Source of the DNA: Hydrangea macrophylla
Taxonomy: Eukaryota > Streptophyta > Magnoliopsida > Cornales > Hydrangeaceae
Length of the DNA stretch: 64,000 nucleotides
Assembly (NCBI GenBank): GCA_033977485.1
Contig: CM066989.1
Coordinates: 96,119,887-96,183,886, forward strand
Direction: 5' to 3'
This document shows, in pieces, positions 1 to 64,000 of the stretch (within the stretch, counting starts at the first letter, position 1; every line of letters begins with the position of its first letter). Under the pieces are notes generated by a model, which was given only the letters and a program-made list of their open reading frames with translations, was not told where the DNA came from and made no database searches. Position numbers and translations under genes: made by a program.

Positions 1-857
1 ATATTTACCCCCAAACAAGCAAATTCCTTAACGATTTTTGCCCAAATCCTACTCCAAAGTATATCCTACAAGTTTTCGGCAACTGAAGGTCACTGATTAG
101 AATGAACTACCAAAATCCGATGATTAAAACGTAAATATAAGGTATAGAAACGATCATCTCACCTCCACGAGTCCGAATACGGACCACAAGCGGTGACAGA
201 ACGACGTGAATTAGACGTCGGTGTCTTGTGTTCTCTTCTCTCTCAGCGTCTCTCTTTCTTTTCTCTTTAATTTCTGTAATTCTTTCTCTTTATTTGAGAA
301 TAAACCCACGCACATGACACCTATGCATACATGCACTGAGGTATCACCAACTTTTCACTTCTTTACACTTACACCCTCCAAACTTCTTATGTTCTTATTA
401 TGAAATTCCAAAACATTCCATTAACTACCTAATTATCTAAATGGGTGTTTGTCTAAATCCCATATGGGTCCCAAACGTGGTCCCAAATATTTTGTGAAGT
501 TGCTGACGTACCTACTAATTATGAATCATTTTCATTTATACCCTTACATAGGTACCAAAACTGGTACTAAAGCTAACATATAACAATATAATATGAGAAC
601 ATCATTAAACATATTGTCATTTAATCATATAAAAATGCATCTACTCATATAAATGTAAATTTCATTATCTGGACCCTTCAGTGGGTCCCACTTCCATACA
701 TGTCCCACCTTACTGGAAACTTTCAACTGTGTTCTTTGCTAAACAATTTTCCAGTGGTGAATCCAAAGCCTCCCCTTTATCTATCATATACATTAATTAT
801 ATTAATTAATGCATATTGACATAATAATTAACCCATTTCCCGGGTACGGGTGTCACA
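1..857 (-). mobile_element. Truncated LTR of family A (Ty3/gypsy-like)
   Basis: The right edge reads GGGTACGGGTGTCACA, so on the minus strand the LTR opens TGTGACACCCGTACCC. This matches the opening of the LTR at 12052-14270 (TGTAATACCCGTACCC). Both share, in the same order, a segment with a clustered CT tract, a 'lattatgaaa' AT-rich stretch, repeated 'gtcccaaat' words and a 'taattaatgcat' stretch near this edge. The two copies are clearly diverged, so this is either an old partner LTR of that element or a related solo LTR. It is cut by the window start. No credible coding region is present. Confidence 0.7.
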
Positions 858-2065
858 CGTCGCCGTTGCCCGGGGCCGCAATAGTAATTTTGGTTTAAAA
901 GAGTGTAATCACTTTATTCTTAAGTCCTTATGACCTTGCCTAGGAAATAGAATAGTTAAAGCACTTTCGTCGCCTTTGCCTGGGGCCACAATAGCATTAG
1001 AAGTGGTAACCATTGTATTCCAGACTTGGTTGGGATATCTTGCTATCGTCACCTTCGCCCGGGGCTGTAATAGCTTGTAAACCACCAACTCTTGTGCCTT
1101 GACTATATTCATTCGAAAGGGTACTTGAGCTATCATCGCCTTAGCCCGGGGCTGCAATAGCATTTTAAATTGTAACCATTGATTTGACAGTACTTCTTGG
1201 ACCACAGCGATCCACTCAAACATGTGTGACCATATACTCGGTTAGTCTCCTCAATTAACTACACATATGTCAACTTTGACATCATGACTTGAACACGTTC
1301 ATATGAGTGTTCATGCGAGTGTATGACGTATAATATAACGAGCATAAATTATAATAGTTGAGGTATACATATAACAGCATGCATCATAACAGTTAAGCTA
1401 GACATGAATAATAGATATTTAGACAAGCGATTTCATATAACGATTCAATCCAACTACGCATATAAGTTATTCATAGCATACATTCTACAAGGTACATAGA
1501 AATATTCTAATAATATACCAAATGAGGTAGGACGACTCACCTCGATGTGAATTCGTGAATACAAGTATAGCTTCAGTCCCTACAATTCATATTAATTCAC
1601 AGAACGGCAATTAACATACATTCTGGTAATTGTGTCAAATGGGTTCCTAAACCTCAACATGATGATCTTGACATCATTCTGAGTCTAACGTCATTAACTA
1701 TACTCAAATTCATAGTCTGTCATATAATAGGCTGAATTTCTTATACCAATGTGGGTCATAACAGTAAGCTATATTTTAGACTGAGTCAGAAAGTCACTAA
1801 CTTAAGAAAATAGATCTACACGTCATTCTAGGAATTTAGGAACTACCACGTATTTTTCTGAGCTGCGATTTATTTATTACGAATTATTGAAGTCCTATTT
1901 ACATAATTATAGTCTTACGAGTCCTTTAATTATAAAATATACTTTAGGAAGACAGTCGGTCATTATAAATATTTTTTGATTAAATTCTAGAACTTAAAAT
2001 ACGCTAGTGGTATTTTCCTCCTAATTTTCGGAACTCGTTTGGTATTTAAATAAATAAAAAGTCAA
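858..2065 (-). repeat. Family X LTR segment, copy 1 (iterated GCCCGGGGC motif)
   Basis: This stretch aligns along its length with 43216-44387, differing by scattered substitutions and one indel of about 60 bases near its right end. Its first 350 bases hold four copies of a motif like TCGTCGCCTTTGCCCGGGGC followed by a 'cacaatagc' word, near 858, 967, 1045 and 1132, in otherwise AT-rich DNA. The second copy extends 41 bases further left to a TGTAACACC edge, so this copy appears cut exactly where family A LTR begins. An apparent minus-strand reading frame at 909-1223 is just this repeat translated and is not a gene. Confidence 0.65.
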
Positions 2066-4344
2066 ATTATACCATTTTCTGGAGATGACTTCTAGAAATA
2101 TTTCTCTCCATACATTAGTCATTTGCTCCAATCATTCTTGAACAAATCTCACTTGCCTTTATTAAATTTCCCCACTAGATCTCAGTGGGTGATAAAATGT
2201 CTCGCGAAAGTTCAGTTTCACTTCCATTGATTTTACAAGATTCCAGAACTTTTTCATAATCGACTACTTCCTTCTAGGATGACAAGTGCTAGTACCAACA
2301 TAATTGCGTAATTCTTTTCACATATAGGTTGTTTAACCCCCAACAAGTCTGCAGTTTCGATCAATAATCACAATCTGATTGAATCAACCTATCCAGAAAT
2401 CATTTATATGAGAGCACCTAATTCTTGCTGACTTTGGCAATCCCATCATGAAATTTACTACGATAAACATTCAGCTCAGATTGTCATTAATATCAATCAC
2501 AATAACACCATGAACCTTCATTATTTCTGCCCTTATACAACACATCGCAAAGAATGCTTTACATTTTCATCTGAAGACACATTTCTCAATATCTTAGTTG
2601 AAACTTTTACCTGATAATACTTTAATGTCAAATCAATTTTCAAGAAAACTTGTGCCCCTGTAACTAATCACTATATCATTTTATGCAATGAAATGCAATT
2701 AGTGATGTAACATACCCAATTACTAACGTAATATAAATTCAAATCTCATTATATACTTCAATATTTCTTCTGAACCCATTCCCTTGAGCTATCTTCACTT
2801 GAAGTACATACTTGACCTTGAGATTCTGATACATTTTACTATAGAGTAGATCTCAATCAATTTCCTTTCAATAATTTATCACAAATTTCTAAAGCAGAAA
2901 CCCAAATCGATCTATAAATCAACTTCTGCTCATTTATTATAGTAATGTTGGTTGACCTCAATTTATTATCATCATTCTTTCCCCAATTTCCGAAACAAAT
3001 TTCGTTTCTAACAAATTTTGAATCTTGACTCAAATCCTTTCTGAATAGTCAACGCGCACACCAAACCCCCATTGATCTCTGATTCGAGCACCCACGACCA
3101 TTTTATCTTCACCAGATTAATATAAAATTTCAAATTGTAGCTATCATGAGCTCCAACTGTTCTCTGTACCATGTATTCAATAGTCATTGCATAACTAAAT
3201 ATTTCAAGTCACGATAATTAATATGAACTTCTGGCTCGTAAGAATATCACTGTCAAATACTCAATATAGAAAGAATACCATGAACCCTAGATCTTGTACC
3301 AAATAATTTACTTCATGAAATTTCAACCATGTGTAGCATAAATTACTATTGCATCAACATATAACCCAATCCCAACACACGTATTTGCAACAAAAATTAT
3401 CAATATCATCATAGAAAAAGTCTTCACTGTAACCAATATCAGTTTCACACATTTCCTCGTATAGAAAAGAAATCTTCAATATATTTTTAATAATACCCAG
3501 TCAATGCCGTAACTTCAAATTCATGTCACCTTCATAAGTTCCGATTGATTAATTTCCAATGACACCCACGAAATCTCTATCCCTTTAAATCACATATTCC
3601 ATAAATATAACTCATCCACCCGATGTTCAACATAAAGCAAAGCTTCAAAATTCTCAAACTATTCTGACAATAGAACTTACTTGTCTAAGCTCCAATATAT
3701 AGAAATCGATATACACATTTACCCCTCCTTGTATCACTTATAGTCAATAATCAACTAATTTTGTAGTGATAATACTCAAATATGATCTAACATTCCTCAA
3801 CATCAAATTTTTTCCTATTTGCCCAAGTATGCAATGCTCTTTTAAAGGCGTCACTTGTATGTAAACAAGATCACTCGTTGATCTCCGACTGTAATCCCAA
3901 GCAACAAGCAATAAACTACCATTTTTTTGCCAATGTTAGAATTCTACACCATCATTCGTTCGGAGTGTTTCATTTCCCTATCATACTCACCTTGTAACCA
4001 AGAATATCCCAACTGAATTCCCAAGAAATAAATTGATGCTCCTTAACATGTATCCACAACAAACAGTATTTAGAATAGTATGTAGAATATCACAAGTTAC
4101 TTCCAGACCATTTTCTTACCAAAGTTATTTGGAATTCATTTTAAAATATAATATTTCAATCTAAAACTAAAGTAAAAAAGTAATGTACCCAGCTGAGCTT
4201 CCTAACCCAATAGTATTCATATAAAATCTCTCTTCATTAAATAAAAATGTTTAGACAACTTTCATATAACTAAAATATTTTCCATTAAGAAATCATTTAA
4301 ACAACAATTGAAATACCTACATTTGATTTAAACTCTTTTAACTA
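2066..4344. other. Non-coding AT-rich interior of the family A element
   Basis: No reading frame with recognisable retroelement or host motifs is seen on either strand. The plus strand is rich in A and C, so the minus (element-sense) strand is T-rich. That is the same skew seen in the non-coding interior at 47535-52450, and both behave like LARD-type interiors. No polypurine tract of the usual kind lies next to the LTR edge at 857. Confidence 0.5.
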
Positions 4345-4500
4345 TGTAAAAGCAGTTCACGTGAAAGGTAAAAGTACAGACAGCACACACTATTACACAC
4401 TATTGTTAACATGAAATTAAAAGTACAGACAGCACACACTGTTACACATTATTTATTACTGTTTATAGACTATTCCCACGTGAAAGTAGTTGTGCCGACA
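4345..4500. repeat. Left terminal repeat of the endogenous pararetrovirus
   Basis: Contains AAAAGCAGTTCACGTGAAAG followed by the word AAAGTACAGACAGCACACAC and 'tattacacactatt', then a second, more diverged copy. The same unit is found at 10403-10535. The palindrome TTCACGTGAA contains a G-box core (CACGTG). Confidence 0.75.
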
Positions 4501-4559
4501 CTAAAACCAATCTGCTGTTAATCCAGTTAGTCCGTGTCGCTATCCGAAGTGTCTGGTTC

Positions 4560-5265
4560 CTAAGGGGTCCTTATTCGATGCCTGGTGGGGTAGATGAGCA
4601 AGTGAACCCTGTACATTGGATGATCTGGGTGTGAAGTGTCCCACCCATACTGGTCATGGAAATCGGCAAGGATGCTTCTGAATAATTGGCAGTAGTCTAA
4701 AGGATACAATCCAATGTTGTGCCATGTGCTAGTTTCTTTGTGCAAGAGCTCTTGTGGTACGCTTGATGGTTCAATCTGATTGACCAGGCAAAGCTGAGTT
4801 TGCAGAAAATTGAATGTGAGGTCATTTTCAAAGGCAAGAGGATTTTTAACCCCTGTGAGTACCCCAAAAATGGGGATCCTGTGGATATCAGTTTCTCCTT
4901 GTGGGGATGTCTCTAGGTGGTCCCTGAAGGAAAAAATGATAATGCAATGCTTCCAAGAGGACTGGCTCAAGAGGTTCTACCAGTATGAGAAATCCCCAAA
5001 CAACAGGAACCATTTACCAGACGAAAAGAATTTTTGTAACTTCTGGGTAGAGCATTTGGGATTAGGCAAAGTAACGGAGCAAGAGACACTTGTTGAAAAT
5101 AATGCCAATAGTGTAAAGTTTTGCCAAATACCAAAGGAGTAAATAGGCTTCAATGGGGAAATTGTGCTGGAAGACGTGATTAAAATGTAACAGGGTTAGG
5201 AAAGGGTAAACTGGGTGGAAGGGTAGGGAGAGTAAGGGTCCAGCATCAAGGCCATACCTGGACAT
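4560..5265 (-). pseudogene. C-terminal tail of pararetroviral polyprotein
   Basis: Two open stretches (4970-4560 and 5265-5062) follow the RNase H region on the minus strand. The last runs 136 residues and ends with a stop at 4560, about 210 bases before the terminal repeat. I recognise no enzymatic motif; position alone suggests the carboxy-terminal extension of the polyprotein. Frames differ, so at least one indel separates them from the RNase H part. Confidence 0.45.
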
Positions 5266-5517
5266 AGAGTTTAAGGAAAGAATGAAGGCTTTCAGTGCTA
5301 CGGGAGATGAGGGTGGTTTCTAACAAAGAATGCTGGATATGGATAGGCATGGTTAGGACAAATGTTTCCAAATGTTCTGGTTCTGGAGGGGTGGTGGGGA
5401 GGCCAGAGGATTCTCCATGTTCAAAGACTCCAATAAGAGGGAAAAAGGGGATGGAGATCGGATTTATTTCCTTTTTAAATCGGGAAAGGAAATCGGAAAG
5501 GATATTATTTTTCCCTT

Positions 5518-6816
5518 TTATGTGAACAACGTCAAAGCTCCATTGAGAGAACCAGTTTGCCCATCGGACTGGGTGGGGGGAAGTGCTTTTTGTTTGAATT
5601 TAAGCATTTGGGGAAAACTCATAAGGTCTATTTCGATGAGAAAATGATGGCCAATTAGGTGGAATTTGAACTTGTCAATTGCCTTCATGATGGCCCGAAT
5701 TTCCTTGTAAGTGGAATGATAATGTAATTCGGCAGGGGTGAAGGCTCCACTTTTGTAGCCACAAATGCTCCGAGTTCCGTCTGGTTCCTGCTGTAATAAA
5801 ACTGCTCCCCAGTAGAAGTCAGAAGCATCTGTTTGGAAAATCCGTTTTCCATTGGAAGGAATTTTCATTTTCAAAGGGGGAAGGGTATGAGCCACCTGTT
5901 TGAGTGCTTTAACAGCTTGTGTGGCTTGTAGTGACCAAGGGAGAGCATTCTTTTTGAGAAGCAAGGAGAGGGTTTGCCGATGCCTAGCAAGGTGGGGGAT
6001 GAAGTCTGCCATATAGTTGACGATTCCAAGGAACTGTTGAACTTGTTTTGTTGAAAGATTGGAATCTGGAAAATGTTCAAGCTGAGTGGCAATGTGAGGT
6101 TGCAAAGTGTACTTTCCTTTACAAATATTCAGACCCAAAAAATCAACTGAGGGTACTCCAATCACCATCTTTTTCTAGGACAACATGATGCCACATTTGT
6201 GAACCAAAGAATGGAATTTGTGTAGGAGTAAGACATGAGACTCTGGATTTGGGGAAAAGAGAAGGATGTCATCAATGTAAATCAGTGAAGAGGAAAGGAT
6301 TGGCTCAAAAATTCAGACCATGGCTTTTTGAAATAGTGAAGGCGCTGTTTTGAGGCCAAAAGGCATGACTGTCCAGTGAAAGTGGTGGTCTGGGATACAG
6401 AACCCTGTTTTGGGTCTGTCATCTGGATGAATTCCAAGTTGCCAAAAACCAGCCTTGAGGTCAAACTTTGAAAATATCTGGGCCTGGGTTAATTGGGCAA
6501 GGAGGTTGTGGCGTTGTGGAAGGGGGAACTTGTCATCATGGAGGAAGTGGTTAAGAGGTTGATAATTTATGACAAGACGAAGTTTTCCACAAATTTATTC
6601 TACCCTTTTGTTAACGTAGAAAGCTTCACATGCCCATTGGGAAGTGGTGTTTTCGATGAGGCCTTCTTTCTGTAGTTGTGCAATTTCGGCCAAGGCAAGC
6701 TGGTAGTGATCAGGATTCATTCCTTGGTGGCTGGCTTTGGTTGGATTTATGTCCTCATTTTTTTTAAGGGAAGGGTTATGAAAAATTCTGGGTTGGTCCA
6801 TAAAGGATGAGGGCAT
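5518..6816 (-). pseudogene. Pararetroviral reverse transcriptase and RNase H (broken)
   Basis: Reverse transcriptase copies the pregenomic RNA and RNase H removes the template. The RT active site YIDD lies near 6268-6279, preceded by an MPFGLKTAP-type motif and followed by an FLGI..YMADFIPHLA thumb-like region. The RNase H motif QTDASDFYWGAVL (first catalytic Asp) follows near 5800-5840, then a TYKEIRAIMKAI helix with its Glu. The amino-terminal part (6816-6595), the centre (6464-6282) and the 216-codon carboxy part (6168-5518) are in different frames or separated by stops. It is therefore a pseudogene. The order protease-RT-RNase H without integrase separates it from Ty3 elements. Confidence 0.8.
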
Positions 6817-7529
6817 TTGTTCAGGAATTCAGAATGGGTTTCTGCACAAGAATGAGTAATGATTTCTTGTTGGATTGGCAGGAAAGTTTCAAGAGTAAAA
6901 AGGTTGGGTTGGGAGGTCCATGGTAGGAAGAAATTCTTGTATCGGAGCCCTTTTTGCACCCATGTCACTTTTGTGAGTGATTGGAGAATATCAAAACCAA
7001 TTAAAAGATCCTTTCCAGGAAGATCTGAACCATAAACACAATGTTTAATGGAGTATCCTGGGAACAGCTGGATAATGATTGGTTTGCTGATAAGAGTGAT
7101 CACAAAATTTTCTCCATTTACGGCTTTGAATGGTTTAAAGCATGTTTGCCAGTGGGATCGGGGAAGGATTGATGGATTGATGATAGAGGCTGCTACTCCG
7201 GTGTCAAAGAAGGCTATGACAGAGATAGGTTTGTCATATTTCGTTGGGACAAGAGTGACCCTAGCAAGAGGTTGGACAAGAGTGATAGTATCTAGGGAAA
7301 TATAGTGGATGTCATGGTAGGCATCAACATCAAAAAGATCAATACTCTCCTCTGGACTGTCCTCATCATAGTCAGAAATATGAGCTAGAAGTGCAAGAGC
7401 AAGTATGGTTTCATCATGTGGCTCATCATCCATGGAGAACACAGATTCAATATATGCATTATCCTCTCCCGGAGCTAGTTGTGCCAGTGCCTGGATCATA
7501 TTGGATTTTGGGGGCCTTTTTGGGGGCAC
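6747..7529 (-). pseudogene. Pararetroviral aspartic protease
   Basis: A 260-codon stretch with the retropepsin active site FFDTGVAASIINPS (Asp-Thr-Gly) near 7165-7206 and a downstream glycine-rich flap-like segment, SDLPGKDLLIGFDIL. It would cleave the polyprotein into mature units. It lies between the capsid region and the RT, as in caulimovirids. It overlaps the capsid region's end in another frame, which in a single-polyprotein virus points to a frameshift mutation rather than a real overlap. Confidence 0.75.
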
Positions 7530-8874
7530 TGTCTAGCATAATGCCCCATTTTTCTGCAGATGAAACAACGATCAGACTTGCTTTGGCCACGGAAAGATTT
7601 TTTCCTAAAATATCTCCACTTTTTCTTTTTGAAATGGAAGGGAACTGGTCTGGAGTATGCTTCTGAAAATGTTTGGATTTCTTGGAGGAGACTGGGCAAT
7701 TGCAGGTTTTTTCTTTGCATTTGATGAAAAGATCTGGTCGTGCACAAGAGTTCCCAAGCATTTTCCCTTGGTCATGAAATGTCTTAAAGAATTTTTGCTG
7801 GTTACAAAGTTTGTCAAGGGCAAGAAGAACATGCTGGTACATTTTTCCTAATGATGCTTGTGCAATTTGTTTGCCTTTTGTTTGGAGAAGGCGAGAGGTT
7901 TCTGTGCCAAGTGGTTTTGGTAGTGAGGTGAGAAAAGCCTGCTTCAGATTGACATCATTAATTCCACCTAGGAAGTAGAACAACTTAGTCACCTTGTCAT
8001 AATGTTTTTCCAAATCACTTCTTTTGAAGGAGCAGCATTTCATCCGGAGATAATCCTCACGGGCTTGGTCTTTGTGAATGTCGGGAATCCCAAGAAATTC
8101 AGTATGGATGATATTGAGAAAATCGTCAATGGAGGGCATTTGTACAAGCTGAAGTTGCCTGTATTCCCCAAGGCTGATGTACCATTGACGCAGACGTCCA
8201 TGAAATCTTGACAGACATTTGGTGATTACTGATCGTGTTGTAGCTCCTGGTTGTAAAAGTTCAGCAGTGCACCATGCATGGACTTCATAAATTTTATCTA
8301 GCCATTTGGATGGAGGAATGTTGTCAAATGAAAAGCCTTGGCTTTGGGAATTGGAGAATGGTGAATCAGTTGGGTGTTGGGGATTTGGAGGTGTTTGCTC
8401 AGGGCTAACTGGAGGGTCTTCATCAATGACTTCTTCAACTCTTGGGGATCCAGGATTTACCATATGAACTTCTGTCTGGATGTCCTTTTGAAGATCAGAA
8501 ATGTAATGTTGAAGCATGTCCTGTTCTGTGGCAGATGAAGACCAAGTATCTTCATCAACAAGGGGTTCTTCACATGAATGTTGTTGATGGATGGTGATGG
8601 GGGTAGGGGGTGTGTTCGTGGCCAAGGTTTAGAGTATAGTGGTGAGGGGATTAGGATGGCTAGTAGGAGTTTCAATAATCATGGTGGTGGCTGGAGCTGT
8701 GGATGAGGAAGAGGAAGCGGTATGTATGGCTTGGTGGGGCAAGGGTGGTGTTGGAGGTTTCCTTTTCGGACGAGCAGGTTTGGGTTCTTTAGGAAGGATT
8801 GCTGCCGTATTGAACATTCCACCAGTGGTGGAAGAAGAGGGAGAGAAAGGTAAGGGTTGTTGTTGATGTATCAT
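7459..8874 (-). pseudogene. Pararetroviral capsid (CP/gag-like) region with zinc knuckle
   Basis: The first part (8874-8629) is proline- and serine-rich and low in complexity, then ends at a stop. The next open stretch (8625-7459) has an acidic, proline-rich start followed by a helical region (WLDKIYEVHAW ... RQWY) typical of capsid/gag proteins. The CCHC zinc knuckle CFICRKMGHYARQC (near 7530-7571) binds genomic RNA, but it is read in a neighbouring frame, so an indel lies upstream of it near 7750. The knuckle, position after the movement protein and before the protease, and absence of integrase support a caulimovirid capsid. Confidence 0.7.
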
Positions 8875-9838
8875 GGGAGGAGACCAAAACAGGGTTCTGT
8901 ATCATGTTGACTGGTGTAGGAAAAATGTCTGGTTCATTCGTATCTGGTTTGGCAAATGAGATCTCAACAGTACCATCTTGCTGTGTGATGAAAGTGGGAT
9001 CAGTAAGTTGTACTGGATGAGATGGTCTTTTGTGTTGTTCATAAGAAGTTACCCAAGAGGTAGGTAACAACTTAATCAGTTCGTCTTGAGAAATTTGCCT
9101 CGGGATATGAACACATGAGGCTTGTGTGGCGGAATCTATGCTGATAAAGAGGGCCTCATCACAGGTTGATGGTTGGCTGATGTCAAAGGCATGATTTTGC
9201 AGTCTGTATGCCATTTGATAATGCAAAGTAGCCACATAAGTGTCACTGACAGAAGAAGCGCCACCAATTTGAAGTTGTACCTTCAAAGCTGAAAGAAGGT
9301 AAGGATCTTGTAATGGCATATTGAAATTTGGGAAGAATGTCAGGATCACTGTGCCAGAATTCAATGTTGTTTGGACGGTGGCGATACACGCATGTGCATA
9401 TTTGAGAAACCTAGTGTCCAGCAAAGCAATTCGGGAGACGACTGGAAGTCCCTTCTTTCCATGGAAAGTTAAGGCAAGGCGTATAGCTCCAAAATAGAGA
9501 TGGGTATAACCATGTTGTTTCCATAATGGCACAAAGGTAGCTGGAATATCAAGGTTGATCAGTTGTTCAGATTTCGTGGCTGGAATATAGCACTAGTTAA
9601 ATTTGGAGGCCTGGATATATTCTTTTAAAGAGGAAGGGCGAGGTGTAGAGAAGATTTTTTTGACAGTGGTGGTTAATGAAGTAGACGGTTTGGTGAAGGT
9701 GGAATATGGATTCAAAAAGGGGAGTTCAGTGAGAGGAACCTTATGATCTTCTGGAAGGTAATCAAACTCATAGAGGTACTCAAGTTTGGAAGTTGAACGT
9801 CTTGAAGAAGAACTTCTAGTAATAGAGGAGGAAGCCAT
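8789..9838 (-). pseudogene. Pararetroviral movement protein (30K superfamily)
   Basis: A movement protein widens plasmodesmata to let the virus pass between cells. The 9532-8789 part carries a segment with ALLDTRF, HACIATVQTTLNSGTV and LTFFPNFN, the core I know from petuvirus-type movement proteins. The amino-terminal part (9838-9593) starts with ATG at 9838 and is serine-rich. Both parts are in one frame, separated by a single TAG near 9590. A change of frame near 8850 joins it to the capsid region, as expected for one polyprotein. It is a pseudogene. Confidence 0.75.
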
Positions 9839-10210
9839 ATCTATGGTGAATAGTAAAAATGAACAGTGACTTTTTGCTATAGTGAAAAGGTGGGTAATTA
9901 GTCATATACTTAACAAATTCTGGGACTCTGATAATCCACAAAGGATTAGAAGCATGACCAAGAAGAAGATGATGGTCTGTATCAGAAGGTAAACCGAGAC
10001 AAACAACTGGGCTCAAGGTACGTTATTCTTTATAGACCAAAATCTAAAACTTAGGTAAAGAGGACCTCACACAGAAGACGGAAGAACCAAAGGAATTTCC
10101 GGTATGGAGGATCCACATAAGAGGCAACCATAGAGCATACGTTCCTTAGTTTCAGAGGGACAAAAAATGTATAGCAAAAACTAATTACCCTAGGATAAAA
10201 TTAAGCAAAC

Positions 10211-10225
10211 ATGGCTCTGATACCA
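10211..10225 (-). promoter_or_regulatory. tRNA-Met primer binding site of the pararetrovirus
   Basis: The minus strand reads TGGTATCAGAGCCAT. Its first 14 bases match the complement of plant initiator tRNA-Met's 3' end, the standard primer for Caulimoviridae minus-strand DNA synthesis. It lies about 370 bases upstream of the movement-protein ATG and 145 bases downstream of the TATA box. Confidence 0.85.
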
Positions 10226-10370
10226 AAGTTATACAATCACACAGAAGGAGATAAGATACAAAAGAAAGAAATACACAGAAGGAAATACAAAAGAAATACA
10301 CAGAAGGAAATACAAATCTTATTCAACTTCCAAACATCTCAACCCCCTGCTCCTGTTGGATGGCGTTTAT

Positions 10371-10540
10371 CCCCTTTTATAGATCACAAGGGAGAGTCAT
10401 CAAAGGGTAAAAGCAGTTCACATGAAAGGTAAAAGTACAGACAGCACACACTATTACACACTATTGTTCACGTGAAAGGTAAAAGTACAGACAGCACACA
10501 CTATTACACACTATTGTTCACGTGAAAGGGTAAAACCTTG
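10371..10540 (-). promoter_or_regulatory. Pararetroviral promoter: G-box repeats plus TATA box
   Basis: On the minus strand, tandem copies of a roughly 48-base unit with the palindrome TTCACGTGAA (G-box core CACGTG) at 10403-10535 are followed by a strong TATA box, CTATAAAAGGGG (10371-10382). A transcript starting about 30 bases downstream would begin near 10345 and contain the priming site at 10225. This is the layout of an intact caulimovirid pregenomic RNA promoter. G-box binding by bZIP or bHLH factors is known in general; use here is inferred. Confidence 0.6.
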
Positions 10541-12033
10541 TACCCAATTTGAGTCAAATCCAACCATCTCCTTTTATCAAAATATTTTTAAACAATTCCT
10601 GATTCACAATAAATCAGTTTTTTTTCCACAATATGATTTCAAAATATTTTCTACTCATTTAAACATATATAAACTCACTTAACGTTATTCAAATATCCCA
10701 GAAATTTATAATACATTATTAGTAGCTAAATCCAAAGTCTAAAAGTTTCCAGTGATATACTAGGATACCTAACAATTGCTACGGTGCAGTGCAATAGTCA
10801 GATCTCGATTGCTTACATATTAAGTACAAAGAAATAATAAGATTACTATTACCTGATGCACATGGTGGTTGAACGAATCTTGGAGTGGTTTGGATATCAA
10901 AGAGATACTACTTATTACACCTGTAAACCCATTTCGAATTCAGATCTCTGGTAGAAAATTCCGACACCCCGTAGAGCCAGTCAACCCAATTAGTTTTTCG
11001 CACAGCACAGCTACTTAGTCTTGATCCTAATCCACCAAATCCTTAACCAGAAAAGAATGATTCATAACCGTAGTGATACCCAGTCGTTAGGAACACAATA
11101 GGAAAAGTTAATACTTCTAGTTGACCCCAACTCTAGTATTCATAGTGACACGTTGGAGAACCAATCATTATTCAATAATAAGAGTGACAGCCCAAGGAAT
11201 CGAAATAAAGACATTTATGTTGAGAGATTCCTCAACAAGCCAATATAACCCAAATAGAGTTGAGAGATTCCTCAGCAACCCAAGATAACCCAAGTGACTG
11301 GATAAATCCCCAAATATCTCATCACCTCAACAAATTCAATATTTCACCCTTAATCTCAAAAGAAAATATGATAAGCTCGATAAATACTCCCAAAGATCAT
11401 TACCGAATAAAAAGAGAAATAAGAGATAACAATAATATCATATCTACTCATAGTGCCCATAATATATCATAAGGAATCCAGAATTCCCAAACTATAATAT
11501 TTGAATAGTAGAAGACCCACCATAAATAAAGAAATTCAGATACCCAATTTCTTGACAGAAATAATCTTCACTAATAATAATACCCGATAATATTCGGAAA
11601 GAAATCCATACTAATCATAACCCAATACTCAATAACCCTTCATCAAGTCAATGCCCTTGATAATATAATACCAGTCAAATCATTCTATGGTGACCAACTC
11701 AACTCTTGATTTCTTAATACAAATTCCACTAACATTCTCAAACTCAGAATTTCTTACTAAATTCTCAATCCCCCTTTCCAGCTCAATCAATTCATCATAT
11801 GAGAAAACAATTCCACTTTATACTCCATTTTTTCCACAATGAAGCTTCCAACCATCTCTCCACATATTATAATGTATAGAATGCATGCAATATGATATGC
11901 ATGCTCAACAACATTTAAATCATGTGATGTATGCATGTATGCCTTTACATGTACCTACATGTCATGATTATCATATACATGCATTTTTTTACGCGTCGTA
12001 TTCGTCTCTCATCCCCAAAGGCTCTAACCTATT
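10541..12033. other. Non-coding 5' interior of the family A element
   Basis: Between the pararetrovirus and the priming site at 12034 there are only short, motif-free open frames (for example 11260-11472) in A-rich plus-strand sequence. I see no gag. Together with 2066-4344 this makes the family A interior non-coding apart from the viral insert. Confidence 0.5.
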
Positions 12034-12045
12034 GCTCTGATACCA
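12034..12045 (-). promoter_or_regulatory. Primer binding site of the family A element (tRNA-Met)
   Basis: The minus strand reads TGGTATCAGAGC six bases after the LTR edge at 12052, the standard spacing and sequence for a Ty3/gypsy element primed by initiator tRNA-Met. It fixes the orientation (minus) and identifies 12052-14270 as the 5' LTR. Confidence 0.85.
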
Positions 12046-12051
12046 AAAATT

Positions 12052-13493
12052 TGTCACACCCCAACCTGCCCCCGCGAGCTAGGACACGTGTAACAAAGAG
12101 TTACCCAAAACAAAACACCCCTTATTAGCAATAAAATAAGAGTTAAACATAGTAAAAGGAATTCATTAGCTTAATCCGGCCAAAGGGTAAAATAGTCATT
12201 AAGAAAATATAGTCAAATTTGATATCAAAAGATACCCCTTTGAGTCTTGGTTCCAACACAAAAAATGGCGTACGAATCCAAATTTTCCAAAAAGAGTTAT
12301 GTCCGTTTCCGTAAAAGTTGGTAGGCCAAATATAGACCTGCGGATTCTGCAGATCAAATTTTTACACCAATTTTCCCTGTTTAAGAGTTAAAAATATGAC
12401 CAAACCAAATTACTCATACAAACCCATTGTCATCCAATACCAACTGATCCACTAGCATATTCATAGCACCTTGAAACTAAAAAGAGATTAAACTAGTTTA
12501 TTACAAAATTCTTACACTGTCTTATCTCAATTCCAAAACATAAAATATGAGTTTTTATTTACAAATTAAGCAACTGACTCTCAACCCAACTGAGTATGCC
12601 CACAAACACCGTATTAACATATACAACAAAAGAAACATACTCCCAAGTTGTCCAGAACCCCGTGGTTTAACGCTTCTTACCGTGATGCTCATCTGAACCT
12701 GCGTGGTCATTAGCCACAAAATTGACTAAGCTTTCGCTCAGTGAGTACGTGGAACTAATCATACAATTGGAGTATTTAATGAATCATAACACCAATTATG
12801 CAATCACAACAATGAATGGTCGCAAGCGTGTCAAGTAATCAATCACCATCGTTCTGCACCCCTAATTCTGGGCCATTCTAACTTTTTCTATCGCATAGAG
12901 CGAAATTACCCTCATTCATTTGTGACCATAGTCAATTCGTTGTGGTCGTCACCACTATCCCCTTTTCTCTACGGATTTCACCATCTCTCGGTCCCTTATA
13001 CATGGGCTAAATAATGGTGATTATCACTTGAGACCCTTTGACCCAAATAAGCATATAAGCAACTCAACATGTCAACATGGCAATTTCATCATTTTGGACA
13101 TGTTAAACAATAAACATTCACATGTTTTTCTACTTAATCACAATTAAGCATTTTAAAGTATTTAATAACAAATAAATAACATTAAATATCCAATTTTGGG
13201 ATTAGGACACTCACCTCTACGAATAACCAAATAAGCCTAGAAACCCTAAATTTTTCCTAGATCTAGCCTAAATATGAACCTGTAGTTAATCCTACACAAT
13301 TTTGGTAAACTAAATGTTACCAATCCATTTGGGGATACAAAAAATCTATTGATTAAACCCAAATTAAAGTATACCATAAGGTTATGCTTACTCCCACAAG
13401 TCCAAATATAACTTCGTATCGCGATTTGGGCAACATACGACGAAGCTAGAGCGTCGAAAATGTGAAACCTTCACTTTCCTCCTCTCTTCTCGT

Positions 13494-13539
<46 letters not shown>

Positions 13540-14270
13540 TGCTTCTATTTTTTTTTTAATCCTTTCCTAGGTCTTAACTAATATGTATAATATACATAAA
13601 TAGATATATGTATTATATACCACACACGGTGCCGCCAAACACAAACACACACTCACTTTTTTTTGTTTTTGGTCCTTTTCTTTTCTTTTTTTCTTTTCTA
13701 ATGACTTAAGAGTCAAATGGAATATTCCTTAGAATATTCCCTAGCTTTGGTCTATTTTCATTTACACCCCCAATCTTCCTAACTTCTATTATGAAAAGTC
13801 CAAACAACTTTATATTAACTATCCAATATCTAAGTGGGTCTATATCTATGTCACGCACAGGTCCCAAATATCATATAAAGACACTAATTGGCCTACTAAT
13901 TATCCCACGTGCTCAAGTACGCCCTCACAAGGATACCCAAACTAGTCACATAAATAAACATGAACAATAAAAGAATATTAAAACACTTAACATTTCATCA
14001 ATTAAATAATCATATGGCATCAACATGTATTATAATATACACATTTACATTTACATGTTTACCATTTAATCACAAAAATGCAACTAAATACAATTTACCA
14101 AATCTGGACCTCCTGTGGATCCCGTTTCACATTTGTCCGACTATGCCCTTAATCAACAACTTATCACATCGGGGTAATTGGGACTTATCCAAATTATCAC
14201 ATGCAATTATTTATATTAATTAATGCATGCAAAATAATATTATTACCATTTTACGGGTACGGGTATTACA
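12052..14270 (-). mobile_element. 5' LTR of the family A element
   Basis: Bounded by TGTCACACC (12052) and GGGTATTACA (14270) on the plus strand, that is TGTAATACCC...GGTGTGACA on the minus strand, with TG/CA ends. The priming site abuts it on the left. It contains a CT tract at 13496-13534, read as GA on the element strand. The length of about 2.2 kb is usual for Tekay/Del-type LTRs. Similarity to 1-857 supports the LTR call; open frames such as 13960-14223 are not genes. Confidence 0.8.
13496..13534. repeat. (CT)n microsatellite in family A LTR
   Basis: About 19 uninterrupted CT dinucleotides inside the LTR. The partner LTR has only a weak CT-rich stretch at 233-265, so the tract expanded in this copy. 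Confidence 0.9.
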
Positions 14271-14471
14271 ATAGGGGTCAGTACGGTCATGTTGGTATAG
14301 ATTTTATAAGCTATGGTTGAGTTTCAGATTTTGAGCTCTCAAGGAGCTTCAATGGTGGTCTCAGTTAAACCAGGGCCTAAGGCTCTGTTTGGTTCATGTC
14401 TGGGGGTCTGAGTGCATGTGTGAGATTTATAATATATACATAAATAAAACAGAGGGGGGTGTAGGGGGGTT

Positions 14472-14543
<72 letters not shown>

Positions 14544-15169
14544 AGTCTTCTCCTTCTTCTCTAGTCTATCTCGCTCTTCTCTGGTCCTTCTCCTTCTATG
14601 AGTTGCAAAGAATGAGTGTGTTGGTTTTTGAAGGGCAGAGAGATGTGAGGGTGGTGTTTGGTTTGCTTATGCTTTCTTGTTTCTCTCGGTGACTTTCTCT
14701 CTCTCTATGGTCTCCTATATATACATAAACACAGCATATGCTTACATGCATATATACACAGATTTGTATATCTACAAGAATGGCTGGAAGGGATGGAGAG
14801 GGATTGATTTGAGAGGGAGGGATTGAGGGGGAATATCCGATAGTTTAGGAAGGGGATAAATGTCCGGTGGTTAGGAGAGGGATGCGGGGGGGGGGGGAGA
14901 GATTGTTCAATAGGTATAGGGTGGTTACTACTTAGGTATCCTAGGTTGTACTTGCATCCTTAAATTTATGGAATCTTGTTCTTGTCTATAACCACGTGCT
15001 GTGTAGTCCAGGTTTTATAAGACTTTACGGGTTTGCGTGACAAAGCAGTCCGGGTCTGTAATTACTGTCTAAGCTTACTAATTTATAAACACGTATAATA
15101 TATATATAGAATACTGGAAATATGAAGAAAAAAAATATGGGAGCTTATTTTATTAATATAGGAATTACA
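14271..15169 (-). mobile_element. 3' LTR (partial) of Tekay/Del chromovirus
   Basis: On the minus strand the chromodomain tail is followed by GATGA and then TGTAATTCC at 15169, the usual place for a 3' LTR start; the purine run before it (TTTAATAGGTGGTAGATGA) is a weak polypurine tract. The sequence to 14271 has no coding potential and holds a long CT tract and a G run. Where it meets the family A LTR at 14270/14271 no clear terminal CA is visible, so the far end is unresolved or cut. Confidence 0.55.
14476..14539. repeat. (CT)n microsatellite
   Basis: About 32 CT dinucleotides, followed by a CT-rich imperfect run to about 14600. A second low-complexity tract, a run of G, lies at 14886-14899. 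Confidence 0.9.
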
Positions 15170-15184
15170 TCATCTACCACCTAT

Positions 15185-17026
15185 TAAAGGTTTCGTCCCC
15201 GAAATCAAAGCTAGCTATATATTGAAAAGGAAATTTCTCGTGCACTTCTGATTCTAGGTCCCAAAAGGCTTCACGCTCATCATGATGCTTCCACTGGACT
15301 TTCACTAAAGGGATCTCCTTAGTTTCTTAACTCCTTATTCCATAATCTTCACCGATTCTTCGTTGTAAGTCACATTGTCGTTCACTTCGATATCTGTGAA
15401 GTTGATCTCGTGAGATGGATAGTGCACGACTCTCCACAGCATGCTGATATGAAAGACATTATACACTCCTGACATCTTGGGTGGCAGTGAAAGTCTATTG
15501 GCAACTTTTTCCACGCGTTCTAGAATTTCGATTTTGAATGGCTTGATGTAACGTAGAGAAAGCTTTCCTCTCTTTTGTCCAAATCTGACAACACCTCATA
15601 TCGGGGACACTTTTAGGAATATGTGATCTCCGACACTGAATTCCAAGTCCTTTCGGTGTTTATCTACGTAGCTTTATTGTCTACTCTGTGCTGCTTTCAT
15701 CTTTTCTTTGACGATATTGATCTTTTCATTCATCTCTCGAACCAAATCAGGTCCTAGAAGTTTGTCATCTCCAACTTTTGCCTAGCAACAAGGCAATTAT
15801 CATGGTCTTCCATATAGGGCCTCGAATGGTGCCATCCCTATGCTTGAATGGTAGCTATTGTTGTATGCGAACTCTATCAATGGCAGGTTATCTTCCCATG
15901 AACTTTCAAAATCTATAGCACGGGTTCGGAGCATGTCTTGCATTACTTGATTGACTCTCTCAGTTTGTCCATTGGTTTGGGGGTGAAATGCTGAACTTAA
16001 CTTCAACGAAGTCCCTAGTGTTGTTTGTAAGCTTTCCCAAAATCCTGACGTGAAATGCAAATCGTGGCCCAACACGATTGACACAGGCACTCCGTGTAAT
16101 CAAACAACTTATTATATATGCATCCTACTCAATTTCTTGACCGGGCAAGTCATGCTACAAGCGATAAAATGAGACAATTTGGTGAGTCGATCCACGATCA
16201 CCTAAATAGTGTCATGGTTCTATTGTGATCTTGGCATTCCTACGATGAAATCCATCGTGATGTGTTCCCATTTCCATCCAGGAACTAGTAGTGGTTGTAA
16301 TAATCCTCCTGGCTTTTGATGTTTAGCTTTAACTTGCTTGCAGGTCATACATTTGGATATGTGATCCGCTACTTCTCTCTTCATTCCTTTCCACCAGAAG
16401 TTTCTCTTTAAATCCTTGTACATTTTTGTTCCTCCGGGATGAATAGTCATCCTTGATTTGTGCGCATCATACAATATATCATTCCTCAGGTTGTCCTCAT
16501 TGGGCACACTGTGGCATCTAAATCCTCTATCTACTCCTATATTCCATTCGGCGAGGTCCTTTGTCAATGCTTTCTCAAACTATTGACATAGTCCTTCATC
16601 CTTTCCTTGAGCTTCGAGGATAGGATTTATAAGCATTGGTTGTACCACAAGACATCCGAAGAGTCGTCCATCAGTTGACTCGGTAATCTGGAGATCAAAT
16701 TCTACTAATGTCTCCAATGTTTTCCACTCCTTGACCATAAGAGATGATACGGTGAGCTTACAGGATTTTAACTTAGTGCATCATCAACAAATTTTGCTTT
16801 ACCAGGGTGGTACTGTAGAGTGAAATCGTAGTCCTTTAACAATTCCATTCAGCATCGCTATCTTATGTTTAATTCCTTCTGAGAGAATAGGTATCTCAGG
16901 CTTTTGTGATCTGAAAATAGATCGAATTTCTCTCCGTAGAGGTAGTGTCTCCAAATCATGAGTGCAAAGATGATTACAGCTAGTTCGAGATCGTGCGTAG
17001 GATAGTTAAGCTCATGTGGTTTCAAT
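15185..17026 (-). pseudogene. Tekay/Del pol, downstream part: RNase H end, integrase, chromodomain
   Basis: Reading leftwards from 17026 on the minus strand, an RNase H carboxy part appears ([19 protein letters not shown], then [12 protein letters not shown]). The integrase zinc finger follows at 16567-16220 with its H..H..CMTC residues, then DFIVGMPRS with the first catalytic Asp. At 16090-15800 the core continues with HPQTNGQTERVNQ (catalytic Glu) and IEFAYNNSYHSSIGMAPFE. A chromodomain-like end (KEIPLVKVQW..H) follows near 15250-15330. The family signature where the second Asp normally sits is altered (VLGHDLHFTS). Several stops and frameshifts break it. The upstream half of the same pol lies at 40786-43174. 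Confidence 0.8.
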
Positions 17027-17308
17027 TGTCATGATTTATATATGTAATGTTTTGAAAAATTTTATTAAGGGTAATTTGGTAAATTGGTGGCCAATGTATG
17101 GATCCAATTTGAACTTGTACATTTTAATCCCTAACATTTGGTTTTGTGGTATCACATTTGCATTTAATTTGGCACATGTTTGTGTATAGATGCTTATGTG
17201 TGTGTGTGTATGTGTGTGTGTAACTTGAGGGACCCAACCCCCAACTAACACCAAAGCTTCTTTAGGAAGCTTGCCCTTTTCTTTCTCTTCCTCTCCCTCA
17301 CCATCCGG

Positions 17309-17342
<34 letters not shown>

Positions 17343-17854
17343 TCTTTTCTTCTTTTCTCTCTACATTTCTCTTTCTCTCTCAATGATGGAAGACAAAACC
17401 CCCATGGAAGCTTTAACCTTAACGCTTCATTTTGAGGACCTTCAAGCCATTTTCGGAGCATTAAGAGCAAAAATGATCACCTCGACAAGGGCTACGCTTG
17501 GGTACCATTTATTTTGACATCCATGACCATTTTGGGATTTCTCTTCTCTCTCCATAGGGCTTGTTTGGGTGCTTCTTTTTCAAGGACACCAAGGTAGAAT
17601 TTATTACCTAAATATTTTGTAAAGTTCATGCCTACTACGAATTTTTTTGTGATTTTGAAAGTTAGGATTTGGAATGGGTTCAAGGTTAAATCCTCCATAG
17701 CTTAAGTGTATGTTGATGAGCTTGATTAAATGTTTAAAATATTATTAATTGGTTATTTAATTAATTGATTAAATGTTTATCAATTTGGGGTGAAAGCATA
17801 ATTATTTGACTATGTGCTTATGTGTTTAGTCTTTGGGTTGAAAATATGTGTTAT
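17027..17854 (+). mobile_element. Family B LTR, left part (split by the Tat element)
   Basis: Starts TGTCATGATT inside the RNase H region of the Tekay element. It resembles the LARD LTRs at 45090 and 52465: 'tggtatcacatttgcattta', a TG microsatellite, then a CT/GA-rich block (17310-17375). It is interrupted at 17855 by the Tat element and resumes at 39514. Open frames on the minus strand here (17036-17470, 17492-17698) are low-complexity translations of the LTR. Confidence 0.7.
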
Positions 17855-18120
17855 TGTAGACACCCCGATTTTGACCGACCATCGAATTTAGGAGAGCGTC
17901 ACCTCCACATCCGATGATGATAAGGACCGAAAGATTCGAAGTATTCCAAGCTCTTCAGAAAGTTCTCCAAACGCAATAAAATTTCACAAAAAGAAGGAAA
18001 TACCAGGTATTTAGGAGAATTCAGGGATAAAACATCATTTTTGGAAAAGATCTTCGAAAATAAGTTTCTTTAAGAAAAAGGAGGAAAGAAAAGACCTAAA
18101 AAGGGAAGTTCAACAAAAAT

Positions 18121-18458
18121 CGGCACACGGCAGTATTTTGCGGCACTCAGTGAGTGCCGAACGGCATTCGGTGAGTGCCGAACGGCAGTCACAGAATGCC
18201 GGTCCGGCATTTACTGAGTGCCGCCGACATTTTCTGACTGTCGTTTGCTTTTAAAGTCCGTATTTTGTGTTGCAATACGTACATGTATGCGGATAAAAAC
18301 AAAAAACTGATAAAGTAAGGTTGACAAAAATGCGACAATCAATAATTTGGCGCGGCACTTACTGAGAGCCGCGCGGCAGTCATGGAATGCCGCCGCGGCG
18401 TTCACGGAGTGCCGCATCGGCATCCACTGAATGCCGCAAAAGATTTTTGACTACCGCC
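18121..18458. promoter_or_regulatory. Palindrome cluster in the Tat 5' LTR
   Basis: Two groups (18121-18242 and 18350-18458) of short imperfect palindromes built from CGGCAYTC and its complement GARTGCCG, for example GGCACTCAGTGAGTGCC near 18141. At least nine pairs are present, each able to form a small hairpin or bind a dimeric protein. The cluster ends about 110 bases upstream of the TATA box. The same motif recurs at 30526-30660, 34380-34515 and in the 3' LTR (36270-36400, 36973-37075). Confidence 0.8.
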
Positions 18459-18566
18459 CTGTGCAGCAGTCTGTCTATTTTCAGGAAGTACGTATTGTAC
18501 CACCAAATGAGACATTTACACCTGTCTTTTACTCCGAATTCACTGAAAATACTTGGTAATTTTGTC

Positions 18567-18574
18567 TATAAAAG
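18567..18574 (+). promoter_or_regulatory. TATA box of the Tat LTR promoter
   Basis: TATAAAAG in an otherwise unremarkable context, downstream of the palindrome cluster; transcription would start near 18600. The copy in the 3' LTR is at 37183-37190. Confidence 0.65.
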
Positions 18575-20897
18575 AGGGAGGATCTTCTTTGGGAGAGAGA
18601 CACAAAAAAAAGAGAGGAGAATATACACAAACAATATACAAGAAATCACTACCACTACACTAACATATTTTTTAGAGAGAAGAGCTTGGAAGATCTTCAA
18701 AGGGGAAAAGCTTTGAGAATAGTTTGGAGGTGATCCTCTAACCACAAATTGTTTTTTTTCTTTTTCATTCTTTTGAACTTCTAATCTCAAAACTACTTGG
18801 TCCTTTGATTAAACTTTTTAGAAGCTTTACTAGGGAACTTCAAACTTTAATTGCCTTCTCTTTTAGTTCCTTCTTTTCTTCCTCTTTTGTTTATATTTCT
18901 CTCTTGAGATTCTTGGAAGTCTTCTATACTTCACTTGAATCTCATGAGTTGGATCCCTTGATTCCATGTGAGCTTGTGCTTTCCATGAGAGTCAAGGTTG
19001 ATCATCCTTTATATAAGAGCAAGTAAATGAATCTAAACCCCCACCATGGTTTGGGATTCTTTGACTTAAGGTTTCATGGAATCCCCTTCCATATTCCTTG
19101 AAAACCTATGAGTATTAGCTATTTTTTTTGTACTTCTCTTGAGATTCTTGAAGGTTCATGAGTATTAGCCATATCTTCATCTCCAATGACCATCAAGTGA
19201 TAGGAGAAAGTAGTTTGAGTCTAAGCCCATCTCCATGGTTTGGATTCATTATCTTGAGATTTCATGAAGTCTATTCATACTTCATTTGAAATCTACAAAT
19301 ATAAAGGTCTTTAGTCTCCAATGACCATCAAATGGTAGGAGAAAATGGTTTAGAGTAAGTCCAACTTCATGGTTTAATAGTTGGAGTTAACAAATAAAAG
19401 TTGAACTTGACAACGAAACAGTGGGTTCATAAACCGGTTTTGATCAAAGATTTTTAGTTCGAAATTAGACCGTTGAAACTGAATGAAACCAACGGGAAAG
19501 TGTCAATAACACAATGTTTTACCACTGCAATTTTTGTTTTAAGGAAATTTCATGTCTAAAGTGGTTTGGTCATGAGTTTTATAAAGTCCCTACAATCTGT
19601 CCAGAATTTCAGAACAGTGACCTCTTTTGAAATAAGTAAATTAAAACCTTAATAAAGTATTTGTGACCCAAAATAATTTTTTCTAAGTAGATTAATGTGT
19701 TAGGAAGTCACCCTAAAAAGAACAAAGCATTTCTGATCTTTTTGCTATTTTTAGAAAATCGTGCAAGAACTCTGGACAGAAGGTTATAGAATGCTGAGTG
19801 ATGTCTGGTTTTTGTCCAATTCTCGGAGATCCAAATGTTGAAACTTTGATTTCTTTTTTGGGTTAAAAATTAGACACACAGAGGCATCTTGTGTCCAAAA
19901 TTCATCAAGATCAAACCACGGGAACCATGCTTTTTAATTTTTTTAAAGTTACGATCTGCTCTCAGCAATTTCCAGAATTCTGCAATAGTTTTCATCAATC
20001 TTATGAATAATGGCTTAGATGAAATTTTCATGAGTCAAGGTTCAAACCATGTTCCAATAATGATTAGTTAAGCTTGAATTCAAAGTTTAAGTGATCTAAA
20101 TCACCGAGTATTTCATAATTTATTTTTGTTCATGTACATATTCATCCATATGACTTGACACTTGTAATTAGGATTTATTTACTTTAGATTCAATTGCATT
20201 TGATAGATTTAAGTTAGAAATTTAGAATGGTTATTCCTAACTTCATATCTTGTATATCATGTGGACTAACCTTTTGTTTTGTAGCGCTATTAAGGTATGA
20301 TTTCTAGGACTCCTCTTTAGTTTATTTTAAATTCTTGATTTTATTAATTTTTCAACCCCATGCGCGACACATTAGAATTAGGATCTTGCCTTATGTGTAT
20401 ATGTGATTAGAGACCCTTTTTAGGATTTTCTTTTGTTTGTATGCATTGCACGTTTAATATCGCTGCTGGATCCCGGGTAAGTTCTCTTGTTCCCTATTGC
20501 ATATCACATTGCTTGCTACTTGAAATATGTGGCTTATGAATGATATTTTGTCATTAGCAATTTAACACCCCTTGGACATGCTTTTGTAATATATATGTAT
20601 ATATGTATTAGTTGAGGGCATGCTTAGATTAATAAATTTGATTAAAAGGATGTTGAGTAGAGGCCTATCGCAAGATAGGATGAGAGAGGGTGTTTTAGTC
20701 CGACGGGCTCCTTCCTCTCTCATTCCATAATCCCCGGACCTAGTTAATCTCTGGTTTCTGAAAGATCAGTTTGCTTTAAAAATTGGTTCTTAATTTTCCT
20801 TTTAAAAATTAAGTGGCGACTCATTTGTTTTAAATTTGAAATTTAAAAGAATTTTAAAATAAAAGCTGTGGGTAAGAAAACTGCGATATCCACAATC

Positions 20898-20947
20898 TGG
20901 CGACTCTGCTGGGGATCGAACCCAGAATCTCTGGTTTCGCAGACCAG
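20898..20947 (+). promoter_or_regulatory. Extended primer binding site: complement of the 3' half of tRNA-Arg
   Basis: TGGCGACTCTGCTGGGGA (20898-20915) starts three bases after the LTR end and is the usual Ogre-type tRNA-Arg priming site. The match continues: read on the minus strand, 20947-20898 gives an anticodon stem CTGGT/ACCAG around loop CTGCGAA (anticodon GCG), a five-base variable region, a T-arm CTGGGTTCGATCCCCAG and an acceptor strand ending CCA. Identity with plant tRNA-Arg (which normally has ACG) stops at the 5' edge of the anticodon stem. Confidence 0.85.
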
Positions 20948-22151
20948 GATTCTGATTTTGGGTTCACTTGAGGATTAGACTTGAAAAATATCCTTTTTAT
21001 CGAATTTATTAATCTTTGTGTGCCTGTTGCATTTCACTTGCATGTCCAGCCAGTCGATTGCACGGAACTATGACCTTGGAGGCTCGGGGCAACCCGGTCG
21101 GTCAAGTCATCATGGGACTGTGTGATCACCCTTGATCTCGTACCATGATTTGGTATATTAAGCGTCCTATCGGATGTGTGTCAAGGGTCCCTTATTTGAC
21201 TAAAATCCAGCTTTTGCACAATAGTTTCTATAGAACCTTTCAATCTTAGGAAATCAACTCTTGATTAGGATTATATGCTAGGAAGTTTTGTATGCCCGGA
21301 GGGGATTACTTGAGATGATGATGATACTTGCTTGATGAAGGATGTATAATATTTTTAATCGCCTTTTAGCAATTTCTCCCCGTGTTCCATGACATTTGGA
21401 TAACATGCTGAACCCTGATTATAATATTATACTCCTTATATCATGTTTAGCTAAGCATCATTGACCTTGTATGTATCCAAATTCATGGAAAGTACGGCGA
21501 TAATCCGGTCATGTGATCCCCCTACCCAAAGAATTTCTTTTTCCAAGGTTTTCATTCACCCTTCCAAAAAAATCTTTTTTCTCCTTTTAATTAAAATTCC
21601 CAAACTAACCTTTGTTAAGGCATATTTTCACTTGATCATCTTCAAAAGAAATAAATTCGAAAATCCTTGAAATTATTTTGGGAAGAATGATTTTCGGAAT
21701 AAAAACCCAATCATTTTTTTGTTTAACACCCTCAAAAGCATTCTCAAGCATTGTTTTCAAAAGCCTTTTTACTCCAAAAGATGCTTTTCAAATGAATTTT
21801 GAAAATTTTGGAATATCCAACCTTTGAGAGGGTAGTGAGATCACAATGAGAGGAGAAATTAGCGCACTTGACATGGGTGAGGATCTTATGTGCTTATGTG
21901 CTTATCTGTTAGGATTACGATTTTCTCTTTTTTTGGCATATAGAGCAGGCACACACGCACACATGCATTGCATCCGCGTGACATACAAAGGGAAAGTTTT
22001 TTTTAATGTCTTTGTGTGATAAAAGGAAGATAAAAAAAATTTAAAAGGAAAAATTTCAAAATTTGCTGTAGGAGCGAAAATAGCATCTAGATCAAGTCAA
22101 GCCTGGTTTAGGGATCCCACGGCGAGGCTGGTAAGAAGAGAAGGCACTAAC
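20948..22151 (+). other. Untranslated leader of the Tat element
   Basis: About 1.2 kb between priming site and gag. It opens with GATTCT and GGGTTC (20948-20965), which pair with AGAATC and GAACCC inside the tRNA-like segment and extend its hairpin. Only short motif-free frames are present (21461-21670), so there is no upstream ORF1 of the kind described for Ogre. Confidence 0.6.
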
Positions 22152-23360
22152 ATGACTGAGGAAAGAAACAACGAGGAAATGGCTGGGCTAAGAACACCGG
22201 TAGAACAACAAGCGGAGCAAATGAGGCGACAGGCCGAAAACATGAACCGCATGATGGGGATGATAGAAGAGCTGAATCGCCGACCACCACCTGTAATTCC
22301 ACCTGTTATGGACCCACCTTTGGGAGGAGGGGAGGGAGATTGGTTTGATGATCAGGAGGCACAATGGACTGATGCACTACGGGCCAACAGAGACAGAGAG
22401 AAAGCTAAGAAGGAGAAGCTACTAATCGAGAAAATAGAGAAGTTGGAAAGGGTAATGCGCAAGGCTCAGGTAGTTGATACCTATCTGATGGAACTGGAGG
22501 GGTTGTATGACGGAGTACGTGAGACACTGCCTGTCGGGTTTAAGATGCCAATTTTTGACAAGTTTGATGGGATCGGGAATCCTAGTAGCCATGTAAGAAT
22601 GTGTATCGGGGCTTTCCAACTAAGTGGGCTGAGCACAACCATGATGGCGGTCCTTTTCCAACAGACTTTGACCGGAGCTGCTTTGTCCTAGTATCTTACT
22701 CTCGAACCAAGCAAAACCAGGGTGTGGGAGGAAGTGATCAAAGCGTTTTTGGCACAGTACGAGTACAATCAAGATTTAGATGTCACTGTTCGAGATCTGG
22801 AGACCACTAGGCAAGGGAGCAAAGAATCATTCGCCGAATACTTGAGCAGATGGAGGGGAAAGGCAGCTAAAATGGTACAAAGGCCGTCTGAGAAGGACCA
22901 GATCCGAATGGTGATGAAGAATCTACAGCCAGTGTATTAAGAAAAGATGAGATTCCAGTCAATCAACACCTTTGCTGAGGTCTTCGATGTCGGGACAAGG
23001 ATAGAGGATGCAATCCAAGAGGGGGTAATCAAGAAAGAGGAGCAACCAAACCGGTACAGGAGGCCAAACTATGGATCCAACGGAGGACAAGCGGGAGGTC
23101 ACTCTGGCCCCACCGATGTCAATGCACTAAATGGGCCAGAAAGGAAATTCGACATAGCACCGAGGAGAGGAGGGGATAAAGCACCAAGGAAGTTCTCAGA
23201 TTTGAGAGTGTCACTTTGAACAGCCCTCGATAGACTGTTAGCAAAGGGGCATCTCTGTCAATTGGAACCTCGACCCCTACCAAGTCCGCTTCCGCCAAAT
23301 TTTCAAGGGGACCTCTTTTGCAAATTTCATTAGCAAAAGGGTCACTCAACGGATAGGTGT
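22152..23360 (+). pseudogene. Tat gag (broken by stops)
   Basis: Gag forms the cytoplasmic particle and packages the RNA. The start is ATG at 22152, followed by a Gln/Met/Arg-rich helical segment likely to be a coiled coil, then an acidic stretch. The capsid-like core includes FDGIGNPSSHVRMCIGAF, an EPS..VWEEVIKAFLAQY helix and a SFAEYLSRWRGKAAKM segment. A zinc-finger-like FCKFH..KGHSTDRC follows near 23317-23361. It is in one frame with the protease but has stops at 22689, 22938, 23217 and 23331, each one transition from a plausible sense codon. Gag and protease would thus have been one polyprotein of about 1,020 codons. Confidence 0.8.
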
Positions 23361-25220
23361 ATGAGATTAAGGCACGAGATTCAGGACCTTATCGATAACA
23401 AGGTAATTTTGGAACCCCCCACCAAAGCTCTGAATGTTACTAGAAATCTGCTTCCGAATCACCGAGTTGTACCACCACCGCAGGGCCTTTATCTCTTGGG
23501 GATAGAAGAAGCAACCTTCGATCCATTTAGGCTAATCGCTAAGGCCGGGACACCAAGAAAGCCATACCAGCTGCCTAAGGATTCGACAATCTGTGCTTTG
23601 GAGGATCAGTCGGAGAAGAGGGAAATAGGGCAGTCAGACTGGTGGATCCAAGGGAGTGACGATCGAGACGTGAGCCAGGTGGAAGATGACTTCTGGTACG
23701 AGAGCTACAAAGAAACAGAGATAGTGGAGGATACTTTGAAAATTGATCCAGAAGTGTGGGCAAGAGAAGAAGTCAGTCATTTAACTCGGTCGGGCAGACA
23801 CTTTAAACCACATGAGCTAGAGGAGGATCATCCGGGGAGAGATCTAGACAAAGGAAAAGGGAAGATGAATGAAGAAGAGGAAGAAGACAGGGTTCTAAAG
23901 CAGATGAAGAAGACCCCGGCTAACATCACTGTTTGGGGGTTGCTGATTGCCTCCAAACGCCATAGGCAGGCAGTCCTAGACGCTTTGAACCAAGCTGACG
24001 TGTCTATCGACACCACCCCGGAGGACCTCATAGGGCTGATCGGCAAAATTCTGACTTCGGCTATTACCTTCTCATCAAATGACTTGCCTCCGGGAGGGCC
24101 CGTTCGCAACAAACCATTATATGTCACTATCGAATGCTTGGGGAACATCGTGCCTGCTTGCCTGTTTGACAATGGGTCGGCCCTCAACGTGTGTCCCTTC
24201 CGGACGGCTAAGCGAATGGGCCTGGATGAGTCAACATTTACACCATCTGAGCAAAGGGTAAGAGCCTACGACAACACCCAGAGAACGGTCATGGGGATAG
24301 TCCTTCTTCGTCTCGTTATCGGCCCTTTTGGAAAAGAAGCTGAATTCCAGGTCATCGACATCCCCGCTTCCTTCAACCTGCTGCTAGGTAGGCCTTGGTT
24401 GGACAGTTTGGGTGCTATACCGTCAACAATCCATCAGAAGGTTAAGTATATCTGGGAGAATAAAGTCTGTGATATCCTCGGGGACAGTTGGGTTTGGTCG
24501 CCCAAAGCATCATCAAGTGCACCGATTCTAGAATTACAGCTGCAAGAAGAAGAAGCAAAAATAAGAGGGTTCGAGTTCATCAGCATGCTGGGAGAGGAAA
24601 AGCCAAGAGAGTTTCTACCGCTCCATTTTGATCAGTATGCCAGTCCAGTGGTCGCAGGGATCACGAAGAGAATGGGTTTCTTTCCCGGATTAGGGTTGGG
24701 GAAGAACCTTCAGGGCCTGCCTGAGTTTCCAAGAATCCCTACTCAGACTCACACTCACGGCCTGGGCTACCAACCGACAAAAAAGGAACTGAGGGCAAAG
24801 AAGAAAGCCATCTATGCGCCACTAGACCCTTACCTAAAGATGCTCAATGGATATTTTATGAAGGAAGGAGAAGATTTCCCCTTCTGTGGCTTCCCAGAGC
24901 CATGGATGGACCAGAAAGACAAATGTCTAAAGCCAGGATTTGAGATCTTTTTCTCCCATGAATTTTCCAAGTACGAAGACCCGTTTTTGCAAACGCCTAA
25001 AAGGTCTGTTACCGTCGACGATTGGATTGGTGAACTGGACGGACCGGTCATGCAGAACCTGTTGAGCGAAGAAGGGGTAAAAGCCGAAGGAAAAGAGAAA
25101 GAAGACAAGGGTCTGGAAGTCGAGGCTGAGGAGGGGAATGTTGAGGATGTACTGGAAGAAGAGCCGAAGGAAGAAGAGGGAAAACTGGAAGAAGAGCCGA
25201 AAAAGATGAGGAAGATCTGA
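23361..25220 (+). CDS. Tat protease region with G-patch
   Basis: An open stretch of 619 codons continuing gag's frame; the displayed start is arbitrary. An acidic linker leads to the aspartic protease with active site CLFDNGSALNVCP (about residues 267-279) and a flap-like FNLLLGRPWLDSLGAIPS. Near residues 428-450 a G-patch motif, ITKRMGFFPGLGLGKNLQG, could bind nucleic acid or recruit a helicase; G-patches next to retroviral-type proteases are known in several retroelements. The end is a long Glu/Lys-rich tail. It stops at 25220 and RT resumes at 25256 in another frame, by mutation or possibly by frameshifting. Confidence 0.8.
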   Translation: MRLRHEIQDLIDNKVILEPPTKALNVTRNLLPNHRVVPPPQGLYLLGIEEATFDPFRLIAKAGTPRKPYQLPKDSTICALEDQSEKREIGQSDWWIQGSDDRDVSQVEDDFWYESYKETEIVEDTLKIDPEVWAREEVSHLTRSGRHFKPHELEEDHPGRDLDKGKGKMNEEEEEDRVLKQMKKTPANITVWGLLIASKRHRQAVLDALNQADVSIDTTPEDLIGLIGKILTSAITFSSNDLPPGGPVRNKPLYVTIECLGNIVPACLFDNGSALNVCPFRTAKRMGLDESTFTPSEQRVRAYDNTQRTVMGIVLLRLVIGPFGKEAEFQVIDIPASFNLLLGRPWLDSLGAIPSTIHQKVKYIWENKVCDILGDSWVWSPKASSSAPILELQLQEEEAKIRGFEFISMLGEEKPREFLPLHFDQYASPVVAGITKRMGFFPGLGLGKNLQGLPEFPRIPTQTHTHGLGYQPTKKELRAKKKAIYAPLDPYLKMLNGYFMKEGEDFPFCGFPEPWMDQKDKCLKPGFEIFFSHEFSKYEDPFLQTPKRSVTVDDWIGELDGPVMQNLLSEEGVKAEGKEKEDKGLEVEAEEGNVEDVLEEEPKEEEGKLEEEPKKMRKI

Positions 25221-25255
25221 GGGAGACCAACAAAGGGAGGGCTGAGAAAGAAGAA

Positions 25256-27083
25256 GTGGAAGAGATTACCAAGGCAGGAGATTTGGAAGAATACTTCATC
25301 ACCGATTTGGGAGGAGAAAACAAGAGAGAGTGGGTCTTTGAGTCTAGTGATAAGTATCCCCCTCACCCAGAGTCTGTAATGGCCCAAATGAGGCGTCTTA
25401 CTATTGCTATGTCTGTTGTAATCACTCCTAACAAAATCAATGAAAGTATGACTGATTCCGCCTACTCTAATGCGCTTAATGAATGTGATGAATGTGAAAT
25501 ACCTGATGAATTGCAAAAATTAGTTGAAAAAGAAAATGAATCTGCATGTAAAATCATAGAGAACACCCTAACAATTAATCTGGGAAATGAAGACAACCCT
25601 CAAAATATTTTTATTGGCTCAACACTTAGCAATGAAGAAAGCAAAGAACTAATCAATCTATTGAATGAATTCAAAGATGTTTTTGCATGGTCTTATAATG
25701 ATATGCCAGGTATTGATCCAAAAATAGTCCAGCACCACATCCCTCTCTTTCCTAATTCAAAACCCATAAAACAAAAATTGAGGCGAATCAGGCCAGAATG
25801 GGCACTTAAAGTAAAAGAGGAGGTTGAAAAGCAATTAAAGGCTGGATTCCTGATGGTCACCGAGTATCCTGAGTGGATCGCCAACATTGTGCCTATCCCA
25901 AAGAAGGATGGTCGTGTTAGGGTTTGCGTTGATTTTTGAGATTTAAACAGGGCGAGCCCTAAAGACGATTTCCCGCTACCCCACATCGACGGGTTAGTTG
26001 ATAACACTGCGGGACACGAGCTTCTATCTTTCATGGATGGATTCTCTGGGTATAATCAAATCCTCATGGCACCCGAGGATAGGGAGAAAACCACGTTCAT
26101 CACTCTGTGGGGGACATATTGCTATAGGGTCATGCCATTCGGACTCAAGAATGCAGGTGCGACCTATCAGAGGGCTGCCACCACTTTACTACACGACATG
26201 ATCCACAAAGAGGTGGAGGTATATGTGGATGATATGATTGTGAAATCCAAAGAGAGGGGAGGGCACCTAGAGGCTTTAAGAAAGTTCTTTGAGAGATTGA
26301 GGGAATTCAAAATGAGGCTAAACCCGCAGAAATGCACGTTCGGAGTCACTACTGGAAAATTATTGGGATTTCTCATTACTCAGAGGGGAATAGAGGTGGA
26401 CCCCACCAAAATAAAAGCCATAACCAAAATGAACCCACCAAAAGGTGAGAAAGAACTGAGAGGATTCTTGGGGAGAATACAGTTCATCAGCCGCTTCATT
26501 TCCAAACTTACCTTAACCTGCGACCCACTTTTCAAACTGTTCAGAAAGGGAGAGAAATTTGAATGGGACGCCCCTTGCCAACAAGCCTTTGACAAAATCA
26601 AAACCTACCTCCAAAACCACCTGTCTTGTCACCACCTTCACCTGGGAGACCCATGCTACTTTATCTCTCCGTATCCGAAGATTCGATGGGGTGTATGTTG
26701 GCCCAGGAAGGAGAAGAGGAGCACGTGGAGAAGGCCATTTACTACTTGAGCAAAAGAATGGTCGGATATGAGTTAAAGTATTCGCCCTTGGAAAAGGCCT
26801 GTTGGGCCTTGGTTTGGTGTACCCGTCGCCTTCGCCACTACATGCTAGCCTTCCCTGTAATCCTGATATCCCGAATGGACCCATTAAAATACCTATTCGA
26901 AAAGCCCGTCTTGACCAGTGGATTTCCCGCTGGACCATAATGCTAGCTGAGTTCGACATCAAGTATGTCACTGCCAAGTCTGTGAAAGGAAGGGTTGTCG
27001 CTGAGTTTTTAGCCGACCTCGCTATAGAATCCGAGGACGAGGGAGAATTCAAGTTCCCGGATGAAAGAATAATGGAGGTATAG
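25256..27083 (+). pseudogene. Tat reverse transcriptase and first RNase H (broken)
   Basis: The amino part has a linker and PEWIANIVPIPKKDGRVRVCVDF, cut by a TGA at 25937. The RT core follows in the same frame: LSFMDGFSGYNQI, MPFGLKNAGATYQRA and active site YVDDMIVKS near 26221-26247. The RNase H region follows with frame changes near 26610 and 26920 and a conserved KRMVGYELKYSPLEKACWAL helix. It ends with a connection segment (RWTIMLAEFDIKYV) and a stop at 27081. At least one stop and two frameshifts lie inside, so this copy cannot make the enzyme. Confidence 0.85.
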
Positions 27084-28820
27084 GAGGACCTGTGAAAAAT
27101 GTACTTCGATAGAGCAGCCAACCAACTAGGTTACGGAGTCGGAATCATTCTCATAGTACCCGATGGGACCCCTACCCCATTAGCCGTCAAACTCAAGTAT
27201 AACTCAACCAACAACACCGCGGAGTACGAAGCGTGCATAATTGGGATGGAAGCAGCCTTGGCTTTAAAATTTGAACAGATTGATGTCTTCGGAGATTCCA
27301 ATTTGATCATATCCCAAGTCTGAGGAGATTGGAGGGTAAAGCATGAGAAATTGAGACCTTACCACGATTACCTGGAAAGTCTGAAAGCGCGGTTCAAGAA
27401 GATTTCTTTTTACCACCTTCCTCGTGAAGAAAACCAACTAGCCGACTCCTTGGCTACCTTAGCATCGATGATCCAAATCCCTTCCAAAACCGCCATGATC
27501 CCGCTATCCATAGAAGTGAGGAATCAACCGTCATTTGAAATGATCGCGGTCATAGAAAGAGAAGATGAAGTGCCTTGGTATGAAGATGTGTGGAAGTTCA
27601 TCAAAAAAGGAGAATACCCCGAAGGAGCCTCCAAAAAAAACAGAAAGGCGATTCGACAATTCGCCGCTCAATTTGTGATTTATGCAGATAAGCTATGGAA
27701 GAAATCCTACACCGGGTATAATCTGGAGTGCCTATATGGGAAAGAAGCTAAGAGAATGATGGAGGAAATACATGAGGGAGTGTATGGGCCCCACATGAAT
27801 GGGCACATGCTGGCAAAGAAGATCATCCGACAGGGGTACTATTGGACGACCTTGGACAAAGACTGTTGCGAATATGTTAGAAGGTGTCACAAGTGTCAGA
27901 TTCATGCAAATCTGATGCATACCCCGCCGTCACAGCTCTATAGCATGACCACCCCTTGGCCATTTTCCGTATTGGGGATTGATATCATTGGTGAGATAGT
28001 TCCAAAGGCTTCCAATGGGCACCGATACATAATCGTGGCAATCGATTATTTTACAAAGTGGGTAGAGGCAGCCTCGTATGCAACTTTGAAAGCCAAAGAC
28101 GTGGTGAGTTTCATCGAGAAAAACTTAATCTGCAGGTATGGGGTCCCGAATGAGTTTATCTCTGATCATGGCAGTCATTTCCAGGGAGAAGTTATCCCGC
28201 TCCTAGAAAAATATAAGATCACTCACCATCAATCATCCCCGTATAGGCCCCAGACGAATGGAGAAGTAGAGGCAGCGAATAAGAATGTTAAAGCAATCTT
28301 GGGGAAAACGACGGATACATATAAGGATTGGCATGAGAAGCTGCCGTTTACTTTATGGGGATACCAAACTTCTGTAAGGACTTCTACAAGAGCTACACCT
28401 TATTCACTGGTTTACGGTATGGAGGCCGTTCTCCCAGTCGAGGTAGAAATACCATCCCTTAGGGTTTTGGCAGAGTGTGAGATCACCAAATCAGAATGGA
28501 TACGAGGAAGGTATGAGGAGTTGATGTTACTCGATGAGAAGAGGTTGGCCGCAATAAACCATACTCGGGGGTACCAGAAGAGGATAGATCGTGCTTTCAA
28601 CAAAAAGGTCCGCCCAAGGAGGCTTGCTGAGGGTGACCTAGTCCTCAAAGAACTGAAAGTGCCTGTTTATGACCCCAGAGGAAAATTCAAACCCAACTGG
28701 GTCGGGCCATACATCATTAAGACTCTCCTTTCTGGAGGAACGGCCTATCTCATGGACCTAGATGGAGTTGAATTTAAACAGCCAATCAACCTTGATTGCC
28801 TCAAGGAATATTTTGCTTGA
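27084..28820 (+). pseudogene. Tat archaeal-type RNase H and integrase
   Basis: A second RNase H, diagnostic of the Tat branch, begins MYFDRAANQLGYGVGI near 27099 with NTAEYEACIIGMEAAL (Glu) and DVFGDSN (Asp), and ends HLPREENQLADSLATLA. The usual glycine after the first Asp is Arg here. Stops are at 27093 and 27321. From 27324 the frame is open for 499 codons: integrase zinc finger (HEGVYGPH.NGH, CHKCQIH), catalytic core (DIIGEI, SDHGSHF, NGEVEAANKNV giving D, D and E) and carboxy domain (GDLVLKE, GPYIIKTLLSGGTAYLMDLDG). It ends with TGA at 28820. The integrase half appears intact. Confidence 0.85.
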
Positions 28821-29536
28821 AACCTTTCTTTTCAAAGCCTCCTACCTTGATGAACTACGGTCAACCTGATTCCCGCTAGGGGATACGTAGGCAACCTACT
28901 TGGTTCGGTCATTTAAAAAAAAACCTGTGCTAAACTAGGGGCAAACTGGCGTTGCCCAGAACCACTTTGAAGCCCTAAAACCAGGGGCAAACTTCGTTTG
29001 CTAGCCGAAGAACCCAGATACAAGACCCTCCTTTGGATCACCTGGCTATCAAAATAAGTACTATAAAGAAACAAATGAGAATTCATTGTATATAAGGAGT
29101 AAAGCTTTAAGCAAAAAGCAAAGTAAAGAGCCAAGAAAAGACATTGAAAGGAGATTTCTTCATAAAAGATTAATCGAAGGAGTGAGCACTTTGATTAAAA
29201 CATGTTAGAACTTTCTTAAAGATGACAACACTTCTTGAAGAGAAAAAATAAGGAAAATCACATTCGAAAGCGTAAAAAGAGTAGGCAGGGTCTGTCAGAA
29301 AGTTTTGTAAAATGGCAAGCTTTTCCCTGTTTTCGTCTACTTTATTATGCATGTGTCTGTCAAGCTCATCTTGCAACCAAGGCCTGGATCTCAAGAAGAT
29401 ACTGGGTAGTAGGCACAGTCGGAGCAGGAATCCTCAGGCACGGAGCAGCCATCCTGCTGTGCCAAGCCTCAATGAAAGTAGAAGGGCGCAAAGTGGACCC
29501 TCTGGTGAAATCAGCAGTCACAGATTTAGTAGTATC
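28821..29536. other. Spacer between integrase and antisense genes
   Basis: No gene. It holds a 'ggggatacgtaggcaacct' word just after the integrase stop, which I know as a recurring post-integrase segment of plant Tat-type elements, and two copies of an 'aggggcaaac' word (28935-29000). The 3' ends of plus-strand pol and of the minus-strand gene at 29537 converge here. Confidence 0.5.
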
Positions 29537-30442
29537 CTATAAAAATCTAAACTGGCGGACCACCCGATCAGGAATATAGAAAGTAGTAGCACGCAAGCCC
29601 GGCAGCCAGATGCTAGGTTGCCCAGGAAGATGTACAGCAGTAGAGCGATAAATCCACTGCGGACAGACCCAACAGATATCACTGGAAGAGAGGCCCTGGA
29701 GCCAACCGAGCCATGCATCGGCATAATGAAATAAGTTGTGGATCTCCATACGGTCGTAAGGAAGTGACCCGCGAAGATGGGAAGGATGTATAAAGAGGTC
29801 CAGACGCTCCATGAGCAAAATCTGCAGAACAAAAGGTGCCCCAGCGGATAATATGGCCCCGATAACATGAGCATGATCCAGTCCTATCAGGGTCTCACCG
29901 AGAACCAGCATGACTGCACTCTTCATCTCTCTCAAACCGCAGGCAATGGGTATGAGAATGTCGGAGGATGACTGAAAGAGAAAGTAAGAAAGCATAGGAA
30001 TCGATAGAGCGCTACGCTGTATAACTTGATACCCGCTGTCGTAAGGATCCCCAATGGGAGCATAAATCGAGGAGAGGTGCTCAAAGTCGACCTGTCTGTC
30101 GTGAATGAAAGAGCCTGCGGCACCGCGGGATATATGGAGAAGAGCCGCCAAGTCTTGAACATACCCGGCTTGCACCGGAGGAACAGTCAGATCCGCGGAA
30201 GGGTCAGTATGAAGGATAGCACTGAATTCTTCAAACAAATGACAAATCTCTTGATGACTGAAACGGAAGACGTGGAGCGAAGGATCCCAACATTGGATAG
30301 CGGCTTGAAGCAAACTTTTGTTTAGAATCATTCGTCGGAAGGAGAAGAGATCGTTTAGCCTGAAACACTCGAAGTTGAGCCTATCAATACCGGAGAGGGT
30401 ATCCATCCATGGGAAAAGGATTTGAGAGCTAACGGGGGCCAT
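29537..30442 (-). CDS. Antisense gene 1: DUF7745-like protein
   Basis: A single open frame on the minus strand, ending at 29537. The frame is open to 30625, but the ATG at 30442 (start MAPVSSQILFPW) is preferred: the longer start would translate the palindrome cluster, and a TATA-like CTATTTATA lies about 60 bases upstream of 30442. The product is 301 residues. A conserved block, AAIQCWDPSLHVFRFSHQEI followed by CHLFEEFSAIL, resembles the start of DUF7745 proteins that accompany plant retrotransposons. The rest is hydrophobic-helical with no catalytic motif I recognise. Its function is unknown. Unlike gag and pol it has no stop or frameshift, hinting at recent constraint or luck. Confidence 0.6.
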   Translation of the reverse strand: MAPVSSQILFPWMDTLSGIDRLNFECFRLNDLFSFRRMILNKSLLQAAIQCWDPSLHVFRFSHQEICHLFEEFSAILHTDPSADLTVPPVQAGYVQDLAALLHISRGAAGSFIHDRQVDFEHLSSIYAPIGDPYDSGYQVIQRSALSIPMLSYFLFQSSSDILIPIACGLREMKSAVMLVLGETLIGLDHAHVIGAILSAGAPFVLQILLMERLDLFIHPSHLRGSLPYDRMEIHNLFHYADAWLGWLQGLSSSDICWVCPQWIYRSTAVHLPGQPSIWLPGLRATTFYIPDRVVRQFRFL

Positions 30443-30494
30443 TTGAGATAGGGGAGAATGAAAGAAGGTAGTGTTTTGCGGAGTTTTGAAGAAA

Positions 30495-30660
30495 AGAGGG
30501 TATAAATAGAGGTAGATCTGCCTGGAGTCAGGGCGGCATTCGGTAAAGTAGAACGGCACTTGACGAAGTGCCGCGCGGCAGTCCGTGAGTGCCGTCGTGG
30601 CATTCGCTGACTGCCGCTGCGGCACTCACCGAGTGCCGCTGAGACCTAACTGAGTGCCGT
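30495..30660 (-). promoter_or_regulatory. Promoter of antisense gene 1: palindrome cluster plus TATA
   Basis: Six or more palindromes of the LTR type (for example GGCACTCACCGAGTGCC near 30622) lie at 30526-30660, followed on the minus strand by CTATTTATA (about 30501-30509). The spacing and order repeat the LTR promoter at 18121-18574. Promoter use is inferred. Confidence 0.6.
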
Positions 30661-31121
30661 TCTGGGTTTTTCATTGGCCAGGGTCTGTTTGTAACACTTT
30701 CAGCCCACCTGCAAACAGAAAACTAGATAAAGAACAATAAAACATGCGCATCATGCAACACGTGCAACAAAGACCAATACATTCATTCATTCATTTCATT
30801 TACTTTCATTTTGCAATAAGAAAAAGTTATCAAAGCATTCAAAATTAAAATAAAGATGGGACCAAGCCATGGTCCCACATACGGCGGGCAAGAGAAAATG
30901 AAAAAGAGTTTTCAGCGTGATAAAAGGACCAAGCTATGGTCACGCATACGGTGAATGAGCATAATGAAAAGCAGAAAACATAAAAGACATCCAAGTGCCT
31001 ATCCTACCGGGTATCATAAAAGCCGCCATAAAAAAAAAAGTGTATGTATATATACAATCATATGAATAAAGTATATATCCTCCCAGAACACTCAAAAAGT
31101 AAAGAATAAGAAAAAGCGAGG
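30661..31121. other. Spacer between the antisense genes
   Basis: About 460 bases with no gene. It contains a short ATTC repeat run (30780-30800) and two copies of a 'gaccaagc.atggtc' palindromic word (about 30859 and 30928). It includes the 3' flank of the PMD gene. Confidence 0.5.
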
Positions 31122-34100
31122 TCAGCCTCGACCCCGGCCTCGAGCCTGACGGGTCACACGCCTGAGGGGCTCCTCCTCTGACTCTGTCCTGCTGCCTCCG
31201 CCGCCGCCTCCACCGCTCCTGCCTCTACCTCCGCTGCTGCCTCCACCGCTACCACCGCCCTTGCCTCTAACTCCGCTGCTGCCTCCACCGCTACCGCCAC
31301 CTCGCCCCACGCCTCATCCAGCACCGCCATCACCAGGAGTGTCGCTGAGGGGAATGCCAAACTGCTAGAGCCGCTGCTGAAGCTGCCCCACCTGCTGGGA
31401 CAGGACTCTGATCTCCTCCGCCAGAAATAAGAGAGGATGAATCCAGAAAGTGTTGAAAAGACAAATGAAATACTGAGAATAAAAGGATAAAGATCATACC
31501 TGAGCCCTCAACTGAACCGCGACAGTCGCCCGAGCTCCCTCAGCCTAAAAAATAAGAACCAAGAATAAAGATTAGTAAAAGGAGAGGCAGTCAAAGTCAA
31601 AGTGAAAGGCGGGGATAAGTTTCTTACCATCCACTCTTACCCGAGAACCCACTGCCACACGCTGTGGGCATATGTCAAGCCCTCCTCCGCGTAAGCACGC
31701 GGGATGACGTCATAATGGAGAGGAATAGTAGGGGCACCCTGTGAGAGCCGGGGGATCGTCGTCAAGAAGGGCTCGCCGAACGAGACAGTCGACATGGTCC
31801 AATCCCACTCAGGTAAGGCAGGAGGACGAGCCGCAGCAGGAACATGCTACAAACAAAAATAAAACGTAAATAAAGGATGAAAGAAAACTCATAAAAAAAA
31901 TAAAGGAATCATTTACTCACCCGAGTCACTTCCATCAGAGGGAAGTTCAGAATCAGCTTAGCGGCGCGGAACCCTGGGTATCCGATGGGGGGGTCCACAA
32001 AGTCATGGATACCCAAGCCCATTAGAGCAGCCGTAAGCTCGTTACCCTGGAGTGTGTCTGTGGCTCTCATAGAGTCAGGAGGAGGGTACGGCACAAAGAA
32101 TCCGGGGGCTGCCAGTGACTGCCTAGTCACCCTCTCTCCCAAGTACCACGCCTGGCCCTCTGGCACATCAAGGAGTCACCTCGTCGGGTCATACCCAGCC
32201 GATTCTCGGATCTCCCGCGCGAGCATAAGGAAGCACCCTAAGCCATGGCTGCCAATGAACATGTTGTTCCCTCAGGTTCGTCAGGAAGTTCCTGAACAAA
32301 ATAAAATCGTGGGCCCCGGTCTTCCGCCCGACTCTATCCTTTGCCCATTTCAGCCCCTGGGGCATGATGAGGGCGTCTGCATCGCGTGTCTCAGGGGACA
32401 TCATGCGGAGATACTCATGGGACCAAATCTGTAATAAAAAAAAGAGAGAAAAGAGGTTAGTCTCGCAATATAAATAAGTTTCTGAAAGTGTAATAAGCAG
32501 TGAAGTATAGAAAAGGGTATACCTCCCACGCTCTCCAATAGCCACTGGTGGAAGCCGGCCTGTCCCGGGAAATGTCACCCATATGCCTGTACAAGATGGC
32601 TAACCCTGCACCAGCCCAGTCATACTCATCGACCCGGTCCAAGTGCTCCAGGGACGCTACCAGGGAAACATCGACCCGATTACCCTTGGTGCTCAACAAA
32701 GAGCACCCCAGCATGTACATGAGAAAACCCCGGGTCATCTGCTCATCGGTAAAACCCTGCTGACCCCTAAACGTATCCATGAACCATCGGGCTGTGACCA
32801 AAGACTCCTCCGGGACCACTCCCAACAACGGCTCCACTTGGTCCCACTCTGTATCCGCCAGGTGCCGCAAACGCTCTCCGCCAAAAGTAATCCCCGTAAT
32901 CATCGAGAAGTCCAGGGGAGTCATCGTCATCTCCCCGAAGTCGAAGTGGAACGTACTAGTAGTGTCCCACCACCTCTCTGCCAGAGCGTGAATCTGTCGT
33001 AAGTCGTTGGAGCTCTTCGTCAAGAGTTTGACAAAGTCTCCAAACCCGGCCGCGTTCACCAAAGCTCTCACCGGCTCGCTCAGCTGTGTGTACCACTCAT
33101 ACCCGTGAGCGAGGCTGCCATGCCCCTTTAACACCTTGGACTACAGCTGCAAGAAAGAATCACAAGTTTTGATATTAGTAATTGGATAAAAGAAAAAATA
33201 TACAAAAAAAATAAAACAGATGGTAGTAAGGAAACAAGGAAAAGCGACATAAAAATGAATAAAAAGAGAAAGAAATGGAAAATCTGGAAATACTCGCAGA
33301 AATTTCACAAGCATGGCACTCGTTTGCATTCAGTTCAGCAGATGTTCACAAGATAATAAGAGGAAATAAAAGAAAGCACTCGATGTTCTAGAGAGATTTC
33401 AAGAAAAAGAAAAAGAGAGAGAGGAGTTTGTTCACATTTTTGAAATATATATATATATAAACTTGTGAAGGTTCAAAACAAATTCAGGTTCAAAGGAAGC
33501 ATAGTTTCGAAAGAAGTACAGGTTCACAAGTATTCAGAATCAAGTTAGAATAATAAAAGGGTGTTTGGAACGCTCAAGGAAATTCATAAGTATAATAGTC
33601 ATGGGGAATGTTTTGGAGTTTCAATTAAAACGCGTCGCGTTCGTAAATCTTAAGAAAAAATGGAAAGGAAAAATTCACAAGCATAAGGCTCTTTATTTAC
33701 AAGAAGTGTTTGAAATTTTGATTAACACAAACGGCTTTCAAAAGTCCTTGAAAAAAGTCGAAAGAAAAAAAAATAAGGGATAGGTGAAACACTCAGAAAA
33801 TTTAGGCATAGCATTCATTTTTATGAGAAGTTTTTGAAATTCATAAGAAATAAAGATAAAAATACGAAATTTCGTTAAAAGGGCATGGAATAAAGCATTC
33901 AAGACGCTCGAGAGCGCCACAAGCATAGCATTCGCGTTTGAAACAGGGCATCTAAAAGTTGTGTCGATTGTACGTTGCATTCATACAGAGAAAGAAATAC
34001 AAGAAATAAATAAAAAGAGAGAAGGTGTTTACCTCGCACTTGAACGCGCGGGTAGATAAATGCTCATCGGGGTCTACGAGCAGAAGTATAGGGTCGGGAT

Positions 34101-34152
34101 AAGGAGTGGCCCGGTACTTGGCCTTCTTCCGGCTGCCGGAGCCGCTCACCAT
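31122..34152 (-). CDS. Antisense gene 2: multi-exon plant mobile domain (PMD) gene
   Basis: On the minus strand I can assemble exons joined by GT-AG introns: 34152-34033 (ATG, 40 codons), 33140-32523 (206 codons), 32428-31921, 31846-31641, 31544-31500 and a last one reaching about 31122. Donors such as GAG|GTAAAC, GAG|GTATAC and CGG|GTGAGT and acceptors TTACAG and TTTGTAG are good. Exon 2 carries the PMD core: ALAERWWDTTSTFHFDFGEM, TPLDFSMITGITFGGE, HMGDISRDRP and GYWRAWE; exon 3 adds IWSHEYLRMMSP and QAWYLGERVTRQ. The tail is Gly/Ser/Arg-rich. PMD proteins act in plant nuclei in gene silencing, and PMDs occur in transposons. A frame change near 32220 and a TGA near 32181 in exon 3 suggest this copy is damaged. 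Confidence 0.75.
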
Positions 34153-34369
34153 GATCTGTCAAGGAAAAGAGAGAATTCGCGCGTTAGATTCGTGGAAATT
34201 TCAGAAAAATAAGGAAATAAAAGAGATTAATCAAGTTTTGATCGAGCAGAACTAACCTGTGAGTACCAGAGATCGATACTAAAGAAAATAGAGGATGAGG
34301 GAAAATTTCTCCAGAGAGGATTCGGGTGAAAGAGGAATGAGAGAATGAAATGAAAATGAAAATGAACGC

Positions 34370-34515
34370 TCGGTATAAGCTGCCGCGGGCAAATCGCGGC
34401 ACTCGATATTTGTGCGCGGCAGTCGATGAACTGCCGTGCGGCACTCGTTGAGTGCCACAACGGCACTCCGTGACTGCCGCACGGCATTCACGAACTGCCG
34501 TGGAAAATCGCGTGT
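34370..34515 (-). promoter_or_regulatory. Promoter region of the PMD gene: palindrome cluster
   Basis: Seven or so half-sites of the same CGGCAYTC/GARTGCCG family (for example GGCACTCGTTGAGTGCC near 34440) at 34380-34515. On the minus strand a weak TATA-like TTATACC follows (about 34368-34375), 220 bases upstream of the ATG at 34152. The motif identity is seen; promoter role is inferred. Confidence 0.55.
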
Positions 34516-34639
34516 GCCGTGGTTAAGGCGGTTCAAATCCCCTTCATTTTTCCCCCAAAATTCAAATTAGGTCCCGAAAATTGAACTTAAGCCCCCAAAA
34601 TTTGCCCTCATTGCACTTCTGGCCCCCGGGGTTTGTTCT

Positions 34640-34905
34640 TAGGTTCAAATTGACTACAAATTTCAAAAAGTTGAAGTAAATTTGAACCTGTGGGCTCCCA
34701 ATTTTGAAATAAATTTTGGCCCGTGGGCTCCCAATTTTGAAAATTGAAATAAATTTGAGCCTGTGGGCCCCAAATTTCAAAAAGTTGAAATAAATTCGAG
34801 CCTGTGGGCTCCAAATTTTGAAAATTAAGATAAATTCAAACCCGTGGGCTCCGAAGTTTTGAATTGATTTGAACTTGAGTCTGTGGACTCCAAATTCACC
34901 TAAAT
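34640..34905. repeat. Short tandem repeat with CYTGTGGGCTCC core
   Basis: About six imperfect units of 40-60 bases with a constant core (CCTGTGGGCTCC, CCCGTGGGCTCC and variants) separated by 'aaattttgaaaattgaaataaatt'-like spacers of varying length. No coding capacity; the minus-strand frames at 34562-34814 are translations of the repeat. Confidence 0.75.
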
Positions 34906-34922
34906 ATGATTCCCCTCATTCT

Positions 34923-35945
34923 GGGGGTATAACAGATTTATATTCTCGATCCTCATAACAGATTGACGTCGATCCTTTGTTTGTTTTGAGAGTGTAACGG
35001 ATTTACATTCTCGGTTCTTGCAACAGATTTGCGTTAACCCCCGCTCTGAGAATGTAACAGATTTATATTCTCAATCCGCGTAACAAATTTACGTTGATCC
35101 TTGTTTTGAGAGCATAACAGATTTACATTTTCGGTTCTCGTAACAGATTTGCGTTAACCCTCGTTCTGAGAATATAACAAATTTATATTCTCGATCCACG
35201 TAACAGATTTGCGTCGATCATTTTGAGAGTGTAACGGATTTACATTCTCGGTTCTCGTAACAGATTTGCGTTAACCCTCATTTTGGAATATAACAAATTT
35301 ATATTCTTGATCCACGTAACAGATTTGCGTTGATCCTATGTTTTGAGAGTGTAATAGATTTACATTCTCGATCCACGTAACAGATTTGCATTGATCATAT
35401 GTTTTGAGAGTGTAACGGATTTACATTCTCGGTTCTCGTAACAGATTTGCGTTAACCCTCGTTTTGGAATATAACAAATTTATACTCTCGATCCACGTAA
35501 CAGATTTGCGTTGATCCTATGTTTTGAGAGTGTAACGGATTTACATTCTCGGTTCTCACGACAGATTCGCGTCAACCCTCGTTTTGGGAATATGACGGAT
35601 TCATATTCTCGATTCGCATAACAGATTTACGTCGATTCCTTGTTTTGAGAGCGTAACAGATTTACATTCTTGGTTTCCGTAACAAATTTGCGTTAACCCT
35701 CTGTCTAAGAATATAACAGATTTATATTCTCGATCTGCGTAACAGATTTACGTTGATCCTTGTTTTGAGAGCGTAACAAATTTATATTCTCGATTTTCGC
35801 AACAGATTTACGTTAACCCTTTGTCTGAGAATATAACAGATTTATATTCTCGATCCGCGTAATAGATTTACATCGATTCTTTGTTGTGAGAGCGTAACGG
35901 ATTTACATTCTTGATTTCCGTAACAAATTTGCGTCAACCTTCGAA
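34923..35945. repeat. Minisatellite of about 58-base units, paired into about 115-base units
   Basis: About 17 units. Each carries an inverted repeat, alternately like GAGAGTGTAACGGATTTACA plus 'ttctc' and GAATATAACAGATTTATATTC-like, followed by a 'cgtaacagatttgcgtt' block. The two unit types ('aacc' versus 'gatc' endings) alternate, giving a higher-order dimer. It sits just before the 3' LTR, the hypervariable region of Tat/Ogre elements known to spawn satellites. Confidence 0.85.
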
Positions 35946-36153
35946 ATCAAATCAAAAATGTCTTCTTAGCCCCTGCGATAAATTTTTGCATCAGTCAAGA
36001 ATACGGCAATCTTCCTTGACCAACGCAACATGTAACGTGCGTCATACGTAGGAAAGACATGATAAGCATAATGCTTACATAACCAGGTCTATTCATGGAT
36101 ACCATTACATAGCATGTGCATCACGATAGGATAGGTGCATCCATCCGTATGAC

Positions 36154-39100
36154 TACCAGGTATTTAGGAGAATTCAGGGATAAAACATCATTTTTGGAAA
36201 AGATCTTCAAAAATAAGTTTCTTTAAGAAAAAGGAGGAAAGAAAAGACCTAAAAAGGGAAGTTCAACAAAAATCGGCACACGGCAGTATTTTGCGGTACT
36301 CAGTGAGTGCCAAACGGCATTCGGTGAGTGCCGAACGGCAGTCACAGAATGCCGGCCCGGCATTTACTGAGTGCCGCCGACATTTTCTGACTGCCGTTTG
36401 CTTTTAAAGTCCGTATTTTGTGGTACAATATGTATATGTATGCGGATAAAAACAAAAAACTGATAAAGTAAGGTTGACAAAAATGCATCAATCAATAATT
36501 TGGCGCAGTACTTACTGATAGAGGTGTCAAACGGGCCGGGTTGGCCCGGCCCGGCCCGAGCCCGGCCCGCTTTTTTCGGGCTAAAAGCCCGGCCCGGCCC
36601 GCCACAAGGCCCGGCCCGCTAGGCCCGGTTCACATACCCCGGGCCGGGGTGGACACACATTCTTCCGTCCATGGCCCGGCCCGGCCCGGCCCGAAATGAA
36701 GAAAATGCCCGGCCCGGCCCGGCCCGGCCCGAAGCCCACCACGGTTTAAGGTCAAAAGTTGAAGGAAGCCCGCTAGCCCGTCCGGCCCGGCCCGATGTCC
36801 GGCCCGCTAGGCCCGGGCCACCGGTCCGGGGCGGACACCCCCCCTCCCTTCCCAAGCCCGGCCCGGCCCGGCCCGATTTTAGGTGAAGCCCGGCCCGGCC
36901 CGGCCCGAAGCCCGGTCAAGCCCGCTTTGACCGAGCCCGGCCCGGCCCGGCCCGGCCCGTTTGACACCACTACTTACTGAGAGCCGCGCGGCAGTCATGG
37001 AATGCCACCACGGCGTTCACGGAGTGCCGCATCGGCATCCACTGAATGCCGCAAAAGATTTTTGACTACCGCCCTGTGCAGCAGTCTGTCTATTTTAAGG
37101 GAAGTACGTATTGTACCACCAAATGAGACATTTACACCTGTCTTTTACTCCGAATTCACTGAAAATACTTGGTAATTTTGTCTATAAAAGAGGGAGGATC
37201 TTCCTTGGGAGAGAGACACAAAAAAAAAGAGAGAAGAATATACACAAACAATATACAAGAAATCACTACCACTACACTAACATATTTTTGAGAGAGAAGA
37301 GCTTGGAAGATCTTCAAAGGGGAGAAGCTTTGAGGATAGTTTGGAGGTGATCCTCTAACCACAAATTGTTTTTTTTCTTTTTCATTCTTTTGAACTTCTA
37401 ATCTCAAAACTACTTGGTCCTTTGATTAAACTTTTTAGAAGCTTTACTAGGAAACTTGCAAACTTTAATTGCCTTCTCTTTTAGTTCCTTCTTTTCTTCC
37501 TCTTTTGTTTATATTTCTCTCTTGAGATTCTTGGAAGTCTTCCATACTTCACTTGAATCTCATGAGTTGGATCTCTTGATTCCATGTGAGCTTGTGCTTC
37601 CCATGAGAGTCAAGGTTGATCATCCTTTATATAAGAGCAAGTAAATGAATCTAAACCCCCACCATGGTTTGGGATTCTTTGACTTAAGGTTTCATGGAAT
37701 CCCCTTCCATATTCCTTGAAAACCTATGAGTATTAGCTATTTTGTTTGTACTTCTCTTGAGATTCTTGAAGGTTCATGAGTATTAGCCATATCTTCATCT
37801 CCAATGACCATCAAGTGGTAGGAGAAAGTAGTTTGAGTCTAACCCCATCTCCATGGTTTGGATTCATTATCTTGAGATTTCATGAAGTCTATTCATACTT
37901 CATTTGAAATCTACAAATATAAAGGTCTTTAGTCTCCAATGACCATCAAATGGTAGGAGAAAATGATTTAGTTTAAGTCCAACTTCATGGTTTAATAGTT
38001 GGAGTTAACAAATAAAAGTTGAACTTGACAACGAAACAGTGGGTTCATAAACCGGTTTTGATCAAAGATTTTTAGTTCGAAATCAGACCGTTGAAACTGA
38101 ATGAAACTAACGGGAAAGTGTCAATAACACAATGTTTTACCACTGCAATTTTTGTTTTAAGGAGATTTCATGTCTAAAGTGGTTTGGTCATGAGTTTTAT
38201 AAAGTCCCTACAATCTGTCCAGAATTTCAGAACAGTGACCTTCTTTTGAAATAAGTAAATTAGAACCTTAATAAAGTATTTGTGACCCAAAATAATTTTT
38301 TCTAAGTAGATTAATGTGTTAGGAAGTCACCCTAAAAAGAACAAAGTATTTCTGATCCTTTTGCTATTTTTAGAAAATCGTACAAGAACTCTGGACAGAA
38401 GGTTGTAGAATGCTGAGTGATGTCTGGTTTTTGTCCAAATCCCGGAGATCCAACCGTTGAAACTTTGATTTCTTTTTTGGGTTAAAAACTAGACACACAG
38501 AGGCATCTTGTGTCCAAAATTCATCAAGATCAAACCACGAGAACCATGCGTTTTAATTTTTTTAAAGTTACGATCTGCTCTCAGCAATTTCCAGAATTCT
38601 GTAATAGTTTTCATCAATCTTATGAATAATGGCTTAGATGAAATTTTCATGAGTCAAGGTTCAAACCATGTTCCAATAATGATTATTTAAGCTTGAATTC
38701 AAAGTTTAAGTGATCTAAATCACCGAGTATTTCATAATTTATTTTTGTTCATGTACATATTCATCCATATGACTTGACACTTGTAATTAGGATTTATTTG
38801 CTTTAGATTCAATTGCATTTGATAGATTTAAGTTAGAAATTTAGGATGGTTATTCCTAACTTCATATCTTGTATATCATGTGGACTAACCTTTTGTTTTG
38901 TAGCGCTATTAAGGTATGATTTCTAGGACTCCTCTTTAGTTTATTTTAATTTCTTGATTTTATTGATTTTTCAACCCCATGCGCGACACATTAGAATTAG
39001 GATCTTGCCTTATGTGTATATGTGATTAGAGACCCTTTTTAGGATTTTCTTTTGTTTTTATGCATTGCACGTTTAATATCGCTGCTGGATCCCGGGTAAG

Positions 39101-39513
39101 TTCTCTTGTTCCCTATTGCATATCACATTGCTTGCTACTTGAAATATGTGGCTTATGAATGATATTTTGTCATCAGCAATTTTACACCCCTTGGACATGC
39201 TTTTGTAATGTATATGTATATATGTATTAGTTGAGGGCATGCTTAGATTAATAAATTTGATTAAAAGGATGTTGAGTAGAAGCCTATCGCAAGATAGGAT
39301 GAGAGAGGGTGTTTTAGTCCGACGGGCTCCTTCCTCTCTCATTCCATAATCCCCAGACCTAGTTAATCTCTGGGTTCTGAAAGATCAGTTTGCTTTAAAA
39401 ATTGTTTCTTAATTTTCCTTTTAAAAATTAAGTGGCGACTCATTTGTTTTAAATTTGAAATTTAAAAGAATTTTAAAATAAAAGCTGTGGGTAAGAAAAC
39501 TGCGATATCCACA
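36154..39513 (+). mobile_element. 3' LTR of the Tat element, lacking its first 146 bases
   Basis: Matches 18001-20894 with few substitutions and ends GATATCCACA at 39513, followed by the target duplication. The LTR start TGTAGACACCCCG and any polypurine tract are missing: non-LTR sequence joins directly at 36154. It contains the hAT MITE 36520-36972, which the 5' LTR lacks. The TATA box is at 37183-37190. Confidence 0.9.
36520..36972. mobile_element. hAT-type MITE, 453 bp, GC-rich
   Basis: Terminal inverted repeats TAGAGGTGTCAAACGGGC and TAGTGGTGTCAAACGGGC (one mismatch) with an exact 8-bp duplication CTTACTGA at 36512-36519 and 36973-36980. The empty site CTTACTGA is single at 18358-18365 in the 5' LTR. 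The interior is almost entirely CCCGG/GGCCC iterations, with no transposase. TIR and 8-bp duplication fit hAT. Frames at 36619-36980 on both strands are repeat translations. Confidence 0.92.
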
Positions 39514-40785
39514 GTTATATAATACATATGTTGAAGTAGGGAATATAATGTTTAAATGCCTATGTGACTACACACTTGAAGTGAAAAGCATGTTGTAAAA
39601 TTATATATGTTGTTCTTGAAATCATAGAACTCAAGTAATGATGTTTCTTTAAAAGTTTAGAAACTATGTTAAATTATTATGAATTGATTTTTTTTATAAT
39701 TATTGATGAATACCCATTGATATTCAACCTTCATATAGAAATGTTAATTTTATTCATGTGTGGCCATTGACATACGAATCAGGGGATTCAAAGCATTTAT
39801 GGCCATGTAGGCAACCCCATAGCATGACATGCATGTTATGAGAAATCCCACATAGGGGATAAATCCCAAAGAGTGGATTAATGATAAAAGTGAAAATTCG
39901 GATGTGGGTTGTGTGGTGAGATAGGGTGGACGTACCTAAGAACGTGCCAAACTCCAACTAATAGCTGATTAGCTCTCGGATGGTTGGTATGCTAAGTTCC
40001 CAGTGGGGGATTGCTCACAGTCCGGTAACGAGGGGAGTGGTTCCATCATGCATGGTCATTAGGCTTATTTCACTCGCATTTGCCTCAGTGGCATTCATAG
40101 CATTCGTTTCATAGTGTGTATGAAATTTTCAACATATCTTTGCAATACTTTCTATGAGCCGTCGTTCTCATAAAAATGACAAACCATTTTTTTTCAGGTT
40201 TTATCAAGTTGAGGCAAAGCCCAAGAGTTACTCAACTTGTGAAGTCGTACTTCAAAGATTTCTTTCAAAGAGTACGTTAGTTTTGAAAATGTTCAAACTC
40301 CTAGTTTTGTTTATAAAGAAATTGTAATGGATGAGAATCTGGAAGTTCATTTCATTTGATACTTGATTTGGGCACATGTTTAGCCCTTTACTTAGAACAT
40401 ATTAGAATTTTAGACTCAATGTAATCAGACTTGTTAAATTATTACTTTTTGATTTCTAAGGGACCGTTTGGTTGTAAATTCTCAAACCTTTATTTCATGA
40501 AAACTTTCAATTAAATCTCTTCTTTTTTTCTTTCACCCTTGATACTTCTTTTTTTTATCCTTTAAAACTTCTTTGAAAAATTAGTGTAGTGTTGATTGAC
40601 CCTATTCGACCCGTTTCGTCCTCATGAGTCAATCCGTGACTTTTTGACTTTTCTTTAGAATCCACATAGGATTCTCGTGTAGCTTCTGCACTGTTTGGTT
40701 GGTCCATGTGGGATCTCTTCTCTTTCTTAACCTCTTTCTTTGACTCTTTGACCCATCTACGTGTCGTGGATTTTGGAGTGTGACA
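39514..40785 (+). mobile_element. Family B LTR, right part
   Basis: Continues 17027-17854 after the Tat insertion; the GTTAT duplication joins them. Order and words match the LARD LTR: 'ggcattcatagcatt', 'gggcacatgtttagccc', 'gaccgtttggt', 'gattgacc...gacccgtttcgtcct', 'gacttttctttagaatccac'. It ends GGAGTGTGACA at 40785, directly against RNase H codons of the Tekay element. With the left part it is one LTR of about 2.1 kb. No internal region or second LTR is seen, so it is solo. Confidence 0.75.
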
Positions 40786-43174
40786 ATATGCTATCACTCT
40801 TTTGTCCTGCATAAGCACACATCCAAGTCCCTGGTGTGATGCATCACTATATATGGTGAACTGCTCACCATTCTTCGGTATTGCAAGCACTGGTGTTGTG
40901 GTTAATCCCTTCTTTAACTTTTGGACTGCGCGTTCAGGCTTGTTGTTCCATTCGTACTTTAGGTCCTTTTTGGTTAATCTAGTAAGAGGAGTTACGATCT
41001 TGGAGAATCCTTCCATGAATCTCCGGTAGTATCCAGCTAGACCAAGAAAACTTCTGACTTACGTTGTAGTGGTTGGTCTATTCCAATCTAAGACAGCGTC
41101 GGTCTTTGATGAATCGACTTCTATTCCTTCTTGTGAGATAACATGTCCTAAAAATTTGACTTCCTTTAGCCAGAACTCGCACTTGGTGAACTTCGCATAC
41201 AAGTGGTTGTCTCGTAGAGTCTGAAGTGCGGTCTTCATATGTCCTTTGTATTCTGCCTCTGTCTTAGAGTAGATAAGGGTGTCATCTATGGATACAATAA
41301 TGAATTGATCTAGGTAAGGCCTGAAGATCCGGTTCATTAGATCCATGAATACCGCTGGGGAATTGGTCAGTCCGAAGGGCATAAGCAGGAATTCACAGTG
41401 TCCATATCTGACTCAGAAGGCTGTCTTGGATACATGCTTAGGTCGAACAAGCAATTGATGATATCTAGAGCGTAGATCTATCTTTGAAAATGTTGTAGCT
41501 CCTTGTAACTGATCAAAATAGATCATCAATCCTTGGTAGTGGGTACCGATTCTTGATTGTAACCTTGTTTAATTCTCTATAGTCGATACAGAGTTGAAGT
41601 GTTCCATCCATCTTCTTGACAAACAGTACCGGTGCTCCCCATGGTGAAGTGCTCGGATGAACGAATTCGAGGTCTTCAAGCTCTTGCACTTACGTCTTTA
41701 GTTCTTGCATTTCCATCAAGGCCATTCGGTATGGTGTTTTCGATATCGGCAAGGTTCGTGATATCAACTCAATGCAAAAGTCGATATCTCTCTTGGGTGG
41801 TAGTCCTTTAACTTCTTGGAAGATATCCTCAAAATCTCGAGCTACACGAATTTGTCTAATATGGATTACATCACTCGCAACTCCAAGGGTAGCCAGGCAG
41901 TTGGTAAGGAAAACGTCACACGAGCGATTGCTTTTGAAATCAAAATGTTGGCTTTTGGGTATTGAAAAAGATATCGATTTGCTAGCACAGTCTAACTTGG
42001 CATGGTATTTCACGAGCTAATCAATTCCTAAGATCACATCAAATTTCTTCATTGACAAAACTATCAAATCAGTGGGGAGATTCTGATCTTTCAAGTTTAG
42101 AGGGCAATACTTGCATACTTTTCCCAACTTGACACTCACTCCCAAGGGTGATGTAGCGTTCAGGGATACGTCCATTATTTGGGGTACTAAGCCTACACGT
42201 TGTAAAATTCTAATTACAATAAACGGGTTTGATGCACTAATATCGAACAAAGCTTTTACTTGATTGCTAAATAAGGTTAGAGTACCTTCTAGGTTCTGCT
42301 TCCCTTCCTTGTTGAATCCTACTTCTTCAGGGATGATAGCATTGAGGTGAGTCTGTCCTTGTGCAGGTACTCCATAGCATCTGCCACAGGGCACCCTACA
42401 GTCCTCATACAAATGCCCTTTCTTGTTGCAGTTGAAATAAATAATGTCTGCTCGGCTATTCTTCTTCGAGGCAAGGCAATCCTTAGACATGTGCCCTGGG
42501 ATTCTACAGTTGAAACAAACTCCGCGGTTGTCATTTGTTATCCCTGACTATCCTTAAGGCGGAGTTAGTTTAAATGGCACAGTTGGCTTGTTTTTGAAGG
42601 GGTTGACTGTGGCTTTTTCTCGTCATTACAATTTCTCTTGTATCCTTAGGTATGAGCGAGAGCTTGCTTTTGTCCTTGGTTAAACATTAGAGGGGGGTGG
42701 TCGATTCACAAAGCGTTTCTGTTTACGGTCGGTGATTTCTTCAAAGCCGTTGGCCATTCCCACTAAAGCTTTGAATGACTGGTTCAGGTGGCCAAAAGTC
42801 AACTTTTGGAGAGGTATCCGATTCTTCTTTTATGGAGTGTCGATCATGTGGTTCACAAAATGAAAACGATGCTCGAATTACACCGTGTCTTCTCTTATCG
42901 ACCGGTTTTCTTGAACCAGAATAAACTCTTTCTCCTTCCGGTTCCTTTTTGTTTGGGGGAAGTAGTTCTCCAGAAACAGTTCTTTGAATGCCACCCATGT
43001 CATTCTCTGTACGGCTCCTCCTAGTGTCGCCTACTCTGACTCCCACTAGTCGCTGCAGCATAATTCAGTTGGGAGGTAGCCAATCGGCGTTTTTCAGTTT
43101 TAGAACATCCCATGGTATTAAAGATGATATCCATTCCACGAAGCCTTTGCCCATGTGACTTGTTACATCATTAG
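40786..43174 (-). pseudogene. Tekay/Del gag (end), protease, RT and RNase H start
   Basis: Upstream half of the pol whose other half is at 15185-17026. On the minus strand: gag remnants (43061-42741), a good zinc knuckle CFNCRIPGHMSKDC (about 42480-42525) and a second whose first Cys is Tyr (YFNCNKKGHLYEDC). The protease active site is degraded (FDISASNPFIV near 42230). The RT has the linker [32 protein letters not shown] and active site IDD in [14 protein letters not shown] near 41285. RNase H begins [18 protein letters not shown] and stops being homologous at 40786, where the family B LTR begins. Stops and frameshifts are many. Gag's amino end is missing, cut at 43174. Confidence 0.8.
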
Positions 43175-45089
43175 TGTAACACCATTAGCTTAGAGCGAAA
43201 TGATTACATTACTATCGTCGCCTTTACCCGAGGCCGTAATAGTAATTTTGGTTTAAAAGAGTGTAATCACTTTACTCTTAAGTCCTCGTGACCTTGCCTA
43301 GGAAATAGAATAGTTACAGCGCTATCATCACCTTCACCCGGGGCCACAATAGCATTAGAAATGGTAACCATTCTATTCCAGACTTGGTTGGGATATCTTG
43401 CTATCGGCGCCTTCGCCCGGGGCCACAATAGCTTGTAAACCACCAATTGTTGTGACTTGACCATAATCATTCGAATGGGTACTTGAGCTATCATCGCCTT
43501 AGCCCAGGGCTACAATAGCACTATAAGTTGTAACCATTGATTTGACAGTACTTCTTGGACCACAATGATCCACTCAAACACGTGTGACCATATACTAGGT
43601 TAGTCTCCTCGACTAACTACACATATGTCAACTTTGACATCATGACTTGACCATGTTCATATAGTGTTCATGCGAGTGTATGAAGTATAATAGAACAAGC
43701 ATAAATCATAATAGTTGAGCTTTACATATAACAACATGCATCATAACAGTTAAGCTAAGCATGAATTGTAGATGTTTAGACATGTGATTTCATATAATGA
43801 TTCATTCTAACTACGCATATAAGTTATTCATAGCATACGTTCATACAAGGTACATAGAATTATTCTAATAATGTACTAAGTGAGTTAGGAAGACTCACCT
43901 AGATGCGAATTCGTGAATACAAGTATAGTCTCGATCCCTACAATTCATATTAATTCACAAAATAGCAATTAACATTCATTCTAATCACAAGGGTATAATG
44001 GTGATTGTGTCGAATGGGTTGCTAACTTCAGCATGATGATCTTGACATCATTAAGAGTCTAAAGTCATTGACTAGACTCAAATTGAAGTCTGTCATACAA
44101 AAGGCTGGATTTTCTATACCAGTGTGGACCCTAACAGTAAGCTATATTTTAGACTAAGTCAGAAAATCACTAAACTTAAGAAAATAGATCTATACGTCAT
44201 TCTCTGAATTTAATTAGTAACTAACCGCGTATTTTTTTGAGCTACGATTTATTTATTACGAATTATTGAAGTCGTATTTACATAATTTTAGTCTTAGGAG
44301 TCCTATAATTATAAAATATACTTTAGGAAGAAAGTCAGTCCTCCTAATTTTCAGACCTATTTTGATATTTAAACAAATTAAAAGACTACCAAACGGGCCT
44401 TACAAATAATTAAAAATACCAAAGTTTGAGTTTTATTATTAATAATTTATAATGCAAAAGGCAATAGGCCCTAGGGATAATTAATATAATCTTCTAGGTA
44501 TTTAAAATAGCCATTAGGTATTTATTACCTAATCATTACCATTTAAAGCTAACTTTTAATATTTATTTAATCTAAATAAATAATAAGTACAACATGCAAT
44601 TATTAGGTATAGTTTCATAATATAATTTAATATTTCAGAATATTAAAACTACTTAATAATACTATAAACCATTTTTTAAATATTCACAATTACATATTTC
44701 TTTTTTATTATAATTAAACTTACATTTATTATTTATTTAAATAAATAATAAGGATACTATATAATTAAATAATTCCAGAATATACTAATTATTAATAATA
44801 ATATCTCAGAATTATTAACATACTCAACATATATCTAAAACTATTTTTAAACAATTTATAACATTTAAATCATATATAATAACTAAAACATTAACCATAA
44901 TAAAAATATGAAAACCCATGGGTTTTCCTGAACTAACCCAGAGGCAAATGGGCTATCCATTTATAGAGTCACAAGAGTCTAGATCCAAAACCCATACCTG
45001 ACCCTTCCGTAAACGGAAAACCCGTATACACTAATAGAACGAACCAGACTCGTTTACCCAACCCGGATCCATATCAAATATGGGGTACA
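43175..45089 (-). mobile_element. Family X LTR, copy 2 (solo or partial)
   Basis: Edges TGTAACACC (43175) and GGGGTACA (45089) have LTR-type TG/CA ends. No priming site lies beside it and no second copy is in position to pair. The left 1.2 kb matches 858-2065, including four GC-rich motif copies (near 43216, 43325, 43405 and 43492). The right 700 bases are extremely AT-rich. It abuts truncated gag on the left and the LARD LTR on the right with no space. No clear target duplication (ATTAG versus TGTAG). Confidence 0.5.
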
Positions 45090-47519
45090 TGTAGAAACCA
45101 TATTTTTATTTAAGGGTATTTTGATAATTTTGGACCAATGTGGGTCTTGAATTGGGACAGTAAATTTATTTTTTTGTCCAAGTGGTATCACATTTGCATT
45201 TAGTTAGCACATGGGTGTGGACATATATGTATATTTATGCTTGTGTGTGTGTGTGTGTATAGCTAGTGGGGCCCACACCTATCACATCCCCACTTTCGAC
45301 AAAACTTCCCCCAACACACCACACATTCTCTCCCCCCCCCCCCCCCTCCTCATTTTTGGCAGCCTCTCTTCTCTCTCTCCTTCACTTTTTTTCTTTTCCT
45401 TTTCTCTCTCTATATCTCTCATTTCTCTCTCTTGTTTGGAGATTTCAAAACCTCCATAGCCTCCTAGAGCTTCAAGCTCAATTTTGAAGACCACCAAGCC
45501 ATATTTAGAGCAAGACCATTAGAGGCAAATTTGATCATCTCAACAAGGGCTATCCATCGGTGTTCTCGGATCGTCCGTTGGGTCTATGGTTTGGTATTTC
45601 TTGTTCAAGAACTTAAGAGGTAGCTTTGTTATTTTTGTTACATTTTAGTTTCTGATTCTTAATGTGATTTTATTGAACTAGGTGTTGATAGCTTATGAGT
45701 TTTGCTAGTGATGATGTTTTCCCCTTTAGATCTCTTTGGTGAGAGTATTTTCCCAATTACTCAAGAGGTAGATTTCATTGTCTCAGTGCATTATTCATTC
45801 TAATTTCATGGTTTACTATGTGCAAGTTAGAGTTATTACATGTTAATCTCGTTTGAGAAACTCTTCTTACATTATTTATTAAATGAGTAATTGCCCTTAT
45901 GTGCCTATTTGAATCCATGCCAAACCTATGTGTTAATTGTGTAGCTATGGTTTCAAATGATCATAAATGTTAGAAATCTCTTTATTGTTTAAGATGTTGG
46001 TTATGCTTTATATGAATTCCATTATCAATTTAGTTTTGGTATCATGAACTATAATGTTTATTTCTTAGCATTGTAGTCCAAGAAATGACATTGTAGATGC
46101 AAAATCATAGTTAGTAGCATTTCATAATCGCTAAGTCGGCAAAGCATTCATAGCATTGGCTTGGGAGTATGAAATTGTTAGAATTTCCACGATTGGGGAA
46201 TGTCTCTTGAAATCCCTGTTGGGGGTACTTGTTTGATGAAATTCTGAAAGTGGGTGTGAAGTGAGGAAGGTTGTTTGTGATCCTTAAAACATCCGAAAAT
46301 GCAAGGTCATATTCGGTTAGCTACTGAAGATCTTGTATGCTACACTCACTTTGGAGTGGCTCACATCTGGTGTTGAGAGTGTGCGTTTATGGAAATTGGT
46401 ATTAGGAAAGTTGCACGGTTCAACCTTTTGACTATTTGAATTGCCACGATGGCAAATCATTGCACCGCATATCTTAGCATGATCTTAGAAGTAATAGTAC
46501 ATGCATTTCTACAATGTCTTCTACTGAGCCATCGTGCTATGAATCTATAAAACCCCCATTTTTAGGAATTGTTGATTAGGGCAAGGCCCAAAAGTATTCG
46601 ACGCGTGGCGTCCCATTTGAAGATTCCTTAGGAGGAAGTCTTATATTTTGAAAGAAAACATTTCTTTGACACAGCTCATGGTAGGAGAATTGCGCTAGTT
46701 GTAAATCATTTATCTTAATCGTAGTTTTGAATTGCAAGGATTTATATTCATTTCATAGTAGTTGTAATTGGTCGCATGTTTAGCCCTTGATTTATAACTC
46801 TTTCCTTTGAACTATGATAACTTGGTATTATCTTAGGAGAATCCTTGAACTCCCCTCTTAATCTTGTTTATGTTATTAAGATCCTCTTGAATCCGTTTGG
46901 AACTCAATGATATTTCCTTTACCTATTCTAGAGGTAACTTTTGGTCAAGGGAGATATAGGGTACCTTTGACCGGTCCAATGGGACCACTCAACCGGTCGA
47001 AGGGTACTCTGCAGGATCCTTGTATTCTAGAGGGGCATTCGACCTATCGAAGGTACTCCTCAGACCAGTCGAAAGACCCTCTGATGTGAATAGTAACTTT
47101 TTCAAAAACATCAAAATTTGCAAAAACTAAGTTGGTTTATACTTAGCCCATGGTTACTCTTTTATTGGAAAAATGCTATTTTCTATTTCTTAAGGACCGT
47201 TTGGTCGTTATCTTTCCCAAACCCCTATTATTATAGACTTTCAAAGCAACTTCATTATTTGTTTTTTTTTTAAATCTTTGGGATTTCTTAATATTTTATA
47301 AACTCAGTTCAAAATCAAACCTAAGTTGATTGACCTCATTTGACCCGTTTGGTCCTCGAGGGTCAATCCCTGACTTATTGACTTTTCTTTAGAATCCACG
47401 TAGGATTCCCCTATCCTTCTGCCTTGTTGGATTGGTCCACGTTGGACTATTCCTTGCTTTCCTTTGTATTTTTTGACTTTCTGACCTCGTCCAAGGGGCT
47501 TGGTTTTCGGGGCAGTACA
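45090..47519 (+). mobile_element. 5' LTR of the LARD-like element
   Basis: TGTAGAAACC to GGGGCAGTACA. Contains a TG run, a C homopolymer (about 45332-45347), a CT-rich block and the uninterrupted TTA site (46065-46067) that holds a MITE in the 3' LTR. Confidence 0.8.
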
Positions 47520-47522
47520 GAA

Positions 47523-47534
47523 TGGTATCAGAGC
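47523..47534 (+). promoter_or_regulatory. tRNA-Met priming site of the LARD-like element
   Basis: TGGTATCAGAGC three bases after the LTR end. Confidence 0.85.
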
Positions 47535-50500
47535 TAATCGTGTTCGAATACCTTGGTACTCTGGGAGTTAATTGGGTCCGAGAGTGACCGTTGCACCTCT
47601 TGTATTTCAATCATTTGAAGTTAAATGATTTATTCTGTTTCATTTAAATGATGAGTTGATTCTGATGGCATGTTTATTTGCCTAGGGGATTAAGTGTTAA
47701 CATGCTTAAGTACTTATGTGTTTATGTGATCACATGCCTATATATCTTGACTAAGTGAATCGTGGACTTGAGGTGGTTTTTACTTTTCGATTCACCTTAA
47801 ACGTTATACTCATTAGCACTGACTTTTGTATTACATCTAGGTGTAACTATCTGATAATGTTTAACCATTGACCGTGCAAGGTTAAAAAGTATATACATGA
47901 GGGTTTCCTTGTTTGGATTATTCGCTTGATGTACTATGCCTTGCAAGATTGGTGGTTAGGTATTGATCAGTGCTTTGCATCAAGTTATATGCTTAAAGAT
48001 CTCTTTTATATTTATTTGATGTAAATTACTCATCGTTTTACGTTTTAGTTGTTAAGGAAACATGCTTATGTGTCGCATGCCTACACGATGAAATTATCAT
48101 CGATCTTCTTTAAATTGGAAGTTTTTAAAGAGAGCATGTTTAGGATTTTCATGCCCATGAAATTTTCCTTGTGGATTATTTCGAGTTGAAAATTTTTAAG
48201 GAGAACATGTTTGAATGTTACATTTTTACAGAATTATGCCTTCATGCTTACGTTATACATGTTTACATCATTGTAACGTCTTGCCATTGTTGGCATGTTG
48301 TGCGTTACCCACTCAAATGTTAAGTAAGGTTAACCGTGTTGTTTGCGGCTCTTCTTGGCCAGCCCTTGTATAGTTACTTGTCACCTATGTATATGTTTCT
48401 GGTTACTCGTAACTCATTTATCATTGTATGGTATTCTTTTCCCATTATTGGATTATCATATTCTTCGATCCTTAGAGTTTCTTTGATCGGTCGTTTGTTG
48501 AGTATTGTAATAGCTCCTTCAAGTAGATTATCGTTATTCCTATCGAACGATTTATTGATTAACGATCCAATCCTCTTGTTCTCGTATAAATTGGTTAAAT
48601 TTCTCATTTTCTTACTTGGTGACCTTTTCATGCGAGTAAATCCTATCGTTCTAATGATAGTTAATTTTCTTAAGGAAAATGCGTTTCATTTAATGGTAAA
48701 GCTTCTTTCACTAGGCTATGGTGCGTACTTACACAATCTTTGTGTATACGTTTGTTTTGAGTTAGCAGAGTCTTTTCCTTGAATTGACTATCGATCTCTA
48801 CTAAGGTTTGCTGTCGACACTATTGGTTGACATTTGAGCTCATTCTTAGAAACATTATTTGTTCCAATGTTTCATTCCTTGTGAGCGAGTATGGCTCCTC
48901 ATGTTGTAACACTTCTTTGAAGTTGATTTATTGATTAATCCACATAATTTTCGTCTTTTGAAGAGCATGTTTGCTCCCTTATTTTAAGTTTTCTTAAAGG
49001 GGACACTCCTACATTACTACTTTGACTTTTTCCGATAAAGAACTTCTATCTTCTTTATCCTAGCTTATCTCACCCTGAATCCTCACTTGGGTGTTTCAAA
49101 TTGCCGCATGTGGTATCATAACATCCTCCCTTTGGACACATCATTCTTTGGACCAATTTTTTTAGGGCATGTTCGTATAGTTGGGTTCTTCGATTTTGTT
49201 ATCACATTGAACTCAAGCATGTGTGTTCCTTGTAAGTCAATGTTGCCTCCTATTCTCTTTAGGATATTTTTCATAGTAGCCTTACTCTTTAGTCGGTAAA
49301 GTGTCAATTGAGTTATTGAATTTGTGATATAGCATGTTCTTATTGCATAATTGGAAAGTCCACATGGTTCAGACTGTTAGCATCACTTGTTGTTTCCCCA
49401 GATCCTATAACTGATTCATAGTGATGATTTCATCAATTCTAGTGAAATGTTCATCTTGTTTTAATGGGTCTTTTGATTCCATTATTTCAAGTTTTTCTTG
49501 AAGCACGTTTATGCCTTGTTGATTCGATTCTCGTGATCGAGGGTTGTTGATTTCAAAACTAGTTCACCCTTAAGTTTTGAACTTGGGTATGTCGCACTGT
49601 AGTGCTGTGATTTTCTTTGGACTCGTTGATTCTTGAATCGATCTTCCTCTGGTGGTTTTGCCTTATTAAATTCATGGAGTTTATTTTATTGAATTCAAGC
49701 TTGAGTTGTTGAACACTTGGATTTTTTCGTACTTCTTGAGGGATAGGTGTTGCTAGATGATTTATTGTTGAGATTCTTAATTTCGTTATCTCCATAAATT
49801 CAAGACCATACCAGTTTTTGGGAGTATGATCTCTTAAGTGTTGTGGATCTCTGTTGTTGACAGCCTTAATTTATTATTCGCTAAGGCTTAAATTCAATTG
49901 GATTTTATTGTATGCCTTGAGGGCTTGTTGTCTCACAATCGTGTGATCTTTTATACCTTGTCTCGCATAGTACCTTATTGTTGGATTGTGCAAGATTTGT
50001 GTGTAAATCTGCATTAGATGTATCTTTTGCTGTGACTGTAAGGATTATTTTCCTTATAGTTAATTTTTTTTTCTTCCCCTTCTTCTCAGGCGTCAGTGAA
50101 CTGGTATCCCTTGTGTGTGGCTTACCTTATAAGGAAAATAAATCTGCATTATTTTCCTTATAGAGTTCTCCGATTCCATTACATGTTGAACTTGAGCTTA
50201 CCTTGTCCTTGTTAAAAGACGTGGTTGTAATTCCCATTCTATTTGGACTTTCTGGCGATTGCCATTTGACGTTGCCTGATTTTATGGCCTATTGAAGTTG
50301 CCTATCGATGTGAATTGTTGTTATTTGTAACCGTACAATTGATCTGTAGGGGGGATTTTTAGTTGATTCTATGAATTATCCATTAGATTGTATTTAGTTT
50401 TATCATTTGATTCCATTGATTTATCTCTCACTCCGTTATTGAATGCGAGTATTTGTTTGACGCCATCCACCTTATTTCTGTATTGGTGTTAGGAGTATGC

Positions 50501-52450
50501 CTAGGACATGTTATCTTGTTAGTAATTTTGATTACTTTGTGGCTAGTAGTGGATCATGTGAGATTCTATGCTCGTGATTTTAGACCTCTTGGGTCGATTA
50601 TGTTTGGGTTACGGGCTTTCAATAGTTGGACGAACCCCTCGTGTTTATTTTCATATCATCTTGATATATTATTGTTGATGTCATTGTTGACAAGTTTGAT
50701 TCATGCACTTGGTGCATTCCTTGTTTATTATGATCAGTGAGTCCTTTTTCCTCACCTTGTCGTGAGATTATTGTGACTATGCTTTGTTCGAGATCGTTGT
50801 GATCTTTCAATTTTATCCTTGCTTTGGGCAGAGGAGGATTCTTGGTGATCATTTGTTTTGAGATCACGTTCGGTTATTGTGGAAACTTCTGTAAAGTTGT
50901 CTTCATTCTATTGAGAATCTTTGACCATATTTCCTCGAACACTTTTGTTATTTGTGGTCCGTTTGTGACGTGAGTTTGTTATAACTCTTGTTTTAGGTGT
51001 GTCGCCTAGTTTGCTTATATCTTTCATGTGACACTTTAAGGTCACCCATTTCGGGAACTTCTAGTTTGTTTTGATGGGATTCGGGCTTTCAATAGTTAAA
51101 AGTTCAGGAGCTTGGTATCGTTATGACCATGCATTTTTTTTGTTTTGGTCAAGGCGTAATTCTTTGTTACATTTTTTGTTGTCGCATGCGACAATGAAGG
51201 TGGGTGAACTTGTTGGTTTATATCCGTTCATTCACCTGTTTGTTTTATTGTTGTCTTGTTGGTGGCATCATTGTGTATTCTTAGGCACTTTTTCTGGTGA
51301 GACCCTTTGACTTTTGGCAGTGGCATTTCTTTTGTCGTATTATTTTGAGATGGGATCTCTCAATAGATCCATCTATTAGTGAAATCGTTATAATTGACGA
51401 TAGCGACATTTATGTTTTGGAATGTGATAATCATTTCCTATCGACTTCTCATTGCCATTGTTGTAGACTTTTGTGTCTATTTTGATCATCGTCTTCTCGT
51501 GAGGAGCGATGTTTTGCGAGTAAGTCGTTGTGACTCATACCTCCTATGTGGTTAGACGTAGCTTTGAGTCGTTACGGTCTGTAGTACCAAGTATATCATT
51601 TTCTTTGTAAATTTTTCTTTGGTTTTCATTCATGAGTGATTGGATCATTCCTTGGGAGTTGACCCAGTTATTTGGTTCATTTTGGAACTCGTGTCTTGAA
51701 ACATCATACTTTTGCTTCGTATGATGATTCTTTGATAGTATATCATTGATCTGCTTTAAGAATCTCGTGTTTAATTGTAATTTGATCTATGTGTGATATT
51801 CACGCTTGTTTAATATCTTCCTTCGATTCTTTTACATATCAATTGAAGTTTATTCCATTTATTCCTTGGGTCTTCCAAATATTTTCACCATGAGTGATGG
51901 GTGTAGAATGTTATTTTCATTCTATGGGTTACCCTTTGTTCCTTAGATTGGGTTTTCGATTGATGATTAGACCATATCTTTTGTCGGTATACACATCTTT
52001 TGTATACTTGAGGCTTATTCATTTTTTTGACAAAATCTGGGTATACTACAGCCCGTTGTGTTCTTGTGATCACGTGTTCCCTTTGAAGGGATCACTTTTG
52101 TTTTGATTCAATGAATTTGAGACATTCGATTGTACTTTGTTTTCATTCAAGAACTTTTTTGTTTGTTCCGATGGCTTGGAGGTTCATGTCCTTTATTATT
52201 GTCAATCTTTGGAGTTGACTCCGTCTCTTAATGGTGAACCTCGTAGGTCCCTTGTGTTTGTTCCTCAGCACCCTTGGTGTGCTTACTGACTATTTTCCTT
52301 TCTGGATTTGATGTGTAAGATATTTTGTTTTGTCATGTTGTGCTAGTGTACACGTTGTTTTGTGACACTACGACGTTTTGGTGTAGTCGTGAACCAATCT
52401 TTGATTGAGTTCCTTTCAATCTTGTTCTGAATTCCGGGACGGAATTCTTT
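47535..52450 (+). other. Non-coding interior of the LARD-like element
   Basis: The plus strand is strongly T-rich. Short frames exist on both strands (for example 48336-48782 and 50453-50740), but their products are Leu/Phe/Ser-rich composition effects with none of the zinc knuckle, protease, RT, RNase H or integrase motifs. I see no host gene captured here either. Confidence 0.6.
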
Positions 52451-52464
52451 TAAGGGGGGTAGAT
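52449..52464 (+). promoter_or_regulatory. Polypurine tract of the LARD-like element
   Basis: TTTTAAGGGGGGTAGA directly before the 3' LTR, the typical Tekay/Del-type plus-strand primer. Confidence 0.75.
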
Positions 52465-55254
52465 TTTAAAAACCCATATTTTTATTTAAGGGTATTTTGG
52501 TAATTTTGGACCAATGTAGGTCTTGATTTGGGACAGTAAATCTATTTTTTATCCAAGTGGTATCACATTTGCATTTAGTTAGCACATGGGTGTGGACATA
52601 TATGTATATTTATGCTTGTATGTGTGTGTGTATAGCTAGTGGGGCCCACACCTATCACATCCTCACTTTTGACAAAACTTCCCCCAACACACCACACTCT
52701 CTCTCCTCCCCCTCTCATTTTCGGCAACCACTCTTCTCTCTCTCCTTCACTTTTTTTCTTTTCCTTTTCTCTCTCTATATCTCTCATTTCTCCCTCTTGT
52801 TTGGAGATTTCAAAACCTCCGTAGCCTCCTAGAGCTTCAAGCTTAATTTTGAAGATCACCAAGCCATATTTGGAGCAAGACCATTAGAGGCAAATTTGAT
52901 CATCTCAATAAGGGTTATCCACCGATGTTCTCAGATCATCCGTTGGGTCTATGGTTTGGTACTTCTTGTTCAAGAACTTAAGAGGTAGTTTTGTTATTTT
53001 TGTTACATTTTAGTTTCCCATTCCTAATGTGATTTTATTTAACTAGGTGTTGATAGCTTATGGGTTTTGCTAGTGATGATGTTTTCCCCTTTAGATCTCT
53101 TTGGTGAGAGTATTTTCCCAAATACTCAAGAGGTAGATTTCATTGTCTAAGTGCACTATTCATTCTAATTTCATGGTTTACTATGTGTAGGTTAGAGTTA
53201 TTACATGTTAATCTTGTTTGAGAAACTCTTCCTACATGATTTATTAAATGACTAATTGCCCTTATGTGCCTGTTTGAATCCATGCCTAACCTATGTGTTA
53301 ATTGTGTAGCTATGGTTTCAAATGATCATAAATATTAGAAATCTCTTTATTGTTTAAGATGTTGGTTATGCTTTATATGAATTCCATTATCAATTTAGTT
53401 TTGGCATCATGAACTGTTATGTTTATTTCTTAGAGCATCTCCAATGCTAGAGTCAAATCTATTATCAAAGCTAAAATTTGAGAAAGTTGTACAAAATGTG
53501 TGCTCCAATGCAAGGCCATTTGTGTTGTTAAAATTTGAGAAAGTCATTTACTTTCTCATATATAGCATAGGATTTGGCTTTTACCAAAGTTTGACCATTG
53601 TACTTTTTCCTTATTTTTACTTCCTAGTGCACATCAACAATCCAATGTACAACTTCAATTGCTTTTGTATTTAAAAAATATCATTTTATATTAGTTGTGG
53701 CAAAACTAGTGTACAAAACACACTACCCAATATACTAGATTAATAGCTTTTGTGTCAAAAAATGACATTTTGGATGACTTTTTGCATTGGAGCATAATTG
53801 TCAAAATATAGTTTTGACATTGTAGCATTGCTAAAATATAGATTTGAAATATGCAAAATAGCTTTTTGCATTGGAGATGCTCTTAGCATTATAGTCCTAG
53901 AAATGACATTGTAGATGCATAATCACACTTAGTAGCATTTCATAATCGCCAAGTCGGCAAAGCATTCATAGCATTGGCTTGGGAGTATGAAATTGTTCAA
54001 ATTCCCACGATTGGGGAATGTCTCTTGAAATCCCCGTTTTGGGGGTAGTTATTTGATGAAATTCTGAAAACGAGTGTGAAGTGAGGAAGGTTGTTTGTTA
54101 TCCTTAAAATATTCGAAAATGCAAGGTCATATTCGGGTAGCTACCGGAGATCTTGTATGCTACACTCACATTGGAGTGGCTCGCATCCGGTGTTGAGAGT
54201 GAGTGTTTATGGAAATTGGTATTGGAAAAGTTGCACGGTTCGGCCTTTCGGCTATTTGCATTGACAAATCACTGCGCCACATGTCTGAGCATGATCTTAG
54301 AAGTAGTAGTACATTTCTACAATGTCTTCTACTGAGCCGTCGTGCTTAATGAATTTATAAAATCCCCTTTTTCAGGAATTGTTGATTAGGGCAAGGCCCA
54401 AAAGTATTCGACGCGTGGCGTCCCATTTGAAGATTCCTTATGAGGAAGTCTTATATTTTGAAAGAAAACATTTCTTTAACATAGCTCATGGTAGGAGCAT
54501 TGTGCTATTTGTAAATCATTTCTCTTAATCGTAGTTTTGAATTGCAAGGATTTATATTTATTTCATAGTAGTTGTAATTGGCCATATGTTTAGCCCTTGA
54601 TTTATAACTCTTTCCTTTGGACTATGATGATTGGTATTATCTTAGGAGAATCCTTGAATTCCCCTCTTAATCTTGTCTATGTTCTTAAGATCCTCTTGGG
54701 TCCTTGTTAACCCATGTCTTATAAGCACTAGTCCGTATGGAACTCAATGACATTTCCTTTACCTATTAATTCTAGAGGTAACTTTTGTTCAAGGGTTGTT
54801 CAAGGTACCTTCGACCGGTTCAATGGGACCACTCAACCAGTTGAAGGGTACTCTGTCGGATCCTTGTAATCCAGAGGGGCATTCGACTGATCGAAGGTAC
54901 TCCTCGGACCAGTCGAAAGACCCTCTGATGTGAATAGTAACTTTTTCAAAAACTTCAAAATTTGCAAAAACTAATTTGGTTTATACTTAGCCCATGGTTT
55001 CTCTTTTATGGGAAAAATACTCTTTCTATTTCTTGAGGACCGTTTGGTCGTTATCTTTCCCAAACCCCTATTATTATAGACTGTCAAAGCAACTTTATTA
55101 TTTGTTTCTTTTAAATCTTTGTGATTTCTTAATATTTTATAAACTCATTTGAAAATCAAACCTAAGTGGATTGACCTTATTTGACCCATTTGGTCCTCGA
55201 GGGTCAATCCTTGACTTATTGACTTTTCTTTGGAATCCATGTAGGATTCCCCTA
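52465..55254 (+). mobile_element. 3' LTR of the LARD-like element (3' truncated, MITE-bearing)
   Basis: Aligns with 45090-47400 or so, interrupted by the MITE at 53433-53882. Similarity stops at 55254, so about 120 terminal bases and the LTR end are lost at the junction with copia LTR sequence. Small gaps, and changes in the CT-rich and C-run block, distinguish the pair. Confidence 0.8.
53433..53882. mobile_element. Tourist-like (PIF/Harbinger) MITE, 450 bp
   Basis: Perfect 15-bp terminal inverted repeats GAGCATCTCCAATGC, flanked by TTA at 53430-53432 and 53883-53885. The partner LTR has a single TTA at 46065-46067 with matching flanks, a direct empty site. Size, A/T-rich interior, TIR and TTA duplication fit Tourist-type MITEs. 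Internal copies of 'ttgcattggag' near 53775 and 53500 echo the TIR. No transposase. Confidence 0.92.
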
Positions 55255-55449
55255 GCACATTAACCAAGAGTCAAAGACTCTTATGAACGAGATTCATCAT
55301 TCTACCTCGTAGACGTTAATCATGCTACAGTGTATACCTAATAAGTTATTCAGTCTTATCATCCACTGTGACTTATTTGAAACAACAAGGATTTGTGATT
55401 CATATCTCACATGTGGAATCACATACACAAATGAATCACATGCAATGAT
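55255..55449 (-). mobile_element. Ty1/copia LTR fragment, left part
   Basis: Sequence between the truncated LARD LTR and the Athila insertion. It is the continuation of 63858-63967, as shown by the ATGAT duplication on both sides of the Athila element. The copia LTR's own far end is not visible, so it is truncated at 55255. Confidence 0.55.
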
Positions 55450-56763
55450 TGATGTTGTTAATATCAAGATATAAAAGTTTACTTTATTTTGCTAAAGATT
55501 TGCAGTGTGGAAGTAAAGGTCGAACCCACAGAGATTGAAATACTAAAACACTTTAATTTTTAAACCTAAATTTAATTAATTAAGAAAACAGAATTGAATT
55601 TGAATTTTAATCAAACTAATAACAATGAAAATAAATCTAAATTACAAAAGCGATTTAAAATTGTTTTTATAAATATGTTTAAGGAACCTAGGATTGCAAA
55701 TCCACCACTAGCTTCATAATAAGGGTATTTATGAATTACTTTAGCTTATTAAGTTGGATGAGAATGGGGAATTGTAGCTACAAGCCCAATTCCTCCGTCA
55801 AGAAAATAACTATGGTTCAAGCACCAACATAATCCATCTTCGGTTAGCAGGAATTATCCCACACTAAACTAGGGTTGTGGTATAATCCGTCTAATCTAGG
55901 CATGGACTATTCGGATACTTGATAGCATAATTCAATTTAAGCACCATTACATGTAAACAATCTATACAAGCACAGCAAATATAGATCATTGAGCACATCA
56001 CAGTCAAAATAGATCTAAGACAAGAATAAACTTTGAAAGTAATGATTTAATCAATAAAAGCACGATTTATTTATAAAAATCCTCGGAACATGTAACTGTC
56101 ATCCATACATAATAAAACTAAAATAAAAACATAAAATACACCCTATTACTTGGCTAGGGTTTCATTGAAACCCTAGATCTAGGTTTAGTTGTCCATAGAA
56201 GCGGTAGATAGCAAGTAGTTGATGGAGGAGGCCATGGAAATCCTTAGTCTTCTTCTTCTTCTCCTTGCTTCCCTCCCTTCAATGGCTGAAAGTGTGGTTG
56301 TATATTGTGTGTATAATAATTGCCAACCCTTCAATTCAAGTAAAATAGGGTATTTATAGATTTATAACATGCTTTGGAAGCTTTCCTAACCCGAAACGTA
56401 CTAAAACTACTTTATTTTGCAATCAGGACGTAATTAGGCAGTTTCGTTCGCGTAGAAATCATCAGTAGAGTGAAATACGCAAGTTCCATTTTTACATAGA
56501 TTGCGCGAGCGCGATATGTGGAGGTCGCGCGAGCGGATCGCGCGAGCGATTTCGGGATCTTCGCGCGAGGGGGTCGCGCGCGCGATTGGCTTTTTTCAGC
56601 TTCTTTCTTTGTGCTTTTTCACCCTGTTTAGCCTAGTATACTTGATTTCTTCCAAATCTTGTCAAAAAATAGAAAATAAAGTAAAAATATACAAAAACAA
56701 GATAAAAAGGTACTAACAAACGTGAATTAAGGCGTATAAATAGGATTTGTTCTCTCCCGATCA
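55450..56763 (-). mobile_element. 3' LTR of the Athila-derived element
   Basis: On the minus strand TGATCGGGAG...CAACATCA. Carries a GC-rich CGCGAGCG motif array (56504-56592) and the TATA-like CTATAAATAC (56350-56360 region). Nearly identical to the 5' LTR except in the motif array. Confidence 0.88.
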
Positions 56764-59333
56764 CACCCCCAAACCTACATTTTGCTAGTCCTCGAGCAAA
56801 ACTAAAATAAAAATTAAAATTCTAACAACATGCTACTCCATTTTCGCATGGATCGCGATTACATTTAGCATATGCAACAAGCCTTTTAAACCTCTAGGTG
56901 TACCTAGTCGGACGAGTGAAGTCTCATCAACAAGTCACCCACAACCATCTTTATTAGCTTGTAAAGAAAAGTTTTATTAAAAATGAAAAACATAATATTC
57001 AATACTCCTTATCATAGAACGATGATTCGAAATAGAATAACGAATATAAAGAAACATAATGAAACATCCACCTAAGTCATGAAAAACAATCCCAAGCACA
57101 TGCATCGTATAAATCAATAGAGTTTCTGATAAAATTGCACATGTGTGATATGATAGTCAAATGAACACGCGCATGTCATGAACATGGAATATACTTCGGA
57201 TAACCATTTAACTATGTCTCGACTACGAATCTCACAATGAATTACACTCTCAAATGAAACACTTTTAAACAGGTGTAATTTTCCTAAAATATGTGAGTAA
57301 ATGAAATATATTTTCAAAACAAGAAACCGCTCACATATGACTCGGAAAAGACGCATGACACGAAAGAACAGTAGTCTCATGGATAGGACGCCAACAATCA
57401 AGAAAAATTAATCATTACCATGTTTTAACCCCCCTCCCATCGTCTACATATCCAAGCCATGTTTCCCAGGATCAAATAGGACTTTTCAAAGGTTATAACG
57501 TGGCTCAGGTAATGAAAAATGATAGAAAGGATTCATTAGGTAGCTAATCTCAGAATGGCATTGTAAGGCATGTTCGATTTCTTTCATTCACCTATTCTAC
57601 CAACTTTCATCTTTTCATTCTCTTCTTTTCATTCCTTTCAAATTTTTCTCCTTCTTTTTTTCAATCTCTTCAATCTTTTCCCCTTTTTTTCTTGCTTGTC
57701 GGATGATTATTCATTAATTTCTAAGCAACTACCCCAATAGCATCTTATCTTCTTCTTCCCAATCAACACATCGTCTTATCAACACTAAAAGGTGACGAAT
57801 CTTTCAGTGGTGAACTCCAAGTTGGTCAAGTTGGAGCAAAAACAGGATAATGGTAATTAAAGAAAAAGCAGCATTTTAATGGCTCAAGGGGCGAACTAAG
57901 GGAATTTATCATTTATTGGTGAGTAATAAACAAAGAAGGGCCTAAGATCATTTCCTAGGGTGATATAGTTCTTCAACATTTACGATGGAAGATTATTTAG
58001 CATGGTAACAAATATTTTAACTTGACTCTCAACCAAAGCAAAAATAATGAGACTAAACAAATAGTAGATGCGCTATTTCAATGAATTTCGACAAACACAA
58101 TATGTATTTATAACCCTCAATAAAGAAAAGATAGGCTCAAAAGCTCACTGGGTTTAGTCTCCACCTTGTATTATCTAGAAATCCGAATCATATTATAGTT
58201 CACATCAGACATGTATTCAAGTGACTATATGCAGTGCATAGGTTTGTGTGCAAATTTATGATTTAAAACTACGATTCGAACGATACATGACCTAAAACGT
58301 CATATCATGACTTCAGCAAATATTTAATCACATCTTTCCTTGTTTACCATTCTATAACAATCATAGTTACAAAACAAGAAGTATCAAATTTATATTGCAA
58401 AAATGTCGATAATCATCGTTTATTTAAGCACAAGTATCGAAAATTTTTTGAAAAATTTAGTGTAATAATAATAATGTGCATGTGAGTGCATACCCCCAAA
58501 CCTAACCTTTCATTGTCCCCAATGAAACAATAAAACGAAAGAAAGGAGAGTACGTAAGGAAAGAACGATATTACCTCGATCTTGACAATCATAGAACAGG
58601 TGAACACGAAGGAATATGGCAATTAAGTTCAATGCTACCTGTTACTTCTTGATAAAAGAAAACAAACAAACAAAATAATAAAAGCAACTAAAAGAATTAT
58701 AACTAAGCTAAACGAAACGAAGTAAACTATAAGACCGAACAAAATAATGAAAACAAAAAGACAATAACTATAAAAGAAAATAAAACATAACTATAAACAG
58801 GAAAACAACACATTACTTGATCTACAAGTACCTAAGAAATAGAAACAGAAAATTAAAAACTATGTGACAGGTGGGGAAAAAGGATATAGAAGACAAAAGA
58901 AAAAAAAATCAGGAAAATGGGGGATCGCGCGAGCGACCATCGCGCGCGCGAATCCCAAAATTTTTTTTTTTAATCAATATCTCGCGCGAGCGAGACAGCC
59001 TCGCACCCGCGAATCGAGGCGCGAGATGTAACAGAGAGCTCATAAAAACAATAACCAAAAATTTCACTAAGGCACAGTCTCGCGCGAGCAGGCCGCGCGA
59101 GCGACGTCTGGCGCGAGAAGGCCGCGCGCGCGAGAAGGATATTTTCTCTCGGTTCACTTATTTTATGTATATTAAGCAAAATTAAAATTACTTTGACCCC
59201 CAAACATGTTCAGAAAGACCACAACTGACTCAAAAACATGCAAAAATAAGAGAAATAGACGAAATAAAGCTTGGGTTGCCTCCCAAGAAGCGCTATCTTT
59301 TACGTCTTCAGCTAGACCATTCTAGCTCAGGAC
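56764..59333 (-). other. Non-coding region where pol should be
   Basis: AT-rich, with T- and C-rich plus-strand tracts (57600-57700). No RT, RNase H or integrase motif on either strand. A GC-rich motif array lies at 58919-59140 (see separate entry). The minus-strand frame at 57114-57401 is motif-free. Confidence 0.6.
58919..59140. repeat. Internal CGCGAGCG motif array
   Basis: About ten iterations of CGCGCGAGCG-like words (for example TCGCGCGAGCGA near 58924 and CTCGCGCGAGCGAG near 58981), isolated in AT-rich DNA. The same motif forms the arrays in both LTRs (56504-56592, 63582-63682). Confidence 0.75.
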
Positions 59334-60120
59334 TTATGGAGGCTGAAAATCGGACTTTGTACCCCTAAGGATATCAGGAAGACTCCGGTGGAAAGCAGAA
59401 AGAACATCACTATGAGTCAATTCATTTAACGGTTCATCTTGCTCATGTTCACATCGATTTCTCACCTTCCGAGTAAATTCATCGTTAGGGTCCAGGTTAT
59501 TAGGATTCATCCACTCATTATTCACTATATTATTCCCCTCACTCATATGTAGTGCATTAGTAGGTTCAATTTGTCGTATAACCTCACTACCCTCTATACA
59601 TAGATAATCATCGTCTTTGGGAGGTTGATCGACAGCATTAAACACGTTTAATTTTAAGTTCAATTCCCAAATGACACTTTCATCACCCCCGTTCGACAAT
59701 TGACACGCGCATTAGCGGTGGCTAAGAATAGACGACCAAGAATAACAGGGGTGTGCTTCCTAGCATCTAGGACAGGTTCAGTGTCAAGGACCATAAAATC
59801 GACAGGATAAAAACATTGATCAACTTTAACTAAGACATCCTCGATGATTCCTCTAGGTACTTTGACGGAATGATCCGCTAATTGAATAGTAGCGGCCGTA
59901 GGCTTAAGTTCACTCAGTCCTAGTTGTTTATAAACGTGATAAGGTAAGAGATTAACACTCGCACCTAAGTCAAGGAGAGCCCTATGGATGACAGTGTCAC
60001 CTATGACACATGAAATAGTTGGCGTACCAGGATCCTTATACTTTGGAGGTGAGTGTTGAAAAATAGAACTTACTTTTTCCGTAAGAAAGACCTTTTTCGG
60101 AGAATGACTACGCAATTTAC
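59334..60120 (-). pseudogene. Athila-type aspartic protease and linker
   Basis: Continues the gag frame. The active site reads LLDLGASVNLLPYHVYKQLG (about 59935-59995), Asp-Leu-Gly in place of Asp-Thr-Gly as is common in Athila, followed by KVPRGIIEDVLVKVDQCFYPVDF and ILGRLFLATANARV. The frame ends at 59660. A further 121 codons in another frame (59699-59334) match the acidic linker that normally precedes RT; after it homology stops. A frame change therefore lies near 59680. Confidence 0.75.
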
Positions 60121-62020
60121 GTTTTTGAGTGCAAAGGTCTTTTAGACATTTAGCATAAGCGGGAATTTGTTTAATAGCATCGAGGAATGGAATATTGATT
60201 TTAACTTGTTAAAATACCTCGAGTATATCCTCAACCTTTGACCCTTTCTTTGGAAAATTTGATGGTTCATCAACGTTAGGTGGAAAGGGCAATTTCGGCA
60301 TATGATTAGTCAGGGCCGTTTCTTTTTCTTTCTTATTTTGGCTCACGTCCTCACCCTTCTTCGTATTAGAGTTAATGTTCATATCTATAACATTCTTATT
60401 CGGAATTTCTATTACCTCTTCCTCTCGTGTAGTCAACCTAGTTGAGACGGCGTTTACTTGCTCATTCGACCGCTTAACCTCATATTGACCCTTAGGGTTT
60501 TGAATTGTTTGACTAGGCAACGTCCCCTCGTTTCTACGACTCACTACAGTAGCCAGTTGTCCCATTTGGGATTCAAGCTTCGCAATGGATTGTGTGTGTG
60601 AGTGCACTATTTGTGCTTGTGCCTGTACTTGTGTTTCGATTTTATTAAGGGACGCCAACACCTTTTCCTCAAAAACATTACGCCTTGAAGGGTTCGGATT
60701 AGGAGACGGTTGTTGGTATTGATTAGGTTGAAACTGAGGTCGATGTGCATTAGGAAAATTAGTCGCCTCATTAGGATTATTATTATTATTTTTCCACGAG
60801 AAGTTAGGATGGTTTCTCTATGGCGCGTCCGAATTATTAGTAGTCGAATTATAATTATTTCGTGGGTATTGTTGAATAGAATTAATGTGTTGCTCCACGA
60901 ATTCCGGAAATTGACTCGTCGATGGACATGCAAGGATAGAATGTGACGGATCAGAACATATTGCACATACTTCTGAAGAAGGTGGAGTGGACCTAATTCC
61001 CATCCTCATAAGTTGGTCAAGTTTTCTATTTAATTCTTATATTTCAATTGAATGACTTGACTCGAACTTTACCTCTCGCTTAGGTTGAAGGTACCCCTCA
61101 GAACGCACCGACACCGCTTGGTGCATCGAATTCTCACTCAACGTATCAAATATTTTCCAGGCCTCGTCGGCGCTTTTGTGTAGGAAAGTGCTCGCACAAA
61201 CGGCATCGACGGTATTACGGACAGAGGGAATAAGTCCCTCATAAAAAACATGTACCAACTGCCACTTAAGAACCTGATGATGTGGACACGAGCGTAATAA
61301 TTCTTTAAATTTTTCCCACGTGTTGTAAAGTGTTTCCCCATCTTGCATCACAAAATTAGTTATAGATTTTCTTATCTGATTAGTTCTTGTGATTGGGAAA
61401 AACTTTTGTAAAAATGCGTTGTGTAAGGCTTCCCAAGTTTTAATCGTGTTTGGCTCAAGTGATTGAAGTCATTACTTCGCTTTATCCTTTAAAGAGAATG
61501 GAAAGAGACGCAATTTTAATTCATCATCAGTGAAATTTTGGATTTTTAACGTAGAGCAAATATCTTGAAAATCTCCTAAGTGTTGATAAGGGTCTTCATT
61601 TATACGGCCATGGAAAGAAGGAAGTAGCGAGATGGTAGACGACTTTATCTCAAAGTGAGATGCCGTCGCCTCCGGTAATTCGATACCAGCATGTGGCGTG
61701 TAAGTCGTAGGAATAAAATAATCTTTAAGCGGAGGAGGTGGTGGTATATTAGGGTTATTATTGTTATTTCCATTATTTTAATTATTTCCAATGTCGGCCA
61801 TTGGAATAGGTTCTATGTTAATAAAGCGTGGTTTCTTTAGGTTTTTAAGGGTACTACGTATTTCGGACTCAAAAAACGACGATGGTTTCGGAGTTAATTC
61901 GTCGTCTATGTTTAACCTAGTTCTAGAAGTTATGTTTGAATACTTGTTAATTCTTAATGTAAGTTCAAGTTCAAGATCGCAAGGTTTTAATTCCGGTTTA
62001 CCTGAGCGTGTACCAAACAT
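60121..62020 (-). pseudogene. Athila-type gag (broken by stops)
   Basis: ATG at 62020 (MFGTRSGKPELKP). In one frame on the minus strand follow an Asn/Pro-rich linker and the capsid-like part with SLLPSFHGRINEDPYQHLGD. Next comes DGETLYNTWEKFKELLRSCP with YEGLIPSVRNTVDAV (61351-61037). The zinc knuckle CAICSDPSHSILAC (near 60950) and a Gln-rich coiled segment (60661-60560) follow. The frame is shared with the protease to 59660, about 787 codons, but interrupted by stops, for example near 61775, 61470, 61036, 60816 and 60207. Homology to Athila gag is by family motifs. Confidence 0.75.
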
Positions 62021-62500
62021 AAACTAAAAGAAAATAAACTAAAAAAATAAAAACTGACTCAAATAATAAATAAAAAAAACAAATAGCAATCACGCAACTA
62101 AGATAACAAGCACTCCACTACTGTGATGCATGTAAATTATCCTGTAATGCAGTGACCACGTCAATTCCCAGCGCCCTGGGTGTCCTAGCTAATGCAGTAC
62201 AATTAACCCTAAACTAATGCAAATAGTGCGTCACAGCGACCTGACTTAAAGCGAGTTTCACAAGAGGCAATTTACTTGAAATTTTTTTTTATTGATTTTT
62301 TTTTTTATTTGCGTAAGCTCGTTTGATGTGATTAGTTAATCCACTCAGAAACGTTAGAATTTTGACGACTCGAGAAGCTCCAAAATAAAATAAAAAGTTA
62401 GTAACTCAAAATAAACGGAAAAATAAGAAAAAGAAAACCTAATCTAATATTCACGAATTAACTAAACTAAGATTCTAAAACTAAATGGCTAGTAATGCAA

Positions 62501-62518
62501 TCCCCGGCAACGGCGCCA
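62501..62518 (-). promoter_or_regulatory. tRNA-Asp priming site of the Athila-derived element
   Basis: The minus strand reads TGGCGCCGTTGCCGGGGA, complementary over 18 bases to the 3' end of plant tRNA-Asp, the standard Athila primer, five bases after the LTR. Confidence 0.92.
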
Positions 62519-62523
62519 AAAAT

Positions 62524-63857
62524 TGATGTTGTCAATATCAAGATATAAAAGTATACTTTACTTTGCTAAAGATTTGCAGTGTGGAAGTAAAGGTCGAACC
62601 CACAGAGATTGAAATACTAAAACACTTTAATTTTTAAACCTAAATTTAATAAATTAAGAAAACGGAACTAAATTTGAATTTTAATCAAACTAATAACAAT
62701 GAAAATAAATCTAAATTACGAAAGCGATTTAAAATTGTTTTTATAAATATGTTTAAGGAACCTAGGATTGCAAATCCACCACTAGCTTCATAATAAGGGT
62801 ATTTATGAATTACTTTAGCTTATTAAGTTGGATGATAATGGGGAATTGTAGCTACAAGCCCATTTCCTCCGTCAAGAAAATAACTATGGTTCAAGCACTA
62901 ACATAATCCATCTTCAGTTAGCACGAATTATCCCACACTAAACTAGGGTTGTGGTATAATCCGTCTAATCTAGGCATGGACTATTCGGATACTTGATAAC
63001 ACAATTCAATTTAAGTACCATTACATGTAAACAATCTATACAAGCACAGCAAATATAGATCATTGAGCACATCACAGTCAAAATAGATCTAAGACAAGAA
63101 TAAACTTTGAAAGTAATGATTTAATCAATAAAAGCACGATTTATTTATAACAATCCTCGAAACATGTAACTGTCATTCATACATAATAAAACTAAAATAA
63201 AAACATAAAATACACCCTATTACTTGGCTAGGGTTTCATTGAAACCCTAGATCTAGGTTTAGTTGTCCATAGAAGCAGTAGATGGCAAGTAGTTGATGGA
63301 GGAGGCCATGGAAATCCTTGGCCTTCTTCTTCTTCTTCTTCTCCTTGCTTCCCTCCCTTCAATGGCTGAAAGTGTGGTTGTATATTATGTGTATAAATAA
63401 TTGCCAACTCTTTAATTCAAGTAAAATAGGGTATTTATAGATTTATAACATGCTTTGGAAGCTTTCCTAACTCGAAACGTACTAAAACTGCTTTATTTTG
63501 CAATCAGGACGTAATTAGGCAGTTTCGTTCGCGTAGGAATCATTAGTAGAGTGAAATACGCAAGTTTCATTTTTGCATAGGCCGCGCGAGCAGGCTGCGC
63601 GAGCAGGCAGTGCGAGCGCGATATGTGGAGGTCGCGCGAGCGATTTCGGGATCTTCGCGCGAGCGGGTCGCGCGCGCGATTGGCTTTTTTTAGCTTCTTT
63701 CTTTGTGCTTTTTCACCCTGTTTAGCTTGGTATACTTGATTTCTTCCAAATCCTGTCAGAAAATAGAAAATAAAGTAAAAATATACAAAAACAGGATAAA
63801 AAGGTACTAACAAACGTGAGTTAAGGCGTATAAATAGGACTTGTTCTCTCCCGATCA
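62524..63857 (-). mobile_element. 5' LTR of the Athila-derived element
   Basis: Near-identical partner of 55450-56763. Element-sense order is LTR start at 63857, GC-rich motif array (63582-63682), TATA box CTATAAATAC (63431-63440), then transcribed part. The array has extra units compared with the 3' LTR. Confidence 0.88.
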
Positions 63858-63967
63858 ATGATGTTTAAGGATTTCAGTCTAATATTCATCTCATGAACTA
63901 ACATACATAAATGCATTATGATATTCCATTGTCCAACTAACTGGTTTGAGGGCATATTCCCAACAAA
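63858..63967 (-). mobile_element. Ty1/copia LTR fragment, right part, with polypurine tract
   Basis: On the minus strand a purine tract AAGTGGGAGTT (63968-63978) is followed by TGTTGGGAATATGCCC at 63967, a classic copia 3' LTR start. The element body lies beyond the right window edge. The LTR is interrupted by the Athila-derived element and resumes at 55449. Confidence 0.7.
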
Positions 63968-64000
63968 CTCCCACTTGTACTCATAACCATATAGTGTTAA

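Follow-up and report, generated by a model that had tools for sequence, protein, structure and literature searches.

Ten-half-site arrays at the LTR and both antisense genes of an Ogre/Tat-type retrotransposon, a putative shared operator

The sequence-specific anti-silencing system VANC/VANDAL of Arabidopsis, as described in excerpts of PMC5735166, belongs to Mutator-like DNA transposons, the motifs of which are short, have one orientation, are massed in the non-coding regions of one element family and rare elsewhere, and vary between families. In the CACTA DNA transposon En/Spm, numerous short motifs in direct and inverted orientation are targets of the element protein TNPA and also serve excision, and TNPA up- and down-regulates its own activity; the Tgmt motif of soybean, TTGGCAG..., is unlike the motif of this study (excerpts of PMC2613891). 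A gene for a plant mobile domain (PMD) beside gag-pol is a lineage marker found in 57% of Ogre elements, and neither the available part of that source (PMC6317226) nor the literature listings inspected showed a promoter array common to the LTR and this gene. The antisense gene (aORF) of Grande possesses its own promoter and encodes a nuclear protein with a proposed regulatory role; the aORFs of Grande and Retand encode TRP28 (PF04195) or GENE23, and the passages available of PMC7264820 and PMC11963269 report no cis-element common with the LTR. The PMD proteins MAIN and MAIL1 act jointly, and genes depending on them are marked by the “DOWN” promoter motif, which is CATGCAGTTT in MORC1 and does not resemble CGGCANTC, the half-site described below (excerpts of PMC7156037, PMC9899485). 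Parts of PMC7264820, PMC11963269, PMC5418596, and PMC9899485 describe as unknown what antisense genes do in plant LTR retrotransposons and what the function or mode of action of plant mobile domains is. An operator shared by an LTR and antisense genes would provide a concrete short DNA target for both. The U3 region of HTLV-1 contains Tax-responsive 21-bp repeats, where the host factor CREB binds. The same virus possesses the antisense regulator HBZ (excerpt of PMC11963269). Repeats of about 21 bp in U3 and an antisense regulator, here a putative one, are what HTLV-1 has in common with the element analyzed. Homology between the HTLV-1 system and the arrays is not known to us.

The window is the whole stretch of DNA analyzed, 64,000 nucleotides from Hydrangea macrophylla (contig CM066989.1, positions 96,119,887 to 96,183,886). 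It contains an LTR retrotransposon (Table 1) with PF00078 (reverse transcriptase) and PF00665 (integrase) above the cut-off of the Pfam scan, as in the Ty3/gypsy OTA Tat/Ogre group, and with the Ogre marker, a PMD gene matching PF10536 (E = 1.6e-26); the likeness to Ogre/Tat elements is this marker by gag-pol. With its LTRs, target-site duplication and pol, the element is not a Mutator-like DNA transposon, and it has TG...CA ends versus the terminal inverted repeats of the CACTA element En/Spm. Accessory genes in antisense occur as in Grande and Retand, but they encode proteins with PMD and DUF7745 matches in the Pfam scan, which would also set them apart from VANC. In the three antisense ORF pieces scanned, DUF7745 and PMD were matched, a DUF1985 match stayed below the threshold, and PF04195 was not found. 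A match to RVT_3 (PF13456) ahead of the integrase domains is compatible with the additional RNase H (aRH) of this lineage, located between RH and INT.

Table 1. Positions of the retrotransposon, its genes, promoter sites, and arrays in the window
Feature	Position	Strand	Remarks
Whole LTR retrotransposon, Ogre/Tat-type	17855-39513		Target-site duplication GTTAT
Target-site copy GTTAT	17850-17854		Just before 5' LTR
5' LTR	17855..20894	+	TG...CA ends, 3.04 kb
Array LTRa	18121..18243		123 bp, ten half-sites; template 67/70
Array LTRb	18333..18456		124 bp, ten half-sites; template 64/70
TATAAAA	18567..18573	+	Presumed core promoter, sense transcript
PBS-like TGGCGACTCTGCTGGGGA	begins 20898
gag-pro-RT-integrase frames	22023..28820	+	Broken by stops
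AS1, DUF7745-like	29537..30442	-	ATG 30442; probably PMD superfamily
TATTTATA, TATA-like site of AS1	30501..30508	-	Position kept in 4/5 aligned sequences, window included
Array AS1	30534..30659		126 bp, ten half-sites; 91 bp ahead of ATG
PMD-domain exons, second antisense gene	32189..33140	-	PF10536, E = 1.6e-26 and 6.3e-09
Probable first coding exon, PMD gene	34033..34152	-	ATG 34152; inferred by reading the sequence
CTTATACC, weak TATA-like site of PMD gene	34372..34379	-
Array PMD	34397..34519		123 bp, ten half-sites; template 66/70
3' LTR	36154..39513	+	GTTAT then adjoins
3'-LTR copy of LTRa	36274..36396		Template 66/70
3'-LTR copy of LTRb	36946..37071		Cut by nested insert; template 56/70

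Half-site CGGCANTC forms four non-redundant arrays, two in U3 and one upstream of each antisense gene, and each is dyad-symmetric, with the orientation ++-+-+-+-- and ten half-sites, a number picked after seeing the data. Arrays, layout, conservation, and promoter association were computed directly from the sequence. The 8-bp half-sites follow each other at about one per helical turn over 123 to 126 bp, at offsets of 0, 20, 31-32, 41-42, 52-53, 62-64, 73-75, 84-86, 95-97, and 115-118, with 3-bp centres and 2- to 3-bp linkers; in this definition the off-register one-mismatch sites at 18128 and 18464 were excluded and the separated one-mismatch site at 18333 was included. An earlier note had described clusters of palindromes that share a unit but differ in order and spacers. 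The spacers do differ (identity 100/256 among the four arrays versus 376/420 for the cores), which agrees with the statement that the clusters are not simple copies of each other, but the order is the same in all four. That the clusters are confined to a few zones was borne out: CGGCAYTC has 24 exact matches in the window versus 1.44 expected, a number attained by 0 of 100 shuffles, and all 24 are inside the zones named beforehand, as are 33 of the 34 exact matches of CGGCANTC in the window, with a lone outlier at 36004. Random spread through the window is thus refuted. A template of the arrays scored 64 to 67 of 70 for the four and at best 34 outside the array zones. When each array was omitted from the template in turn, LTRa reached 57, LTRb 64, and AS1 61, the score of PMD was at most 56 because it was absent from the best eight places, and the best score outside was 34 in every scan. 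The massing of short motifs in non-coding regions of the element, seen in the window and at 50 listed places of the 20,612 palindromes in the genome, resembles that in VANDAL; VANDAL motifs have one orientation, whereas a ten-half-site dyad is located here at promoters of an LTR retrotransposon.

The reversed control of the palindrome search gave 0 occurrences. The 50 listed places, all at the start of one contig, are in stretches with similarity to the LTR, AS1, or PMD of the window element; all 50, which are distinct, have a 3-bp centre although 0 to 4 bp were permitted, and the rigid layout was not encountered among them outside the element group. In 31 genome stretches plus the window, 51 arrays of 120 to 129 bp scored at least 56, and 36 of them were less than 85% identical to each other. 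With distances left unconstrained, the step between exact half-sites from + to − was 11 bp 74 times, with no instance of 10 or 12, and that from − to + was 10 in 29, 11 in 31, and 8 in 2 cases. Exact half-sites numbered 327 and those of the reversed motif 8; the majority of the stretches counted had been picked because they contained the palindrome. This selection does not concern 40 AS1 genes chosen by their protein (84 to 91% identical to that of the window): a full array precedes 36 of them, at 87 to 93 bp from the ATG in 35 (mostly 91 bp) and at 110 bp in one, and of the other four, two possess a contracted array and two are interrupted by insertions. The remaining family 1 genes for AS1 and PMD came from stretches fetched for the palindrome, and the array in question was not the basis of selection in three only (L037 PMD, L047 AS1, and L050 PMD). 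Among viral contigs, 31 stretches with single palindromes contained no ten-site array (best template score 44), and neither the pattern of the palindrome plus the next half-site nor relatives of pol were found. The same pattern matched once in prokaryote genomes, at 45/70 and without an array. Of 894 literature matches to the motif letters, the 20 that were listed appear unrelated judging by title.

These numbers bear on the possibility that the clusters are products of chance, or recent copies of a segment, without function. In a distant relative, 62 of 63 bases are identical between the array of the LTR and that of PMD, which means that array copying does occur. In family 1 the spacers diverged and the cores did not, and recent duplication of a single segment, which the earlier note had named as a refuting condition, was rejected there. 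With the shuffles and the reversed control in addition, the reading without function is extremely improbable. Spacers of the window arrays are nevertheless more alike than shuffled ones (39% versus 25%), and same slots more than other slots (centres 0.42 versus 0.35, linkers 0.31 versus 0.24), which leaves old common descent of the arrays possible.

Conservation between subfamilies separates the two components of the arrays. In five or six hand-picked orthologous arrays per class, the identity was 0.85 to 0.90 for cores and 0.54 to 0.57 for spacers; dS between AS1 of the window and of L041 was 1.2. By this comparison the half-site cores are kept well beyond the spacers, although in 27 close AS1 promoters with equal intervals the two hardly differ (0.893 versus 0.834). 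An array of about 124 bp is close to nucleosome size and rich in CpG (observed/expected 1.36 versus 0.70 in the rest of the element), and it might work as a chromatin or nucleic-acid structure for nucleosome placement, as an insulator, as hairpins, or as a source of small RNAs, without a dedicated binder. The richness in CpG is not peculiar to the arrays, since the whole U3 (1.25) and tandem repeats near the 3' LTR (1.40) exhibit it too. The sequence-specific core with looser spacers between subfamilies and the inner step of exactly 11 bp argue against such a structure, and core deviations fell in a single arm 192 times and were mirrored 8 times, which favors protein half-sites over hairpins. 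A reading as hairpin or RNA was rejected on these deviations and on weak arm covariation, although position-6 arms matched slightly more often than when shuffled (56 of 144 cases versus 46.7, P = 0.04). The structural explanation as a whole is quite improbable. Binding by a protein, its identity, and the sign of its effect are what we infer. The arrays are very probably a shared protein-binding operator. Each of them may form a single cis-regulatory platform for a dimeric, sequence-specific protein, with four to six adjacent dimers seated on one face of the DNA. The platform in front of the sense LTR promoter would be the same as at both antisense promoters, and one factor would thus set all three together. 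The dimeric factor on sense and antisense promoters suggested in the earlier note appears well supported by a phased dyad array kept across subfamilies.

Candidates for the binder are encoded by the element. The profiles of AS1 and PMD matched in hhalign (E = 5.6e-6, probability 85.6%), a match not found with an AS1 profile of three sequences, and both antisense proteins probably belong to one PMD superfamily. Domains of AS1 homologues also point to PMD kinship. The first search with the AS1 protein gave no homologues and an alignment-based search gave 30 matches. In the PMD gene, a 5'-UTR intron likely lies upstream of the probable first coding exon. Values of dN/dS, computed directly, were 0.07 to 0.12 for AS1 and 0.07 to 0.24 for PMD, with 0.07 to 0.11 between the window and four relatives, and by this measure both proteins are under purifying selection. 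Structure alignments contained 37 of 38 PMD matches (P0035 omitted) and 29 of 30 AS1 matches (P0070 omitted). The AS1 model was poor (pLDDT 57), and the PMD model had no fold match in PDB or BFVD at an E value of at most 0.001, so a DNA-binding fold is not supported by the model.

A host transcription factor may occupy the arrays instead, and the element would exploit it at all three promoters. Other LTRs make use of host factors. One element that responds to heat stress is ONSEN. A retrotransposon that harnesses the heat-stress response of plants has been published (excerpts of PMC3907296), and MAIN and MAIL1 are, in the available part of PMC9899485, not known to contact chromatin directly. 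The distant relative mentioned above, with 38% (AS1) and 51% (PMD) identity to the window proteins, uses the motif CGGCASTG at both its LTR and its PMD promoter, and the related core CGGCANT would suit a host factor as well. The joint change of the motif at two promoters of one relative speaks against it, as do the confinement of the palindromes listed, 50 out of 20,612, to the element group and a rigid layout unmatched elsewhere in this sample. A host factor is rather unlikely. Since the platform was seen in no other elements at the places examined and one distant family has a changed motif at two promoters at once, a factor dedicated to the element is most likely, and the best candidates are its antisense proteins of the PMD superfamily, acting singly or as a pair. 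Encoding of the predicted binder by the element has an even chance, and an element-dedicated operator for several dimers, with PMD-family proteins as candidate binders, is slightly favored as the best explanation of the whole. In the distant element the motif is changed at two promoters, much as motifs vary between VANDAL families, and the proteins are diverged; motif and protein may have changed together. Its AS1 gene has no CGGCA cluster or array, which shows that the rule of three promoters does not hold everywhere.

The position of the arrays relative to the promoters concerns the sign of the effect. The earlier note had placed the clusters of the LTR and AS1 roughly 20 to 110 bases upstream of a TATA box, which holds for AS1 (26 bp from TATTTATA) and nearly for LTRb (111 bp from its end at 18456 to TATAAAA at 18567) but not for LTRa (324 bp from 18243), and the weak TATA-like site that it mentioned for the PMD gene, CTTATACC, was found about 18 bp from the array. 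At a distance of 18 to 26 bp from the TATA-like sites of their own genes, bound antisense proteins could obstruct initiation, an autoregulatory placement by which they would curb their own and LTR transcription to control copy number. The LTR arrays at 111 and 324 bp are, however, in an enhancer-like position, and arrays are retained in an 11.3-kb derivative that lacks matches to INT, AS1, and PMD. This point is weak because the derivative is old, with LTRs at 93%, and exists in a second copy that resembles a segmental duplicate, for which reason it was dropped as proof of activation. Repression by an element-encoded factor is improbable. PMD-family proteins would rather activate transcription or counteract silencing in a positive feedback, and a net activating or anti-silencing effect has an even or slightly better chance. 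A tentative extension to Ogre-type retrotransposons is a self-contained positive or anti-silencing circuit, in which the antisense PMD-superfamily pair would bind the ten-half-site operator at the LTR and at its own promoters, and motif and proteins would co-diverge between families. If true, a retrotransposon would contain a type of circuit, anti-silencing or feedback, that is known from DNA transposons, and MAIN and MAIL1 of the host would be domesticated relatives of a DNA-directed regulator of transposable elements.

In the window copy itself, the two LTRs differ at 10 of 247 positions inside and 50 of 2,647 outside the arrays, and the arrays thus exhibit no sign of protection after insertion. 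The 3' LTR starts without the first 149 bp or so present in the 5' LTR, and a nested insert of about 450 bp at 36518-36970 splits its copy of LTRb.

The half-site CGGCAYTC occurred 24 times in the window against 1.44 expected. All four non-redundant arrays, LTRa and LTRb in U3 and one each upstream of the antisense genes AS1 and PMD, shared a common layout of a lone forward half-site, four palindromes, and a lone reverse half-site within a total of 123 to 126 bp, and this arrangement of ten half-sites is identical when read on either strand. A leave-one-out scan with the array template recovered LTRa, LTRb, and AS1 with scores of 57, 64, and 61 of 70, respectively, and PMD with at most 56; outside the array zones, the best score in the whole 64 kb was 34. 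Steps in the window were 11 bp inside a palindrome (12 bp at one place each in AS1 and PMD) and 10 to 11 bp between palindromes. Over 36 non-redundant arrays, the best period was 10.7 bp, the steps being constrained by the template, and exact half-sites located with no template gave steps in agreement with the template-based ones.

Features of the host element and its surroundings in the window
Feature	Position	Strand	Remarks
5' LTR	17855-20894	+	GTTAT on both sides of the element
3' LTR	36154-39513	+	GTTAT flank
gag-pol		+	Interrupted
AS1	29537-30442	-	DUF7745-like, E 1.0e-4, short of Pfam's cut-off
PMD gene		-	Spliced, exon structure read from sequence; PF10536, E 1.6e-26
GC-rich insert	36518-36970		~450 bp with GGCCCG repeats, interrupts the 3'-LTR copy of array b
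Tandem repeats	34916-35940		~60 and ~120 bp, between PMD array and 3' LTR
Long direct repeats	55448-56763 / 62522-63857		91-95%, without array motif
Long direct repeats	45082-47413 / 52456-55254		91-95%, without array motif

The arrays belong to a single LTR retrotransposon, the LTRs of which were 96 to 98% identical in their shared parts. The 5' LTR starts with ~149 bp (17855 to 18003) that were absent from the 3' LTR, with both target-site copies intact. The GC-rich insert possesses inverted ends, TAGAGGTGTCAAACGGGCC, and ACTTACTGA is repeated on both sides of it. Several relatives contained repeats similar to the tandem repeats of the window, and the two sets of long direct repeats are probably LTR pairs of other elements. 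AS1 and PMD are located between pol and the 3' LTR in the orientation opposite to that of gag-pol; 57% of Ogre elements are reported to contain PMD eORFs (PMC6317226). A search with an alignment of three sequences retrieved AS1 homologs, for which the precomputed domains were PF24924, PF10536, both, or none. The AS1 profile matched that of PMD (E 5.6e-6, probability 85.6%); with a shallower profile of AS1, PMD was not matched. Because of these domains and the profile match, the products of both antisense genes are probably PMD-superfamily proteins, as judged from sequence.

In the genome of 2.22 Gb on 19 contigs, the palindrome occurred 20,612 times and the reversed pattern, used as a control, 0 times. 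The 50 distinct places listed were all within the first 4.5 Mb of one contig, C1, and are not a random draw. All 50 had a 3-bp center, although the pattern permitted 0 to 4 bp. They were viewed as 31 stretches, two of them widened, and assigned stretch by stretch, partly by manual reading. Similarity to the LTR, AS1, or PMD of the window's element was present in 31 of 31 stretches, in L063 and L064 visible only once widened, and in L061 extending past the array only via identity to the LTR in L039. Several stretches were near-identical to one another, resembling segmental duplicates. No account of these arrays was found in the literature listings and text passages covered; they may have been described before, for example in Repbase or in the 2011 eORF survey.

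Promoters were also selected by protein instead of motif. A genome search with the AS1 protein scored 131 matches of 11,266 candidates, which were, the window's own apart, 84 to 91% identical to AS1 and thus close relatives only. From 40 of these genes, about every third match, 280 bp upstream were scanned. A full array was present in 36 promoters with scores of 59 to 69, compared to at most 38 in letter-shuffled promoters, and its end was 87 to 93 bp from the ATG in 35 cases, 26 of them with exactly 91 bp, and 110 bp away in the remaining case. Two promoters, L075 and L081, had a contracted, degenerate array with most inner palindromes gone, and another two, L082 and L090, were interrupted by apparent ends of other LTRs, as read from sequence. 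Both breaks were at the same base, ~85 to 95 bp before the ATG and immediately preceding the CCGCCCTGACT of the last half-site, which may reflect array-targeted integration by related elements. Three further arrays (L037 PMD, score 64; L047 AS1, 60; L050 PMD, 48) were not responsible for the selection of their stretches, which had been retrieved because of an LTR or a different palindrome.

Both antisense genes were strongly constrained, with a dS of 1.2 and a dN/dS of 0.08 for AS1 of the window versus L041 as well as for PMD versus L042. At comparable divergence (dS ~1.2), the half-site positions, or core, were identical at 67/70 positions in the AS1 and in the PMD array, compared to 27/45 and 24/43 spacer positions, respectively; in the more distant L047, these values were 57/70 versus 11/41 for AS1 and 57/70 versus 13/40 for PMD. 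Choice of half-sites by motif likeness inflates the core identity, but their number and register were set by the template. Among 27 AS1 promoters with equal intervals, core agreement was 0.893 versus 0.834 in the spacers, a small gap among close copies. No protection of the arrays after insertion was visible between the two LTRs: 10/247 array positions differed versus 50/2647 outside (Fisher P 0.033), gaps occupied 10 and 7 columns, respectively, and 9 of the 10 array differences were transitions. The CpG observed/expected ratio was 1.36 in the arrays versus 0.70 elsewhere in the element, but it was also high beyond the arrays, with 1.25 in the whole U3 and 1.40 in the region of the tandem repeats (34520 to 36000).

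A distant relative, family 2, was inserted in L043 and followed through the neighboring L070 to L072, the pieces being joined as one element by reading. Compared to the window's element, identities were 88% for RT, 69 to 76% for INT, 42% for PRO, 49% for GAG, 51% for PMD, and 38% for AS1; its LTR copies showed no difference over the 2125 bp compared. Its U3 contained six half-sites, mostly CGGCASTG, in 11-bp steps ~140 bp upstream of TATATAAA, and this array recurred in front of the PMD gene, at a distance of ~210 bp from its ATG and of 20 bp from a TATA-like site. The LTR array (L043:1167-1229) and the PMD-promoter array (L071:2318-2380) agreed in 62 of 63 bases with dissimilar flanks, which points to a recent copying of the array alone. 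In this one element, the motif thus differed jointly at two promoters, with copying. Upstream of the family-2 AS1, which is located closely downstream of the PMD gene, an array of this type was not found; the three-promoter plan is thus not universal, on the evidence of this one element. Four 21-nt copies of the CAAAACGGGGC type with 10-base spacing (L071:2257-2307) were situated immediately upstream of the family-2 PMD array.

Because of the fixed phase and the dyad symmetry, several dimers of one sequence-specific protein may bind the array side by side, and since the array is present at sense and antisense promoters, one factor would meet the sense promoter and both antisense promoters. A factor dedicated to the element is favored by the joint motif change and by the restriction of the arrays, among the places examined, to this group of elements. 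The two antisense PMD proteins, both strongly constrained, are the natural candidates for the putative binder. The host PMD proteins MAIN and MAIL1, which are not known to bind DNA directly, work jointly, and many genes depending on them possess the DOWN promoter motif (CATGCAGTTT in MORC1), as described in PMC9899485 and PMC7156037. According to PMC5418596, only Gypsy elements encode PMD-A clades, and a contribution of captured PMDs to MULE anti-silencing was proposed there as speculation. Activation or anti-silencing would be favored over repression, and this only because of the analogy with VANC and TnpA and the maintenance of the arrays. The PMD exon as modeled by AlphaFold (pLDDT 73.5) had no match in the PDB at E ≤ 0.001, which neither supports nor excludes a DNA-binding fold. 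The PMD model m5504073c6bb4 matched the model of one viral protein without a name, A0A890CAY5 (E 1.5e-3, TMq 0.46).
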